The notes beneath the pieces were generated by a model. The model was not told where the DNA came from, made no database searches, and worked only from the letters and a program-made list of their open reading frames with translations. A stretch of DNA of 64,000 nucleotides, taken from NCBI RefSeq assembly GCF_037265215.1, contig NZ_CP147737.1:2450001-2514000 (forward strand), read 5' to 3'. Both the position numbers and the translations under genes were made by a program. The stretch is from Xenorhabdus griffiniae (lineage in GTDB: Bacteria; Pseudomonadota; Gammaproteobacteria; Enterobacterales; Enterobacteriaceae). Shown here piece after piece: positions 1 to 64,000 of this stretch. Position 1 is the first letter of the stretch, and every line of letters starts with the position of its first letter.

Positions 1-3000
1 TGAGCGCACTGCCCACCGCACCGGACAACGCCAGGGTCAGGCCAGACTGTTTCGTCTCAAACGTCTCTGCCCGGCGGCGTTTGTCCTGCCCCGGGTCAAT
101 CTGCACGCTGTCGCCGGTCAGACTGATATCCTGCCCGGCCACCAAATCGGCCCCGCCGACCTGCACCCGGTTACCTGCCGTGATAGTCACATTGCCCTGA
201 CTGCTGCCCACCGTGCTGACACTCTGGCTTTGGGTGGTGCCCTCTTCATTAACCTGATGGCGGGTAGACTGACTGCCTATAGTGAAACCTATGCCCCCGC
301 TGCTGAGCAGCCCGCTCTTCTTCTTCTCTTCCAGTAAATAATGGGACTCGGTTTCGGTGGCCGCAGTAATCGCCACGTTATTGCCTGCCTGCAGGGTCAC
401 GTCCTTATCCCCGGCAACCGCCGACCCGCTCACGCTCAGGTCGTTACCCGCTGTGAGACTGATACTGTCGCCGCTGAGCAGGGTGCCTTGCTCACGGGTC
501 ACGCGGTCTTCCTGTACTGTATGGCTGCGGCTTTTTGACAGCACGCCTTTTTTATTCGCACTGGATGCTGAGAATTGAGAGTCACTGTCGGTGGCACTGT
601 CCAGCGTAATATCTTGTTTCGCTTGCAATGCCAGCGCGCCCTGCTCACTGTGCAGTGTGCTGCCGGTGACCGTGATATCCCCTTCACGCGCCATCACCGA
701 AACGCCGTCCCGCCCGCTGAAGGTACTGCCCACACTGCGCTCGCTGACCGTCTCCATTTCCCGCTGACTTTTCGTGCTGCCCTCACGCTTGCGCTCACTG
801 TCCTGATCCGCCACACGCTGACGCACGTCTTTGATGATAACCGCCTGGGCATTCAGACCGAGATGCCCTGACCGGCTGTCAACCTGTGCGCCTGCGGCCG
901 TCAGGTTTTCGCCCGCCTGAACAGTCACGCCCTGGTCACCGCTCAGGGTACTGAGATGCAGCCGTGCTTCCTCACGCTGGTTACTCACCGACGAGGTTCG
1001 GCTATTGGCTTCCAGCTGCGTGCGGTGGGTGGTACTTTCTGCCAGAATGTTCACGTTGCCGCCGGCCTGCACCCGGGCCGTACCGCCGGCTTTGGCCTGA
1101 CTCCCCTGCAACGTGATATCCTGTCCCGCACGCAGGCTGAGGTTACCCCCGGCATTCAGCGTACTGCCCCGCGCCTGTTGCCACTCGCCGCTGACGGTCG
1201 CCCTGCGTTTTCCGGCCTCTTCCATGCCATCACGGGTGCGGTTACCCATGGCCCCGGCGATGATTTCAACGTTGCCCGTTGTGGTCCTTCTGGCGGCCGC
1301 AATCTCCAGATTATTGCGGGCATTCAGACTGAGGTGACGGGTGGCCTCCAGCTTCGCGCCGCGCAGCTGGATATCCCCCCCGCTGAGGCTGAGCTCACGG
1401 GCACTCATGGATGCCTGGCGCAGGGCATCCTGCAGATGGGTGCTTAAGGTCAGGCTGTCCGCTTGTACGTCAATACTGTCTGCGCGGATATCCCCGCCCT
1501 GGTGCAGAAACTGCCCCGCGTCAATGTTCAGTGCCCGCTCGGCAAACAGGTTACCGGCGTTAGTGAGACTGTTTGCTGACAGTTGCAGGGTACCCCCGCC
1601 AATCAGGGCACCCTGGCCGGTCAGCCGCAGCGTAGTATTGGCCAGGTAGACCTTGGGGGTCCATACCGTCTGCGGGCCACTGGCAGTCTCAACCGTCTCG
1701 CTCACCAGCCAGACGATATCCTGCTGCAACGCCGCGATCTGGGCCGGCGTCAGTGCCACGCCCGGCACCAACTGAAAGTCGTTGGCCACCTTCGTCCCAT
1801 TGTTCATCAGGGTCTGGTACTGCGCCATCGCATCTTCACCGCGCACGGAAGGCCGCCCCGTCAGCTTGAGTATCTGCTCACGCACCAGCCGTTGTTCATA
1901 GAAGCCATCACCCAGCCGTTTATGTACCTGCGCCGGATCATACCCTACCCGCTGCAACAGGTAATCGCTGCTGATAAACCGGGTCCGGCTGGTAAAGCGT
2001 TCATCCGTTACCACCAGATAAGGACTGCCTTCTGCCGGGTGCTGACGGAACAGGCCGTTATTGGGCACAAAGGGGGCGACCCGGTCAAGTTGTTGCTGAC
2101 GGGTCAGCGCCAGTTCAGCCGGCGTCAGGGGACGCGCGATCGGCCTGAGAGGCTGATCGGCCGGGGTGAGTTCCCGCTTAAGCAGCGTGAGCAATTGCGC
2201 GTCCGAGATGAGGGGGTGATCGACCGGCGTGAGTACCCGTTTAAGCGGTGTGAGCCACTGATCATCCGGTGTGACAGGGTGGTCGGTCGACGTGGGTTCT
2301 CGCTTAAGCAGCGTGAGTAATTGATCACCCGGTATGGCAGGGTGGTCGGTCGCCATGAGTTCCCGCTTAAGCAAGGTGAGCCATTGATCGTCCGATAAGT
2401 GAGATTGGTCGATCGACGTCAGTGCCCGCTTGAGCGGCGTAAGCAGCTGGTTAACCAACACCAGTTGACTGCCCTTCTCTTGCCACCCCACCCCCGCCAC
2501 CGTTACCGCCAGCGGGTTACGTTCCCATTCCGCCCGCTCGGCTTCCGCCGCCTGCTGAGCCGCCTCAACCACGCTGATTTGCGCCGGGTTGACCGTGGTA
2601 TTTTCCAGCTGCGCACCGTTGATAGCGACATCGCCGTGCCCGGTCATGATCGCATCAATGGTCGCCAGTGCGACAGTTTCATCACTGTGGTGCTTCGGAT
2701 ACCAGTGCCGGGTATCCCGGTCGTAATGGTCGACCAGGAATTCCTGACGCCGTTCATTCACGGAATAACCCCGGTTGGTGACCTTGCCGTCGCCTTTCGT
2801 CAGCAGGTCGCCGTTGGCGCTGACGGTGCTGGCATCATTCAGCAGTTCGTCCGTAATCCGCAGCGTCATGGTGCCCCCCGCCAGAATATGGGCACCGATA
2901 CCTTCAGACACCAGTTTGTCCCGCGTCACCGTGCCGGTGGCCGAGCGTTCACGGAAGTTGTTGTAATCATCCACAAACGGCACATGAGCAATGTCGAGAT

Positions 3001-6000
3001 GTTTCTCCGGATCCCACTGCTCAAGCCGTCCCCGGTTGTGCTCGCGCCAGACCGTGTTGTGATAAGGGGTCGGCACCGTATTTTGACGATGACCGCGCGT
3101 CTCATAGAACGTCATGGCGTAACTGCCGTCGCGATCCGGGGTCAGTGCCAGATAATTCACCCACAATTCATAGGGTTGCCCTTTGTGATCCTTGACCCGC
3201 ACCTGAGCCCGTTTACCGGCCGCATCAATGGCCAGCAGGGTGCCGTAACGGTTGTTTTCCACCGCGGCGTTATCGCGGAACGTCAAGCGCTGGGTCGTCG
3301 GCGCCATGGTATTTTTGTCGCGATTCACCCCCGACGCGTAAGAGCGCCAATAGTAGTTATAACGATGCCATTGGGTTTCGCCTTTTTCTGCCCCGCGCAC
3401 GATCTCAAGCCCTTCGCGCAGGTTATTCAACCGGTTGGCTTCAATCGATACGTTCCCGTCGGCCTCAATCCGGCTCGCTTTGTTCTCAATCAGGTCATCA
3501 CTGGCCAGGTGCAGGGTGTCGGCACTGTAAATCAGGCTGCCATCCCGATTGGTCAGGCGCTCACCGGCCTGCAGATCCAGGCGTTCTGTCGCGGCAATCA
3601 CCGCGTTCTGCCCGTGGTTATCGATAATCCGGCTGCGCACGGTAATCGCATCCCCCATCACCGTGTCTGTGTTATCCAGCGTATCACTGGTGAGTGTCAT
3701 GCTATCGGCCTCCAGGCGATTTTCGTTGCGCAGGCGGCCGGTCGTCAGCTGCAATGTTTTCCCGGCCAGCGTCCCCTGGTTGATGAAGTGGGTACTGTTG
3801 ACGATCAGACGGCCGGGCAACAGCCAATCGGCCAGGTTGGTCAACGTCCCGCCTACCGAGAAGGTCAGCGTGCCGTTACTGCTAATCATATCCCCCGTGC
3901 GATGGGTGTAATCCTGCTGCACAGCCAGAGTCAATCCTTGCTGGCTGAGCAATGTCCCGCCGGTATTATCCAGAGCGCGTGTATTGACCGTCAGCTGTTC
4001 CCCGCTCTGGACGAGTCCCCCCTGATTGAACAACGCCAGCACGGACGGGAGGCCCGCATTGAGGTCGAGTGCGCCATTAGCGCGGATCTTCCCCTGCCGG
4101 TTGACCAGCTTGTCGAGGTTTGACAGTGTCAACGTGCCGGTACTTTGCAAACGTCCTGCCGTGTTGTCCAGCTCACGGGTTGTCACTGCGGTGTGCGTTG
4201 TCCCCAGCAACAAGCCGCCATCATGATTGTTCACCTGATCACTGTGCACAACCAACGCGTTCTGGCTGGTAATTTTCCCTTGCCCGTGGTTATTGAGTGT
4301 TTGACTGTCGATCCGCATCGATCCAGTGGCAATCAGCTGTCCGGCCTGATTGTTTATCGCTTCCCCCTTAAAGGTCAGAGTGCCGCCGCCATGGATTTTT
4401 CCCTGTTGGTTATTGAGCACATTGATGCGGTAAATGCCGTTACCCCGGCTGATAAACGTCCCATCCGGGTTATCAAGCTGATCGGCGGTGACGTCAAGCG
4501 TGCCCAGACTATTGAACAGTCCCTGCCGGTTGTTGACCTGCCCGGCCGAGATCCGCTGGTCACCATTGCTTCTCAGCGTTCCTCCGGTATTATCCAACCG
4601 TTCCTGAATGCGCAGCCCAAGCTGCCGCTGACTGCTTATCGAACCGGTGCCATTCAGCAACGACCGGGCATCAAGCTGCATCTCTCCGTTGCTTTGCAGT
4701 TTACCGTCACGGTTATCCAGCATCCCGTTTAAGTTCAGCCGCACCGATTTCTGGCTGTCAATAAGGCCGTCAGTGTTGTTCAGACTCTGCGCCGTGACAA
4801 CGAGGTCACCGTCCGCCAGCAATTTCCCGCCTGCGTTCTGCACACGGCCGGCCGCCGATCCCTCGGTAGCACCCTGCACATCCAGCCGCCCCAGCGCGCT
4901 GATTTTACCCCCCTGGTTATTAATCTCCTGTACTGAGCGCAGCATCAGCGCACCTGCTGACGCCAGTGCGCCTTTCTGGTTGTCCAGCGTGCTGACGGCC
5001 ATGATGGCATCCTGCAGGCTCGACACACTGCCCTTCTGATTATCAAACTGGTCAGCCGTGGCGGACCAGCTTCCCTGGGTGCCTATCCATCCCTGAGTAT
5101 TCAGGATGTTTCCCGCACGCAGGGATTGCGCCAGCTTACTGAAGATGTAGCCCTGGCTGTTATCCAGTGCCCGGGTGAACTGCATATCCAGCGTGTCCAG
5201 CACCTGAATTTTTCCCTGTGCATTGAGGAAGCTCAGCGCATTCACCGTGCTGCGCCCGCCGCTGGTCAGTTCTCCCCCCTGGTTATCCCAACGGCCCGTC
5301 AACTCCAATTTCAGCCCCTGTTTGCCCTGAATCTCACCTTTCTCGCGGTTAGTCAGTTGTCCGCCCCGCAGTGACATCATGCCTTCGCTAAACACCGTCC
5401 CCGCGTCATTGTTCAATACGCTGTCCGGGCCGCCCTGCCAACGCAGAGATTGCTTTGCTGACAGTTTACCCGCCTGATTAATGATATCGCCTACACTATT
5501 GAGCGTCAGGTCACCGCCTGACAGCAGTTTGCCGCCGGTGTTATCCATGCTGTGGGTGGAGACGATCACTTGTTTGCCGCCTTGAGCGGTGCCGCCACGG
5601 TTATCCCAGTGCCCCTCTGTATGGATATCCAGTGTGTCACCGGCCTCGATAAATCCCTGCTGATTATCAATCGCCTGATGGATATCAAACCGCAGGTTCC
5701 CCAGGCTGACCAGATTACCTTGGGTATTCTTCAGGTGCTGTGCCGTCAGTTGCAGATAATTGCCCTGCATGTTTCCAGACTGGTTATCAATGCTGCCAGC
5801 CGCCTTCACGGTCAGTTGTTGATCAGAAAACAGCTTGCCCTGACCGTTTTGAATATCGCCCCCCGACGTTACGTTTAATGCAGACAGCCCCTGCAATGTA
5901 CCGCTCTGGTTATCGATATTGCCCGTCGTATTCACGATTAACGCATGATCCGCCAACAAATTACCGCCGCTGTTATTGATATAGTGGGCGGAGACATCGA

Positions 6001-9000
6001 CCTGCCTGCCACCTTGTGCGGTTCCGTGGCGGTTATCCCAGTTGCCTTGGGTACGAATATCCAGGGCGTCAGCCGCTTCGAAAAGCCCATGTTGGTTATC
6101 AATCGCCTGCCGGATATCAAGCTTCAGGCGTCCCTTGCTGATAACCTTACCCTTCGTATTATCCAGGCGTGATGCCGTCAGCTGCAGGTGTTCACCTTCG
6201 ATGTTCCCGGATTGGTTATTGATGTTGTCGGCGGCGTTCAGGATCAGCGTATGGGCGGCCGACAGTTTGCCGTCACTGTTATCAATGCTACGGGCAGAGA
6301 CGTCAACTTGTTTGCCGCCTTGTAGGGTGCCACCGTGGTTATTCCAGTGACCCTCCGTGTGGATATTCAGTGCATCATCAGCTTTAATGAGCCCGTGCTG
6401 ATTATCAATCGCCTGCTGGATATCAAGCTGCAAATGCCCCTTGCTGACGATCTTACCTTCCGTATTCGTCAGCGCCTGTGCCGTCAGTTCCAGTGCTTCG
6501 CCCTGGATGTCGCCGGACTGGTTATCGATACTACCGACGGCCTTCAAGGTCAGTGCCTGACCGGATAACAATTTGCCCTGACCGTTTTGGATATCGCCCC
6601 CAGACGTCACGTTCAAGGCGGACAGCCCCTGCAACGTGCCGCGCTGGTTATCGATATTGCCTGTCGTGTTCACGGTCAGTGCTTGATCAGCCAACAATTT
6701 GCCGTCACTGTTATCGATATGGCGGGCGGAGACATCAATCTGTTTGCCGCCTTGTGCGGTGCCGTGGCGGTTATCCCAGTTGCCTTGGGTGCGAATATCC
6801 AGGACATCAGCCGCATCAAGAAGTCCGTGCTGATTATCAATCGACTGATGACTATCAAGCCGCAAACGGCCCTGGCTGACGATCTTACCCTGTGCATTAT
6901 TCAAGTACTGCGCCGTCAATTGCAGCGTTTCGCCCTGGATATCCCCGGACTGGTTATCGATATTATCGGCGGCGTTCAGGGTCAGCTTTTGCCCGGCCGA
7001 CAGTTTGCCGCCACTGTTATCAATGCTACGGGCGGAGACGTCAACCTGTTTGCCGCCTTGTAGGGTGCCGCCGTGGTTATTCCAGTGGTCATCCGTGTGG
7101 ATATTCAGGACATCATCGGCTTTAATAAGCCCGTGCTGATTATCAATGCCCTGACTGATATCAAGCTGCAAATGCCCTTGGCTGACGATCTTACCTTTTG
7201 TATTTGTCAGTTTCTGTGCCGTCATCTCCAGCGCTTCGCCCTGGATATTGCCGGACTGGTTATCGACGCTGCCAGCCGCTTTCAGAGTCAGAGCCTGACC
7301 GGACAACAGCTTGCCTTCACCATTTTGGATATCACCCCCCGACGTCACGTTCAAGGCGGACAGCCCCTGCAACGTGCCACGCTGGTTATCGATATTGCCC
7401 GTCGTGTTCACGGTCAGTGCTTGCTCAGCCAGCAGTTTGCCGTCGCTGTTATCTATATGCTGGGCGGAGACATCAATCTGTTTGCCGCCTTGTGCGGTGC
7501 CGTGGCGGTTATCCCAGTTGCCCTGGGTACGAATATCCAAGGCGTCAGCCGCATCAAGAAGCCCGTGCTGATTATCAATTGATTGATGACTATCAAGCCG
7601 CAAACGGCTCTGGCTGACGATCTTACCCTGTGCATTGTGCAGGTGCTGCGCCGTCAATTGCAGCGTTTCACCTTGGATATCCCCGGACTGGTTATCGATA
7701 TTATCGGCCGCGTTCAGGGTCAGCGCTTGGGCGGCCGACAGTTTACCGCCACTGTTATCAATGCTACGGGCGGAGACGTCAACCTGTTTGCCACCTTGTA
7801 GGGTGCCACCGTGGTTATTCCAGCGACCCTCCGTGTGGATATTCAGTGCATCATCAGCTTTAATAAGCCCGTGCTGATTATCAATCGCCTGCTGGATATC
7901 AAGCTGCAAATGCCCCTTGCTGACGATCTTACCTTCCGTATTCGTCAGCGCCTGTGCCGTCAGTTCCAGTGCTTCGCCCTGGATGTCGCCGGACTGGTTA
8001 TCGATACTACCGACGGCCTTCAAGGTCAACGCCTGGCCGGAAAACAGCTTACCCCCGCCACTTTGGATATCGCCCCCCGACGTCACGTTCAAGGCGGACA
8101 GCCCCTGCAACGTGCCGCGCTGGTTATCGATATTGCCCGTCGTGTTCACGGTCAGTGCGTGATCAGCCAGCAGTTTGCCGTCGCTGTTATCGATGTGATA
8201 GGCGGAAACATCAACCTGTTTGCCGCCTTGTACGGTGCCGTTGCCGTTATCCCAGTTGCCTTGGGTGCGAATATCCAGGGCGTCAGCGGCATCAAGAAGC
8301 CCGTGCTGATTATCAATCGACTGATGACTATCAAGCCGCAAACGGCTCTGGCTGACGATTTTACCCTGCGCATTATTCAGGTGCTGCGCCGTCAATTGCA
8401 GCGTTTCACCCTGGATATCCCCGGACGGGTTATCGATATTATCGGCCACGTTCAGGGTCAGCGCTTGGGCGGCCGACAGTTTGCCGTCACTGTTATCAAT
8501 GCTATGGGCGGAGACATCAACCTGTTTGCTGCCCTGAGCGGTGCCACCACGGTTATCCCAGTGCCCCTCCGTATGGATATTCAGTGCATCATCAGCTTTA
8601 ATGAGCCCGTGCTGATTATCAATGTCCTGATTGATATTAAGCTGCAAATGCCTCTGGCTGACAATATTACCTTTTGTATTTGTCAGTTTCTGTGCCGTCA
8701 GCGCCAGCGCTTCGCCCTGGATATTGCCGGACTGGTTATCGACGCGGCCAGTCGCTGTCAGGGTCAGAGCCTGACCGGACAACAGCTTGCCTTCACCATT
8801 TTGGATATCACCCCCCGACGTCACGTTCAAGGCGGACAGCCCCTGCAACGTGCCACGCTGGTTATCGATATTGCCCGTCGTGTTCACGGTCAGTGCTTGA
8901 TCAGCCAGCAGTTTGCCGTCGCTGTTATCGATGTGATGGGCGGAAACATCAATCTGTTTGCCGCCTTGTACGGTGCCGTTGCGGTTATCCCAGCTCCCCT

Positions 9001-11326
9001 GGGTACGAATATCCAGAGCGTCAGCGGCATCAAGAAGCCCGTGTTGATTGACCATCGACTGCCGGATGTCAAGCTTCAGACGCCCCTGGCTGACGACTTT
9101 ACCTTCCGTATTAGTCAGGTTCTGTGCCGTCAGCAACAAGTGTTCACTCCGCATCTCTCCGGACAGGTTATCAATACTGCCAGAGACCTTCACCGTCAGC
9201 TGTTGATCAGACAACAACTGACCTTTGGTGTTATTAATATCCGCTTCCGAGTTCAGGTTTAATACCGACAGCCCCTGCAACGTACCGTGCTGGTTATTGA
9301 TACTGCCCGTCGCGTTCACCGTCAGCTGTTGGCCAAACAGTTTGCCCTGTGAATTCTTAATATCCGCGCCCGATGTCACGTCCAATGTTAACGGACTCTC
9401 CAATATACCGCCTTGATTATCAATGTTGCGATCCGCCTTCACTGTCAGCCGTTGGCCGGACAGCAGCTTACCCTCGCTGTTATTGATATCGGCTCCCGAT
9501 ATGATGTCCAATGCCGATTGACTCTTTAACGTGCCGCGCTGGTTATTCAGGCTACCAGTATCAAGCCGCAGGTCACCATTGTTACCCAGCAGGCCATCGG
9601 TATTGTTCAGCAATCCGCTCACTCGCCAGTGTTGCACCGTCTTGTCAAGCGCCACCAGATGCCCCCGCTGGTTGTTCAAGGAGCCGACATTCAGGCTAAG
9701 TTGTGGCGCTTCAATGCGTCCACCGGTGTTATCCAGCGCCCCGACCAGCGTGAAACGGCTTTCCCCGGCTTCCACCTGAGACCAGATCGCTTTCTGGTTG
9801 AATAGATTGTTGGCATCTATCTCCCAACGCCCGACACGTACCTGTGCCTGTTGCGCGTCGATATTGCCTAGGGTTTTCACAGTAAGCTGTTGACTATCAA
9901 TTTTGGCTTGTTGCAGGGCAACGCCATCGGCTTGTGCGGCAATATTGGCACGGCTGGCCGCCAGTTGGCTTTGACTGATATCCACCCGATGGCCGGTCAT
10001 TCTGATATCACCCAGACTGAGCAAATGGCCGCTGGTTCTGACATTCCCCTGACTGTTCAGCGTCAAATTCGCCTTATGCTTCAACGTACTGTTGATATCA
10101 CTGCCAGCCAGCAAATGCCCGCGGCTCTGAATGCCTTGAGCCGACGTCAACCGAATATCGCCCACTGCCGCTAGGGTGCCGGACTGCTGAATGTCACCAT
10201 CACGGCTCTGTACCGCAAGCTGCCCGCCACTGTGCAGTTTGCCGTGATGTTCAATACCGTCCCGGGCGGTCAAGGTCACATCCCCCACCACTTGGGTGAC
10301 CGGCTCTTCCTCTTCCCTCGATTGCCAGCTAAGTCGACCTTCACTGCTGACGGTCAACATTTTCCCCGCCTGCAAGTGCCCGCCCTGATTACGCACACCG
10401 ACGCCCGCTTCAGTGCCTATCATACGGATATAACCGCTGTACATGCCGCCCATCTGCCCCATGTCTATCGCCAGTTCGGGCTTTTTGTCATCTGCGGCTA
10501 GTGGCGTCACTGTTTTGCTGTCAGCACTGATGCGATTACGCCCCGCCACCACGGCAAGTTCCGCTTTTGCCCAGACACCGGCATTCACCTTCACCGCCCG
10601 CGCCAGAATATCAACATAACCGGTATCATGGCGCGGGTCACCATTGAGTCCACCGCCCTCAATGCTCACTACGCCTCGTTCGACCTGATACCCAGCCAGA
10701 CTACCGTCAGCGTTCAACTGCGGCTTGCCGGTGGTCAGAGTCATGCGCCCGGCATTAATGGTGCCACAGCCGTTGCACACAATCCCCGACGGGTTGGCCA
10801 CAATCACCTGTGCCCGCCCGCCAGCCACTTCCAGAAATCCCCGCAGCTGGCTGGGCTTATCGCTGTTGACTTCATTAATAATAAACCGAGCCGGCGCGGC
10901 ATTGGGATCAAGGCGGGGGTTACCCTGTATCATCCCGGCTAGTTGGGTAGAGGTCATCAGCGCCGAATTGTTAAGGATGGCACCTCGTTGGCCGACATCA
11001 AACTGCTGGTAGGGGTTATGTGATACGCCGGCCTGATTGGGCGCATTGATATTGACCTGCGGCAGACCATTCTGAGTAGTTATCACTTCCGGACGCTGGC
11101 CAGATGGTACCTGCCTGTCAGCGATAATACCGTCAGCCAACGCCTGCCCAGCAAACAGTGCCGCCCCCAACAGCCACACCGCGCGGCGCACCGTCACCCA
11201 TAAGCGCGATGCACCGATACCACGACGCTGCCCAGGTGCGGTACTGCAACTGCGGGCCAGTTCTGATACCACCCGCAATTCACCGTGCGTGCGGCTGTAA
11301 ATAAGGCAATAACACTGTTTGTTCAT
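1..11326 (-). CDS. CdiA/FhaB-family TpsA exoprotein, C-terminus beyond the window
   Basis: Large adhesin or contact-dependent-inhibition exoprotein secreted by the two-partner pathway; about 3775 residues are visible and the 3' end, including any toxin domain, is off the left edge. The start MNKQCYCLIYSRTHGELRVV is the extended signal peptide (ESPR) typical of type V proteins, with cleavage expected after ALA64. A TPS secretion domain follows, containing NPSGIVCNGCGTINAGRMTL, the hallmark NPxGI motif. Next come beta-helical haemagglutinin repeats, a central region, a 21-residue repeat array, and fil_hemagg-type repeats ending in a SGLTLALSGAVGSAL motif at the window edge. The frame is open throughout (leftmost codon base at positions 2, 5, 8 and so on). 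It lies 69 bp downstream of its TpsB partner. Its GC content is clearly higher than that of the rest of the window, suggesting transfer. Whether it is CdiA or a plain FhaB/HecA adhesin depends on the unseen C-terminus and on a CdiI immunity gene. Confidence 0.93.
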   Translation of the reverse strand, partial: MNKQCYCLIYSRTHGELRVVSELARSCSTAPGQRRGIGASRLWVTVRRAVWLLGAALFAGQALADGIIADRQVPSGQRPEVITTQNGLPQVNINAPNQAGVSHNPYQQFDVGQRGAILNNSALMTSTQLAGMIQGNPRLDPNAAPARFIINEVNSDKPSQLRGFLEVAGGRAQVIVANPSGIVCNGCGTINAGRMTLTTGKPQLNADGSLAGYQVERGVVSIEGGGLNGDPRHDTGYVDILARAVKVNAGVWAKAELAVVAGRNRISADSKTVTPLAADDKKPELAIDMGQMGGMYSGYIRMIGTEAGVGVRNQGGHLQAGKMLTVSSEGRLSWQSREEEEPVTQVVGDVTLTARDGIEHHGKLHSGGQLAVQSRDGDIQQSGTLAAVGDIRLTSAQGIQSRGHLLAGSDINSTLKHKANLTLNSQGNVRTSGHLLSLGDIRMTGHRVDISQSQLAASRANIAAQADGVALQQAKIDSQQLTVKTLGNIDAQQAQVRVGRWEIDANNLFNQKAIWSQVEAGESRFTLVGALDNTGGRIEAPQLSLNVGSLNNQRGHLVALDKTVQHWRVSGLLNNTDGLLGNNGDLRLDTGSLNNQRGTLKSQSALDIISGADINNSEGKLLSGQRLTVKADRNIDNQGGILESPLTLDVTSGADIKNSQGKLFGQQLTVNATGSINNQHGTLQGLSVLNLNSEADINNTKGQLLSDQQLTVKVSGSIDNLSGEMRSEHLLLTAQNLTNTEGKVVSQGRLKLDIRQSMVNQHGLLDAADALDIRTQGSWDNRNGTVQGGKQIDVSAHHIDNSDGKLLADQALTVNTTGNIDNQRGTLQGLSALNVTSGGDIQNGEGKLLSGQALTLTATGRVDNQSGNIQGEALALTAQKLTNTKGNIVSQRHLQLNINQDIDNQHGLIKADDALNIHTEGHWDNRGGTAQGSKQVDVSAHSIDNSDGKLSAAQALTLNVADNIDNPSGDIQGETLQLTAQHLNNAQGKIVSQSRLRLDSHQSIDNQHGLLDAADALDIRTQGNWDNGNGTVQGGKQVDVSAYHIDNSDGKLLADHALTVNTTGNIDNQRGTLQGLSALNVTSGGDIQSGGGKLFSGQALTLKAVGSIDNQSGDIQGEALELTAQALTNTEGKIVSKGHLQLDIQQAIDNQHGLIKADDALNIHTEGRWNNHGGTLQGGKQVDVSARSIDNSGGKLSAAQALTLNAADNIDNQSGDIQGETLQLTAQHLHNAQGKIVSQSRLRLDSHQSIDNQHGLLDAADALDIRTQGNWDNRHGTAQGGKQIDVSAQHIDNSDGKLLAEQALTVNTTGNIDNQRGTLQGLSALNVTSGGDIQNGEGKLLSGQALTLKAAGSVDNQSGNIQGEALEMTAQKLTNTKGKIVSQGHLQLDISQGIDNQHGLIKADDVLNIHTDDHWNNHGGTLQGGKQVDVSARSIDNSGGKLSAGQKLTLNAADNIDNQSGDIQGETLQLTAQYLNNAQGKIVSQGRLRLDSHQSIDNQHGLLDAADVLDIRTQGNWDNRHGTAQGGKQIDVSARHIDNSDGKLLADQALTVNTTGNIDNQRGTLQGLSALNVTSGGDIQNGQGKLLSGQALTLKAVGSIDNQSGDIQGEALELTAQALTNTEGKIVSKGHLQLDIQQAIDNQHGLIKADDALNIHTEGHWNNHGGTLQGGKQVDVSARSIDNSDGKLSAAHTLILNAADNINNQSGNIEGEHLQLTASRLDNTKGKVISKGRLKLDIRQAIDNQHGLFEAADALDIRTQGNWDNRHGTAQGGRQVDVSAHYINNSGGNLLADHALIVNTTGNIDNQSGTLQGLSALNVTSGGDIQNGQGKLFSDQQLTVKAAGSIDNQSGNMQGNYLQLTAQHLKNTQGNLVSLGNLRFDIHQAIDNQQGFIEAGDTLDIHTEGHWDNRGGTAQGGKQVIVSTHSMDNTGGKLLSGGDLTLNSVGDIINQAGKLSAKQSLRWQGGPDSVLNNDAGTVFSEGMMSLRGGQLTNREKGEIQGKQGLKLELTGRWDNQGGELTSGGRSTVNALSFLNAQGKIQVLDTLDMQFTRALDNSQGYIFSKLAQSLRAGNILNTQGWIGTQGSWSATADQFDNQKGSVSSLQDAIMAVSTLDNQKGALASAGALMLRSVQEINNQGGKISALGRLDVQGATEGSAAGRVQNAGGKLLADGDLVVTAQSLNNTDGLIDSQKSVRLNLNGMLDNRDGKLQSNGEMQLDARSLLNGTGSISSQRQLGLRIQERLDNTGGTLRSNGDQRISAGQVNNRQGLFNSLGTLDVTADQLDNPDGTFISRGNGIYRINVLNNQQGKIHGGGTLTFKGEAINNQAGQLIATGSMRIDSQTLNNHGQGKITSQNALVVHSDQVNNHDGGLLLGTTHTAVTTRELDNTAGRLQSTGTLTLSNLDKLVNRQGKIRANGALDLNAGLPSVLALFNQGGLVQSGEQLTVNTRALDNTGGTLLSQQGLTLAVQQDYTHRTGDMISSNGTLTFSVGGTLTNLADWLLPGRLIVNSTHFINQGTLAGKTLQLTTGRLRNENRLEADSMTLTSDTLDNTDTVMGDAITVRSRIIDNHGQNAVIAATERLDLQAGERLTNRDGSLIYSADTLHLASDDLIENKASRIEADGNVSIEANRLNNLREGLEIVRGAEKGETQWHRYNYYWRSYASGVNRDKNTMAPTTQRLTFRDNAAVENNRYGTLLAIDAAGKRAQVRVKDHKGQPYELWVNYLALTPDRDGSYAMTFYETRGHRQNTVPTPYHNTVWREHNRGRLEQWDPEKHLDIAHVPFVDDYNNFRERSATGTVTRDKLVSEGIGAHILAGGTMTLRITDELLNDASTVSANGDLLTKGDGKVTNRGYSVNERRQEFLVDHYDRDTRHWYPKHHSDETVALATIDAIMTGHGDVAINGAQLENTTVNPAQISVVEAAQQAAEAERAEWERNPLAVTVAGVGWQEKGSQLVLVNQLLTPLKRALTSIDQSHLSDDQWLTLLKRELMATDHPAIPGDQLLTLLKREPTSTDHPVTPDDQWLTPLKRVLTPVDHPLISDAQLLTLLKRELTPADQPLRPIARPLTPAELALTRQQQLDRVAPFVPNNGLFRQHPAEGSPYLVVTDERFTSRTRFISSDYLLQRVGYDPAQVHKRLGDGFYEQRLVREQILKLTGRPSVRGEDAMAQYQTLMNNGTKVANDFQLVPGVALTPAQIAALQQDIVWLVSETVETASGPQTVWTPKVYLANTTLRLTGQGALIGGGTLQLSANSLTNAGNLFAERALNIDAGQFLHQGGDIRADSIDVQADSLTLSTHLQDALRQASMSARELSLSGGDIQLRGAKLEATRHLSLNARNNLEIAAARRTTTGNVEIIAGAMGNRTRDGMEEAGKRRATVSGEWQQARGSTLNAGGNLSLRAGQDITLQGSQAKAGGTARVQAGGNVNILAESTTHRTQLEANSRTSSVSNQREEARLHLSTLSGDQGVTVQAGENLTAAGAQVDSRSGHLGLNAQAVIIKDVRQRVADQDSERKREGSTKSQREMETVSERSVGSTFSGRDGVSVMAREGDITVTGSTLHSEQGALALQAKQDITLDSATDSDSQFSASSANKKGVLSKSRSHTVQEDRVTREQGTLLSGDSISLTAGNDLSVSGSAVAGDKDVTLQAGNNVAITAATETESHYLLEEKKKSGLLSSGGIGFTIGSQSTRHQVNEEGTTQSQSVSTVGSSQGNVTITAGNRVQVGGADLVAGQDISLTGDSVQIDPGQDKRRRAETFETKQSGLTLALSGAVGSAL
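2142..2456 (-). repeat. Five tandem 63-bp repeats (21 residues each) in the exoprotein
   Basis: The word cccgcttaag or a close variant recurs at 2173, 2236, 2299, 2362 and 2425, a strict 63-bp period. The encoded unit is close to DDQWLTLLKREL followed by a TDHP-containing linker. Being 21 residues with leucine-rich amphipathic character, it looks helical, unlike the beta-helix rungs around it. It sits between the central segment (YDRDTRHWYPKHHS, near 2695) and the downstream haemagglutinin repeats. Confidence 0.85.
5530..9220 (-). repeat. Five tandem 738-bp superrepeats (246 residues each) inside the exoprotein
   Basis: A marker segment (gacgtcacgttcaaggcgg and close variants) occurs at 5865, 6603, 7341, 8079 and 8817, exactly 738 bp apart. 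A second marker (gccgccttg/gccctgagcggtgcc) recurs with the same spacing from 5577 to 8529. Each unit encodes about eleven beta-helix rungs of 22-23 residues, with words such as SIDNQHGLL, NWDNGNGTVQGG and IDNSDGKL. Units are near-identical, so they arose by recent duplication or are homogenised by recombination. Confidence 0.9.
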
Positions 11327-11395
11327 AAATCCATGTCCGTCCAGGTCAAATAAATAAACGCAACACTTGTTTGTGATTAAGGATGAGCGTTGTTA

Positions 11396-13186
11396 TCAAA
11401 TTTCCAGATTGAAGCTGAAACCGCCACTCACGCCTGGGGTATGAAAACCCGCGGGCTGGTAGAATGGCACACCGGCAAACAGGTCATAACTGAGTCGGCG
11501 CCACAGCGTGCCGCGCACACCCAGAGCACCGCCCGCCAGCTGATGCCCGACGAGATAGCGGGTGCCCGGTCCATCCACACGACCATAATCCACCGCCCAG
11601 TAAAGCTCGTGACCCCGCGACAGGACATTCCAGGCTAACTCATTACGCCAAAGCAGCCCTTTTTCACCGGACAGCATCTGCTCACCGTCAAACCCGCGCA
11701 CGGTATAACGCCCAGCAATCGCCAGCCTGTCTTGGGGGGTCAGCGGGTTTGCACTCCACTGCCAACGCACTTTGGTGTGATAACGCCAAGGCTGTGTGCC
11801 CCATTTAAAAGGCACATTCAGACTGATATCACCCAGAGCCATCCCCGTGCGGGCACTGCCTCCGTGATAGGCTTCTTCCGGTGCCGGCAGCGCACCGAAG
11901 GCGCCGGTTCCGCGCCGCCAGTTGATACCGGCATCCAACGTAATGTTGCCGAAGTAACTGCGCTGGCTTAAGCCTAACTCCCAGCCCGCAGTCCGGCGGT
12001 GTTGTTGTGCTATTTCTATATTCCCCACGGCATTGGTGGAATGGCGGCGAAAGATCCGCAGATTGAGCGTGGTTTTATGCGACTGATTGCGAAATAACAG
12101 GCGGGACACCGTGAATTGCACATTCTCGCTTTTGCCACTGTAGGCCAGGATTTCGTGCGCGTTGGCGATATTCTGGTGATAGGTGTAGTCGTTGTAGTTG
12201 GCAGAAAACGCCCAGTAGCCGAGCGGAAAGACGTAATTCACAGTACGGGCGCGGTTACCAAAGGGACCGGGCTCAAACAAATCCCGGCCGATATTGGCAT
12301 AGAACAGATCGTTCTGGGCAAAAGGGGCATCAATCGCCAGGGTCACCGAACCCAGGTAGCGGCCAGTACTTTTAGCACCACTGTCATCGAGTCCCAGACT
12401 GAGCCGGAACGGGCGCCCCTCTTTCCAGCTGATCCGAAGGTCACTGGTCGCTTCCTGCTGGCCTGGCTCGATTTTAATGTCGGCCTCCACACTGGGCACC
12501 CGTTTGAAATTCTCCAGTGCCTGCTCGATATCACGCAAATTAAGGATATCCCCGGATGCGGCCGGCATCGCATTCCACAGCCGCCCACGCCAGGACACCG
12601 GCTCATCAAAACGGATATTGGCAATGCGTCCAGGCTGGAGCGTCAGCGTCAGCACTCCTCCGGTCAGATCCTGCTCCTGCACCATCACGCGGGTGGTGAC
12701 ATAACCTTTGGCCAGAATGGCATTTTGCACCTTGTTATTGACCAGCAAAATCCCCTGTCCACCCAGGCAACGCCCTTTAGCATCCTCTGCCGCGTCCAGT
12801 GCCCACTGAAAACGATGGGCCGCGTCGCCCTCCAAACGTAACGTATTGATCGTAAAACAGGGATGTTCGTTAGCCGGATAATCAGGCTGGCGCACGCTGG
12901 GTCGCATGAGCCGGACATCGGCATCTGGCGTCTGTTGCTGTTGTAGCGCGTGTTGCCTTTCCTGCTGACGCAGTTGCTCCTGAGCATCCAGGGTCGCCGC
13001 ACTTTGCATGGTGTTATCGGAAAAAGGCGCAGTAAGCCGCACAGCGGTTGCCAGACGTTGTTCTGCTATCTGTGATTGTTGTTTTTGCTGAATAAAGGGC
13101 GGATCATCGGCCTGTACGGGGGAGAATACAAATACAGTCCATCCGGCCAGCCCGGCTATTATGTAGCGGGAAGTTACCGTTGCCAT
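11396..13186 (-). CDS. TpsB outer-membrane transporter (FhaC/ShlB/CdiB family)
   Basis: Exports the TpsA protein across the outer membrane. The 596-residue protein has a signal peptide ending SPVQA26, a linker rich in Gln (QEQLRQQERQHALQQQQ), a POTRA region (about 75-230, including the stretch beginning CFTINTLRLEG) and a C-terminal 16-strand barrel. The family signature VRGFDGE, the loop-6 VRG motif, is present at about residues 495-501. The length matches the family. Start ATG at 13186. It is the first gene of a two-gene tpsB-tpsA operon, with 69 bp to the exoprotein start, and an upstream noncoding region of about 470 bp should hold the promoter. No truncation is seen. Confidence 0.95.
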   Translation of the reverse strand: MATVTSRYIIAGLAGWTVFVFSPVQADDPPFIQQKQQSQIAEQRLATAVRLTAPFSDNTMQSAATLDAQEQLRQQERQHALQQQQTPDADVRLMRPSVRQPDYPANEHPCFTINTLRLEGDAAHRFQWALDAAEDAKGRCLGGQGILLVNNKVQNAILAKGYVTTRVMVQEQDLTGGVLTLTLQPGRIANIRFDEPVSWRGRLWNAMPAASGDILNLRDIEQALENFKRVPSVEADIKIEPGQQEATSDLRISWKEGRPFRLSLGLDDSGAKSTGRYLGSVTLAIDAPFAQNDLFYANIGRDLFEPGPFGNRARTVNYVFPLGYWAFSANYNDYTYHQNIANAHEILAYSGKSENVQFTVSRLLFRNQSHKTTLNLRIFRRHSTNAVGNIEIAQQHRRTAGWELGLSQRSYFGNITLDAGINWRRGTGAFGALPAPEEAYHGGSARTGMALGDISLNVPFKWGTQPWRYHTKVRWQWSANPLTPQDRLAIAGRYTVRGFDGEQMLSGEKGLLWRNELAWNVLSRGHELYWAVDYGRVDGPGTRYLVGHQLAGGALGVRGTLWRRLSYDLFAGVPFYQPAGFHTPGVSGGFSFNLEI

Positions 13187-13531
13187 AGTAAACCCATCGG
13201 ATACGTAATTATTATTAAACAGTAATAAGGGAATTTTAAGATGAGGTATTATGGTCAGCAGAGGTTAATTATCAAGCTGGTAGCTGAGACATTCATCACA
13301 AAGGCGTTAATTCAGGCCATTTAACTCTAAAAATGCAACAATACGGCAATAAACCAACATAATCACAACACATTATGTGAAACATTAAGCAGATTAATTC
13401 GAGCTTTAAATTCACCCAAAACAAAAGCGAAATGAATATGATGAAAAAAGATGATGAATAGGGTGGATTACGCGTAAATCGGTAAGTGGCTTCAATATCC
13501 GCCGGTGTTTTGAGTAAGAGGAAAAAGATTC
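13187..13531. promoter_or_regulatory. Noncoding region upstream of tpsB
   Basis: AT-rich 345-bp stretch between the TPS operon and the terminator of the AraC-type regulator. It must carry the TPS promoter reading leftward, but I cannot assign -35/-10 boxes with confidence and see no gene in it. Confidence 0.4.
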
Positions 13532-13564
13532 AAAAAAATCCCCCGACTTTTTCTCAGGGGATTT
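13532..13564 (-). terminator. Rho-independent terminator of the AraC-type regulator
   Basis: On the minus strand the arms AAATCCCC and GGGGATTT form a perfect 8-bp stem around a 13-nt loop, followed directly by further T residues. It lies about 95 bp after the stop codon of the regulator. Confidence 0.8.
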
Positions 13565-13656
13565 GTGTATGAAAGATAGATACGGGGATTAAGCAGAAAA
13601 GGCACCTATTTAACCAGTTAAACACCAATTAAGACCTTATACCACATTCGGCATTT

Positions 13657-14637
13657 CTACTGACTTTCTGCTGTAATATTTTCTTTCAGTAGCGTGTGAT
13701 TCACGGCATATTTTGCCTGCCATGCTTTAGGGTTGATTAAATAATGTTGCCGGAAACGTTTAGAAAAATGACTTGGGCTGGAATAGCCTACTGCGGCAGA
13801 AACCTCAATGACACTCATTCCTTTCTTCAATAAATCTTCCGCTGTGGTCATACGGACGTTTTCCAGATATTGATGGAAAGTACGAAAAACAACCGCACGA
13901 AATCCCTCTTTTAATTTCCTTTCATTCAGACCTACTGCTCTTGATAACGATTTTATTGTCCAGGGATGATGATAATCGTTATTAATGATTTTTATCGCAT
14001 TGTAAACAGCCCGGCGCTGCAACCCGCTAATCATATTATATTGGCAATCATAAATTTGCGCTGTCACGCAAGCGAGTATCTCTAATGCCTTTGCCTTTAA
14101 GTAGACTTTTCTGACACTACCAGTTAATTGACACTCTTCTATTTGATTCACTATCTGCATAAAAGGCGGATAGATAGGACAAGCCATCATCAAAGCATCA
14201 CTATAACTCGCGTTTTTCTCAAAACCAGCCGTTAATTTGGTAAAAGATGGCAACTCCTGAGCTTCAATTTCGTTCAGAGAAAAACGGATATCGAGAATAC
14301 GCCAGGTTCCGCAGCCAAAAAAATTCATACCTCGCGTCACCGTAGGCGAATAAAAAAAGACCATCGTTCCCGGATTAATATCTAAAACCTCGCCATTTTC
14401 AATTGCCATTTTTCCCTTCCCATTGAGAACAAAGGCTATTGACACTGTTGGTGGTCCTTCACAATATTCTGTAAAATCTTGACTTAACTCAAGATGGATA
14501 CGGTTGATGTGAATTCCATCAGATAGTTCCTCTGTTAGCAATGAAGGCGTTGTGTTGTTTTCCTCTACTGGTGAATGCCTATTATTGCCATGGCCAGCAG
14601 CGAAAATCCCCAATGTTTCGCTATAGATTGTCTTCAT
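13657..14637 (-). CDS. ybtA: AraC-family transcriptional regulator, YbtA-like
   Basis: Predicted siderophore-responsive activator of the adjacent yersiniabactin-type operon. The C-terminal 100 residues carry two helix-turn-helix motifs typical of AraC (WTIKSLSRAVGLNERKLKEGF, and the second around VIEVSAAVGYSSPSHFSKRFRQHY); the N-terminal half is a ligand/effector domain. I choose the ATG at 14637 (MKTIYSETLGIF, 326 residues), because AGGGGA lies just upstream. A longer reading would begin at a GTG (14694) with no Shine-Dalgarno. The length is close to YbtA (about 319). It is divergent from the TonB receptor and shares a 320-bp control region holding a Fur box, so it is probably iron-repressed. 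The YbtA role is inferred from position and family. Confidence 0.88.
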   Translation of the reverse strand: MKTIYSETLGIFAAGHGNNRHSPVEENNTTPSLLTEELSDGIHINRIHLELSQDFTEYCEGPPTVSIAFVLNGKGKMAIENGEVLDINPGTMVFFYSPTVTRGMNFFGCGTWRILDIRFSLNEIEAQELPSFTKLTAGFEKNASYSDALMMACPIYPPFMQIVNQIEECQLTGSVRKVYLKAKALEILACVTAQIYDCQYNMISGLQRRAVYNAIKIINNDYHHPWTIKSLSRAVGLNERKLKEGFRAVVFRTFHQYLENVRMTTAEDLLKKGMSVIEVSAAVGYSSPSHFSKRFRQHYLINPKAWQAKYAVNHTLLKENITAESQ

Positions 14638-14781
14638 GAAATCCCCTGTAAAATCAGCATCAGACACCAACCATTTCAAAAAAACGCTTTCCACAATAAA
14701 AACAGCATGTTGTGCGTGTTAAAGGCATTATTCTTTTATTTTATATATTTATATACCAATGTGAATATCACGCAATTTATC

Positions 14782-14800
14782 ATTAATGAGAATCATTATC
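14782..14800 (+). promoter_or_regulatory. Fur box
   Basis: ATTAATGAGAATCATTATC matches the 19-bp consensus GATAATGATAATCATTATC at 16 positions. Placement between an AraC-type regulator and a TonB-dependent receptor fits iron repression of both. Confidence 0.88.
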
Positions 14801-14883
14801 AATAGTACGTATCGCGCTATTTTTGTCCCTATCCCGTTAGCTCTTCCTTTCTATTCCAGTTAATTTCACTAAAGATTGTTTTC

Positions 14884-14911
14884 GGTTTACCACGCTTATT
14901 TGGTTTACCAC
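14884..14911 (+). promoter_or_regulatory. Direct repeat GGTTTACCAC, candidate AraC/YbtA operator
   Basis: GGTTTACCAC is present twice, at 14884-14893 and 14902-14911, with an 18-bp period, 47-74 bp upstream of the receptor ATG. AraC-family activators commonly bind paired direct repeats about two helical turns apart; the assignment to this regulator is inference. Confidence 0.5.
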
Positions 14912-14957
14912 ATTTGATCTTTTTAAAACATGATTTGGAAAGGCATAAAGAGTATTT

Positions 14958-16958
14958 ATGAGAAAAAAATATGCTAAAGCGTCTGTCTTATGTTGTCTGA
15001 TCACACCTGTTGTGACTTGGGCGGAGCATTCACCCAAAGCCACAGAAGATGTTTTGATTGTGACGGCTAACAAACGAGCAGAAGCATTAAATAAAGTTAA
15101 TGGCAGTATTTTAGTAAAAACTGGCGAGGAACTTGAGCAAGCAGGTATCACCCAAGTACAGGATCTTGAGCGTGCTTTCCCTGGCTTACAAATCCGCTCT
15201 CGCGGTAACCGAACCTACTCAGCAACCACCATTCGGGGTATCAGTTCACCCGATTACTATTCACCCTCCATTCGCATTTATGTTGATGGTGTTCCTCAAG
15301 ATCACCAATTTCTGACACAAGAGTTAATTAATGTAGAACGTGTAGAATTATTACGTGGTCCTCAAGGCACTTTATATGGTGGCAATGCCCAAGCCGGTGT
15401 TATCAATATCATCACTCGCTCTCCAAAAGAAGGCCCTTGGCTTAACCTTTCTGGTCATTATTCTAAATTAAAACAAGGGGGTTCCTTTAGCGGATCAATG
15501 CCGCTTATTGAAGACATGCTTTATGGCAGCATGAGTCTACGCTGGGTAAAAGAGCCAGGACAAATTGATGCCCCAAATCGCGGTGATAAAAATATTGACT
15601 CCAGCAAGACCTGGCTTGGTAAAGGAAAGCTGACCTTTGCACCAGAAGAGTCTCCATTCAGCGCTGAACTTAGCTTTGCTCATGAAGATCTCAATTCACA
15701 TGAAGAGCTTTATTTAACCGACGAACAGTTCCGTCGGAAAGAATATGATGGCCCTATCCCGGATTTAACACGGCGCGTCAACAGTTATGCACTCAAAGCG
15801 GACTATGATTTTGGTAACAACGTATTAACCAGTATCACCGCCTATCAGGATCGCGATATTTTCCGTGATTTTATCGGGGGTAAATGGAAAGAAAAACACC
15901 ATGCCACCACCCAAGAACTACGCTTAAACTCCAACTACTCTAATGGGATTACCAGCGTTCTCGGCGGCTGGTTCTCAGATGAAACTAGCAGACATCATAC
16001 TGGCGCCTATATGAATTACTATAGCGCTGCCTTGAACACGATAAAAACAAAATCACTGGCCCTGTTTGGTGAAGTCAAATTACCCATCGCTTCTCAATGG
16101 GATCTGACGCTTGGCGGGCGTTTGTCACATGAAAAATCTCAAATAGCCTATGCAGGCCGTTCTGGCATAATGGCGGTCGACGCTTTTGATAACCAGGTTT
16201 CCAGCAATGAGTTTATACCTAAGGCAGCACTGGGCTGGCAATTGACACCAGATACCCGTTTCTATCTCTCTGCCACCAAAGGGTACAAGCCGGGCGGGTT
16301 CAATAACATTGTTTCCTCTGCCAATGATAAAAAGCCTTACGATACCGAAACCTCAGACAATTATGAGTTTGGTTGGCATACCTCATTCTTTAATGACGCA
16401 ATGACATTAAACAGCGCAGTTTATTACATTCGTTCCAAAGATAAACAGATCTACGTCGGGCCTATGGGTGGACAATTCATTCGTAACGCCGGAAAAGCAG
16501 AAAGTAAAGGTATCGAGCTGAGCAGCCAGATTAACCCAATGCAAGGGCTTAGACTTTCTCTGGGTGGTAGCGTAGGTAAGTCAAATTTCACTGAGACAAC
16601 AAGTGGCGTAAATTATAAAGGCAAACGCCTGCCTTATGCACCAGATGTCATGCTTAATGCAAGTTTCGACTATCTGATTAATCAAACATTGTTACCAGGT
16701 AACCTCTATTTCAATGCTGGCACTCGCTACTATTCAAAAAGCTACTTTGATGAAGCAAATGCCCTTGAACAAGGGGGATATACTCTCTATGACGCATCAC
16801 TTAGTTTAGAAATGGATCATGGCATCAATGTCAAACTTTATGGGGAAAATTTAGGTAACAAACAGTACCGCGTATCCAGTTTCCAGATGGGAAACAATAC
16901 GTATAGCATGATAAATAAAGGCTTGAATGTTGGGCTGGATGTGAGCGTTGCACTATGA
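14958..16958 (+). CDS. fyuA: TonB-dependent siderophore receptor, FyuA-like
   Basis: Outer-membrane receptor for uptake of the ferric yersiniabactin-type siderophore. The 666 residues include a signal peptide (cleavage near VVTWA22), a plug domain with a TonB box-like EDVLIVTANK, and the typical VERVELLRGPQGTLYGGNAQ followed by INIITRSP. The C-terminal barrel ends in an amphipathic strand (LNVGLDVSVAL). Length matches FyuA (673), and the motif order VDGVPQ, ELLRGPQGTLYG, GYKPGGFN is the same. First gene of the operon behind a Fur box; its stop overlaps the next start by 4 bp (ATGA). A slightly different final residue (L in place of the usual F/W) is noted. Confidence 0.93.
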   Translation: MRKKYAKASVLCCLITPVVTWAEHSPKATEDVLIVTANKRAEALNKVNGSILVKTGEELEQAGITQVQDLERAFPGLQIRSRGNRTYSATTIRGISSPDYYSPSIRIYVDGVPQDHQFLTQELINVERVELLRGPQGTLYGGNAQAGVINIITRSPKEGPWLNLSGHYSKLKQGGSFSGSMPLIEDMLYGSMSLRWVKEPGQIDAPNRGDKNIDSSKTWLGKGKLTFAPEESPFSAELSFAHEDLNSHEELYLTDEQFRRKEYDGPIPDLTRRVNSYALKADYDFGNNVLTSITAYQDRDIFRDFIGGKWKEKHHATTQELRLNSNYSNGITSVLGGWFSDETSRHHTGAYMNYYSAALNTIKTKSLALFGEVKLPIASQWDLTLGGRLSHEKSQIAYAGRSGIMAVDAFDNQVSSNEFIPKAALGWQLTPDTRFYLSATKGYKPGGFNNIVSSANDKKPYDTETSDNYEFGWHTSFFNDAMTLNSAVYYIRSKDKQIYVGPMGGQFIRNAGKAESKGIELSSQINPMQGLRLSLGGSVGKSNFTETTSGVNYKGKRLPYAPDVMLNASFDYLINQTLLPGNLYFNAGTRYYSKSYFDEANALEQGGYTLYDASLSLEMDHGINVKLYGENLGNKQYRVSSFQMGNNTYSMINKGLNVGLDVSVAL

Positions 16959-18220
16959 TGCACAACACCCCACATCGCCGTCACATCTCGTTACTACTTT
17001 TGACTTTGGCTGGTGTTTACACCATCCAAAGTACCATTGGTATGTTAACGTTACAAAGCATGCCGGCATTTCTACGCAACCACGGCGTTACCCCAGATAA
17101 GATAGGGTTACTCTATCTATTAATGTTACCTTGGGCATTAAAATTCCTCTGGGCTCCCGTTGTAGAACGCTATCGCAAATCAGGTTCGGGGGATACTCAC
17201 CCCCGCCGCATCATGCTCTGCGGCAATCTGTTAATTGCACTGCTTTTTGGTTTAATGTCCTTAGCGAACCCTGCCGAACATATGCCGCTTATCATAGCGA
17301 CCCTGTTTTTGATTACGCTTTGTCTGACCGTGGTAGATACCACCACAGACGGCCATGCTATCGATCGATTACCACCACAGCATCGCCCCTGGAGCAATGT
17401 CATGCAGGTTGGGGGAAGTTATCTGGGCGCCATTATTGGCAGCGGTCTGTTTTTATATCTTATTTCACTCTATGGCTGGCACATTGGTGCAGGCATGTTG
17501 GTGATAGTGATGCTATTAATGTCACTGCCTATCTTGTTCATCCGAAAAACGCAGGGACAGGCAGAATCGAGCACGTCAAAAACATCGAGCACGCCCTCCT
17601 CGCCAAAACCTTCGCTAAAGAGTGCATTACGCCGTACTCCGGTTAAACAGGCACTGATTTTAATACTGCTATGTATGATGGGGACACGCCTGTCACTCGG
17701 TATGCTCTCCCCATTTTTAATCGATCGTGGCGTAGACTTAACCCAATTAGGCATCATTGCTGCCAGTGGTGGGGCATTAGCTGGCTTATCTGGTGTCCTG
17801 CTTGGCGGCATCGTGGTTCGTAAACTAGGTGCCATCCAGACATTATTGGCGGTCATGTTGCTTGAGTGTCTGGTGTTAGTGGGTATTTTCTGGCTTTCTC
17901 AGCAACCAGAAACACCCCTGTCCCTGCTTTCGGCAGCATACGTTTTTATCACGCTAATCACCGCGACCAAATTTGTTGCCTTGTATACCCAAATGATGTC
18001 TCTGGCGGCAGGCATACAATCTGGTGTGGATTTTGCGCTGATGCAATCCGCAGATATGAGCATTGCCATCATCTGTTCAATGCTGGGTGGATTGATTGTA
18101 ACCAAAGCAAGCTATGCCTCTCTTTTCGCGCTTGCCTCCCTCTTCACCCTGGCTGGCTTGTTCTGGACATTACGTAAGCGCCACGATTTCCAAAAGGAAA
18201 ACACCTATGCCCAGCAATGA
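16955..18220 (+). CDS. ybtX: MFS siderophore transporter, YbtX/RhtX/FptX type
   Basis: Inner-membrane major facilitator protein of 421 residues with about 12 hydrophobic segments and a loop containing KRTPVKQ-like basic residues between the two halves. The segments LMLPWALKFLWAPVVERY and TTTDGHAIDRL resemble the RhtX/FptX/YbtX group of siderophore-linked permeases. It overlaps the receptor stop by 4 bp and the next gene by 14 bp, so it is translationally coupled within the siderophore operon. Likely role is movement of siderophore or its ferric complex across the inner membrane; whether it imports or exports cannot be read from sequence. Confidence 0.8.
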   Translation: MMHNTPHRRHISLLLLTLAGVYTIQSTIGMLTLQSMPAFLRNHGVTPDKIGLLYLLMLPWALKFLWAPVVERYRKSGSGDTHPRRIMLCGNLLIALLFGLMSLANPAEHMPLIIATLFLITLCLTVVDTTTDGHAIDRLPPQHRPWSNVMQVGGSYLGAIIGSGLFLYLISLYGWHIGAGMLVIVMLLMSLPILFIRKTQGQAESSTSKTSSTPSSPKPSLKSALRRTPVKQALILILLCMMGTRLSLGMLSPFLIDRGVDLTQLGIIAASGGALAGLSGVLLGGIVVRKLGAIQTLLAVMLLECLVLVGIFWLSQQPETPLSLLSAAYVFITLITATKFVALYTQMMSLAAGIQSGVDFALMQSADMSIAIICSMLGGLIVTKASYASLFALASLFTLAGLFWTLRKRHDFQKENTYAQQ

Positions 18221-19991
18221 TCCTTCTGTTCAAAATTCTCCTGAGCAACGTGCCGCTGACGCCGGTGTCCTTAAGACATTGTGGGATATGATGCGCCCAT
18301 ACCGCACGCTGAGTTACGTTGCTATCGCACTTGCCATTGTTTCTGCTGGCCTGCAAATACTGCCGGCCGCAGTTGCTGGCCTTATTACCCAATCACTCTA
18401 TGACGGGCAATATGACACCTTGCTGAATTACGGCGTCATGTTATTAAGCTTCACCTTTGCCGCGATGCTGACTTTCAGTGGTTCAACGTTTGTTGCTCAT
18501 TTGATCGCTGCCGATGTTCAGGCTGATGTTCGTCGTAATATCAGCAATAAGTTGAAGTCTGTTCCCCTGGGCTTCTTTATGCAGACTGACAGCACCGAAA
18601 TCAAGAAGATGATGTTAGATGACGTCGAACAACTTGAAGATGGTATCGCCCACATTATTCCAGAGATGTCAGCAACCGTGTTCGGTCCATTAATAGCATT
18701 GGGTGTGATGTTAGCCATTGACTGGCGATTAGCATTAGCGGCTTTTGTTCCAACTTTGGGTGCTTGTTTATTATTCATCTATATTCAGATGAAAGTTCAA
18801 ACCACTACTCAACGATTTTACGCCGCCCAAAATCGTATTGCCTCGACAATGGGTGAAGTTATCAACGCAATTCCTGTAGTGAAAACCTATTCAGGCGGCA
18901 ATATTGCCCTACAGCGAGCGGAAGAAGCCTTTACCGCCCTGACACGTATTATCGATGTTTGGGTTGAGAAAGTGCAGGTCAAATCCAGCCGATTTTTTGT
19001 GCTATCCAGCGCTAATCTGCTGTTTGTCCTTCCTTTGGCGGTCTGGCTATTTAACCGACAAGCAATCACTTTATTTGAATTCACCTTCTTTATTCTGGCT
19101 GCCATGGCATTCGGCAATATTGCTTCATCTATGTTTTCGGTGATGACACGTTTGCAGCAGCAAGAGGCCTTAGTTACACGATATCGTTGGCTCATGAATC
19201 AACCTGAATTAGCGCCATGTACCCAAAATCAGGTCCCTGCCGATCATACTGTGACTTTGCATAATGTCAGCTTTTCCTATCAAGATAAGCAGGACAATGT
19301 CTTAAATAACGTTTCGTTTTCCGTCCCTGCCGGCAGTTCACTCGCTCTGGTTGGTGCCAGCGGCTCTGGTAAATCCACGATAGCCAGCCTGGTTGCCCGT
19401 CTTTGGGATCCTCAACAGGGCAAAATTACTGTTGGTGGTGTTGATATCCGCAACATGGATGAAACCACACTGCGTAATAACATCTCTTTTGTGTTCCAGC
19501 GGGTATTTCTGTTCAACGATACGATAGCCAATAATATCCGCCTGGCTCGTCCTGATGCTTCACAAGCAGAAGTTGAAGCAGCGGCCATCGCAGCACAAGC
19601 ACATCCATTTATCCAACAGTTACCACAAGGTTACAACACCGTAATCAACAACGGTATTAGCTTGTCTGTAGGAGAAAAACAGCGTATCGCCGTTGCCGCC
19701 GCTATCCTGAAAAACGCGCCCATTCTTGTATTAGATGAAGCTACCGCTTATGCCGATCCAGAATGTGAAAAAGAGATGCAACAAGCACTCAATGCGTTAT
19801 GCCGCAATAAGACGGTGATTGTTATCGCCCATCGCCTGCCAACTATCCGTCACCTTGATCAAATACTGGTCCTGGATAAAGGACAAATCATTGAGCAAGG
19901 CACCCATGATGAACTACTCGCACAGCAAGGCGCGTATGCCAAACAGTGGGTAGCCTGGCGGGGAGAAAATACCGGAACAGGAGTAAATTAA
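18207..19991 (+). CDS. ybtP: ABC transporter, fused permease-ATPase, YbtP-like
   Basis: Half-transporter of 594 residues: N-terminal six-helix transmembrane domain (to about 330), then a nucleotide-binding domain with Walker A GASGSGKST, signature LSVGEKQR, Walker B ILVLDEATA and the H-loop VIVIAHRL. In Yersinia, YbtP and YbtQ form an exporter-fold heterodimer that imports ferric yersiniabactin, and the pair here occupies the same operon. ATG at 18207 (MPSNDPSVQNSP) is chosen because AAGGA precedes it; a longer in-frame extension exists upstream, overlapping the MFS gene. The signature has V in place of the usual second G (LSGGE), as a minor deviation. Confidence 0.9.
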   Translation: MPSNDPSVQNSPEQRAADAGVLKTLWDMMRPYRTLSYVAIALAIVSAGLQILPAAVAGLITQSLYDGQYDTLLNYGVMLLSFTFAAMLTFSGSTFVAHLIAADVQADVRRNISNKLKSVPLGFFMQTDSTEIKKMMLDDVEQLEDGIAHIIPEMSATVFGPLIALGVMLAIDWRLALAAFVPTLGACLLFIYIQMKVQTTTQRFYAAQNRIASTMGEVINAIPVVKTYSGGNIALQRAEEAFTALTRIIDVWVEKVQVKSSRFFVLSSANLLFVLPLAVWLFNRQAITLFEFTFFILAAMAFGNIASSMFSVMTRLQQQEALVTRYRWLMNQPELAPCTQNQVPADHTVTLHNVSFSYQDKQDNVLNNVSFSVPAGSSLALVGASGSGKSTIASLVARLWDPQQGKITVGGVDIRNMDETTLRNNISFVFQRVFLFNDTIANNIRLARPDASQAEVEAAAIAAQAHPFIQQLPQGYNTVINNGISLSVGEKQRIAVAAAILKNAPILVLDEATAYADPECEKEMQQALNALCRNKTVIVIAHRLPTIRHLDQILVLDKGQIIEQGTHDELLAQQGAYAKQWVAWRGENTGTGVN

Positions 19992-19993
19992 TC

Positions 19994-21766
19994 ATGGGAT
20001 TATTTAATCGTCTCCAACAACATCTGTCCGCAAAACTACAACGGGTTTGGTTGGGTGGATTGTTATATAAGCAGCTTGATACCATTGCAATTATGGCGCA
20101 ACTGGCTATCGCTGCCTGGGCCATCGCTCATCTGGAGGGAACTCATCCGAAAGAAAGTGACAACGCTATGCTGCCACTTATCACACTGACATTATTGGTT
20201 ATTTTACTGTTGCTGCGATTCACTTTTATGTCTCGCGCATTACGTAAACTCACCATTGCCGCTTATGGGTTGGGGATAGAAATCCGCCGCTCTTTGCTAC
20301 AGCGGCTTGTCGGTATGTCCATCGCGACAATTCGCGGACTAAGTGCCGGAAAAATAGCCCTGACATTATCCGAAGATGTGCAATGGCAGGAAAATCAATC
20401 AGCCTATACCACCCCACAAATTACCTGCCAGATTATGATGCTGACGCTTATCTATCTGGCTTTATTCTGGTTCGACTGGATTGTTGCTGGCTGTGCCCTA
20501 TTAGTCTTGATGGTTGGATTACTGATCCTGGGTGGGATCCGGCAAAAACTCAATGAAATACTGCGCCGTCGGGCAGCGATGATGGCTGATGTATCCGAAG
20601 CAATCGTAGAATATGCCCAGGGCATGGCGTTTATTCGCGCGGCGGCTGCGACCACAACGGTAGAACAACGTTTTGACCAAGAAATTGAACAACTACGTGC
20701 CGCATTCCGCCGTGGAATATTCAAAAGCATACCGTTGCTGAGTCTGTTCTACATCATTATTGATACCAGCGTGGTTGTTGGCATTCTGGCCGGAGCCTTA
20801 CGTTTTCATGAAGCACTCACTCTCCCTGAGATGCTGATCACTATTCTGTTGTTGTTCGCCACTATTACCCCTTTACGCGGGATCATTCCCCTGCTCAACG
20901 TAACCGCATTGACACAAGTCGGTGAAACACATATTGCAGAGATAGAAGCGATTGCAACACAAACTTCCGGGCCATTAGCTGCACCCAACAAATATGATGT
21001 TGAAGTTAACAATATCTCATTTAGCTACCCAGGGACTCACCAGCCCGCTATCCAGGACGTATCATTTTATGCCCCACAAGGCAGTATGACCGCTATTGTG
21101 GGGCCAAGTGGCAGTGGTAAATCCACGCTGGCCTACTTATTACTCGCTTTCTATCAACTGGATAAAGGTGAAATCCGTTTAGGTGGGAACCCTATTCATC
21201 ATTACCAGACTCAAGCACTGTATGACACCGTCACAATGATGTTCCAGGAAACCGCCCTATTCCAGGACACGGTTGCCAACAATCTTCGTCTGGGAGATCC
21301 GAATGCGACACAGTCAGAGCTGGAACAGGCGGCCCGCCTCGCCAATATTCACGATACGATTATGGCATTACCGCAAGGGTACGATACACCTTTAGGTGTG
21401 GATGGCGGTACGTTATCGGGCGGCGAACGCCAACGGCTTGCCATTGCTCGAGCGATCCTAAAACAGTCCCCGGTTCTATTCCTGGACGAAGCAACGGCGT
21501 CGCTGGATCCCGAAAATGAGCAGTTAATACAAGAAGCATTTGATTCTCTCACTCAGGATAAAACCGTTTTTGTCATCGCTCATCGGTTAAGCACGATAAC
21601 CCGTGCTGATCAAATATTGGTAATGGATCATGGAACCCTCTGTGATAGCGGTACACATGATGAATTATTGGAGCGTTGCCCGCTTTACCAATCCCTTTGG
21701 AAAAATCACCTTGGCTCAGAAGAGCATTGGCACTTACATCCCAGTATTCACTTAAACAAGGTGTAA
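19994..21766 (+). CDS. ybtQ: ABC transporter, fused permease-ATPase, YbtQ-like
   Basis: Second half-transporter, 590 residues from the ATG at 19994 (MGLFNRLQQHLSAKL), preceded by AGGAG. Transmembrane domain, then an ATPase with Walker A GPSGSGKST, signature LSGGERQR, Walker B VLFLDEATASLDPEN and H-loop FVIAHRLS. It begins 2 bp after the YbtP-like stop, consistent with a heterodimer. All motifs are canonical here, so this subunit probably carries a fully competent catalytic site while its partner has a slightly altered signature. Confidence 0.9.
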   Translation: MGLFNRLQQHLSAKLQRVWLGGLLYKQLDTIAIMAQLAIAAWAIAHLEGTHPKESDNAMLPLITLTLLVILLLLRFTFMSRALRKLTIAAYGLGIEIRRSLLQRLVGMSIATIRGLSAGKIALTLSEDVQWQENQSAYTTPQITCQIMMLTLIYLALFWFDWIVAGCALLVLMVGLLILGGIRQKLNEILRRRAAMMADVSEAIVEYAQGMAFIRAAAATTTVEQRFDQEIEQLRAAFRRGIFKSIPLLSLFYIIIDTSVVVGILAGALRFHEALTLPEMLITILLLFATITPLRGIIPLLNVTALTQVGETHIAEIEAIATQTSGPLAAPNKYDVEVNNISFSYPGTHQPAIQDVSFYAPQGSMTAIVGPSGSGKSTLAYLLLAFYQLDKGEIRLGGNPIHHYQTQALYDTVTMMFQETALFQDTVANNLRLGDPNATQSELEQAARLANIHDTIMALPQGYDTPLGVDGGTLSGGERQRLAIARAILKQSPVLFLDEATASLDPENEQLIQEAFDSLTQDKTVFVIAHRLSTITRADQILVMDHGTLCDSGTHDELLERCPLYQSLWKNHLGSEEHWHLHPSIHLNKV

Positions 21767-21813
21767 CCCACCCATTTGATTTTCTAGGTACTGTCATTTT
21801 ATAGGATTTATTT

Positions 21814-24800
21814 ATGCACACGGACCTTCACTCTCCTGATTCACTGCGCCAGCTTATCGCTGGCCTGTTTAATCAAAAAAATATTTTGGTGGGCGATCAT
21901 GACGATTTAATTCGCAATGGACTGGATTCAATGCAAATCATGGCATTGCTAAACCAGTTTAGACGCCAGGGCCATCGTGTCACTCTGCGCGAACTTTACC
22001 AAAAGCCAACGCTGTATGCCTGGAGTCAGCTTCTGCAACGCTATGCCCCTGTCACTCATACAGTTTCCCAAGAGACAACGCCACAGCCACGGATTGTTGA
22101 TGCTAACCCATTCCCATTGACGGCGGTACAACATGCTTATTTTGTTGGGCGTTCACCGGAGCAAACGTTGGGAGGTGTGGGTTGTCATTTGTATCATGAG
22201 TTTGATGGTATCGGGCTGGAGCCTGAACAACTGGAAGCGGCTATTCACCTACTGATCCAGCGCCATCCGATGTTACGAGTGCGTTTTTTGCCGGATGGTC
22301 GCCAGCAAGGTATGCCCCGCGCTTACTGGAAAAAATTAACGGTTCACGATCTCCGCCATCAGTCCATTGATGAACAGCAACAAGCGCTGGATAACATACG
22401 TAACCAATTAAGCCATCGTGTATTACGGGTTGAAGAAGGGGAAACGTTTGATATTCAGCTTAGCCTGTTTGGCGATAAACAACATCGGCTACATACTAAT
22501 ATCGATCTGCTGATCATGGATGCCGCCAGTTTTAGCCTGTTCTTTACCGAACTGGCGGCATTAATTGCCAAACGCAGCCTGCCTGCTATTTCTTCTGACT
22601 ATGATTTTTGTAGTTACCTGACACAATATCAGGCTCAATTTAAGCAAGCCCGACAGGAAGCAGAGGAATTCTGGCGTAACCGATTAGACACCTTGCCACC
22701 TGCCCCTCAACTTCCTCTGGCCAGAGATCCTTCTCTGATAAAAAATGTTCGGATCCAGCGCAGGTGTTTTCGTTTATCGCCTGAACATTGGGAACGTTTT
22801 AAACAACTCGCGCAACAAAATGGCGTGACGCCAACGATGGCATTGGCGACGGCATTTGCCGCTTTATTGTGCCGTTGGAGCAATGCAACACGCTTGTTGT
22901 TCAACCTGACGCTATTTGACAGAGCTCCGCTGCATAACGCGGTTGACAACATTCTGGCCGATTTTACCAATATTTTGCTGTTGGACATCCCCGGCGATAA
23001 TTTACCGTTCAGCCAACTGGCTCAGGATGCACAAGCAACATTTACCGAGGCTTACGAACATCGTCACTGGTCTGGTGTCGAAGTTCTGCGTGAACTCAAG
23101 AAGCGAGGTAACCACCCACATGGTGCACCGGTTGTGTTCACCAGCAATTTAGGCTGGCCTTTATATGGTGAAAATACCGGTGATGTCCTGGGAAAACCAA
23201 GCTGGGGAATATCACAAACCCCCCAGGTATGGCTGGATTTTGTTGCCTTTGAACATGAAAACGTCCTGAACATCCAGTGGGATAGCAACGATGAGCTTTT
23301 CCCTGACGGCCTGATGGATACGCTATTCACAACCTATCAAGGGCTGATTGAAAACCTGACGGAAAACGCAACACAATGGCACGAAAAATTACCGGATCTG
23401 ATGCCTGAGTCGCAATACCGTCTGCGACACCAAATTAATAACACGGTTGAACCGTTACCCAATGCTTTGTTGCATGAAGCGGTGTTTACACAAGCAGAAC
23501 GCACACCAAATGCTGTGGCTTTAATAGCCCATCATGAACAAATAAGTTATGGCGACCTCAGTCTGGCCGCCCGCCGATTAGCCGCCGTACTGCAAAAAGC
23601 GTCGGTTATATCGGGAGATCGCGTTGCCATTAGCATGGAAAAAGGCATTGGACAAATTGTCGCTGTGCTCGCTGTACTTTATGCCGGCGGTGTTTATGTT
23701 CCGGTTCCCGTGGATCAACCACTAAGCCGACGTCGCGCTATCTGTGAAAGTGCCGGAATCAATGTCGTTATTATTGATCCTAAACAGCAGAATAATACCT
23801 GGTCACAGGATATACATTGCATTTCCTGGCACCAAAATGAGCCATTACTGCCCTTAACTCACATGGCTAAGCGCGCGGTGACTGATCCGGCTTATATCAT
23901 TTATACCTCTGGTTCAACTGGTATGCCAAAAGGTGTGGTGATTAGCCATCAAAGCGCACTGAATACCTGTCTGGATATCAATCGCCGTCATCAGGTACAA
24001 AGCCATGACCGTTTACTGGCACTCTCTGCCCTGCATTTCGACCTCTCTGTGTATGACATTTTTGGCATTCTCAGTGCAGGAGGCGCACTGGTCTTAATTG
24101 ATGAAGCACAACGCCGCGATCCATCAACCTGGGAAATGCTGATCGAGCGTCATCACGTTACGTTGTGGAACAGTGTACCAGCACTGTTTGATATGTTGCT
24201 GACCTATTGTGAAGGGATGGAGGTTGATGCCCCGAAAACACTTCGTACTGTGATGTTGTCCGGGGATTGGATCGGTTTGTCACTGCCTGAGCGTTACCGT
24301 GCGTTCAATCCTGATGGTGTATTAAGTGCAATGGGCGGCGCAACGGAAGCGGCTATCTGGTCAAATGAATATATCGTGAAGGAAATTGACCCGCAGTGGC
24401 GTTCTATCCCTTATGGGTATCCTCTCACTAACCAGCGTTACCGCGTAGTTGGTGAAGATGGCCGTGATTGCCCTGACTGGGTTGTCGGTGAACTGTGGAT
24501 TGGGGGTGCTGGTGTAGCGCTGGGCTATTTTAATGATGAAGAACGCACGGCTACCCAATTTGTCATTGATCAGGGAGAACGCTGGTATCGTACTGGCGAT
24601 CTGGGTTGTTATCACCCCGAAGGCTGGCTTGAATTTATGGGACGCCGTGATAGCCAGGTGAAAATTGGGGGTTACCGGATTGAACTGGGAGAAATTGATG
24701 CCGCCCTCAGTCAAGTAACCGGTATCAGTAAAGGTGTTGCCTTAGCCCGTGGTGAAAAAGAAAAGTCTCTGGTGGCATTCCTGGAATTGGAAGGTGATAC

Positions 24801-27800
24801 TTTATGCCAACGCATAAATCGTGCCCCACAATTACCAACACACTATCGTGATCTGTTCCCTGCAATGCGGGCAATAACCGATGATAATCATCATGACGAA
24901 GTTGCGCCATTCCTGCTTGAACACCTATCGCGTTACGGCATTACATTGACTTCACCGCAATCGCTCACTGATTGTCTGACGCACTATCAACCTCAGCCGG
25001 AATACCATCACTGGTTTGCCCGTATGCTGACGTACCTTTGCCGATGCAATTTATTGACTGAACCTGCACATCATATCTATCAAGCTGGATTACCAGCCAC
25101 CTCATTCAGTCATGAAGCAAAATGCATTCCTGCACGCTGGCATTCTACGCTGCGTAATATTCTTACCGGACAGCAGGCAGCCGTCACATTACTTGATGAT
25201 CCGCAATTTGCACCGGAGCAACTGCTCTTTGCCCAACCAGAAACCCAGCAATGGCTGGCAGGGTTGAAACACGTCATCATTGGCCTGTCCCAGCGGTTAC
25301 AACGCCCCGTTACTTTGATGGAGTTCGATGCCCGCAGCGGCCTCTGTGCTCAGTGGCTGGCAGAACATATCACTGACCAACATCTGTCTTATATCGGCTT
25401 TGAACGTTCTCAGGCCCTGATTAACCAGATGCAGACAAGATTAAGTGGCTATACTCACGCATCAGCACAATATTGGTCTGAGAAAAACCGGCCAGAATCG
25501 CAACAACATCAGGCAGATATCATCCTGCTAAACAATGTATTACACCGTGAGGAAGACCCAACACGTTGCATCAAAGCGTTGCTTCCACTGGCACAGCCGG
25601 GAGCGTTGGTATTGGCAATGGAGTTGCAACAAGCCTCCCCTATTTCCCTGATTACCGCTGAGTTACTTTCACCCCAAGGTATTCGGTTACGTTCTGCGGC
25701 AGAGTGGTTATCTCTTCTTCCATTACATGCGGAAACACCGATTACTATCGGCAATTTGAGTGTGTTGTTGATGCAAACAAGTGACAACGTCACCATACCT
25801 GATCGGGAAAAAATTAAATCCGCTTTGGCACAACATTTGCCAGGGTATATGATCCCACAGAGCTTGCATGTTATCCCGCACCTGCCCCTGACTCCTAACG
25901 GCAAAATCGACCGCAAGGCGCTGGCACAATCTCTTCAGTTCGCCACAAAAACAGCTACAGCGACGCCTCAGCCTGAAATAACCTCACTAAATGCGGTGGA
26001 GCAAACCGTTGCCGATAGTTGGCAACGCCTGCTAAATACAGAGCAATTGGGCCGTAACAGCGACTTTTTCCAACTTGGCGGTGACAGCCTTTTAGCTACC
26101 CGTTTGATTGGTGACCTGGCACAACAAGGCTTCAAAGGCGAACTCAGTCACCTGTTCCGTCACCCGCAATTGGCGGCGTTTGCCTCAACACTGACTTATT
26201 TATCTGAAACTACATCAGAAGCCTATGCAATACCCGAAGAGCAAGATGAATGTCAGCCTTTCCCATTGACCGAAGTTCAGCAAGCTTATCTGGTCGGGCG
26301 CTATCCTGGTTTTGCTCTAAGCGGCATTGGTGCACATTTCTTTATCGAATACCGGATAGAACAATTAGATGTTCAGCGCCTGAATCGTGTGTTAAATCGC
26401 CTGATCCAACGTCATCCGATGCTCAGGACAGTTGTGATTAATGGACAACAACAGATATTGCAAAATGTCCCGCTTTTCTCCGTTAAACAACACCGATTTG
26501 CTGATATGGCTGAAGCAGACACCTTACGCGACCACCTGTCACATCAAGTATTAGATGTCAGTCGCTGGCCGGTGTTCGATTTCCAACTTGCACAAGACAA
26601 CAGTCCAGTCTCCCGACTATTTGTTAGTCTGGATAACCTGTTATTAGACGGGTTAAGTATGCAGATATTGCTGGCTGAATTAGAGCAGCTATATCTCAAC
26701 GAACAGCACACATTACCGCCACTGAAAGTGACATTCCGTGAATGTGTATTACGCCAGCAACAAATGCCGGTACACCAGCGTTCACTGCAATACTGGCAAG
26801 AGCGAGTGAAAACATTGCCATTGGCTCCGCAATTACCATTGCGTATTGCACCAGAAAATGTCCAATCCCCGCATTTTGTGCGCTATAGCGATCGGTTATC
26901 TGCACAGGAATGGGAGCAGTTAAAACAACAGGCGGCCACCCACCAAATAACACCTTCTGCGCTCCTGCTTGCCGCTTATGCCACCGTTCTGTCCGCATTC
27001 AGTACCAGACCGGAGCTAACCCTTAATCTGACGCTGTTTGATCGCCCACACTGGCATGAGGATATCAAACATATTCTGGGTGATTTCACCTCATTGTCAC
27101 TACTGGCCTGGCATCCAGAGAAAAACTGGTTATCAAGTGCGCGTCGGCTGCAACAACAGCTATGGCAAGATCTGGATCACCGCCATATTTCAGCAATCAG
27201 AGTGATGCGCGAACTGGCACAGCGCCGTGGTCCCAACGCTGCCGTTATGCCAGTCGTTTTCACCAGTGCGTTGGGAACCCATGAAGGGCAGTTCCTGTCA
27301 CGTTCATCATGGATGAAACCGGTTTGGGGGATCTCGCAAACGCCACAAATCTGGCTGGATCACCAGGTTTACGAATCTGACAGTGAACTTTGCCTGAACT
27401 GGGACGCAGTCGAAGAATTATTTGAGCCACACCAGTTACAAAGCATGTTCAACAGCTATATGGCGCTATTGCGCACGCTCGTTACACAACCGGAAAGTTG
27501 GCATTCAGCTTTAGAGCAATTGCTGCCACGCCAGCAAGACACGGTCGTTACAGATAATCCTGTTGTAGCGATGGCACCATCACGCTTAGAAGGCGCCGAG
27601 CCACAAATATGCAGTGAAATTCAACGCCTGTTTTTATCTGTAACCCAGTGTCCGATAAATGCACAACAGAACTTTTTTGAGGCAGGAGCCAGCTCGTTAC
27701 AGCTCATTCAACTGCATAACAAATTACAACATGCGGGCTTCCAGCATCTTGCTGTTACTGATTTATTTGCTTATCCGACACCAGAGACGCTCAGTTTGCG

Positions 27801-27912
27801 TTGCCGTAAAGAGACACCCGACGGAAACCACCCGTCGATTACCCTTCGTCAACGTCAACAACAAAAGCGTCTGCAACAACGGGAAAAACGTCATAAAGGA
27901 GCTGTACAATGA
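21814..27912 (+). CDS. irp2: HMWP2-like NRPS (ArCP-Cy1-A-PCP1-Cy2-PCP2)
   Basis: 2032-residue synthetase that loads salicylate and builds two cysteine-derived thiazoline rings. In order: aryl carrier protein with Ser39 (NGLDSMQ); cyclisation domain from about 100 with D231xxxxD236xxS239; adenylation domain with IYTSGSTGMPKG at 696-707 and pocket residues matching the cysteine code (FDLSVYD, LWNSVP, MLSGDW, GGATEAAIW); a long insertion (about 985-1330) between A core motifs that resembles the degenerate methyltransferase/epimerase-like domain of Yersinia HMWP2, with no intact SAM glycine loop; PCP1 with Ser1425; second Cy with D1607xxxxD1612xxS1615; PCP2 with Ser1961 (GASSLQL). Architecture and length match Yersinia HMWP2 (2035). 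Start ATG at 21814 after TAGGAT. Stop overlaps the next start by 4 bp. Confidence 0.95.
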   Translation: MHTDLHSPDSLRQLIAGLFNQKNILVGDHDDLIRNGLDSMQIMALLNQFRRQGHRVTLRELYQKPTLYAWSQLLQRYAPVTHTVSQETTPQPRIVDANPFPLTAVQHAYFVGRSPEQTLGGVGCHLYHEFDGIGLEPEQLEAAIHLLIQRHPMLRVRFLPDGRQQGMPRAYWKKLTVHDLRHQSIDEQQQALDNIRNQLSHRVLRVEEGETFDIQLSLFGDKQHRLHTNIDLLIMDAASFSLFFTELAALIAKRSLPAISSDYDFCSYLTQYQAQFKQARQEAEEFWRNRLDTLPPAPQLPLARDPSLIKNVRIQRRCFRLSPEHWERFKQLAQQNGVTPTMALATAFAALLCRWSNATRLLFNLTLFDRAPLHNAVDNILADFTNILLLDIPGDNLPFSQLAQDAQATFTEAYEHRHWSGVEVLRELKKRGNHPHGAPVVFTSNLGWPLYGENTGDVLGKPSWGISQTPQVWLDFVAFEHENVLNIQWDSNDELFPDGLMDTLFTTYQGLIENLTENATQWHEKLPDLMPESQYRLRHQINNTVEPLPNALLHEAVFTQAERTPNAVALIAHHEQISYGDLSLAARRLAAVLQKASVISGDRVAISMEKGIGQIVAVLAVLYAGGVYVPVPVDQPLSRRRAICESAGINVVIIDPKQQNNTWSQDIHCISWHQNEPLLPLTHMAKRAVTDPAYIIYTSGSTGMPKGVVISHQSALNTCLDINRRHQVQSHDRLLALSALHFDLSVYDIFGILSAGGALVLIDEAQRRDPSTWEMLIERHHVTLWNSVPALFDMLLTYCEGMEVDAPKTLRTVMLSGDWIGLSLPERYRAFNPDGVLSAMGGATEAAIWSNEYIVKEIDPQWRSIPYGYPLTNQRYRVVGEDGRDCPDWVVGELWIGGAGVALGYFNDEERTATQFVIDQGERWYRTGDLGCYHPEGWLEFMGRRDSQVKIGGYRIELGEIDAALSQVTGISKGVALARGEKEKSLVAFLELEGDTLCQRINRAPQLPTHYRDLFPAMRAITDDNHHDEVAPFLLEHLSRYGITLTSPQSLTDCLTHYQPQPEYHHWFARMLTYLCRCNLLTEPAHHIYQAGLPATSFSHEAKCIPARWHSTLRNILTGQQAAVTLLDDPQFAPEQLLFAQPETQQWLAGLKHVIIGLSQRLQRPVTLMEFDARSGLCAQWLAEHITDQHLSYIGFERSQALINQMQTRLSGYTHASAQYWSEKNRPESQQHQADIILLNNVLHREEDPTRCIKALLPLAQPGALVLAMELQQASPISLITAELLSPQGIRLRSAAEWLSLLPLHAETPITIGNLSVLLMQTSDNVTIPDREKIKSALAQHLPGYMIPQSLHVIPHLPLTPNGKIDRKALAQSLQFATKTATATPQPEITSLNAVEQTVADSWQRLLNTEQLGRNSDFFQLGGDSLLATRLIGDLAQQGFKGELSHLFRHPQLAAFASTLTYLSETTSEAYAIPEEQDECQPFPLTEVQQAYLVGRYPGFALSGIGAHFFIEYRIEQLDVQRLNRVLNRLIQRHPMLRTVVINGQQQILQNVPLFSVKQHRFADMAEADTLRDHLSHQVLDVSRWPVFDFQLAQDNSPVSRLFVSLDNLLLDGLSMQILLAELEQLYLNEQHTLPPLKVTFRECVLRQQQMPVHQRSLQYWQERVKTLPLAPQLPLRIAPENVQSPHFVRYSDRLSAQEWEQLKQQAATHQITPSALLLAAYATVLSAFSTRPELTLNLTLFDRPHWHEDIKHILGDFTSLSLLAWHPEKNWLSSARRLQQQLWQDLDHRHISAIRVMRELAQRRGPNAAVMPVVFTSALGTHEGQFLSRSSWMKPVWGISQTPQIWLDHQVYESDSELCLNWDAVEELFEPHQLQSMFNSYMALLRTLVTQPESWHSALEQLLPRQQDTVVTDNPVVAMAPSRLEGAEPQICSEIQRLFLSVTQCPINAQQNFFEAGASSLQLIQLHNKLQHAGFQHLAVTDLFAYPTPETLSLRCRKETPDGNHPSITLRQRQQQKRLQQREKRHKGAVQ

Positions 27913-30900
27913 CTAACTTAACGCCTCACTACGATAATTGCGATCCCATCGCAGTGATTGGCCTTGCCTGTCGTTTTCCGCAGGCACCAGATAGCGATAC
28001 TTTTTGGCATAACCTGCAACAGGGGATTGAGTGTACAACGACACTTTCCCGTCAAACATTATTGGATGCAGGTATTCCTCCTGAAGTCATTGATAGTGAA
28101 AACTTTGTCAATCAGGCGGCAATACTGGAAAACGCGGAACAATTTGATGCCACACTGTTTGGCTATTCGCGTCAGGAAGCAGAAATGCTCGATCCTCAAC
28201 AGCGTCTATTCCTACAAACAGCCTGGCACGCGCTTGAACATGCCGGTTATGCGCCACGAAATATCGCCCTGAAAACCGGTGTCTTTGGTAGCAGCCGGAT
28301 CAGTACCTGGCCTTCGTGGTCACAGTTTGCGATGACCGATGTTGGCAAAGTGAAAGGGTTACAGGCATTAATGAGTAACGATAAAGATTATCTTGCGACT
28401 CGTACTGCCTATAAATTAAATCTGAAAGGGCCTGCCCTCACCGTACAAACAGCCTGCTCAAGTTCACTGGTTGCCGTACATATGGCTTGCGAGAACCTGC
28501 GTTCCGGTGAGTGTGACATGGCTCTGGCCGGTGGTGTGGCGGTTTCTTTCCCACAAGAAAGTGGTTACTTGTATCAACCCGGGATGATCTTCTCACCTGA
28601 CGGGCATTGTCGTCCTTTTGATAGCCAGGCAAATGGCACCTACGGTGGCAATGGTGTTGGTGTTGTTGCATTGAAACGTCTGAGTGATGCCTTACGCGAC
28701 GGCGATCCCATCATGGCCGTATTGCGTGGCAGTGCCATTAATAACGATGGCAACGAAAAAGTGGGCTTTACTGCACCTTCAGTGAATGGCCAACGCCGTG
28801 TGATTAGCGAAGCATTACAACTGGCTGATGTCAGCATTGATGACATTGGCATGATTGAAGCGCATGGCACAGGAACACCCCTTGGTGATCCCATAGAAGT
28901 TGATGCATTACGCACTGTATTCTCTGACCGCAGTGGAGCAGTTCCGCCTTGTTACCTTGGCTCCGTGAAAAGCAACATCGGCCATCTCGATACTGCCGCA
29001 GGCATTGCCAGTTTGATCAAAGCGGTTCTGTCCGTCTGGCATGGTTACATTCCTCCAACAATCAATGTACAGCAACCCAATCCGGCATTACGGTTGCAAG
29101 AAAGCCCATTCAGGCTGGCAACACAAGGACAACGTTGGACGCAAGAATTACGAACTGCCGGCGTTTCTTCATTCGGTATTGGCGGCACCAACTGTCATAT
29201 TGTGGTGCAATCATTGCCAACAGAATTACACCGCCGTGATGTCAATCATTCACCAACAGCGCCGTTACTGCTCTCCGCGGCTTCTGAATCCTCATTGCGT
29301 CAATTGGCACAACGCTACGCGACTGCGCTCAATAATACCCCTGAACGTTATGCCGATCTGGCCTGGACTGCCTTACAAGGGCGCGATATTTCACTGCCCT
29401 GGCGTTTAGCGCTGACAATATCACCACACGATATAGGGAAAAATGCGGCCAGTTTATCCGCTTTTGCGGGCAATATACCAACACCGAACATTTTTAGCGG
29501 ACAAGCTAAGAATGAAAACAAGCAATTGTGGCAATTCAGCGGTCAGGGATGCCAATGGTCTGGTATGGGAAAAGCCATGTATGCCAGCTCTCCGGTTTTC
29601 TCCGCCATGTTAGATCGTTGCTGTGCAGCCTGTGCTTGCGAGTTAGCGCTGCCATTAAAAGCCGTTATGTTCGGCGAGCATGATGCTGCATTAGCGACTA
29701 CCGAATATGCACAACCGGCCATTGTGGCACATCAAATTGCATTGGCAGCCCATTGGCGTGCACTTGGGCTCAAACCGGATTATGTCCTCGGGCATTCCGT
29801 TGGTGAATTCGCAGCTGCCGTTGTTGCCGGAATTTTTACGCCTGAACAAATCATGCCGCTGGTCGCCGCTCGCGGCAAACTGATGCAAAACTGCTCCCAG
29901 GGAGGAGCAATGCTGGCAGTCTTTGCCAACGAAGAAGATATTTGTCCTGTTACTGATTCATTATCTTTGGATCTGGCGGTTTGCAATGGCCCACAACACT
30001 GGGTTTGGGCCGGCACTGAGACAGAAATTGAGCTTCTGGCACAACGTCTGGCACAGCAGCAGATCCGCTGCCAACGGCTTAAGGTTGCCTGTGCCGCACA
30101 TTCAGCCATGCTTGATCCTGTTCTGGCAGACTTTTCCCTGTATTGCAGTCGGTTACAACCTGCATCGGGAGAAATTCCGCTCATTTCTACCTTGACAGCC
30201 AATCTGGCAAGTGATGAGCAATTAGGTTCACCAGATTACTGGTGTAACCATATGCGCCACACGGTACGTTATCACCAGGCCATCGAGTTTGCCCGCCAGC
30301 AAGGTGTGGCACTGTTCATGGAGTTTGGGGCTGATGCACAGCTAACAGGGATCGGACGACGTGGCAGTCTGCCGCTGGAAACCTGGATTGCGAGTACACA
30401 TCGTCAACGCTCCCCAGAGGCAGCTCAACAAACGGCACTTATGCAACTTTACTGTGCCGGTGCACATCTTGACTGGCCGCATCTTTTCCCCTTTGCCGGA
30501 GTAAAATGCCATGCGCCACTCTATCCATTTGATGAGCAGCATTACAGCTTCTCTGCAACCGAATTACCTGCCAATAGAACCGGACAACCTTTAGCCAATA
30601 GCCTTATTGAGCTTGATGTCAATTCCCTGCTTGATCCTGCCATTGAGCAAAACCCTGATGCAGCGATATTGCGGGCATTGTATACCGATGCATTGATATA
30701 TCAGTGCCATGGGCGTGACGCTGAACAAGGTTTCAGTGCCATCGACACCATTCGGGCTGGTCGGCTACAACCCTGCTGGCGTCCGTTGCTGGAGCAGCTA
30801 TTAACCCACTGTGTACAGCAAGGCTATTACCAGGAAATTTCCGTTCCAGCGGTAAGTAAAATATATCGTCCTTACCGTGCCTTGCCTTATGCCAGACGCC

Positions 30901-33900
30901 GGTTATTGGAGGCGCGTTTATTCGCGGCTTTCCCGGCACTAATTTATGCTGGTGAGCGCCTGTTCGCTCTATTAAGTGATCGTGCTGATCTGCCTCGTCA
31001 ATCAGTGGCATCCCAAACGATGGCAAAAGCCTGGCTTCCTGCCCCCCAACCATGCCCTGATACTCACTATGTCTTGCATTGGCGCCCAATAAACACCGCG
31101 GATAGACAGAAATTTTCAACGCCCTATACGCTTCGCTCTTCAACAGCAAATAGCGAGACGATAAGTCATTGGCGTCAGGCCGGTATTCATTTACAACCTG
31201 AAAGTGGCAATACGTTATTGCTGCTCACAGGCAATGATGTTGCAGAATTATGTGATCAGGTTATTCATGAACTAAAACGCGACGAAACAACACCGTTAAC
31301 CGTTATAACCTGCTGCGCTCAACCAGAATCCACCTTGTTAAAAGAGGATATCAATCCCGCCCAATATGCTATTTGGGCCTTGCTGCGTGTTGCCGTTGAA
31401 GAATACCCCCATCGTCGCATTCAGGCGATTGATATCGCTGATGTCAACGACGCTGACGCGTTATCATTCGCACTTGGCTATCTGGATGAAGGCCATCAAC
31501 GCTGGCTGCGAGTACGTGGAAAACAAATCGCTGTCCCTGTTTTACAGCGCCAGCCATTACCATTATTACCGCAGCCGGTATCCATTCCTCATCAGGGTTG
31601 GCACATTATTACGGGTGGAATGGGCGGTATCGGTCGCATTTCCATTCGTTGGTTGCTATCCCAGGGTGCGGGCAAAATTGCCGTGTTTGCCCGCCGCAAA
31701 CAGGCTGATTGGGATGATTTTGTGCAAGAATTGTCATTGAATAACGAATGTGAAATACGTTGGGTTAACCTTGATGTCACTGATACGTCAGCCTTGCTAA
31801 ATGCGGTGCAAACTCTGGCACAAGAAGATCGTATTGCTGGCGCGATCCATGCCGCAGGCATTGCTGACCACACCCCGCTGGCAAAACTTGAGCGTCAACA
31901 CCTGTCACAAATATTATCCGTCAAAGCTCACAGCGCATCAGCACTGCAAACTGCGCTCCAACAACATCATGCACAGTACCTGCTGTTGCACGCATCTGCT
32001 GCATCAATGCTAGGTGCCCAAGGGCAAGGTGCTTATGCAATCGCCAACGCTTGTCTGGAATCCTTAGCGCTGACAGCACCAAATCAATTAATGGTTAAAA
32101 CGTTGGTTTGGGGCGTTTGGGGTGGCATTGGTATGGCCAGCGACCGACGGTTGGTAGAAAAACTGGCGCAAGATGGCATGTTACCGTTCAGCACAAATGA
32201 AGGTATCTGGCATCTCAACCAATCTTTGCATACTTCATCAGCTTGCTATCTGGCAATGCGGTTAGATGAACATCACCCTGATATTTTGCGGCGCTTACAG
32301 GCTGGTGTGTCCGATACTATCTCGTCACTTTCTGCCGATAACACGTTGTATCAGGATAATGAACAACGGCTTAACTGGCTGCGTCAGCATGTTGCAACAT
32401 TATTACGTCTGGAACAAATTGAACATTTAGAGCCGCACCAAGATTTATTGCAATTCGGTTTGGATTCCCTGCTATTCCTGGAGTTAAACGCGGCGATCCA
32501 CCAGCAATTTGGCTTTAGGTTGACCGCAGGTTTGGCTTACCAAAATATGACGCTGGCGGGGCTTAATACGCTCATTGGCGATGCCCTGCCTGAACAGCCT
32601 GTCACCTCTTCCCAGCCAGCGGTGATTGTTGACAGCGCCCAGCGCCACGCCCCCTTCCCTCTGACACCCATTCAGCACGCCTACTGGATTGGTCGTACAC
32701 AGGCCATTGATTTTGGGGGTGTTGCTTGTCATGTCTTATTTGAATGGGATCTGGCACTGGATAGCTTTGATATCCCGCGTTTTGAACAGGCATGGAATGC
32801 GTTGATTCAGCGTCATGGCATGTTGCGCATGATAGTCGATGAAGACGGGCAACAAAGGATCTTGCCGGAAACACCGTGGTATGTTCTGTCTCAGGCTGAT
32901 TTGCGTACACTGGATGATACCGCCTGCGAACAGGAGTTAGCCCAGCGTCGCCATACTCTCTCCTACCAAGTACCACCGGCAGAACAGTGGCCACTGTTTG
33001 ACGTCTCTGTATCACTGCTACCGAATGAACGTTGTCGCTTACATATGAACCTGGATCTGTTGCAGTTTGATGTACAGAGTTTCAGGATCATGATGGATGA
33101 TCTACAACTCGCTTATCATCAACAACCTCTGGCCCCACAAGCATTTACTTTCCGCGATTATGTGATGGCAGAACAAGCGCAACGTGAAAGTAAAGAGTGG
33201 CGGGCATCATGGGCATATTGGCAGGAACAACTACTTTCATTGCCACCGGCGCCACGATTACCGTTGGCGCCACAATTGCCCCAACGTAGCCAACCACAAT
33301 TCACAACTTATGAAGGTCGATTGGCACAATCTGACTGGCAATGTCTCAAACAAAGCTGGAAAAAATGGGGAGTTACCCCTTCTGCAGGTCTGTTGACGCT
33401 GTTTGCCCATACCCTTGAATGGTACAGCCGTCATCCGCTGTTTACGCTCAACCTGACATTCTTTAACCGGCAACCTTTTCATCCAGAGGTGCAAGAGCTG
33501 ATTGGTGATTTTACCTCGGTGATGTTGATGGATTTTGATTTACGCAAGACAACATCCCTACGAGCCAGCATGGAAAAAACCCAGGCTTTGCTCTGGCAAC
33601 GGTTGAGCCATAGCCATGTCAATGGTGTTGAGGTATTGCGGGAACTTGGCCGCCAACAAAACGGTGAAACCCAAAGCAGGCAGCCGCTGACACCGGTCGT
33701 TTTCACCAGTATGTTAGGAATGGCACAAGAAGGCGTCGCTATCAAACAATCCATCACCCAATTACTGGGCGATCCGGTCTTTGTTCTCAGTCAGACGCCA
33801 CAAGTCTGGTTAGATCATCAGGTCATGGAAGTCGATGGTGATCTGCTATTTAACTGGTACTGCATGGATAATGTGCTAGAGGCAGGCGTTATTGAGTCAC

Positions 33901-36900
33901 TGTTTGCCGCTTATAATGCACTGTTAGTGCAAATTTGCCGCCAGCCTGAACACATGGCGTATTACAACCTGCATACGCCACCGTCTGGTCATACGCGTTA
34001 TGACTTCTGGCCACAACACCCTGAATTGCGTCAAGCCGAACATTATCTGCGTACTAAGCCTGAAATACGGCTGGCAGAAATTCAGCCACGTCAGGATGAT
34101 ACACAAGGTTACAACCTGTGGTTGGTTGCAGAAGATCATTTGCCCTTATCACTGCCAGAAACACGGGTTATCAACACCGATACCTTACCGCTCCCCACGT
34201 TAGCAGAACAACACGCGTTTGAACGCTCCTGGCAACATATTGAGCAACAAGCATTATTTGGCTTGAGCCAAACTTTACTGCGCCATAACTTATTCACTGC
34301 TGTACAACAATATCACTCTCGTGCAGAGATTGAACAACGCTTACAACTGGCACCACAGTATCAACGCCTGCTGACTCAATGGCTGGCATTGTTCAATAGC
34401 CAGGGATTTATTGAAAAAATCGCTGACGGATACCGTTGTCTGCAACCACTTAGCCATGTTCCAGCCCCTACAGCAAAACTGGATGACGCACAATGGTGTC
34501 AAACCATCAGCCGATATATAGCAACCTGCATCGAACAACATGACAGCCTGCTTGCCGGACGTGGCAATGCATTGGAACTGCTGTTTGCCGATAAACAAAT
34601 CACTGCCAGCCTCTACAGTGAAAATCCCGCATTACGTTGCCTGAACCAGGCTGCCGCTGAAATTGTCCGACAATTGAGCCAGACATCCGAACATTTCACT
34701 GTACTGGAAGTCGGAGCAGGAACCGGTGCAACCTCAGAGAAGGTATTGGCACACAATGCACACGCCATTCAAAACTACCATTTTACTGATGTTTCACCAC
34801 TATTCCTGGATGACGCACGCCAGTTACTCCATCACTACGGCGAAACGGTAAAATTTGCCCTGTTTGATATTAATCAGCGTATTGATTTTAGTCAGCACCC
34901 AGCATCCGGTTATGACCTGATTATGGCGGTTAACGTATTACATGATGCGCTCCATCTGAAGAATACCCTGCGACGCCTCTCCCGATTATTGAAAGCCGGC
35001 GGATGGTTGCTAATTATTGAATCAACCAAACGCGAAAGCGCCATGCAACTCACCAGTGTCGGATTTATTGAAGGTATTAACGCCTGGGTTGATGATCGCG
35101 GTGATGATCATGGTAATAGTGCATTGATGGAACTTGCGGGTTGGCGTAATTGCCTGACGCAGTCCGGTTATCGGGTTTCATTAGAATGGCCGGGGCAAAA
35201 CGGGCCTGAACTGCATCAACAACTGATCCTGGCACGAGCTGAACAACAAGCACGGCTTAATATCAGTGAAATAACCGCCCAATTTTCTACCTTGCCTTAC
35301 TCATTGCATATTCAACAGCAAGAGCAATTGCCGTTGATAGTGACAGCGAAAGAGAGCATGGTACAACCGTTAATCGCGGAAACCGGACAACCAGACACAG
35401 AAGATGATCAGCTTCATGAGATTGAACAACAAGTCATTGCGCTCTGGCGTTCACTGCTTCCTCAGTCAATACAGCGCCACAGTGACTTTTTCCAAAGTGG
35501 CGGTGACAGCCTGATTGCCACCCGAATGGTCGTGCAACTACGTCGTCAGGGTTACGAACAAGCCAATCTGCAACAGCTATTCGAACATCCTAAGTTGAGT
35601 GAATTTTGCCGTACTCTGCGGGTAACCGAATCCCGTCCAGAGACACTTGCGATATCGCAGCAAACTGAGCCTGCATCTGAGCAAATTTTGCCACTGACCG
35701 CACTGCAATACGCTTATTGGCTGGGAGAGAGCCAACTGTTTCAATTTGGTAACGGTATCGCTCATTTCTATGCTGAGCTGGCTATCAACGGGCTTGATCT
35801 GCCTCGTTTTACCCACGCCTGGAACCGTGTGATAAGCCATCATGCGCAACTACGTGGTTATGTGAAGGATGGGCAATATCATATTTTGCCGCAAGTTCCC
35901 CGCTATACACCGACAGTTATTGATTGCCGTGCCATGATGCCGAATGAACGCGAGATGCAACTGCATCATGCCCGCGACACGCTACGTACTCAAGGCGTTC
36001 CCAGCGACAACTGGCCGCTGTTTGATTTAACCCTGTACCATACCGATGATCGGACGCATTTATTGCATTTGACCATCGACCTGTTGGTTGCGGATGGTAA
36101 GAGCCTGACGTTAATCCTGCGCGATTTACACCATTGGTATCAGGAACCTGACTGGCAGCCAGCGCCACCGGCAGCAACAATTGGCGACTATATTCAGGCA
36201 CTGGAGAATGAAGAAACCGGAGAAACCTGGCAACAAAGCCGGCAATACTGGCTTGATCGCTTACCTTCGTTGCCGGATGCTCCGGTGTTACCACTGCAAG
36301 ATCACCAGTCACAGCAACTCAATCAACAATGCCTGACCGGACATATCAGCCCACAACAATGGCAGCGTTTGCAACAGCGTGCAGCAGAATACCGCATATC
36401 ACCGTCACAAGTGATGCTAACGCTATTTACCCATGTTTTATCCGTGTGGAGCAGCAACGAGCATTTTACAATCAATGTCCTGCATGGTAACCGCCTGTTA
36501 ATGCCTCAGTATTGCGATACGTTAGTCGGCAATCTGTCTACCACATCATTGCTGGAAGTGGATCTGCGTAATATCACAGGGTTTAGTGAGGCTGTAAGCC
36601 GGATACAGCGGCAATGGCTGGCCGATCTTCAACACGCGCTGTTTGACGGGCAACGGGTACTCAGGGAGAAAAACCAACATCGCCACAACCTCAACGCGGG
36701 TATGCCAATTGTATTCAATGATACAACCGGCACAGCGGGTAAAGGACCAGCAGGGTTGGGAACACTCAATCTTTTTGGTGCGCAAACTCCCCATGTTTAT
36801 CTCGACTGTATGTTAATTTCCGGCACAGAAGGTGGTGTCACCATACAATGGGCGATCTTGCCACAACTGTTCCAGCCTCAGGTTGCGGAAAACATGTTTG

Positions 36901-39665
36901 CCCATTATCAAGCGTGTATCACTGCCTTGCTCGAACCGGATTACTCATGGAATACCCCGCTGCCTGACTGGCTGCCAGCAAGTGATCGCGCTTTGTGCCA
37001 GAACAGTAATGCGACAAAAAACGTGTTTCCATCACACACGCTCTGCTCGCTCATTGAACAGGCTGTAAATCGTTACCCACAACGTACTGCTGTGGTCGAT
37101 ACCTCTCGTCAGATTGACTATCGCACTTTGTGGTCACAAAGCCTGACACTGGCAGCCCATCTGCAAGCACAGGAAAATCAGGCTTCATCCCTGATTGGTG
37201 TGGTCATGGAAAAAGGCTGGGAACAGGTTGTCGCCGTTCTTGCAATTTTATTCGCAGGACGGGCTTATCTGCCTATTGATGCCAGTTATCCGCAACAGCG
37301 GATCCATCAGCTATTGGCATCAGGGAAAGTTGATACTGTACTGACGCAACCTAAGTTTGCTCAACAGCTGAATTGGCCTGAGCATACCCACGTCATCTCT
37401 CTGGATGAAACATGGCTCAATCACTTACCTGTCACCGAAGCACAACGTTTAGCTGTACACCCCGAAGATTTGGCTTATGTCATCTTCACCTCCGGCTCGA
37501 CCGGAAAACCAAAGGGCGTAATGATAGATCATCAGGGTGCTGTCAACACGATCTTGGATATTAATCAACGCATTGCGCTCAATGAGCACGATAGCGTATT
37601 GGCAATATCAGAGTTAACCTTCGATCTTTCCGTTTATGATCTCTTCGGCACATTGAGCCGTGGGGCAAAACTGGTTATTCCTGCTCCTGGAGACACTAAA
37701 CAACCTGACAAACTGCTGGCATGGTTACAACAAGAATCGGTCACTGTTTGGAATTCCGTGCCAGCATTTGTGCAACTGCTTGAGGAATATGCCCGAAGCT
37801 ATTCTCATTCTCTAAATAGCCTGCGTTGGATATTGATGAGTGGTGACTGGATACCCACCCATTTGCCGGCAAAATTGTCTGCCCTTCACCCTGCGCTTAA
37901 CCTGCTCAGTTTGGGCGGCGCAACCGAAGCATCAATATGGTCTATTGCTTATCCTATCGCACACGTCGAGCCTCATTGGAGCAGCATTCCCTATGGCAAG
38001 CCTTTGGCTAATCAGACTTTCTATGTGCTTAATTCAGCATTGTCACCTTGTCCGGTCTGGGTAACCGGCGAGCTTTATATTGGTGGACGTGGACTTGCCT
38101 TGGGTTATTGGAATGATACAGAAAAAACGCAACAAGCCTTTATCATTCATCCCCAAACAGGTGAGCGGCTCTACCGTACCGGTGATTTAGGTCGCTGGCG
38201 GCCAGACGGTAATATCGAATTTCTGGGGCGCAATGATCATCAGATTAAAATTCGGGGTTACCGGATTGAATTGGGTGAAATCGAGCATCGCTTATGTGAA
38301 CACCCTGACATACAACAAGCGATAGTCTTTGCGCATACGACGTCAAACGGAGCATTGCAGCTCGTCGCCGGCTTACGTTTAACCGATACTGCGTCAGTAT
38401 CTGCCGAACTGTTACCGATACTGCCGCATTGGTTGCAGCAAACCTTGCCAGTTTGGATGTGTCCACAGCGCTTTATCATTCTCGATACGATACCCGTATC
38501 TGACAACGGTAAAATCGACAGACGTACATTAATGACTCTGGTTGAAAAAGTGCAAGAAAGTGACTCAGCACCATCAGTGACTCTCAGCGCGACAGGACAA
38601 ACGGTATTAAACCTTTGGGAAGCCGTATTAGAGCAACAAGATATTAACGTGCATGAAAGTTTCTTTACTCTTGGCGGGGATTCTCTGGCAGCAGTACGCT
38701 TAATGGTGCAAATCAATCAGATATTTAATCGCCAATACCCGCTCAGCCTGTTGCAAACTTACGATACCGTACATTCACTGGCGGAATTTATTGAGCACCA
38801 CCCAGAAAATACGTGTCAAGGCGTGATATTAAACAAAGGGAACATTGCACGATCTACCTTAGAACGATCCACCTTAGAAGACTCCACCTTGTTTATCGTC
38901 CATCCAATTGGTGGGCACCTGTTAGGATACCGTCATTTGGCTGCCAATTTTGACGCCCAGCGCATGATTGGCCTGGCATTTGCGCCAGAAAGCATGAATA
39001 CCGATAAACCTTCTGTCGTTGCGCTGGCCACGGATTACATCAGTCAAATCCGTAAATTCCAGCCTAAAGGACCTTATGCACTGGCGGGTTGGTCTTTCGG
39101 TGGATTAGTGGCTTATGAAATGGCCCATCAATTACGTGCTGCCGGTGAAAGTGTTTCCCATTGCATCCTGATTGATAGTTTCGCGCCGAATGTGCGCACG
39201 GATCTGACGCTGGATGATACATGCTGCCATCGTCATTTCCTGCTCGATTTACAAGGACAATTCCCTGGGCTGGAGCTGGATAACAGCGCTATCACAGCAA
39301 ACACGGAAACCTTCCTGCAAGCATTGCACCAAGCCTTACCGCAATCTGCACAGATGGATAACTCACTGGCTGAGCTTTACGCCATCTGGCAGCATAATCT
39401 GCGGGCATTGCTTGACTATTGTCCACCACAAACTTCACAACCTTTCAGCCTTATTCGGGCAAGGCAGGCATTGCCTGATTTTATGGATTACCTCGATTCA
39501 ACAACCATTACCTCAACTGATCTTGGCTGGCAGGCTTTCGGACCAGTCAATGTGACACAGCTTGATGGTGATCATTACAGCCTATTCCACAAACATGTCG
39601 GCTCTCTGGTTGCGTGTCTGAAAAACATCCTGAGTTTAGTTCCAATTGTTAAGGAGAACATATGA
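27909..39665 (+). CDS. irp1: HMWP1-like PKS/NRPS with an additional Cy-A-PCP module
   Basis: 3918-residue hybrid synthase, about 750 longer than Yersinia HMWP1. In order: ketosynthase with C183, H319, H359; acyltransferase with GHSVGE (S630); ketoreductase with TGGMGGIG at 1235-1242 and the YxxxN active site (GAYAIANA); ACP S1520; cyclisation domain from about 1583 with D1716xxxxD1721xxS1724; methyltransferase with VLEVGAGTG around 2265-2273; PCP S2534; a second cyclisation domain from about 2594 with D2724xxxxD2729xxS2732; an adenylation domain with FTSGSTGKPKG at 3193-3203 and cysteine-type pocket (FDLSVYD, VWNSVP, LMSGDW, SLGGATEASIW); PCP S3592; thioesterase with GWSFGG (S3729). No SAM motif lies between AT and KR, so the first C-methyltransferase of Yersinia HMWP1 is absent. 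Predicted: malonyl extension, ketoreduction, one methylated thiazoline, then another cysteine ring before release. Confidence 0.93.
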   Translation: MTNLTPHYDNCDPIAVIGLACRFPQAPDSDTFWHNLQQGIECTTTLSRQTLLDAGIPPEVIDSENFVNQAAILENAEQFDATLFGYSRQEAEMLDPQQRLFLQTAWHALEHAGYAPRNIALKTGVFGSSRISTWPSWSQFAMTDVGKVKGLQALMSNDKDYLATRTAYKLNLKGPALTVQTACSSSLVAVHMACENLRSGECDMALAGGVAVSFPQESGYLYQPGMIFSPDGHCRPFDSQANGTYGGNGVGVVALKRLSDALRDGDPIMAVLRGSAINNDGNEKVGFTAPSVNGQRRVISEALQLADVSIDDIGMIEAHGTGTPLGDPIEVDALRTVFSDRSGAVPPCYLGSVKSNIGHLDTAAGIASLIKAVLSVWHGYIPPTINVQQPNPALRLQESPFRLATQGQRWTQELRTAGVSSFGIGGTNCHIVVQSLPTELHRRDVNHSPTAPLLLSAASESSLRQLAQRYATALNNTPERYADLAWTALQGRDISLPWRLALTISPHDIGKNAASLSAFAGNIPTPNIFSGQAKNENKQLWQFSGQGCQWSGMGKAMYASSPVFSAMLDRCCAACACELALPLKAVMFGEHDAALATTEYAQPAIVAHQIALAAHWRALGLKPDYVLGHSVGEFAAAVVAGIFTPEQIMPLVAARGKLMQNCSQGGAMLAVFANEEDICPVTDSLSLDLAVCNGPQHWVWAGTETEIELLAQRLAQQQIRCQRLKVACAAHSAMLDPVLADFSLYCSRLQPASGEIPLISTLTANLASDEQLGSPDYWCNHMRHTVRYHQAIEFARQQGVALFMEFGADAQLTGIGRRGSLPLETWIASTHRQRSPEAAQQTALMQLYCAGAHLDWPHLFPFAGVKCHAPLYPFDEQHYSFSATELPANRTGQPLANSLIELDVNSLLDPAIEQNPDAAILRALYTDALIYQCHGRDAEQGFSAIDTIRAGRLQPCWRPLLEQLLTHCVQQGYYQEISVPAVSKIYRPYRALPYARRRLLEARLFAAFPALIYAGERLFALLSDRADLPRQSVASQTMAKAWLPAPQPCPDTHYVLHWRPINTADRQKFSTPYTLRSSTANSETISHWRQAGIHLQPESGNTLLLLTGNDVAELCDQVIHELKRDETTPLTVITCCAQPESTLLKEDINPAQYAIWALLRVAVEEYPHRRIQAIDIADVNDADALSFALGYLDEGHQRWLRVRGKQIAVPVLQRQPLPLLPQPVSIPHQGWHIITGGMGGIGRISIRWLLSQGAGKIAVFARRKQADWDDFVQELSLNNECEIRWVNLDVTDTSALLNAVQTLAQEDRIAGAIHAAGIADHTPLAKLERQHLSQILSVKAHSASALQTALQQHHAQYLLLHASAASMLGAQGQGAYAIANACLESLALTAPNQLMVKTLVWGVWGGIGMASDRRLVEKLAQDGMLPFSTNEGIWHLNQSLHTSSACYLAMRLDEHHPDILRRLQAGVSDTISSLSADNTLYQDNEQRLNWLRQHVATLLRLEQIEHLEPHQDLLQFGLDSLLFLELNAAIHQQFGFRLTAGLAYQNMTLAGLNTLIGDALPEQPVTSSQPAVIVDSAQRHAPFPLTPIQHAYWIGRTQAIDFGGVACHVLFEWDLALDSFDIPRFEQAWNALIQRHGMLRMIVDEDGQQRILPETPWYVLSQADLRTLDDTACEQELAQRRHTLSYQVPPAEQWPLFDVSVSLLPNERCRLHMNLDLLQFDVQSFRIMMDDLQLAYHQQPLAPQAFTFRDYVMAEQAQRESKEWRASWAYWQEQLLSLPPAPRLPLAPQLPQRSQPQFTTYEGRLAQSDWQCLKQSWKKWGVTPSAGLLTLFAHTLEWYSRHPLFTLNLTFFNRQPFHPEVQELIGDFTSVMLMDFDLRKTTSLRASMEKTQALLWQRLSHSHVNGVEVLRELGRQQNGETQSRQPLTPVVFTSMLGMAQEGVAIKQSITQLLGDPVFVLSQTPQVWLDHQVMEVDGDLLFNWYCMDNVLEAGVIESLFAAYNALLVQICRQPEHMAYYNLHTPPSGHTRYDFWPQHPELRQAEHYLRTKPEIRLAEIQPRQDDTQGYNLWLVAEDHLPLSLPETRVINTDTLPLPTLAEQHAFERSWQHIEQQALFGLSQTLLRHNLFTAVQQYHSRAEIEQRLQLAPQYQRLLTQWLALFNSQGFIEKIADGYRCLQPLSHVPAPTAKLDDAQWCQTISRYIATCIEQHDSLLAGRGNALELLFADKQITASLYSENPALRCLNQAAAEIVRQLSQTSEHFTVLEVGAGTGATSEKVLAHNAHAIQNYHFTDVSPLFLDDARQLLHHYGETVKFALFDINQRIDFSQHPASGYDLIMAVNVLHDALHLKNTLRRLSRLLKAGGWLLIIESTKRESAMQLTSVGFIEGINAWVDDRGDDHGNSALMELAGWRNCLTQSGYRVSLEWPGQNGPELHQQLILARAEQQARLNISEITAQFSTLPYSLHIQQQEQLPLIVTAKESMVQPLIAETGQPDTEDDQLHEIEQQVIALWRSLLPQSIQRHSDFFQSGGDSLIATRMVVQLRRQGYEQANLQQLFEHPKLSEFCRTLRVTESRPETLAISQQTEPASEQILPLTALQYAYWLGESQLFQFGNGIAHFYAELAINGLDLPRFTHAWNRVISHHAQLRGYVKDGQYHILPQVPRYTPTVIDCRAMMPNEREMQLHHARDTLRTQGVPSDNWPLFDLTLYHTDDRTHLLHLTIDLLVADGKSLTLILRDLHHWYQEPDWQPAPPAATIGDYIQALENEETGETWQQSRQYWLDRLPSLPDAPVLPLQDHQSQQLNQQCLTGHISPQQWQRLQQRAAEYRISPSQVMLTLFTHVLSVWSSNEHFTINVLHGNRLLMPQYCDTLVGNLSTTSLLEVDLRNITGFSEAVSRIQRQWLADLQHALFDGQRVLREKNQHRHNLNAGMPIVFNDTTGTAGKGPAGLGTLNLFGAQTPHVYLDCMLISGTEGGVTIQWAILPQLFQPQVAENMFAHYQACITALLEPDYSWNTPLPDWLPASDRALCQNSNATKNVFPSHTLCSLIEQAVNRYPQRTAVVDTSRQIDYRTLWSQSLTLAAHLQAQENQASSLIGVVMEKGWEQVVAVLAILFAGRAYLPIDASYPQQRIHQLLASGKVDTVLTQPKFAQQLNWPEHTHVISLDETWLNHLPVTEAQRLAVHPEDLAYVIFTSGSTGKPKGVMIDHQGAVNTILDINQRIALNEHDSVLAISELTFDLSVYDLFGTLSRGAKLVIPAPGDTKQPDKLLAWLQQESVTVWNSVPAFVQLLEEYARSYSHSLNSLRWILMSGDWIPTHLPAKLSALHPALNLLSLGGATEASIWSIAYPIAHVEPHWSSIPYGKPLANQTFYVLNSALSPCPVWVTGELYIGGRGLALGYWNDTEKTQQAFIIHPQTGERLYRTGDLGRWRPDGNIEFLGRNDHQIKIRGYRIELGEIEHRLCEHPDIQQAIVFAHTTSNGALQLVAGLRLTDTASVSAELLPILPHWLQQTLPVWMCPQRFIILDTIPVSDNGKIDRRTLMTLVEKVQESDSAPSVTLSATGQTVLNLWEAVLEQQDINVHESFFTLGGDSLAAVRLMVQINQIFNRQYPLSLLQTYDTVHSLAEFIEHHPENTCQGVILNKGNIARSTLERSTLEDSTLFIVHPIGGHLLGYRHLAANFDAQRMIGLAFAPESMNTDKPSVVALATDYISQIRKFQPKGPYALAGWSFGGLVAYEMAHQLRAAGESVSHCILIDSFAPNVRTDLTLDDTCCHRHFLLDLQGQFPGLELDNSAITANTETFLQALHQALPQSAQMDNSLAELYAIWQHNLRALLDYCPPQTSQPFSLIRARQALPDFMDYLDSTTITSTDLGWQAFGPVNVTQLDGDHYSLFHKHVGSLVACLKNILSLVPIVKENI

Positions 39666-40759
39666 TAAAGCTACGGCGGGTTCTGATTGTCGGTTCAAAA
39701 TTTGGTGAACTGTATCTTAATGCGTTTCTACAGCCTCGGTCAGATCTGGAACTGGCCGGAATTCTGGCGCAAGGAAGCCCTCGTTCACAACAACTTGCCC
39801 GCGATTTCAATGTCCCCCTATTCCGTTCATTGGATGAATTGCCGGATGATATCGATATTGCCTGTGTGGTCATACGCGCAGAGGTTATTGGTGGCGAAGG
39901 CGACCAATTAACTCAGGCGTTATTGGCACGGGGCATTTCGGTCATTCAGGAACATCCTCTTGATGCAGAAGCGATCAAAAGACACCAATCAACAGCTAAC
40001 CAGCATAATGCTATGTTTTGGGTAAACAGCTTTTACAGCCAATGTCAGGCTGGCAGAAGTTGGTTACATGCGGCTCATCAAATCGAGCAATTATCACAGC
40101 AACGTCCGGTAAGTGGCTATCTGACAACCAGCCGCCAGTTACTTTTTTCCGCCCTTGATCTGTTGTTACAGGGCTGTCATTGCCCGGAACAGATTGAGAT
40201 AGCTTATGTAGGTCAGCGAAACAATGCATTTCATCGCTTTGAACTCAGCATAGCGGGAACCACAATAACGTTAGATGTTCAATCCTATCTGGACCCCAGG
40301 GATCCCGATATGCACAACCTGGTCATGCATAAAATGACGCTAATTTGGCCGGCCGGTTATCTGACGCAGGAAGCCAGCTATGGACCGGTTATCTGGACAC
40401 CGGTTCTTCATGCACCAAACCATCTGAATAATGAACAGAGTCTTTACCTGAATGCCGGCCAGCCGGAAGGCGCTTATCTGCACCAGACAACATCACAAAT
40501 TCTTTGTCCGGCAACGCAAAATTGGATGACTGCATTTGAATGTGATGGTGCCGAAGGTGTGGCACGCCTCCTCAATACCTTGAATTCAGTATTGAATGGG
40601 GCACTCTGCCCCCCTGCTTTTAGCTACGATTACCAATTGCGGCTGGCAGGCTTGTGGCAACAAGTTTTACGCATGATGGGAGAGCCGGTTACTCAAGAGC
40701 TACAGCCACCCGTCTGGATTGATCCAACCCAATTGATGTTAATTAAGGAAGAAAACTGA
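39662..40759 (+). CDS. ybtU: Thiazolinyl imide reductase, YbtU/Irp3-like
   Basis: NADPH-dependent reductase that converts one enzyme-bound thiazoline to thiazolidine during siderophore assembly. 365 residues (YbtU 366). A Rossmann-type start (RVLIVGSKFGELYLNAF) and the family pattern around ISVIQEHPLDAEAI, equivalent to the EHP segment of Gfo/Idh/MocA-like oxidoreductases, are visible. It overlaps the synthase stop by 4 bp and the thioesterase start by 1 bp, so expression is tightly coupled. Assignment rests on length, motif and operon position. Confidence 0.9.
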   Translation: MIKLRRVLIVGSKFGELYLNAFLQPRSDLELAGILAQGSPRSQQLARDFNVPLFRSLDELPDDIDIACVVIRAEVIGGEGDQLTQALLARGISVIQEHPLDAEAIKRHQSTANQHNAMFWVNSFYSQCQAGRSWLHAAHQIEQLSQQRPVSGYLTTSRQLLFSALDLLLQGCHCPEQIEIAYVGQRNNAFHRFELSIAGTTITLDVQSYLDPRDPDMHNLVMHKMTLIWPAGYLTQEASYGPVIWTPVLHAPNHLNNEQSLYLNAGQPEGAYLHQTTSQILCPATQNWMTAFECDGAEGVARLLNTLNSVLNGALCPPAFSYDYQLRLAGLWQQVLRMMGEPVTQELQPPVWIDPTQLMLIKEEN

Positions 40760-41562
40760 TGACGTGGAAACTTCCTGTCCATCCAATGATCCGTCCATGC
40801 CTGACGACGCATAGCAAACCTAAATATACGCTGCTCATCTGCCCCTTTGCTGGGGGCAGTACCAGTGCATTTCGGAATTGGTCCACATTGGAAGATTCCG
40901 ATATTGCGGTTTCACTGGTGATTTATCCCGGACGTGACAGCCGTATGAATGAACATGCTGTTACCCGCATTACGCCATTGGCTCAGTCGCTTTCTGATGT
41001 GATCAGATCGTTGACTCCCGCACAGAGAGAAAACCTGATACTGGTCGGCCACAGCATGGGAGCGCAAGTCGCTTTTGAAACCTGCCGACACCTTGAACAA
41101 CATCTCTGTGCCCCCAAGGCATTGGTACTTTCGGGATGTCATGCCCCTCATCTTCAATCCCGCCGCAAACTGAGTGGATTGCCTGATCATGAATTCATTG
41201 AACAACTGATTGATATTGGCGGTTGCAGCCCGATTTTACGGGAAGATCCTGAACTACTTGCCCTGTTCTTACCCATGTTACGGGCTGATTTTTTTGCTAC
41301 AGAGCACTATTACCACGCTATTCAGCCGGATTCAGTAAAACTACAAACCCCCACATTGTTGCTTTATGGCACTGAGGACAAAGAAGCTTCCGCGGTGGAA
41401 GTTCAGCAGTGGCACCATTGGCTTGCAAGTGACAAACAAAATCTTGCGGATTGCTGCCAAGAAATTGCTGGCGATCATTTTTACATTACACAAAAACCAC
41501 AGAATTTTATTCTTCACGTTACCCAATTTATGCAATATGTTTATTCAAAGGAGTTCGCATAA
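40759..41562 (+). CDS. ybtT: Type II thioesterase, YbtT-like
   Basis: Editing thioesterase that clears misprimed carrier proteins of the siderophore synthases. 267 residues, alpha/beta-hydrolase fold with the start motif LLICPFAGGSTSAFRNW, the nucleophile GHSMGA (about residue 97) and a C-terminal GDHFYI histidine. These are classic RifR/GrsT/YbtT features. It overlaps the preceding gene by 1 bp and the following gene by 1 bp (TAATG). AAGGAG at 41548-41553, inside its 3' end, serves the next gene. Confidence 0.92.
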   Translation: MTWKLPVHPMIRPCLTTHSKPKYTLLICPFAGGSTSAFRNWSTLEDSDIAVSLVIYPGRDSRMNEHAVTRITPLAQSLSDVIRSLTPAQRENLILVGHSMGAQVAFETCRHLEQHLCAPKALVLSGCHAPHLQSRRKLSGLPDHEFIEQLIDIGGCSPILREDPELLALFLPMLRADFFATEHYYHAIQPDSVKLQTPTLLLYGTEDKEASAVEVQQWHHWLASDKQNLADCCQEIAGDHFYITQKPQNFILHVTQFMQYVYSKEFA

Positions 41563-44495
41563 TGGCACCTTTTTCTATCCCAGAGAACACACTGACGATG
41601 ACGCCAAACTATCTTTGGAATGGCAAAACCCTGGATCAACAACTTGCCGGATGGTCCAGTATCTGGGGGAATAAAACAGCGCTGATCTATCAAGAACAGC
41701 GGCTCACTTACCATGAACTCCATCAAGCTGCGGAAAGACTGGCGAGCGGTTTGTATCATCGTGGAATACGCCGTGGTGATAACGTTATGGTACAACTGCC
41801 TAACCGTATCTCCTTTGTTGTCACCTGTTTTGCTTTGTTTAGGCTAGGCGCTCATCCAATATTATTAATGCCTACCCAACGGGCACATGATGTTCATGCG
41901 CTTTGCCAGATTGCCCGTCCGGTGGCTTATATTATCCCTGATTGTATCCACGGCTTTGATTATCGGGAAATGGCACGGGAAGTTGCCGCATCTTGCCCCG
42001 AACTAAAACATATTATCGTTGATGGAGAGGCAGAAGAATTTATCCCATTCACCGCTATTGAGGATGAACCGCTCAATATTATTGGCCCAAGTTATGGTGA
42101 TATCGCCGTACTTCTGCTTTCCGGCGGAACGACAGGTACACCAAAACTAATCCCACGTACTCACGATGCCTATACCTATGATTTTGTACTCTCCGCCCGT
42201 CTGTGCGCAGTCAATACTGAAAGCGTCTATTTAGCGGTATTGCCTGTTGCACATAATTTCACGTTAGGCAGCCCTGGGATCCTGGGTACGCTTTCTCAGG
42301 GAGGGTGTGTACTCCTCAGTGATACTGCGAGTTGTGATGAAGCTATGCCATTGATCGAAGAGCATAAGGTAACACACTTAGCATTAGTTCCGGCTCTTGC
42401 ACGGCTCTGGGAACAAGCGCGAGACTGGGAACAAAGCGACCTTTCATCCCTGCGCTGCTTACAAGTTGGTGGTGGCAGGCTCACACCGGAACTGGCAGCA
42501 CAAGTTATGGCGCGCCTTGGCCCTTTACAACAAGTCTTTGGTACAGCGGAAGGGTTACTTTGCTATACCCGATTAGACGATCCTTATGAAGTTATCGTTA
42601 ACACCCAAGGGCGCCCATTGTCAGAAGAAGATGAGATCAAAATTGTTGATATCAATCTGCAACCCGTTGCATCTGGGGAAGTCGGTGAACTGATTACACG
42701 AGGTCCCTACACCATTGCAGGGTATTACCGTGCTGAACAGCACAATACCGTCGCTTTTACCAAGGATGGATTCTACCGCACAGGCGATTTGGTCCGCATC
42801 AGACCAGATGGCAACCTGATCGTTGAGGGACGGATTAAAGAACAGATCAACCGCAGCGGTGAAAAAATTTCAACGCTAGAAGTTGAAACATTGCTGCTGC
42901 AACACCCAGATATTGATGACGCCGTTGTTATCGCTGTCCCAGACGAACTATTGGGTGAACGCATTTGTGCTTGCCTGCCAAACAGTGTCAGCCAACCCGA
43001 TCCTGCTCTCATACAAGCATTTTTGCATCAGAAGGGTGTTCAGCGTCATAAAATCCCTGACCAATGGTTATTTGTGGCGTACTGGCCATTAACTGCGGTA
43101 GGAAAAATCGACAAACGCCAGTTAGTACAGATGGCACAAGCAGAAAATAATCACCTGATGCAGCAATATCATGAACACACTATTACCATTACCAGCACTC
43201 CGTTAGATCTGGTTACCCATTTACTTGCCGATAATGATGCACAACCTTGTACACTCTATGAAATGAAAGGTGAATGGTCATTGGGAATAGGTTGCGCCGC
43301 AACCATAAGTGCAGATGCATCGGGGCAATTGATTGATTCACAAGGCCATCATCATCCATATGATATCCATACATTAAGCCAAAAACTTGAACAAGTGCTC
43401 AACGCGGTTCCAATTAAAGACTGGCGTGCTTATGGCAAAACATTATTTGAGTTTTCCCATATGACATATGGAATGGCAATAGAAAACCAAGATGAAGCGT
43501 TAATCAAAATTACTATTCCACAACATGAATTACGCATAACTCAAGGGCAGGTGCTGATACGAACACTGGAAGAAGCGCAACTATCTATATTGAGTGAGAA
43601 AGTCAAACAGGCTGATCAATTAGGCACACCGGTTTTCTCAGATACAAAAGAGATAGACATTATCAATACAGCAGACGCTGCAAAACATTATCAAGACAAC
43701 GTTGCCAATGCAGTTAAGGATATTGCCGCAGATCACTACCAGAAAGTGATCCTGTCACGCCGAGTCGAGCTTGGTTCAAATATTGATATTACACACAGTT
43801 ACTGGCTAGGCCGTCGGACTAACACCCCTGCCCGCTCTTTCTTCTTACGTGATGGAGATTTCACTGCTTACGGTTTCAGTCCAGAAACCGTCGTTGAAGC
43901 CGAAAGTTCGGGTTGGGTTAATACCCAACCGTTGGCTGGCACCAGAGCATTAACACATGACAAGGAGCAAGATCAGAAACTGCGAGCCGATTTACTTTCT
44001 GATCCGAAAGAAATTTCCGAACACGCGGTTTCGGTTAAACTTGCATTAGAAGAATTAGCGCCGATTTGTCAACCAGAAACGCTTTGTGTCTCAGAATTTA
44101 TGGCTATTCGTGAACGTGGTTCGGTACAACATTTGGCATCACGAGTAAAAGGGTTGCTACACACAGACAAAAACCGCTGGGATGCATTTATTGCCTTATT
44201 CCCGGCAGTCACCGCGTCAGGGATACCGAAAAAACCTGCTTTACAAGCCATTTCTCGTTATGAAAATGAACCACGCCAGCTTTATAGTGGTTGTGTCATG
44301 CTCCTGGATAGTACAGGTAAACTGGATGCCGCATTGGTATTACGCTCCCTCTACCGGCATAAAGGACACTGCTGGCTTCAGGCTGGTGCTGGTTTGGTCA
44401 GAGATTCAAGACCAGAAAGAGAATGGCAGGAAACCTGTGAAAAACTTGAGTGCATTATGAAATATGTTCGCCCTTATTCCAGCAAAGAAGATTAA
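41562..44495 (+). CDS. ybtE: Salicyl-AMP ligase fused to salicylate synthase (YbtE-YbtS)
   Basis: Bifunctional 977-residue protein from the ATG at 41562 (MAPFSIPENTLTMTP), with AAGGAG 8 nt upstream; a longer in-frame reading from 41451 lies inside the thioesterase gene. Residues about 1-525 form a DHB/salicyl-AMP ligase (LLSGGTTGTPKLIPRTHDAY; core lysine in AVGKIDKRQL near 515), which loads the ArCP of the HMWP2-like NRPS. Residues about 530-977 form a chorismate-utilising salicylate synthase of the Irp9/YbtS type (KVILSRRVELG, GFSPETVVEA, PLAGTRAL, SVKLALEEL, FPAVTASGIPKK, AGAGLVRDSRPERE). In Yersinia these are separate genes, ybtE and ybtS; no separate salicylate synthase is seen in this window. 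Last gene of the operon. Confidence 0.92.
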   Translation: MAPFSIPENTLTMTPNYLWNGKTLDQQLAGWSSIWGNKTALIYQEQRLTYHELHQAAERLASGLYHRGIRRGDNVMVQLPNRISFVVTCFALFRLGAHPILLMPTQRAHDVHALCQIARPVAYIIPDCIHGFDYREMAREVAASCPELKHIIVDGEAEEFIPFTAIEDEPLNIIGPSYGDIAVLLLSGGTTGTPKLIPRTHDAYTYDFVLSARLCAVNTESVYLAVLPVAHNFTLGSPGILGTLSQGGCVLLSDTASCDEAMPLIEEHKVTHLALVPALARLWEQARDWEQSDLSSLRCLQVGGGRLTPELAAQVMARLGPLQQVFGTAEGLLCYTRLDDPYEVIVNTQGRPLSEEDEIKIVDINLQPVASGEVGELITRGPYTIAGYYRAEQHNTVAFTKDGFYRTGDLVRIRPDGNLIVEGRIKEQINRSGEKISTLEVETLLLQHPDIDDAVVIAVPDELLGERICACLPNSVSQPDPALIQAFLHQKGVQRHKIPDQWLFVAYWPLTAVGKIDKRQLVQMAQAENNHLMQQYHEHTITITSTPLDLVTHLLADNDAQPCTLYEMKGEWSLGIGCAATISADASGQLIDSQGHHHPYDIHTLSQKLEQVLNAVPIKDWRAYGKTLFEFSHMTYGMAIENQDEALIKITIPQHELRITQGQVLIRTLEEAQLSILSEKVKQADQLGTPVFSDTKEIDIINTADAAKHYQDNVANAVKDIAADHYQKVILSRRVELGSNIDITHSYWLGRRTNTPARSFFLRDGDFTAYGFSPETVVEAESSGWVNTQPLAGTRALTHDKEQDQKLRADLLSDPKEISEHAVSVKLALEELAPICQPETLCVSEFMAIRERGSVQHLASRVKGLLHTDKNRWDAFIALFPAVTASGIPKKPALQAISRYENEPRQLYSGCVMLLDSTGKLDAALVLRSLYRHKGHCWLQAGAGLVRDSRPEREWQETCEKLECIMKYVRPYSSKED

Positions 44496-44531
44496 ACGTT
44501 TATTAGGATAGGCTTCCAGATATCACTCCTG

Positions 44532-44661
44532 TCTCTTGATCACAAGTCTTGTTCAAGAGATAGCCCGAATAGCGGGTGGTTTTATGTTTAAGCAGCTGAC
44601 GCTACTTAAACTGGCTAAGGCCATAATGATAGGAGTATTCCTTACCTCGCGGGGTAAGGAA
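44532..44661 (+). other. Four consecutive hairpins downstream of the siderophore operon
   Basis: Within 130 bp there are four separate inverted repeats: TCTCTTGA/TCAAGAGA (44532-44560, with inner ACAAG/CTTGT), CCCG/CGGG followed by TGGTTTTATGTTT (44564-44576), GTTTAAG/CTTAAAC (44586-44611) and TTCCTTACC/GGTAAGGAA (44638-44661). The second could be the operon terminator. The set could be a structured RNA or the end of a lost insertion element such as IS200/IS605; I cannot decide from sequence. Confidence 0.5.
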
Positions 44662-44699
44662 CGTCAACATCTGATACCCCCAATATTATGAAAACTATT

Positions 44700-44804
44700 T
44701 ATACCAATCTAACTTCAAGATGCGTGTGATATCTCCCCGCAAAGCGGGGAGATATCAGGTTTCATATCGTGTTGTAAATTGCAGCTTGAAGTTTAATGCG
44801 TATA
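44700..44804 (+). repeat. MITE-like palindromic intergenic element, copy 1
   Basis: 105-bp element starting TATACCAATCTAACTTCAAG and ending in a degenerate inverse (CTTGAAGTTTAATGCGTATA), with a central perfect hairpin around CTCCCCGCAAAGCGGGGAG. The same core (GTGTGATWTCTCCCCGC, TTTCATATCGTGTTGTAAATTGCA, CTTGAAG) occurs again at 60170-60274, and a diverged version at 59488-59591. Confidence 0.85.
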
Positions 44805-44895
44805 TAATAAAAAATAACATACTAATAAATCATGATTGAAAGGTAATATCTTTAGTGATTTTATTGCAAAGTAAAAAATACAATTTGCATTCACA

Positions 44896-44938
44896 TAATA
44901 AGCCACCATCTTGATGGCCAAGCTTTGGTAGCTTATTA
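44896..44938 (-). terminator. Stem-loop after the permease, probable terminator of the AT-rich cluster
   Basis: TAATAAGCCACCA (44896-44908) and TGGTAGCTTATTA (44926-44938) pair at 12 of 13 positions, 20 bp past the permease stop. An inner CCATC/GATGG hairpin is also possible. No strong T-run follows, so termination efficiency is uncertain. Confidence 0.5.
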
Positions 44939-44958
44939 GATGAACCCAAGGTTTCTTA

Positions 44959-46182
44959 TTAATTTAAATTATGTATTAAACAACTCCCTTCCCATATAGT
45001 AAATACTGACATATTGAATAATAGAAATTTTAAAATAAATCCAGATCTATTTTTTTGTAATATACAGATAATCCTAAATAGGAAAAATGTTGTTGGCAAA
45101 ATAAAAACAGATATAAAAATCAACTTATTATAAAATAAAGTTATAACAAGAGGAGCAGTTAGTGCAATTATTGTTATTGACAAAACATTTAAAATGACAG
45201 ATAAAATATTTTTTTCTGATATACAAAAAGACTTAAATAATCCAAACATCGGCATATGCAAAGAAATCATTGTATGTAAAAGTGCTGATGTTTGAAACAT
45301 GAGAATTACATGAAAAAACGCAACAAGTAAAATAATAACTGAGAAACTTAATCCAGTGGAGTTTAATAAAAAAATAATTAAAATTGGAACAATTAAAACA
45401 ATAAATAAATTTATCCTTTGATTTGTATTTTTCAGTCCAAACAAGTAATAAAACAATATCATTCCAATATTGAATTTAAATCCTTTATTTGGATTAACTA
45501 ATTTTAGAGGTTTTATGTTTTTTATTTTTTTAGGAAAAACAAATGGAGAATTTTTAACTTTATAAACAAATATATACACTACTATGAATGAAAGTATTTT
45601 TATGGTGAATGATGATGTAATGGACATTACAAAAGGAATAAATAATGAAAATAAAAAAACAATCAAAAAGGAGTATTTTGAATAGAGGAAAACCAATTGA
45701 AAAAATAAAAAATATATCATTAACAATAAAATTGTTGTTGATCTTTTAAAAAAAACAATATTACCTACATCACCTTCATGACCAAATAACATTGCAGCAA
45801 AAAACGGTATAAAAATGGGAATGTCAATAATGAATAGTAAAGATAAATTTAATGAATTTATAATGTTTTTACTAATTGGTAAAGTATCCAAAAAATTCTG
45901 ATAATTTCCTCCACTAATACCTTTTGTCTGAATGCTGCAAATGATAATGAATGAAATTGATAATAAAAACCATATAAATAGTACATGATAAAAATCATGA
46001 TCGTCAGTTAACACTAAAATAGGAGTGGCTAACAGGCGCATTTGTAATAAAAATGGCATTGCCATAGGAGAAATAATTAAAAGAAAAAATAGCGTGACAC
46101 TCATACGTTTTTTAAGTATTTCAGATGTGACATCCGAATAATATCGGAGACGAAAAAGTAAAAGTTTAATATAAATTCTCAT
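44959..46182 (-). CDS. Multi-span membrane protein, probable ABC permease
   Basis: 407 residues, very rich in Ile, Leu and Phe, with about 10 hydrophobic segments and a basic N-terminus (MRIYIKLLLFRLRYYSDVTSEILKKR). No family motif is recognisable by eye. The only ABC ATPase in the AT-rich cluster without a membrane partner is encoded at 51681-52289, so this is most economically its permease, exporting the cluster product. It has the same AT-rich codon use as the RiPP genes and not that of the adjacent PhzE/PhzD/SDR genes, from which it is separated by a 250-bp gap containing an IS1 remnant. Last gene before a stem-loop at 44896-44938. Confidence 0.6.
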   Translation of the reverse strand: MRIYIKLLLFRLRYYSDVTSEILKKRMSVTLFFLLIISPMAMPFLLQMRLLATPILVLTDDHDFYHVLFIWFLLSISFIIICSIQTKGISGGNYQNFLDTLPISKNIINSLNLSLLFIIDIPIFIPFFAAMLFGHEGDVGNIVFFKRSTTILLLMIYFLFFQLVFLYSKYSFLIVFLFSLFIPFVMSITSSFTIKILSFIVVYIFVYKVKNSPFVFPKKIKNIKPLKLVNPNKGFKFNIGMILFYYLFGLKNTNQRINLFIVLIVPILIIFLLNSTGLSFSVIILLVAFFHVILMFQTSALLHTMISLHMPMFGLFKSFCISEKNILSVILNVLSITIIALTAPLVITLFYNKLIFISVFILPTTFFLFRIICILQKNRSGFILKFLLFNMSVFTIWEGSCLIHNLN

Positions 46183-46269
46183 TTATTTATCCTATATTGG
46201 TGCGATTATTTTTCATACTAAAAATAATTAGATATGATGGTAAATTCCCTGCTTTTTATATATATAAGT

Positions 46270-46344
46270 ATGGCTAAAGTTGATGTGGTTTGTTGTTACT
46301 GTCACAAAGCAGAGGGAGTTAAAGGGCATGGAAAAAGCAGCAAT
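46270..46344 (+). pseudogene. IS1-family InsA fragment
   Basis: ATG at 46270 opens MAKVDVVCCYCHKAEGVKGH followed by GKSSNG, the zinc-finger N-terminus of IS1 InsA (CxxC then GKS motif). The similarity stops after about 25 codons and the remaining InsA, InsB and the IS ends are not seen. It lies on the opposite strand to the surrounding genes, between the PhzE gene and the permease. Confidence 0.75.
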
Positions 46345-46431
46345 GGACATCTGTCAAGATTTATTAAGGTACAACATTACATCAGAAAAAATCGTAAGAT
46401 GATTCTAAATTGCGTCAAATTTTTCTGCCGT

Positions 46432-48365
46432 TTATTTTTTTAATGAATTTTGTATAAGCCACTGATAGATAGGAAATGCATTTTGTGTTAAAAATGACTC
46501 GTTATGAAATTGAATTGAGGCGACATTATTTGACGATAATGCAATAATCTCATTAGAAACAAACCGTTCTAAATGGATAGTTTTGTTATACGTCGTGCTA
46601 TACCAAAAAGGCTCATCATGCATGGCAGAAAAGCTATTATAGAAAGCAACACAATGTTTTTTTCCTGAATCGATACCTGATATTGACTGCCCTGACGACT
46701 TTTGGACAAACGTATAATTGGGATGCCAAGCTCAGCGCAAATGAGTTGATGTCCCAGACACGTGCCAATTAGCGGATGTTGGGAACGCAATTGTTGCGCA
46801 ATAACTTGTCGAACAATCCGAATTCTTTCGAGTTCTAAGTTTGCAGGGTCACCCGGTCCCGGGCCGATGAACACAATGTTGTTACTGGTCTGTAGCAATT
46901 TGCACTGACTGTCATACCAGGGAACAATTATGATAGAGCAACCTGCTCTTCTTAACTGATAGCCGATCATTTCGGTGAAAGTATCTTCCATATCAATCAG
47001 GAAGATCTTGCTGTAAGGCAGGATCATCCTGTTTTGTTTCATATTTCCCAGCCAGAATGTGGATACTTTCTCATTGCGTTGTGCCAAAAGTTGGTTTGCT
47101 CTGCTATACAACTTTGCGGATATTTCCGTTTTTGGCGAGCCTGCTGATATTATCGCAACATCAAAGAAAGAATGCATCAATCCCTGCAATTTAGCGCGTG
47201 TTTCGCAGGCTTCATTATGTGGTACGGAGTCCCTGACGATGGTCGAACCAGCCATCAAGCGGAAATGCCCCTGTGAGCTGATATCCGCAGTACGGATCAC
47301 GATTGCAGAATCTAGATAACGTTTTTTGCCGTTATTACCAATAATAGCAATAACACCGCTATAATAGCCGCGACCTCGCTGTTCATGGCGTGCAATGACT
47401 TTACAGGCATTTTCAATTGGACTACCCGTGACTGCTGGAGCAAACAGCGATTGCTGGACAATTTCCTTCAGCCCCCTGTCAGACTCACCATTAATATAGT
47501 ATTCTGTATGGGCGATATGGGACATCATCTTGAGTTTTGGACCGGATACTTGGATATCTCGTTGACAAATTCTGCTCATCATTTTGAGTTCTTCATCAAC
47601 TACCATGAATAACTCGTCGCGCTCTTTTTTATTCTGTAAAAAATTACACAACGCACGCTCTAAATGCTGAGATTTAGGATATCTGAATGTACCACTGATG
47701 GGGTTCATCGAAACAGATGGTTGGTTAACCTTAATATGTTGTTCGGGTGTACTGCCAATAAAATAGCGGTTACCAGTATAGAATATCCATGTCCAGTAAG
47801 CTCCGTATTCTGACTGTACCAATCGTTTAAATAAACTCAGTGCGTGTCTGATACTAAAACCATCAAGATCAGCTTCTAGACTGCGTGAAATAACGAAATT
47901 ACTGCCTTCCCCTGCGCTGATTTCTTGATTTATTACGGTGTCAACAATTTCACCGTACGCTTGATCATCGAGATCGAAACAAATATTCTGCGGCTGAATA
48001 TCGTAACTGACGATAGCTGCCATAAACTGGTTAACAGGGTAATATGCCAGTTTATCAATGTGCATAACAATCACTTGTTCATAGTCGTCAATGCAGGCAT
48101 AGCTCTTTTCCTTTAATTGATTAAAAGGTAGCAACACCAACTGCGATATCTGATGGGTGTTAGCATCTATCGTCGAGGTATCAAGGGGAAAATCAGAGAA
48201 GGAAGGAAATTGCTCAATATTGCCCTCAAGGAATAACACCGAATCAGCCATATCAACTTGAGGACGATAAATACAAGCAAAGGGCCGATCGAGATTAGCG
48301 ATATAAGCCGGGAGTTCAGCGATACTACAGGCGGCTTGTGCTGTTTTATTGGTAGATAACATCAT
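46432..48365 (-). CDS. phzE: ADIC synthase PhzE-like, with a frame change near the 3' end
   Basis: Converts chorismate and glutamine to 2-amino-2-desoxyisochorismate (ADIC). The N-terminal chorismate-binding domain has MNPISGTFRYP, ELFMVVDEELKMMSRIC, AHTEYYINGE, FAPAVTGSPIENACKVIARHE and RGYYSGVIAIIG, which follow PhzE closely. The C-terminal glutamine amidotransferase domain has GPGPGDP and the nucleophile motif GTCLGHQ. The first frame ends at 46569 with residues that do not belong to the family (after QYQVSIQEK). From the A-run at 46657-46663 the -1 frame continues with KHCVAFYNSFSAMHDEP and ends with SIQFHNES, the expected His-x-Glu, stopping at 46432. The joined protein would be about 644 residues, the usual PhzE length. 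Either a 1-base loss, a sequencing error, or -1 slippage at A AAA AAC (46656-46662). Confidence 0.88.
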
Positions 48366-48386
48366 TATTTCCTTTAATACAGGATG

Positions 48387-49016
48387 TTATTTCAAAATGT
48401 TGATGAGCTGTTGAGTGGATAACACTACGGAACACGTTTCTGCTGCCAGCTCTAGCGCCAAGCGATGTTTTTCAGCAGAAAAATCAGCAACAGCATCGGC
48501 TATGAAAAAAGTTTCGATATCATTCGAGTAAGCTTCTTGTGCTGTGCACAAGCAGCCGATGTGAGCATAAACACCGCATATGACGAGCTGATCACGTTTC
48601 AGGCTGTGCAACGTAGACAACAGTGAGGAATTGAAAAACGCGCTGTAACGCCACTTGGTTAAAACATGTTCACCTTCTTGGGGGGCTAGTTGTGAGATAA
48701 TCTGTTTGTGTTCGTGGCTGGCCCGCATACCCGGTCCCCATAGACTTTGCAGCAATCCTCGCTGCTGGGGAGTCATATCTCCCGGCTGAGCAGAATAAAA
48801 CACGGGGATTTGCAGATGCCGGGCAACTTTCAGCAAATGATGCACATTATCAATAACCTGTGCTACAGGTGACGTATTCTCCGTAAAAAAATTGAGAAAA
48901 TAATGCTGCATATCATGGATGAGCAATGCTATACGTGTGTAATCAGCCTGCCAGTTTGCAATAGATATCGGTAATAAGTGTTCTATCGGTAATGGATAGG
49001 GAGATATTTTTTTCAT
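48387..49016 (-). CDS. phzD: Isochorismatase-family hydrolase, PhzD-like
   Basis: Hydrolyses the enol-pyruvyl ether of ADIC to trans-2,3-dihydro-3-hydroxyanthranilate and pyruvate. 209 residues, very close to PhzD by motif: YPLPIEHLLP, the catalytic Asp in LLIHDMQHYFL, AQPGDMTPQQRGLLQSLWGP followed by GMRAS, LTKWRYSAFF with the catalytic Lys, GVYAHIGCLCTAQEAYSNDI with the catalytic Cys, and ADAVADFS. No aryl carrier domain is attached, unlike EntB. It sits 20 bp downstream of the SDR and 21 bp upstream of PhzE in the same operon. Confidence 0.92.
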   Translation of the reverse strand: MKKISPYPLPIEHLLPISIANWQADYTRIALLIHDMQHYFLNFFTENTSPVAQVIDNVHHLLKVARHLQIPVFYSAQPGDMTPQQRGLLQSLWGPGMRASHEHKQIISQLAPQEGEHVLTKWRYSAFFNSSLLSTLHSLKRDQLVICGVYAHIGCLCTAQEAYSNDIETFFIADAVADFSAEKHRLALELAAETCSVVLSTQQLINILK

Positions 49017-49035
49017 TCTGCTTTCCTTTTAAAAA

Positions 49036-49821
49036 TTAACAACTTCCTAGAGCCGCGCCGCCATCAACCAGTAATGTTGAAAGTGTGGTTTGGCCTGACT
49101 CTTCGCACAAGTAGAAACAGACTGCCGAGGCGATCTCATTCGCCGTTGCGATCTTGTTGAGCGGAATACCAATACGAAATTGTTGCAGATTGCCATTGAG
49201 TGTATTTTTCTGATCACATTCGTTCTGCCACATACTCCGCAGCATAGGTGTGTCGGTAGACCCAGGGGCAACAACATTACAGCGGATACCATAAGGTGCA
49301 ACTTCTAACCCCAGTGCATAAGTAAATGTTTGAGCTGCGGCTTTTGATGCGCAGTATGCCGCCATCATTGTTCGAGGTACACGCGCTGCGTTAGATGCGA
49401 TGGTCACAATACTGCCTTTTCGCTGTTTCATCATCATATTGGCCGCATAGCGACTAACGTTAAACACACCGGTCGCATTGACTGCAAAAGTTTTTTCCCA
49501 ATCCTGAAAGGATGTCTCGGTAACAAAAGAATGACATAATACGCCTGCGCTATTGACCAAATAACCCACTGCTCCCAACTGATGACTCAGTGTGGCAAAT
49601 ACTTTTTCAACACATTGATCATTAGCTACATCAACGGGAAAACCCATAATTGGCTGCGTATATTCGCCTTTTAGCTTGGCTACCAGAAATTCCAGCGCTT
49701 GTGACTTATTATCCAATAGCGCTAATGAAATGCCTTCTTTTGCCAGTGAACGGGCTATAGCCTCACCAATCCCCCCACAAGCACCAGTAATGACGGCAAT
49801 ATAATGTTTATCAAAGGTCAT
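49036..49821 (-). CDS. Short-chain dehydrogenase, EntA/DhbA-like, likely forms 3-hydroxyanthranilate
   Basis: 261-residue SDR with the TGxxxGIG cofactor motif (TGACGGIGEAIA), the NSAG motif (LVNSAGVL), and the YxxxK active site (AAYCASKAAA). The order and length resemble 2,3-dihydro-2,3-dihydroxybenzoate dehydrogenase (EntA). Next to PhzE and PhzD, its expected substrate is dihydro-3-hydroxyanthranilate, which it would aromatise to 3-hydroxyanthranilate; this is inference from context. None of the other phenazine genes (phzA/B/F/G) is nearby, so a phenazine is unlikely. Base composition is higher in GC than in the genes upstream and downstream. Confidence 0.85.
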   Translation of the reverse strand: MTFDKHYIAVITGACGGIGEAIARSLAKEGISLALLDNKSQALEFLVAKLKGEYTQPIMGFPVDVANDQCVEKVFATLSHQLGAVGYLVNSAGVLCHSFVTETSFQDWEKTFAVNATGVFNVSRYAANMMMKQRKGSIVTIASNAARVPRTMMAAYCASKAAAQTFTYALGLEVAPYGIRCNVVAPGSTDTPMLRSMWQNECDQKNTLNGNLQQFRIGIPLNKIATANEIASAVCFYLCEESGQTTLSTLLVDGGAALGSC

Positions 49822-49886
49822 TTTGTTGTAGCTCCTTACAGTAGTGTAATGAAATAAATAATATAATTGATTAATAACCTTATTTA

Positions 49887-50543
49887 TTAAGAAAATCCAA
49901 GATTCATAATAAATTTACTTATCTCGATATTACAGCATTCCCAGCTGTAACTTCGTTTAAATATGTGATTATCATTTTCTAATGTATACAATTTACGTTT
50001 AACACTTTCATCGGTGAAAGATTTTGAATGTTCCCAAGGGGTCACCTCATCTTCTTTTGAATGAATTATTAACATGTCTGTATCTATATTTAAAAACAAC
50101 TTATTTGTTATAATTTCATTCTCTATTAAAGATTTATTTAAAACATTATAGTCATAAACCGGATTAATAAGAATAGTTGGAATAGATGAATTAGTATTAT
50201 GCAAAAACTTCAGTATAGATAAACTACCTAAACTACCAGAGCAAAGTACAATTTTATTGAAGCCAACTTCATGTAATTCTTTAATCACACCATTAAGATA
50301 ATCATCTTCATTAATCTCCTTATTAACTCCAAAGTTATTTACATAGCCAAAAGAGCTAGGAGTATTGATTATAACACCTTGATAGATTTTTGATTTATCT
50401 TTGGTAAAGAGACGACAAATACATTCTTGAAACATATTTGGCTGCATACCACTCATTGCCAACTTATGGGTTCCGGGGTAATAAATAACAATGATTTTTT
50501 CTTTTTTGTAATTTAGATCTAAAACTTCCTTTTTTACAGATAA
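49887..50543 (-). CDS. Alpha/beta-hydrolase domain, continuation of the upstream propeller gene after an in-frame TGA
   Basis: In the same frame as the gene ending at 50544, about 218 codons remain open after the TGA, reading LSVKKEVLDLNYKKEKIIVI then YYPGTHKLAMSGMQPN. An oxyanion-type YYPGTH segment, a nucleophile elbow (CSGSLGS), an Asp in KEDEVTP and a His in ENDNHIF give a complete catalytic triad. No ATG, GTG or TTG lies between the TGA and the fold start; the first possible start, a TTG at 50462, would remove the first strand and oxyanion loop. The domain therefore seems designed to be the C-terminal half of one S9-like peptidase, which could act as a leader peptidase for the precursor at 58167-58292. 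Alternatives: a non-standard start, a nonsense mutation or recoding. Confidence 0.6.
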   Translation of the reverse strand, partial: LSVKKEVLDLNYKKEKIIVIYYPGTHKLAMSGMQPNMFQECICRLFTKDKSKIYQGVIINTPSSFGYVNNFGVNKEINEDDYLNGVIKELHEVGFNKIVLCSGSLGSLSILKFLHNTNSSIPTILINPVYDYNVLNKSLIENEIITNKLFLNIDTDMLIIHSKEDEVTPWEHSKSFTDESVKRKLYTLENDNHIFKRSYSWECCNIEISKFIMNLGFS

Positions 50544-51680
50544 TCAATCTAGTCTAGGTATAAATGGATATTTTGTTTTGTCTTGATATAATATTTTTAC
50601 ATCCATACTAGTACGATTGTACTTCAATATTGATAGTTTGTCTTCCAATACTCCATAAAAAACACAATCACCATTTTTTATAATAGACAATTGATATCCT
50701 ACATCTTCAAAAATCATTCTTGTGGTTAATTTATCACCATAGCAAGTTACTTCAAAAATTTTTCTGACTGGTTTATCTGTGGTATAATCAATTGCAATGT
50801 AATATATTGAAGAGTAACAACTAGATGAAACAAAGTTAATAACTACATGCTGTGGTAGAGATATAGGGGTTATACGTTTATTTACAGAGTTATAATGGCA
50901 TAAATAAACATTATAATTCCTCTCACAGACAAATAAAATATCGTTATTTTTCCATCTTGATAAATTAATATTTTTTACACTTAAATGAGATACTGCCTTA
51001 ACACTTACACTTCTAATTGAATTAAAGTCATGTTTATTTAAAACAATAAGATGATTATTAGCTTTACCTATTAAATCTTTTTGTTGTACATATACATATA
51101 TATATGATTCAGTAGGAACTATACTAAAATCGGTTCTAGAATTACACTTTATCCTCCCTATTTTATATCTGAAACTTTCTTCTCCATCATTCACAATTAA
51201 AGTGAAATTATTTTTATCATTCCTAGAGAGTATATAGTTTGTTTTTTCATTTAAAAAAAATGATTTAACATTATTTTTAAATACATAATATTCACTAAAA
51301 GAATTTGGCAGGGTTTTAAACAATGCTTCCCCAGATAATATCCACAATGTATTTTTGTAATCAAATTGCATTGACTTTATGTTTTTTAAATTAATTAGTC
51401 CATATATTTTGTTATTTTCGAAAGAAAAAACATTAACGTTATTACTTGAACTTAAAGCATAATTCATCTCTGAAAAAGAAATTATATTTTTATAAATAGT
51501 TTTTTCTAAATGCAAAAAAATAATTTCCTCTTCAACAATTTTATACCAATAGTGGCATGCATTATTACCATCACTAGCTATCCAAGACACAATTACATTT
51601 TCTTTATTATCATTCTGCAATGAGGTGATAAATGGTGTTTCAAAAATGCTTTGTTTTACAACAAATGAAAGACAATTCAT
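50544..51680 (-). CDS. Beta-propeller-like protein, N-terminal half of a probable S9-type peptidase
   Basis: 378 residues, mostly alternating short beta strands and loops with repeated aromatic/hydrophobic patterns (for example TLWILSGEALFK, DILFVCERNYNVYLCHYN), no signal peptide and no transmembrane segment. On its own it matches no motif I know, but it is followed in frame by an alpha/beta-hydrolase domain, giving the propeller-plus-hydrolase order of prolyl-oligopeptidase-like S9 enzymes at a normal combined length of about 597. It ends ...YPFIPRLD then TGA. It begins immediately after the ABC ATPase stop with no spacer, so the two are translationally linked. S9 assignment is inferred. Confidence 0.6.
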   Translation of the reverse strand: MNCLSFVVKQSIFETPFITSLQNDNKENVIVSWIASDGNNACHYWYKIVEEEIIFLHLEKTIYKNIISFSEMNYALSSSNNVNVFSFENNKIYGLINLKNIKSMQFDYKNTLWILSGEALFKTLPNSFSEYYVFKNNVKSFFLNEKTNYILSRNDKNNFTLIVNDGEESFRYKIGRIKCNSRTDFSIVPTESYIYVYVQQKDLIGKANNHLIVLNKHDFNSIRSVSVKAVSHLSVKNINLSRWKNNDILFVCERNYNVYLCHYNSVNKRITPISLPQHVVINFVSSSCYSSIYYIAIDYTTDKPVRKIFEVTCYGDKLTTRMIFEDVGYQLSIIKNGDCVFYGVLEDKLSILKYNRTSMDVKILYQDKTKYPFIPRLD

Positions 51681-52289
51681 TTAATTACCCTTAAATATAT
51701 TTATGTTAATAACATGAGGATTTAAATATTTTTTAACTTCAAAATCATGGCATGTCATTATAACTAATCCAGACAAGCTGAATTTTTTTATATTTTCGAT
51801 AAAATATAAAAATGAATCATTATCAAGTCCATTAGTTGGCTCATCAAAGATAAGTATTTTTACATTTGCTATCATGGCAGAAACTAACATGAACTTTTTT
51901 GCAGTTCCAAGAGACATATCACGAAAATGAGTATGCATATAATTATGCAAATTAAAACCATCGATTAAATTAAGTTGTTTTTCTATTTCTATCTTTCTTA
52001 TAGAACAAATAAGATCTAAAAATTCTTTCCCAGTAATGAATTCATATATACAAGGACTATCGGGAGCATAAGCTATAAGTTTTTTTCTACAACAGCCCTC
52101 CCCATTTAAAAATATATCTCCATAATCAGGTTTAATAGCACCAGCTATAATTCCTAGCAAAGTCGATTTACCCGAGCCATTTTCTCCTTCTAGACAATAA
52201 ATACCATCATTAGGAAAAGTAAAGCAAGCATTCTTAATTATAAATCTTCCTGAATATTTCTTACATACACTGGATAATTTAATCATCAT
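51681..52289 (-). CDS. ABC transporter ATP-binding protein
   Basis: 202-residue stand-alone ATPase with Walker A GENGSGKST, a signature-like MSLGTAKKFM, Walker B ILIFDEPTNGLD and the H-loop MTCHD. Small size and CcmA-like order fit an ABC-2-type exporter. It likely pairs with the membrane protein at 44959-46182, the only candidate permease in the cluster. It begins a second block of the operon after a 261-bp gap that holds no gene I can recognise, so an internal promoter upstream is possible. Confidence 0.85.
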   Translation of the reverse strand: MMIKLSSVCKKYSGRFIIKNACFTFPNDGIYCLEGENGSGKSTLLGIIAGAIKPDYGDIFLNGEGCCRKKLIAYAPDSPCIYEFITGKEFLDLICSIRKIEIEKQLNLIDGFNLHNYMHTHFRDMSLGTAKKFMLVSAMIANVKILIFDEPTNGLDNDSFLYFIENIKKFSLSGLVIMTCHDFEVKKYLNPHVININIFKGN

Positions 52290-52550
52290 GATACCTATTT
52301 TTATCTAATTTAAAGTATTAATATTGGTTTTTTATTTTTAAAGCCGGTTATCTTTTTAGTAAAAAAAATAATAAATCCTTACTTCACACAACAGATTAAA
52401 TTGTATAATCTCAATATGCCTATTTAATTTATTTTTAATTTAATAAAGCTACCGCCTTTGAGTTATTTTCATGTCAGTAACCCATTTATCTTATTAAACT
52501 TTTCATTAATTATCACCATAATATATATGGCTAAAAATCAGAACACTTCA
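52290..52550. other. AT-rich gap inside the cluster
   Basis: 261 bp between the ABC ATPase and the aminotransferase. No open frame with a ribosome binding site, no clear terminator hairpin. It may hold an internal promoter for the 52289-44959 half. Confidence 0.4.
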
Positions 52551-53744
52551 TTAATACTTTAATGCTGAAATCACTTTTTTTATCGCTCTGAAAATATCTA
52601 GTGTATCATCATGATCCCCTAATAAAGCTCGGTGATGTATCCAAACTCCTCTCTTTGAGATATATTCAGTAACTGGACAAAAGTCCATAAAATTTTGCTT
52701 ATTCCGTGTTGTACAAGGAGGTAGCCAATAATTATCAACATGGTAGATTGCTTTATAAGCACGGAATGCTGGAATTCCCTCAGCGAATAAGCAAGCTACA
52801 AAGTAATCACGAACAATATATGCAACCCTTTGATTAAGTGTAAACATAAACATATAATGAGGATGAGATGTTACGATTTTAGTGTCGTATTCTTGAAGAG
52901 TAACTTCTGGTAATATTTTTAACAGTTCCTTTAAACTTTCCGCGTTACGCTCTCGAATATGAGTTTGTTCTTTGAGTCTTTTTAGTTGAGTACGCAAAAC
53001 CGCAGCAGAGAACTCACTTAGTCTAGCATTTGTTGCGATTATAGTATGTTGATATTCTTTGTCTTTTGCATGACGTCCACAATTACTATAAAGGAAAACA
53101 AGATCACGTAATTCCTTAGTGGGGCACAAAACGACACCACCTTCCCCTGCTGTCATTAGCTTAAAATTATGGAAACTAAAACATGCCAGTGTTCCCCAAT
53201 CACCAATCTTTTTCCCTTTTTCTCCACAGGCACCATGCGCATGAGCAGCATCTTGAACAATAAAAATGCCATGTTTATTTGCTATTTTTATTATATTGTT
53301 CATATCACATAAATGACCAGCCATATGAACCGGTATGATTGCTTTTGTTCGGGGAGTTATATTTTTTTCAATTAGATTAGGATCTATGCAATAAGTACTC
53401 TTTAAAACATCTATAGCTATTGGTATTGCACCAACTCGTTGAACTGCCATACTAGTAGAAATAAATGTAAAAGCTGGAACTATAACCTCATCTCCAGGTT
53501 TTATACCAGAAGCTAATAATGCCAATTCTAATGCCACAGTTCCACTAGTGACAGTGACAGCATAACCATTATGGTATTGTCCGAATTCTTGTTCAAAAAA
53601 ATTATTTTCTTCCCCTTGATTTCTCCACCAATGCCCTTGGTGCAAGCTTCTCAATAATGCTTTCTCTTCGCTTTCATCATAATAAGGCCATTTAGGAAAA
53701 TTAGCGAGACGAATAGCACTACCACCATTGATTGCTAATTTCAT
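52551..53744 (-). CDS. DegT/DnrJ/EryC1-family PLP-dependent aminotransferase (AHBA-synthase-like)
   Basis: 397-residue fold-type I PLP enzyme. Visible features: VTSGTVALELALLASGIKPG, DEVIVPAFTF, the PLP-contacting VQDAAHAHGA, and the Schiff-base Lys195 in FSFHNFKLMTAGEGG. Start ATG at 53744 (MKLAINGGSAIRL) is preferred since AGGTGA lies just upstream; a GTG three codons earlier is less likely. Related enzymes aminate sugars, inososes or form 3-amino-5-hydroxybenzoate. There are no sugar or aminoshikimate genes in the window, so the substrate is unknown; it could act on a carbonyl produced on the peptide or on the aryl unit. It is 93 bp downstream of the MNIO gene. Confidence 0.85.
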   Translation of the reverse strand: MKLAINGGSAIRLANFPKWPYYDESEEKALLRSLHQGHWWRNQGEENNFFEQEFGQYHNGYAVTVTSGTVALELALLASGIKPGDEVIVPAFTFISTSMAVQRVGAIPIAIDVLKSTYCIDPNLIEKNITPRTKAIIPVHMAGHLCDMNNIIKIANKHGIFIVQDAAHAHGACGEKGKKIGDWGTLACFSFHNFKLMTAGEGGVVLCPTKELRDLVFLYSNCGRHAKDKEYQHTIIATNARLSEFSAAVLRTQLKRLKEQTHIRERNAESLKELLKILPEVTLQEYDTKIVTSHPHYMFMFTLNQRVAYIVRDYFVACLFAEGIPAFRAYKAIYHVDNYWLPPCTTRNKQNFMDFCPVTEYISKRGVWIHHRALLGDHDDTLDIFRAIKKVISALKY

Positions 53745-53837
53745 ATCAATCACCTATTTAATTTTAATAAATTATAAAACTATACATGTGAGATTTTATT
53801 TTTACGCCAATTCTAGATACAATATAAAAAATCACAC

Positions 53838-54695
53838 TCATTTATATCCAAACTTACATGGACAGGTGAGACGACAATATGCAGGAGAAGTAAACAATAT
53901 TTCTCTAGCACGGTGTAGACTCTCTAAAATATCATTAATGTCGAAGTTGGAATCTCTTTCCAAGACAATACCATGAGGTACAATTCTAGAGCATAGATAT
54001 TCAAGTAACTCCCATACTGGAGTTCCTATTGTATGCCCATGACTATCTATTAATAACTCATCATGGACATATCCTCCAGCTATATGAACTTCTATTATTG
54101 AATTCAAATTTATTTTTTCCAAAAAATCATAAGGATCGTAATTATGATTTTTAGAATTAATATAAAGATTGTTTACATCAAGCAACAATCCGCATCTACT
54201 TTCCTTAATAATATCATTTATAAATTTGCACTCACTATATTCATTGTCAGGAAAATCAAAATAATACGAAATGTTTTCTATTAAAAATGGTATATTAACA
54301 GATGAACAGATTTCTTTTATTTTTAATATTATTCTTTTTTTATTATATAAATTCCTCCTAATAGGCATCAATTGATCTATATCAAAATCATTTATTTTTG
54401 TATATGCCAAGTGATCACTAAACCATAATGGAGATAATTTATTTATGATATTTACTGTTTCTTTTAAATACCTTAAATCCATATCTTCATGAGCACCTAT
54501 AGATGATTTCAATCCATGTAGAACACAATGCTTTTTGGTTAAAATTTCTTGCAAAGATAAAGGAATATCTTTAGATAAAAAAAACAATTCAGTGATAATT
54601 TCTATAAAATCAAAAGAATTAATATTATTTAATAACTCATTACCTATTTCAGTGCGATAGTTAATCCCGATACCATATGGAAGATTTTCTAACAT
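53838..54695 (-). CDS. MNIO-family (DUF692) iron-dependent oxidative enzyme
   Basis: 285 residues from the ATG at 54695 (MLENLPYGIGINY), preceded by AGGGGA; a 14-codon longer reading lacks a better signal. DUF692 hallmarks in order: GIGINYRTEI, VLHGLKSSIGA, FSDHLAY, LIENISYYF, LLLDVNNLYINSKNH, EVHIAGGY, DSHGHTIGTPVWELL, and VLERDSNF. The family uses two or three irons on a TIM barrel (MbnB, TglH, ChrH, BufB) and commonly oxidises or rearranges cysteine residues in RiPP precursors. It follows its partner gene by about 20 bp when that gene is read in the corrected frame. Odd feature: a C-terminal tail with three cysteines (YCRLTCPCKFGYK) outside the barrel core. Substrate is most likely the peptide at 58167-58292. 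Confidence 0.92.
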   Translation of the reverse strand: MLENLPYGIGINYRTEIGNELLNNINSFDFIEIITELFFLSKDIPLSLQEILTKKHCVLHGLKSSIGAHEDMDLRYLKETVNIINKLSPLWFSDHLAYTKINDFDIDQLMPIRRNLYNKKRIILKIKEICSSVNIPFLIENISYYFDFPDNEYSECKFINDIIKESRCGLLLDVNNLYINSKNHNYDPYDFLEKINLNSIIEVHIAGGYVHDELLIDSHGHTIGTPVWELLEYLCSRIVPHGIVLERDSNFDINDILESLHRAREILFTSPAYCRLTCPCKFGYK

Positions 54696-54715
54696 ATTAA
54701 TTCCCCTTTCTATTT

Positions 54716-55590
54716 TTAATGCACACTTGAAAACCATCTAATCACACCAAGTGATTCTAACTGATTAAATATTAAATTCACTTTCAAATAATCATCATCT
54801 GATAACATTGATGGAAATATTTCATCAACAATTTCTTTATAAGATGAGTGGGAATTACATTTTTTATTAACTTTATTAATAGTGAACTTACCTTTATCGT
54901 CCTGACTTTCTGATCATGCCAAGAAATATAAGTTAAAATATTACTCTCCTCATTTTTTAAAATTTCTTTACACGATAATTCTATGTCTATATTATCATTT
55001 TCTCTCAGTTTTGCTATCAACGTTACTATATCAAAGTCATAAGTATGATAAACTGGATTTGACATTAACATAGGATAACCTAAATCACTTTTAGAACCTG
55101 ATATTAATAATGGACTATATCTTTTTTCCTTAGCGTTATTTAATACTTCAAGAATACTAGTTTCATAGCGAATAACTTCAAAAATGAAAAATTCATTATC
55201 GGAATAAAATAATAAATCTTTATTTTCTATATATTTAATAAAATCCAGCGCATATAAATAAGCATCATTCCATCTATGATTAGATAATGTATTACGAAAG
55301 TCAATCCACTTTATATTCAATGTTCTTTCCCCCATTATTTTTGCTGACAAAGGAAAAAACAAAAGAACTCTCTTATATAATCTTTTATCTAAAATTTCAC
55401 TTAATATTCTAATGCTTTTTTTCTGAATCATGACTACATTATGAATAATATCTTTAATTTCATCAGGTATGTTGAAGTTAGGAATGTCAAATTTTTGGGT
55501 ATATATATAGTACTCCAATGATCGTGTATTAGTAACCAAATAACCGATCAAATATTGAATCATTGCTTCCTTTTCTTTTATTTTCATCAT
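54716..55590 (-). CDS. MNIO partner protein (MbnC/TglI/DUF2063-like), frame change near the 3' end
   Basis: Probable recognition partner that brings the precursor to the MNIO enzyme. The first frame gives 268 residues to 54784, with the partner-type segment SNPVYHTYDFDIVTLIAKLR followed by SNILTYISWHDQKVRTIKVS. After LIKLIK its last residues (YFHQCYQMMII) look foreign. From the A-run at 54860-54865 the -1 frame stays open and reads KCNSHSSYKEIVDEIFPSML, then NLIFNQLESLGVIRWF, a winged-helix-like end, stopping at 54716, just 20 bp before the MNIO start. The joined protein would be about 291 residues. A AAA AAT at 54859-54865 is a canonical slippery heptamer. The start overlaps the cupin stop (ATGATGA). 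Family assignment is by motif resemblance and context. Confidence 0.72.
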
Positions 55591-56387
55591 GATTTCCTTC
55601 TATATAGTTTATCATTACCCTCTTTAATTTTAATTAGAATATCACCCGATAGAACAGACTCCAACAGAGATGAATATTTTTCAGATTTATTTACATCAAG
55701 CCTAATCATTTTTTTATAAGATTTTAATTTAATTGATGGAGTGCCTAGGATAAATATTTTCTCCAATATATCAAATTGAAGGTCTGAATTTAATTTATCA
55801 GAAATCAATAAACATGAAGTCAAATTACGCAATACTACCATTGAGTAATCAATATTATCATAGGGATCATTTTTTCCTAACCATACGGTGTCGCCATTTT
55901 TACCTGCTCTCATGTCAGAGTCACAGAAAATATGTAGAGTAACGCTATATTCAGATAAGTCGGGATCACCCAATGTATGGATACATGGTGGTATTAAATA
56001 ACCAGTTTTTCCTTCACTTGCAATTAGCTCTTTATTAACTGTTATTTCTTTATTTACTTTTTCAAAAATTTTTATTTTTATTTTATTGTACATCACTCCA
56101 CTTACGCTCCACGTATTATGTTGGTGTGGTTGGTTTTCACTTTTAGGATTCCACAAAAAAATATTCATCCTCCATTTATTTTTATAATCAATATAAAGTG
56201 GTTTATTTTCATTGTGGTTTATAATATTTCTAGTGTTTTCAATAAGCTCATTAACACAATCATTCAAAAAAAATTCATTTACAATTGCTATAGATACAAT
56301 ACTTCTGATATTATTTATCATATCAGGTACACTTTGTGCTGATGTAATTTCGTGGTTTATTTTTTTTATAAAATCAATAAGCTTCAT
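55587..56387 (-). CDS. Cysteine-dioxygenase-like cupin protein
   Basis: 266 residues from the ATG at 56387 (MKLIDFIKKINHEI), with a G-rich ribosome site a few bases upstream. A helical N-terminus is followed by a cupin core with WNPKSENQPHQHNTWSVSGV: H88 and H90 form the HxH of the metal site and H137 in PPCIHTLG supplies the third ligand, with a later LHIF strand (SLHIY-like in the family). This is the 3-His facial triad pattern of thiol dioxygenases, which oxidise cysteine or related thiols. In this cluster it may act on cysteine, a peptidyl thiol or a released thiol fragment. It overlaps the next gene by 4 bp. Function beyond fold is inferred. Confidence 0.65.
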   Translation of the reverse strand: MKLIDFIKKINHEITSAQSVPDMINNIRSIVSIAIVNEFFLNDCVNELIENTRNIINHNENKPLYIDYKNKWRMNIFLWNPKSENQPHQHNTWSVSGVMYNKIKIKIFEKVNKEITVNKELIASEGKTGYLIPPCIHTLGDPDLSEYSVTLHIFCDSDMRAGKNGDTVWLGKNDPYDNIDYSMVVLRNLTSCLLISDKLNSDLQFDILEKIFILGTPSIKLKSYKKMIRLDVNKSEKYSSLLESVLSGDILIKIKEGNDKLYRRKS

Positions 56388-56478
56388 AATACCCCCGTAA
56401 AAACACGTTTGCATAACTAAAATAGTTATATTATTAAACGTTATTAATTTTAATAATGGTTAATTGATAAATAAATAT

Positions 56479-58065
56479 TTAACAATCATAAGAAAATTCA
56501 GTTAGAGTTTGGCCTCCTAAAATATTACGTTGTAATTTTCCTGCGCTGTTTCGCGGTAAAGAATCCATAAACTCAATTCGTTCTATATGCTTATGTGGAA
56601 AATCAATCCATCTATTTTTTACTGAATTGAAAATTCTTTCTTCTAGGGAAGGAGATATGATTACTTTATCTTTACATACAACACATGCTTTTAATATAAT
56701 TACATTATTTTCATTTGTTTCCCCAATGACTGCACATTCTAAAACCTCATTATTTTTTAATATCACATTTTCTATCTCATAAGGAGATATCCATTCACCA
56801 CAGCCTTTTTTGATCATATCATCTGCTCGACCAAAATATGTAAGGTAACCATTATAAATGCTAAACATGTCATTACTAACATGCCAACCGTTATTAAAAG
56901 ATTGTTCACTTCTCTCTACATCATTTAAATATTCACAAGCAACACTTGGACCTCGAATACAAAGTCTACCAATTCCTTTTTCATTAACTTCATTTCCCTT
57001 CTCATCAATTATTTTAACCTGAAAACCACTTAAACATTTACCTGCTGTCTGTGGTTTTGTATCTTCTTGAGTATTAGATATAAAAATGTGGCCTACCTCT
57101 GTAGAACCAAAACCATCTAAAAGTGGACTTCCTATTTCTTTATTCCACTTTTCTAAAAGAATAGGTGATAAAACCTCTCCAGCAGAAGTAGATATACGCA
57201 AAGACTTTAGCTTTTTTTTCCTATTGTCACTAAGTAATTCAGATATCATTCTTGGTGTTCCAAGAAATATCGTTGGATTTAAACTTTCAGTTAACTCTAT
57301 GATTTTTACATATGTTGTTTTTTCTTTAAAAAGAATACATGATGCACCATATATGAAACTAAATAGTAATGCTCCACCCAATGCATAACCAAAGGTTAGT
57401 TTAGGAACTGCTAGCACTTTATCAGTAGAATTCATATGCAAAACATTTTCAGAAAAAGCATAAGCACAGTGTAAAATATCTCGATGACGTCTAGGTATTA
57501 CTTTAGTTCTTCCCGTCGTACCCGAACTAAGTAAAGCATATGCATAGTTATCAGCACTTGCATGGCTGATCAAAAAATCATTCGATTGGTTTTCTATTGC
57601 TATTTCTAAATAAGATGGGTTTAAATGGAAGTCTCCAGTGAAAATAGTTCTAATTCCATTGATTATTTCTGGAGATAGTTTTCTTTTCTTTTCTATTTCA
57701 TGGTCAATGATTAATACTTCCGCATTTATTTTTTGTATTATATCATTTAGTTCTACCAATTCATTAATGGGATTACTTAATATAGCCATAGCATCACATG
57801 CTATAATTGCAAAGAAGCTTATTACGAATGCAGGTGTATCAGAAATAGATAATATTACTCTAGTTTTACTCTTTATACCGATTGATTTAAAATAGTTTGA
57901 TGTTTTTGAAATCTTTTCTGATAGTTCTTGGTAAGTAAAATTTTTTCCATTATATGATATAGCTACATTACCCCCCCTGCCTTCTCTAATATTACGGAAA
58001 ACAAGAAAGTCAGTTAAGTTCAAATAATCATTTTTCAATGACTCTTCCAAATAGATATTTTTCAT
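56479..58065 (-). CDS. Aryl-acid AMP/CoA ligase (benzoate-CoA-ligase-like)
   Basis: 528-residue ANL-superfamily enzyme. P-loop LLSSGTTGRTKVIPRRH (core at 180-188), motif DGFGSTEVGH, and the C-terminal lysine in PRNSAGKLQR (K510) are intact. Overall pattern (LAVPKLTFGYALGGALLF) is closest to benzoate-CoA ligases. No carrier protein gene is seen in the cluster, so the activated acid would go to CoA or directly to an amine or thiol. The obvious substrate is 3-hydroxyanthranilate from the PhzE/PhzD/SDR genes downstream; this is inference. Start ATG preceded by AGGGTG. First gene after the precursor and its stem-loop. Confidence 0.85.
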   Translation of the reverse strand: MKNIYLEESLKNDYLNLTDFLVFRNIREGRGGNVAISYNGKNFTYQELSEKISKTSNYFKSIGIKSKTRVILSISDTPAFVISFFAIIACDAMAILSNPINELVELNDIIQKINAEVLIIDHEIEKKRKLSPEIINGIRTIFTGDFHLNPSYLEIAIENQSNDFLISHASADNYAYALLSSGTTGRTKVIPRRHRDILHCAYAFSENVLHMNSTDKVLAVPKLTFGYALGGALLFSFIYGASCILFKEKTTYVKIIELTESLNPTIFLGTPRMISELLSDNRKKKLKSLRISTSAGEVLSPILLEKWNKEIGSPLLDGFGSTEVGHIFISNTQEDTKPQTAGKCLSGFQVKIIDEKGNEVNEKGIGRLCIRGPSVACEYLNDVERSEQSFNNGWHVSNDMFSIYNGYLTYFGRADDMIKKGCGEWISPYEIENVILKNNEVLECAVIGETNENNVIILKACVVCKDKVIISPSLEERIFNSVKNRWIDFPHKHIERIEFMDSLPRNSAGKLQRNILGGQTLTEFSYDC

Positions 58066-58123
58066 AAAGGCAAAACACCCTATTAGTTATTAAATTTAAT
58101 TATTAATCACGTTAATATATAAA

Positions 58124-58157
58124 TAACAGAGGGCAACATAATTATTGCCCTCTGTTA
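58124..58157 (-). terminator. Perfect stem-loop between precursor and biosynthetic genes
   Basis: TAACAGAGGGCAA and TTGCCCTCTGTTA form a perfect 13-bp stem with an 8-nt loop, starting 10 bp after the precursor stop. It probably acts as a partial terminator and 3' stabiliser, giving excess precursor mRNA over the enzyme genes, as is common in RiPP operons. No long T-run follows, so read-through is likely. Confidence 0.8.
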
Positions 58158-58166
58158 ATAATGATA

Positions 58167-58292
58167 TTAAGAACAGCTTAAGCAAGCCAATCCTGCTGCT
58201 TCAATTTGTTCTAATACTTCAATTAATTCTATAGATTCAATCTCTCTGATAGCTTGACTTTGTACATTTTGAATATCAGATTTTCTGTCCAT
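58167..58292 (-). CDS. 41-residue RiPP-like precursor peptide ending in ACLSCS
   Basis: ATG at 58292 with AGAGG 7-8 nt upstream. The peptide begins MDRKSDIQNVQSQ, continues with an acidic amphipathic stretch (REIESIELIEVLEQIEAAG) and ends LACLSCS, then TAA. Charged helical leader plus a short C-terminal core with two cysteines and two serines is typical of a RiPP precursor. It is the first gene of an operon containing an MNIO (DUF692) enzyme and its partner, which classically modify cysteines near the C-terminus. It is set off from the next gene by a stem-loop, and its promoter region holds operator-like repeats. Not recognised as a known precursor family. Confidence 0.82.
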   Translation of the reverse strand: MDRKSDIQNVQSQAIREIESIELIEVLEQIEAAGLACLSCS

Positions 58293-58392
58293 ATGTACCT
58301 CTTAAAATCGAATTATTCAATATTGGTGATTTATATAGATGAAATAACTCTAATATAGAAATTCATCTTTACCCAACTTAAAACACTGATGA

Positions 58393-58431
58393 CTTGCTGT
58401 CAAAGTAATCAGACAACTTGTTGTCAATGTG
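58393..58431 (-). promoter_or_regulatory. Paired direct repeats upstream of the precursor gene
   Basis: ACTTGCTGTCAAAGT (58393-58407) and ACTTGTTGTCAATGT (58417-58431) match at 13 of 15 positions with a 24-bp period. Read on the minus strand each contains TTGACA, so the proximal copy (TGTCAA at 58399-58404) could be a -35 box with a weak -10 downstream. The palindrome GACAACTTGTTGTC (58413-58426) overlaps the distal copy. Together they look like an operator for the precursor promoter, about 100-140 bp before its ATG. Confidence 0.5.
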
Positions 58432-58951
58432 TTTAACTTATACTCATACACAGAATTTTAAGCGATAACTGTATATTTTAGATATAAAAAAGGCTTCATT
58501 TATGATCTGATTATCGTCGCCAAACAAACCATCAAAACCACGGATGAAACCTGTGACAATCACCGCTATAAAACATCAATTTATGCCATTTTTTCATGAC
58601 GTTTCTTTGCAAAAAATAGCGTTTTAGTGTGGATTTACCCAACGTGTCAGAAATATTAAGCCCAGTACCTTGTTCCTCAGCACAGGTAAAATTACGTCTA
58701 TTGTCCGGCTACATCAGAAATTTAATAGTCAGAGCGATACACCATAACAAATTAGTTATCGACTTTTTTACAATCAGTTACGTAAATCTGCTTTTGAAGC
58801 ATTTGTGAAGAGCATCGTCAGATTTATCATGGCACAAAGGGTTGAAAAATAGCTTTAGACACCAAAAAATTAGCCAAATTTAAAAATGTGCTCCTTCAAG
58901 AGGATTGTTCATTTAAAATCCATCCGGGAGCAGATGCTGGGGATTAGCCTG
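58432..58951. other. Noncoding, probably degenerate DNA
   Basis: 520 bp with no convincing gene. Mixed composition and proximity to the IS66 remnant suggest decayed mobile-element or former coding sequence, but I recognise nothing specific. Confidence 0.4.
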
Positions 58952-59092
58952 TTACCGGAGCTGTTTTATCCAATAATAAAACGTAGCCAGATTAATCTCC
59001 TGGTGCCGACAAAACGCAGTCACCATCAGACCGCTCTGTTTCTGAACCTCGGTAACCGTTACCCAATGTTGTTGTTTTTCAGTTAATGCCAT
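58952..59092 (-). pseudogene. IS66-family TnpA-type remnant
   Basis: 46 codons from ATG 59092, after a strong AGAAGGAGA site: MALTEKQQHWVTVTEVQKQ, then SGLMVTAFCRHQEINLATFY and YWIKQLR. This is the helix-turn-helix pattern of the small IS66 OrfA/TnpA (SGLSxxxFCxxxxISxxxFxYWxxxL). It stops at a TAA right after the HTH, about half the normal length; no TnpB or TnpC is nearby. Confidence 0.7.
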
Positions 59093-59176
59093 GGTGGTTC
59101 TCCTTCTCAATAAAAGAGAGCACACTATGACAAAAGATTAATCAGCCGGATATGTGGGATTAATTAGGCGCTTACG

Positions 59177-59455
59177 TTAAAAGGATGTACACCCACCATC
59201 CAACAACGCCTGTTCATTACAACGACGACCGTTCGCCAGCTGGCAAACAGGAACTTGGTGACCATTCAATTGCTTGGTTAATGCCGGAATTCCCCCTGCA
59301 TCAGAACAACTTTCACTGGCATCTTTACTCAGATAAATACCCAGATCAGAATATTGATAGTGTTTGTATCGGCTTGATTGATGGCTGCTGCAACCTGCCA
59401 ATATAGCACCTACCAGCAACAATTTGACAAGGATAACTCCCCGCTTTAACCGCAT
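59177..59455 (-). CDS. DUF333-family lipoprotein
   Basis: 92-residue small lipoprotein. The signal peptide ends in the lipobox LAGC (Cys22 lipidated). The C-terminal half has the DUF333 arrangement: SCSDAGGIPAL, a central VPVCQLANGRRCNEQALLDGGC with paired cysteines. Expected to be anchored in the outer membrane or periplasmic face; the function of the family is unknown. ATG preceded by GGGAG. It lies between an IS66 remnant and a palindromic element. Confidence 0.85.
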   Translation of the reverse strand: MRLKRGVILVKLLLVGAILAGCSSHQSSRYKHYQYSDLGIYLSKDASESCSDAGGIPALTKQLNGHQVPVCQLANGRRCNEQALLDGGCTSF

Positions 59456-59487
59456 ATTTTCTCCCGTTTACTTATCTGATGAGGGTA

Positions 59488-59591
59488 TATACCAATCGCC
59501 TTTCCAGATGCGCCTTATATCTCCCCGCGTAGCGGGAGATATAAACAATCACATTGATTTGCCAGCGGCAACTTGAAGTTAGATTGGTATA
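59488..59591 (-). repeat. MITE-like palindromic intergenic element, diverged copy 2
   Basis: 104 bp bounded by TATACCAATCGCCTTTCCAG and CTTGAAGTTAGATTGGTATA, with central CTCCCCGCGTAGCGGGAG. Ends match copies 1 and 3 but the interior differs (AAACAATCACATTGATTTGCC). It fills the space between the lipoprotein promoter and the 3' end of the SMR gene, ending 2 bp before the SMR stop codon. Confidence 0.8.
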
Positions 59592-59593
59592 GC

Positions 59594-59926
59594 TCAATGC
59601 CCTGTGCTTTTAGAAAACAAATTAATGACTAAAACACCGACAATAATAAGAAGAATACCGATAATTGCCGGTAAATCCAATTTTTGCTGGTACAAAAATA
59701 TACCCGCAATAGAGACTAAAACTATACCAAGGCAAGACCATACAGCATAAGCAATCCCCAAAGGCATCACCTTGACAACTTGTGATAACGCCCAAAATGA
59801 TAAGCAATATCCCATCACCACAACAACAGACGGCACTAAGCGAGTGAAACCATCGGCTGTTTTTAACATTGTTGTCGCTATCACTTCAGACAAAATTGCG
59901 ATAAACAAATAACCCCATACATTCAT
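59594..59926 (-). CDS. emrE: SMR-family multidrug efflux protein, EmrE-like
   Basis: 110-residue four-helix inner-membrane transporter from the ATG at 59926 (MNVWGYLFIAILSEVIATT); the conserved membrane-embedded Glu is in AILSEV. GFTRLVPSVVVV, GIAYAVWSCLGIVLVS, and QKLDLPAIIGILLI then GVLVINLFSKSTGH follow EmrE closely, including the C-terminal STPH-like end. An upstream TTG (59938) is a less likely start. Proton-coupled export of quaternary cations is the family function. Stands alone between two palindromic elements. Confidence 0.92.
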   Translation of the reverse strand: MNVWGYLFIAILSEVIATTMLKTADGFTRLVPSVVVVMGYCLSFWALSQVVKVMPLGIAYAVWSCLGIVLVSIAGIFLYQQKLDLPAIIGILLIIVGVLVINLFSKSTGH

Positions 59927-60169
59927 CTTGCTCACCAAGCCAACGTTATAAGACAGACCAAATTCAAAAAAAACCGCTTAATCTACCATAACTTAAAACA
60001 GAATACCTTAACGAAATGAGGTGTTTTTTCTTTATAAAAAAGAATGATGATGAAAAAATCAAATGTAAATTTGACAAGGAATTATTTAATAAAATAAAAA
60101 TGATTATTTCATTAATCTATCCACATGCATCAATATTATTTCCACCTATAAAAACCACTTCAAATTATT

Positions 60170-60274
60170 TATACCCATCTCACTTCAAGACGCGTGTGAT
60201 TTCTCCCCGCGAAGCGGGGAGAAATCGGGTTTCATATCGTGTTGTAAATTGCAACTTGAAGTTGGATTGGTATA
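60170..60274 (+). repeat. MITE-like palindromic intergenic element, copy 3
   Basis: 105 bp from TATACCCATCTCACTTCAAG to CTTGAAGTTGGATTGGTATA with central CTCCCCGCGAAGCGGGGAG. Interior nearly identical to copy 1 (44700-44804). It is read through by a spurious 121-codon frame starting at 60016, which is not a gene. Confidence 0.85.
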
Positions 60275-60892
60275 TCACAAAAATGACTAAAAGAAATTAT
60301 TCATTTCAATATAGAAAAGATCAGGTAATTATTTCTTTGCGATACAAACACTATAACAGCAACTTAAAAACCAACAGGTAACCATAAAGAAATAAAACCA
60401 GATCATAAGTAATTAAAAAATATAACTCTAACGGATAAAAATATTATAGACTTCACTACAAATGACTATCACTATTGAAACCTGAAAAACTGCGACTATA
60501 AAATCATGAACATGGAATAATGGATAAAAATAATGACTATTTTAAAAAATAAAAACAAACTACGCGAAACAGGATAAATGTCGAAGATATACACTAAAAT
60601 AGACAAAAAATAAAATTTAAACCCTTGGACAAACAATATTAGCTATTTTAAATGAGGGAGAATGCTGAAAGATTGCAAGATTAGTCGTAGTGATACCATG
60701 ATAGCTTATGCCAACACCTATTAAATAAAATAATAACCTGATGTTAAAAACCATAAAACATCAGATATAACGTAATAAATTATGTTAATGCCAAAACATA
60801 AATAAATTAAGGTTAGGCAAACACTGAAATCTACTCATTTGTATCATGAATGACAAATAACTTGTAAACGGAATGCATTCGTATAATTGACT
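60275..60892. other. AT-rich intergenic region before the NRPS
   Basis: 618 bp of very AT-rich DNA without a credible gene. Near its right end is a perfect palindrome GAATGCATTC (60871-60880) followed by TATAAT (60882-60887), immediately before the NRPS ATG; this could be promoter or operator, but the TATAAT is too close to the start unless the transcript is leaderless. Confidence 0.45.
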
Positions 60893-63800
60893 ATGAGAAC
60901 ACTTGAAGGTTCGTTGAATTCGAACTTATATCACCTTCATCCCGCTCAAGAGGATGTGTTTTATGAGCAAACTTTTCACGAAAACAGCCCATTACATAAC
61001 CTGGGTTGGTATACCTTAATGGAAGATGAAGTTGATATAATCATCCTGCAACAAGCCTGGCGATTACTATATCAACATATTGATACGCTGAGGTTACGCA
61101 TATCCATTAATTCAGATAATGAAGCAACCCAATATGTTCAGAATCAGAATGAGATTGAGTTAGTCATATTCCATGATTTTACAATGCAACCTGATCCTGA
61201 AAAAAAAGCAAAACTTTGGATGCAGCAACAGATAGATATTCCCATTAACTTTCCAAATGAGCCATTATACCTGGCTGCATTGCTTCGTATTACCAACGAG
61301 AAATATTACTTCTTCACTAAGTTCCATCATATTATGATGGATGGGGTTGGTTTATTTCGGTTACATGAATATGCTCATAAGTTATATGCATGTCTGAAAA
61401 ATAAAACTTCAACCACCTGGTTAACAGAAATTCCACAATATTTAGATACGATAGAAAAAGCAAAAGAATATCTGATTTCCTCCTGTTACGAAAAAGACAA
61501 AAAATACTGGTGCGATTTTTTAACAAAAAACGATATACATCAATTAACCCCTTGTTATCAAAATAGGGGTTCTCGTAACGATACGTTGGCATTACCGTTT
61601 TCAATTAAAGCTGATTTGCTTGCCTTTTGCGAAAAAAATAAAACGAACTTTCTTGCTGTCTTTTCGAGCTTAATCATCATGATGATGTCAGAACTGACAG
61701 GGCAACAGGAATTAACATTTAATACCATTACTCATGGCAGAAGGACAAAATCAGAGAAATATGTCGTAGGGATGCAAACCAATATTTATCCGGTACATTG
61801 CCATGTTTCTCACACAATCCGTGTTACCGAACAGATTAAGCTAATCGAATTAGCGCTAAAAGAGAGCTATCACCACAGCCAATTTCCTCGCTCTCACTTA
61901 ATTCGCATGGCTAATAACCAGGGCATTGCTTTACCGAATATATTTATCTTCTATGAAAGGCTTTCAGCATCAGCATCTGAAATCAACCAAGCTCAGCATT
62001 ATATTGTAGATGGCGGGTTTAACACTGACCCTCTCGTTTTTCGCTTGCAAGACTTTGGATATGATCAGGAGCTAACAATAGCGATAGATTATTTACAGGA
62101 ATATTTTAGTGAGCAAGATGTAAAACAACTACTTGTACGATTGCAGAATTTATTGATTGCTTTGCTTAACACGCCTTCTTTATTCGTCCATGAATTACCT
62201 ATTTTATTAGAACAGGAGCGTCATACCCTGCTGCACAGTTGGAACCAAACTGATGCATCTTACCCACAGGATAAAATCCTACAGCAACTGTTTGAGGCAC
62301 AGGCAGCAAGAACACCGAATAACGTGGCGCTGGTGTTTGAAGAGAGAACCCTGACCTACCGCCAGCTCAACGAACAGGCAAACCAGCTCGCCGTTGTCAT
62401 TCAGCGGCAATGCAATACACCGATGCAAGCAGATACCCCCATCGCTCTCTACCTCGATCGCAGTCTGGAGATGGTAGTCAGTATTCTGGCGGTCTTGAAA
62501 GCCGGCGGCGCTTATGTACCGATCTCCCCTGAATATCCACCGGAGCGAGTTCAGTTTATTCTGGAAGACACCGGAAGCCCATGTATACTCACCCAACAAC
62601 GCTATCTGACAACACTAGAGCAGCATACTTACACTTTGCCAATTCAGCCGACGCTGATAGCCGCAGATGACCGTACAGTCACCCAAGGCCAGTCAGTAGA
62701 AAATTTAGTGCCAGTGAACAAAAGTTCTGATTTGGCCTACATTATCTACACCTCCGGGACGACCGGACAGCCGAAAGGCGTTGAGTTGACCCACCGAAAC
62801 GTCATCAATCACTTATGTTGGATGCAATCCCAATACCCATTAAGTGCCTCGGATAAAGTCCTGCAACAAATCCCTTATACCTTTGACGCTTCAGTCTGGG
62901 AGTTAATTGCAGCTAACTGTTTTGGTGGCACTATCGTACTGCCCTCACCGGATACCCATAAACAGCCGGAGGACTTATATCAACTGATAGAGAAAACTGG
63001 CGTAACGGTGGTGCAATTCGTCCCGTCCATGTTAGGCGCTTTCTGCCAGACAGTACGGGACTTAGGACAGCAGTTACCCCGCACTATCCGTTACGTTCTG
63101 TGTGGCGGGGAAACGCTGACGATGTCCCATGTCAACGCGTTTAGATTTATAAATAGTCATTCAAGCACTTTAATTAACCTCTATGGCCCCACAGAAACGA
63201 CAAATGATGTCACTCACTTTGAGGTAACCAATGAGATTGGTGGCATTATTCCGATTGGCAAGGCACATAACAACACCCGCCTGTATGTCCTTAACCATCA
63301 TGGAAAACTGTCTCCCATCGGCGCCCCTGGAGAGTTGTATATCGGCGGTGCTGGGCTGGCGCGGGGATATCGTAATCGTCCAGATCTGACTGCCGAGCAT
63401 TTTGTGGAAAATCCGTTTGCCACAGATGAAGACAAATCCCGTGGTTATACTCGTTTGTACAAAACCGGTGATCGGGTACGCTGGCTGCCAGACGGTAACT
63501 TAGAATATCTGGGACGCCATGATTTTCAGGTCAAAATTCGTGGTTACCGCATTGAACTGGGTGAAATCGAAACCACTTTATCCTCTCATCCGCAAGTGAA
63601 ACAGGCAGTGGTGATCGACCGAGATCATGCAGGCCATAAAGCACTGGCGGCTTATCTGGTCACAGACGAAGCCTTGACCAATGACACTTTGATAGCGCAT
63701 CTCTCAACCCACCTGCCGGAGTATATGATACCCGCCAGTTTTACCCGCATTGATGCCATCCCCTTGACTATCAACGGCAAGCTCGACCGCCATGCTTTGC

Positions 63801-64000
63801 CAGCACCGGTATGGGAAGATCGGGATCGTTATATAGCGCCACGCACTGAGTTGGAAACCCAATTGTGTGTGCTCTGGCAAGATGTCTTAGGATTAGAACG
63901 GATCGGTATTGAGGATAATTTCTTCCGTATCGGTGGCGACTCGATTGTCAGCATCCAGTTAGTCTCCAAACTGCGGCAAATCGGTTTCTCCCTGCAAGCC
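60893..64000 (+). CDS. NRPS starting C-A-PCP, 3' end beyond the window
   Basis: First 1036 residues of a nonribosomal peptide synthetase, open to the right edge. Condensation domain with HHIMMDG (H145, H146, D150), adenylation domain with IIYTSGTTGQPKG at 617-629, then TGD/KIRGYRIELGEIE and NGKLDRHALP, and a carrier domain with FFRIGGDSIVSIQL (S1017). Pocket positions read by eye give roughly D-A-W-Q-L-G-L-N-D, which resembles glutamine-type codes but needs a proper predictor. Because it begins with a C domain, it may accept a fatty acyl or a donor from another protein. The ATG at 60893 lacks a strong Shine-Dalgarno. Codon use is typical of the genome, unlike the AT-rich cluster. Its relation to the siderophore or RiPP clusters is not evident. 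Confidence 0.92.
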   Translation, partial: MRTLEGSLNSNLYHLHPAQEDVFYEQTFHENSPLHNLGWYTLMEDEVDIIILQQAWRLLYQHIDTLRLRISINSDNEATQYVQNQNEIELVIFHDFTMQPDPEKKAKLWMQQQIDIPINFPNEPLYLAALLRITNEKYYFFTKFHHIMMDGVGLFRLHEYAHKLYACLKNKTSTTWLTEIPQYLDTIEKAKEYLISSCYEKDKKYWCDFLTKNDIHQLTPCYQNRGSRNDTLALPFSIKADLLAFCEKNKTNFLAVFSSLIIMMMSELTGQQELTFNTITHGRRTKSEKYVVGMQTNIYPVHCHVSHTIRVTEQIKLIELALKESYHHSQFPRSHLIRMANNQGIALPNIFIFYERLSASASEINQAQHYIVDGGFNTDPLVFRLQDFGYDQELTIAIDYLQEYFSEQDVKQLLVRLQNLLIALLNTPSLFVHELPILLEQERHTLLHSWNQTDASYPQDKILQQLFEAQAARTPNNVALVFEERTLTYRQLNEQANQLAVVIQRQCNTPMQADTPIALYLDRSLEMVVSILAVLKAGGAYVPISPEYPPERVQFILEDTGSPCILTQQRYLTTLEQHTYTLPIQPTLIAADDRTVTQGQSVENLVPVNKSSDLAYIIYTSGTTGQPKGVELTHRNVINHLCWMQSQYPLSASDKVLQQIPYTFDASVWELIAANCFGGTIVLPSPDTHKQPEDLYQLIEKTGVTVVQFVPSMLGAFCQTVRDLGQQLPRTIRYVLCGGETLTMSHVNAFRFINSHSSTLINLYGPTETTNDVTHFEVTNEIGGIIPIGKAHNNTRLYVLNHHGKLSPIGAPGELYIGGAGLARGYRNRPDLTAEHFVENPFATDEDKSRGYTRLYKTGDRVRWLPDGNLEYLGRHDFQVKIRGYRIELGEIETTLSSHPQVKQAVVIDRDHAGHKALAAYLVTDEALTNDTLIAHLSTHLPEYMIPASFTRIDAIPLTINGKLDRHALPAPVWEDRDRYIAPRTELETQLCVLWQDVLGLERIGIEDNFFRIGGDSIVSIQLVSKLRQIGFSLQA

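Follow-up and report, generated by a model that had tools for sequence, protein, structure and literature searches.

A candidate hybrid cluster of MNIO peptide genes and aminobenzoate genes in four Xenorhabdus genomes

Layout and state of the cluster

Why does the gene of a peptide-modifying MNIO (DUF692) enzyme stand in one row with genes of an aminobenzoate-type pathway, and would both parts serve a single product? This question is raised by positions 44,959-58,292, on the minus strand, of the window, a stretch of 64,000 nucleotides from the Xenorhabdus griffiniae chromosome (NZ_CP147737.1). Every gene that the initial annotation had listed for this region was found, in the given order and on the given strand. 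In the direction of transcription, the features are:

58389..58428, minus strand: upstream direct repeats (about TTGACAACA..TCAT), a possible operator, read by eye from the upstream stretches of four copies
58167..58292, minus strand: precursor peptide of 41 aa with an acidic leader and the C-terminus GLACLSCS; identity to three other copies 76-80%
58124..58157, minus strand: terminator-like hairpin between precursor and enzyme genes, 15 pairs followed by a T-rich tail
56479..58065, minus strand: aryl-CoA/AMP ligase of the benzoate-CoA-ligase subfamily (PF00501; TIGR02262; structure matches)
55587..56414, minus strand: cupin with a putative thiol-dioxygenase-like fold and a C-terminal helical domain
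54784..55590, minus strand: orphan protein at the place of an MNIO partner, without family match, frame lost near the C-terminus
53838..54695, minus strand: MNIO (DUF692) enzyme (PF05114, 234.9 bits), likely ATG at 54695, longest frame from 54737
52551..53753, minus strand: DegT-family PLP enzyme of the AHBA-synthase type (PF01041, 330.6 bits; 1b9h, 334 bits)
51681..52289, minus strand: ABC transporter ATPase (PF00005, 68.6 bits)
49887..51680, minus strand: propeller and alpha/beta-hydrolase (S9-peptidase-like by layout), one in-frame stop here, single frame in three other copies
49036..49821, minus strand: SDR, 2,3-dihydro-2,3-dihydroxybenzoate-dehydrogenase-like, DhbX type (TIGR04316; EntA-type structures best)
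48387..49016, minus strand: PhzD/IcmX-type isochorismatase (PF00857; PhzD structures best)
46432..48365, minus strand: PhzE/AdsX-type ADIC synthase (3r74, 394 bits), frame lost near residue 570, rest in another frame
44959..46182, minus strand: membrane protein, likely the permease for the ABC ATPase (DUF6136, 27.1 bits), at the same place in four copies

No Rfam match was obtained within the window, tRNA genes were absent from it and from 7 related loci, and promoter-like sites were not above shuffled sequence (61 observed compared to 84.9 expected). The DUF6136 match of the membrane protein lies slightly above the cut-off of 25 bits, and its X. poinarii relative gave no Pfam match. The Pfam matches of the propeller-hydrolase were weak and all below cut-off.

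In the window copy, three of the 11 proteins compared are broken, namely PhzE, the orphan partner and the propeller-hydrolase. The PhzE frame is lost at an A7 run (window positions 46663-46657), with the end of the amidotransferase domain lying in another frame; the other three copies are open through this region. One stop separates the propeller (50544-51680) from the hydrolase (49887-50462); in the other three copies, both belong to a single open frame of about 597 aa. Altogether, three of the four copies contain broken genes and the X. poinarii copy is the only one that looks intact, a stop within the last few residues of the X. thuongxuanensis permease not being counted as a lesion. The window copy is probably decaying, and since three of its genes are broken, the strain may not make the product. 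It is indeed fairly probable that the cluster in this strain is a non-functional remnant, as the share of broken proteins suggests, although two of these lesions are found within or close to A-runs, where they may be errors of the assembly, and the remaining reading frames are still conserved.

Distribution, mobility and selection

An identical order of 12 genes was found in three other Xenorhabdus genomes, which gives the cluster in 4 of the 30 genomes of the genus searched. Thirteen query pieces (the precursor, ten further genes and the propeller-hydrolase as two halves) match in order in these three genomes, the main pieces with 64-93% identity. The cluster MNIO, the AHBA-type DegT and a PhzE of more than 80% identity were recovered from the same 4 of 30 genomes. 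The initial annotation had named as a refuting case that the MNIO block and the PhzE/PhzD/SDR block are never found together; this case does not apply, since they are together in all four genomes that carry the cluster MNIO.

The four copies lie in four different chromosomal neighbourhoods. When flanks of 5.7-8.8 kb were compared by blastn, the sequence in common was limited to short repeats and, among three copies, a conserved stretch of about 200 bp upstream of the precursor. Since the neighbourhoods differ, the set, including the trio of SDR, PhzD and PhzE, travels as a unit. However, due to the common ancestry of the copies, this co-occurrence does not represent four independent events. 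In all 78 gene-by-pair comparisons the dN/dS ratio was 0.09-0.44 (in-frame parts, own script), which indicates that the cluster genes are under purifying selection.

Precursor peptide, MNIO and neighbouring proteins

The precursor had been described as ending in Cys. This needs correction, since the C-terminus reads ...GLACLSCS, with Ser as the final residue and Cys at positions 37 and 40. The final eight residues are identical in all four copies, and the short frame of 41 aa with its conserved Cys core, close to the MNIO gene, is kept in each of them; the precursor is the presumed substrate of the MNIO. All four copies likewise retain the hairpin downstream of the precursor; one pair is compensatory, and in one copy two outer pairs are broken.

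The PF05114 score of the MNIO compares to a cut-off of 25 bits. The metal-site columns His, Asp, Glu and Asn are invariant in an alignment of ten sequences, and we take the iron-binding residues to be among these conserved columns. The best scoring named models were BufB and HvfB with 200 and 187 bits, far under their cut-offs of 310 and 360; MbnB reached 51 bits compared to a cut-off of 325. In the tree, Acinetobacter and Photorhabdus proteins join the MNIO in a supported clade, which lies outside the separate clade formed by ten MNIOs with DUF2063 neighbours. A further locus (L052), with no adjoining DUF2063, sits on a long branch of the same tree and its placement is unsure. The MNIO profile matched 16 of 369 genomes of the class (E 1e-60), that of the window with 497 bits and the other 15 with 206-240 bits. 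A search of plasmids with the Acinetobacter MNIO gave 348 records, the best among the matches listed at about 33-37%.

For the orphan protein, no Pfam (including DUF2063), NCBIfam or PHROGs family was found at the limits used. A profile comparison with DUF2063 partners gave E 0.14 and a probability of 0.4%, and the structure model is poor (pLDDT 41). Its designation as putative MNIO partner follows from gene position alone. In PHROGs, four cluster proteins were without match.

The cupin profile matched one of 149 genomes of the family (the window's own), none of 12 genomes of a genus taken as Photorhabdus on the basis of a LuxE score, and five of 369 genomes of the class, i.e. the window's own and four weak ones (E 1e-7 to 3e-5). 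Two weak Streptomyces matches were found for the cupin among plasmids, and the search for related loci in viral contigs gave no match. Acinetobacter oleivorans and Photorhabdus heterorhabditis each have relatives of both cupin and MNIO; in each species these probably lie together, since their records report a longest contig of the same size.

Aryl-acid enzymes

The ligase matched TIGR02262 with 318.5 bits, under the cut-off of 375, and its best structure matches were anthranilate-CoA ligase (234.6 bits) and benzoate-CoA ligase (221.8 bits). The DegT family assignment of the initial annotation holds true, and the enzyme can be placed more specifically than had been seen there: AHBA synthase 1b9h scored 334 bits compared to 186 bits for the next family. 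It is closest to RifK and retains the catalytic lysine within the aligned stretch, presumably the PLP lysine. A sugar aminotransferase, as indicated by the first NCBIfam matches, was discarded on the basis of these two scores. Among the cluster proteins, Pfam revealed no aminoDHQ synthase or other aminoshikimate gene. Both ligase and DegT resemble aminobenzoate enzymes, which is in favor of a hybrid pathway; the absence of the usual companions of AHBA synthase from the cluster speaks against it.

The combination of an ADIC synthase, an isochorismatase and a DHHA-dehydrogenase-like SDR (TIGR04316, 299.8 bits compared to a cut-off of 300) represents a predicted 3-hydroxyanthranilate cassette, with PhzE broken in the window copy. 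By sequence, the trio matches the cassette of tilivalline clusters. It is 53-54, 62 and 69-71% identical to trios adjoining NRPS domains in two other Xenorhabdus. An assignment as phenazine set was rejected, since PhzE and PhzD of G014 and G026 are 37-46% identical and no SDR match lies within the 19.9 kb fetched.

Proposed pathway and alternative explanations

Taken together, we lean towards a single mobile cluster for the biosynthesis of a RiPP-aryl hybrid. The hybrid cluster with a 3-hydroxyanthranilate-type pathway that had been suggested initially is thereby retained, and refined by the AHBA-synthase type of the DegT enzyme and the position of the MNIO outside the DUF2063-partner clade. 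Beyond gene content, synteny, joint movement, selection and family assignment, the steps towards the product would be as follows. PhzE, PhzD and SDR would convert chorismate to 3-hydroxyanthranilate or to a ring intermediate on this route, and the AHBA-synthase-type enzyme may aminate or aromatise a ring intermediate or act on the peptide. The ligase would activate the aryl acid. In the core, Cys37 and/or Cys40 would be oxidised by MNIO and orphan partner, with a heterocycle as the probable outcome. The cupin could oxidise a remaining or N-terminal thiol, and the propeller-hydrolase would remove the leader. The aryl group and the freed peptide would then be joined. Since neither an acyltransferase nor another enzyme coupling both parts was recognised in the cluster, this may occur by thioester exchange at an N-terminal Cys. 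The missing coupling enzyme counts against the hybrid, as do the broken genes in three of the four copies. ATPase and membrane protein would export the product, most likely a Cys peptide (core about GLACLSCS) that is freed of its leader, oxidised by the MNIO and equipped with an aminohydroxybenzoyl group. The aryl-peptide coupling, the exact Cys chemistry and the biological role, for which the initial annotation proposed metal binding or an antimetabolite action, are what we infer rather than observe.

The GC content of the trio (0.41-0.50 compared to 0.24-0.36 elsewhere in the cluster) could also point to two neighbouring pathways: an MNIO peptide cluster would have received, by a single insertion before it spread, a 3-hydroxyanthranilate cassette that leads to a separate product. 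The common ancestry of the copies and the function of similar trios in other clusters of the genus would fit such an origin. Nevertheless, we regard it as improbable, as the trio is nested (the AT-rich membrane protein gene follows on its far side), has moved with the rest to four places and is under purifying selection, and as the four genomes gave no further strong match to an ADIC synthase; moreover, the AT-rich part encodes a ligase and a DegT enzyme which also belong to the aminobenzoate type. Also rather unlikely is a peptide that serves as scaffold only, as in 3-thiaglutamate biosynthesis, where aryl acid and modified Cys would be built at the C-terminus, a very small molecule released and the rest recycled. 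The short conserved core end, the hydrolase within the cluster and the MNIO with its partner-like neighbour are in line with this, whereas the last residue is Ser instead of Cys or Ala and the Pfam scan of cluster proteins revealed no ligase of the PEARL type (lanthipeptide-dehydratase-like).

A copper peptide of the captophorin/bufferin kind, with 5-thiooxazoles installed by the MNIO and metal ligands supplied by the aryl part, is conceivable but doubtful. BufB and HvfB are the top named models, yet their scores miss the cut-offs by far, the MNIO lies outside the DUF2063-partner clade, and neither a DUF2063 partner nor an EGKCG or DUF2282 precursor is present. For the same scores and tree position, thiooxazole chemistry was not adopted as default; thiooxazoles are reported to absorb at about 305 nm (PMC12668002). 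Within the preferred hybrid, one more speculative variant appears unlikely: the AHBA-type enzyme might divert a ring ketone from the ADIC/DHHA route into an unusual amino-aryl acid (e.g. diaminobenzoate) instead of plain 3-hydroxyanthranilate. This acid would be attached to the MNIO-oxidised Cys peptide, with cysteines tailored by a putative peptide-acting thiol dioxygenase, and the products would form a new natural-product class.

If the hybrid is true, MNIO clusters, which are very numerous and largely unexplored, would be linked to aminobenzoates derived from shikimate as well as to an enzyme of the AHBA type that is not part of an ansamycin locus. The unit moves between sites on the chromosomes of symbionts that kill insects and are known to produce bioactive metabolites, and a Xenorhabdus/Acinetobacter/Photorhabdus MNIO clade is indicated, for which our searches revealed no described member. 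Since the X. poinarii copy with its 12 genes looks intact, the question is open to experiment.

Comparison with known systems

The statement that the cluster has no recognised counterpart agrees with our literature search, which yielded no description of such a cluster; the pairing of MNIO and aminobenzoate genes was not found in the described relatives checked. The tilivalline cassette (adsX, icmX/phzD, dhbX) consists of the three enzyme types seen here, which are likewise encoded next to each other. There, the trio lies beside NRPS genes in clusters described as NRPS clusters, and the available text of PMC5875774 does not name MNIO, precursor, cupin or DegT for them. The same text reports phzD mutants of one Klebsiella oxytoca strain that still produced tilivalline, and a like trio inside a predicted chrysobactin cluster of X. 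indica (PMC5875774), which suggests that the cassette wanders.

The AHBA pathway of ansamycins shares the AHBA-synthase-type DegT, but the cluster contains no other gene of the AHBA-pathway type and no PKS. A Streptomyces DegT homologue lies amid shikimate-type genes, adjoining a PKS. The 3-thiaglutamate pathway differs by its PEARL ligase. Methanobactin clusters likewise combine an MNIO with a short Cys-containing precursor, and some contain an aminotransferase gene; partner and aminotransferase are of another type, the present cluster contains aryl genes in addition, and the MbnB score is low. Captophorins and bufferins, the nearest named MNIO models, are alike in an MNIO that presumably acts on peptide Cys. 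They have a DUF2063 partner, whereas the present cluster combines an MNIO of another clade with a short non-repeat precursor and added aryl genes. Judged by its gene content, it would represent a previously undescribed form of MNIO RiPP cluster.

Gene content of the cluster

The genome of the window strain comprises one contig of 4.77 Mb, on which the cluster is arranged as follows:

58,292 down to 44,959, minus strand: precursor peptide, aryl ligase, cupin, orphan protein in the place of an MNIO partner, MNIO, DegT enzyme, ABC ATPase, propeller-hydrolase, SDR, PhzD, PhzE and, ending at 44,959, a membrane protein

The gene list and coordinates of the initial annotation were confirmed, except that Cys is not the final residue of the precursor, which ends in Cys-Ser. 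Moreover, three genes of this copy are broken, which had not been remarked upon. Between the precursor and the enzyme genes a terminator-like hairpin of 15 pairs was found, which would raise precursor transcripts relative to enzyme transcripts. All four copies retain the hairpin, one pair having changed in a compensatory manner; in one of them, two outer pairs are disrupted. Two direct repeats 5' of the precursor were spotted by eye.

PhzE matched the PhzE structure 3r74 with 394 bits and PhzD matched PhzD structures, while the SDR reached 299.8 bits against the model of 2,3-dihydro-2,3-dihydroxybenzoate dehydrogenase, narrowly missing the cut-off of 300. The GC content of these three genes is 0.41-0.50, compared to 0.24-0.36 for the other cluster genes, and the trio is nested in the cluster, with the membrane protein gene beyond its far side.

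Distribution and movement of the cluster

Among the 30 genomes of the genus, MNIO matches of any strength occurred in eight and strong ones in four, namely the window's genome, X. doucetiae, X. poinarii G6 and X. thuongxuanensis. The same four carry the AHBA-type enzyme (E 1e-60) and a PhzE of >80% identity, while the best PhzE of the other 26 showed 53-55% in nine, 37-40% in six and far weaker similarity in 11. All 13 query pieces were collinear in each of the three other carriers. Compared over 5.7-8.8 kb, the flanks share only about 200 bp 5' of the precursor (three copies) and short repeats, of which those of 147 and 53 bp are common to one flank in X. poinarii and one in X. thuongxuanensis. 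The distance to a gene which we take to be guaA is 1.5 kb in X. thuongxuanensis, about 307 kb in the window's genome, 43 kb in X. doucetiae and 765 kb in X. poinarii. No MNIO and DegT matches were found in the draft genome G009 of the window strain's species. Across the cluster copies, dN/dS was 0.09-0.44 in all 78 comparisons. Outside the genus, cupin and MNIO relatives were both reported with the same longest contig in A. oleivorans (693,791 bases) and in P. heterorhabditis (58,452 bases). Altogether, the comparisons among the four copies provide strong evidence that the cluster moved as one unit, which is not independent evidence since the copies have a common ancestry.

In X. poinarii (L016), dS compared to the other copies was 0.88-1.18 for SDR and PhzD and 0.29-0.48 for PhzE; based on this contrast, the SDR-PhzD pair looks as if it had been exchanged. 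Both sides of the cluster island carry palindromic repeat elements, one 122-bp pair being 88% identical, which represent either common MITE-like repeats or insertion traces:

44692-44813: palindromic repeat elements
59487-60283: palindromic repeat elements

Integrity of the copies

Scored against 11 X. poinarii proteins, whose own frames contain no internal stops, the window copy showed broken genes for PhzE, the partner and the propeller-hydrolase. In X. doucetiae the ligase consists of two separated pieces and the ATPase is split over two frames, and in X. thuongxuanensis the ligase is split over two frames. Two of the three window lesions coincide with or adjoin A-runs and may reflect errors of assembly. 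The frame-change point of PhzE (46656-46663) reads A AAA AAC, a slippery heptamer; recoding, mutation or assembly error may each account for the change. The X. doucetiae locus (L015) comprises an additional 345-aa open frame between MNIO and DegT and further ones inside the ligase, which are probably insertion sequences.

Proposed working

We consider it probable that this is one mobile cluster linking an MNIO peptide system to aminobenzoate supply and activation. A covalent aryl-peptide product is a less firm proposal, which we favor slightly. The Cys chemistry is the least firm part; a thiooxazole seems rather unlikely because of the MNIO tree, which places the enzyme outside the clade with DUF2063 partners.

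Comparison with known systems

In the literature searched, outside which most subscription papers lie, no paper joined Xenorhabdus with MNIO or 3-hydroxyanthranil(ic) with DUF692 or MNIO, and no description of such a cluster was found. The accessible main text of PMC9177418, which surveys gene clusters in Xenorhabdus and Photorhabdus, contains neither 'DUF692' nor 'hydroxyanthranil'.

Other MNIO loci were also observed. The window's genome carries a second, distant MNIO gene (L002, G000:C1:1306283-1306876), and in two other Xenorhabdus the loci G003:C112 and G018:C44 each showed two matches. In L052 (G305) a divergent MNIO is followed by a 245-aa protein without Pfam match and next by a glycosyltransferase-like frame; this locus may represent a further MNIO system whose partner is unusual. 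On a plasmid of Streptomyces sp. NBC_01527 (L074) an MNIO adjoins two FAD/NAD(P)-binding proteins, a 2OG-Fe(II) oxygenase and an ABC transporter.

In the Xenorhabdus genomes G003 and G013, a related trio (53-54, 62 and 69-71% identical) adjoins NRPS-type domains, which suggests tilivalline clusters. According to the accessible parts of PMC5875774, AdsX, IcmX/PhzD and DhbX supply 3-hydroxyanthranilate for tilivalline; each single deletion reduced production in one K. oxytoca strain, while phzD mutants of another still made it, and in X. indica such a trio lies within a predicted chrysobactin cluster.

Beside the cluster, the window contains:

11396-13186, minus strand: ShlB/FhaC-type two-partner secretion transporter
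13657-44495: yersiniabactin/photoxenobactin-like siderophore cluster

After the transporter comes an open frame that covers at least 3775 aa and extends past the window edge (region 2-13186, GC 0.54-0.61). The siderophore cluster, comprising an AraC-type regulator, a TonB receptor, an ABC exporter, NRPS/PKS proteins of 2032 and 3918 aa, a thiazolinyl imide reductase and a fused aryl-AMP ligase/salicylate synthase, is similar to the pxb family as far as described in the accessible text of PMC9177418.
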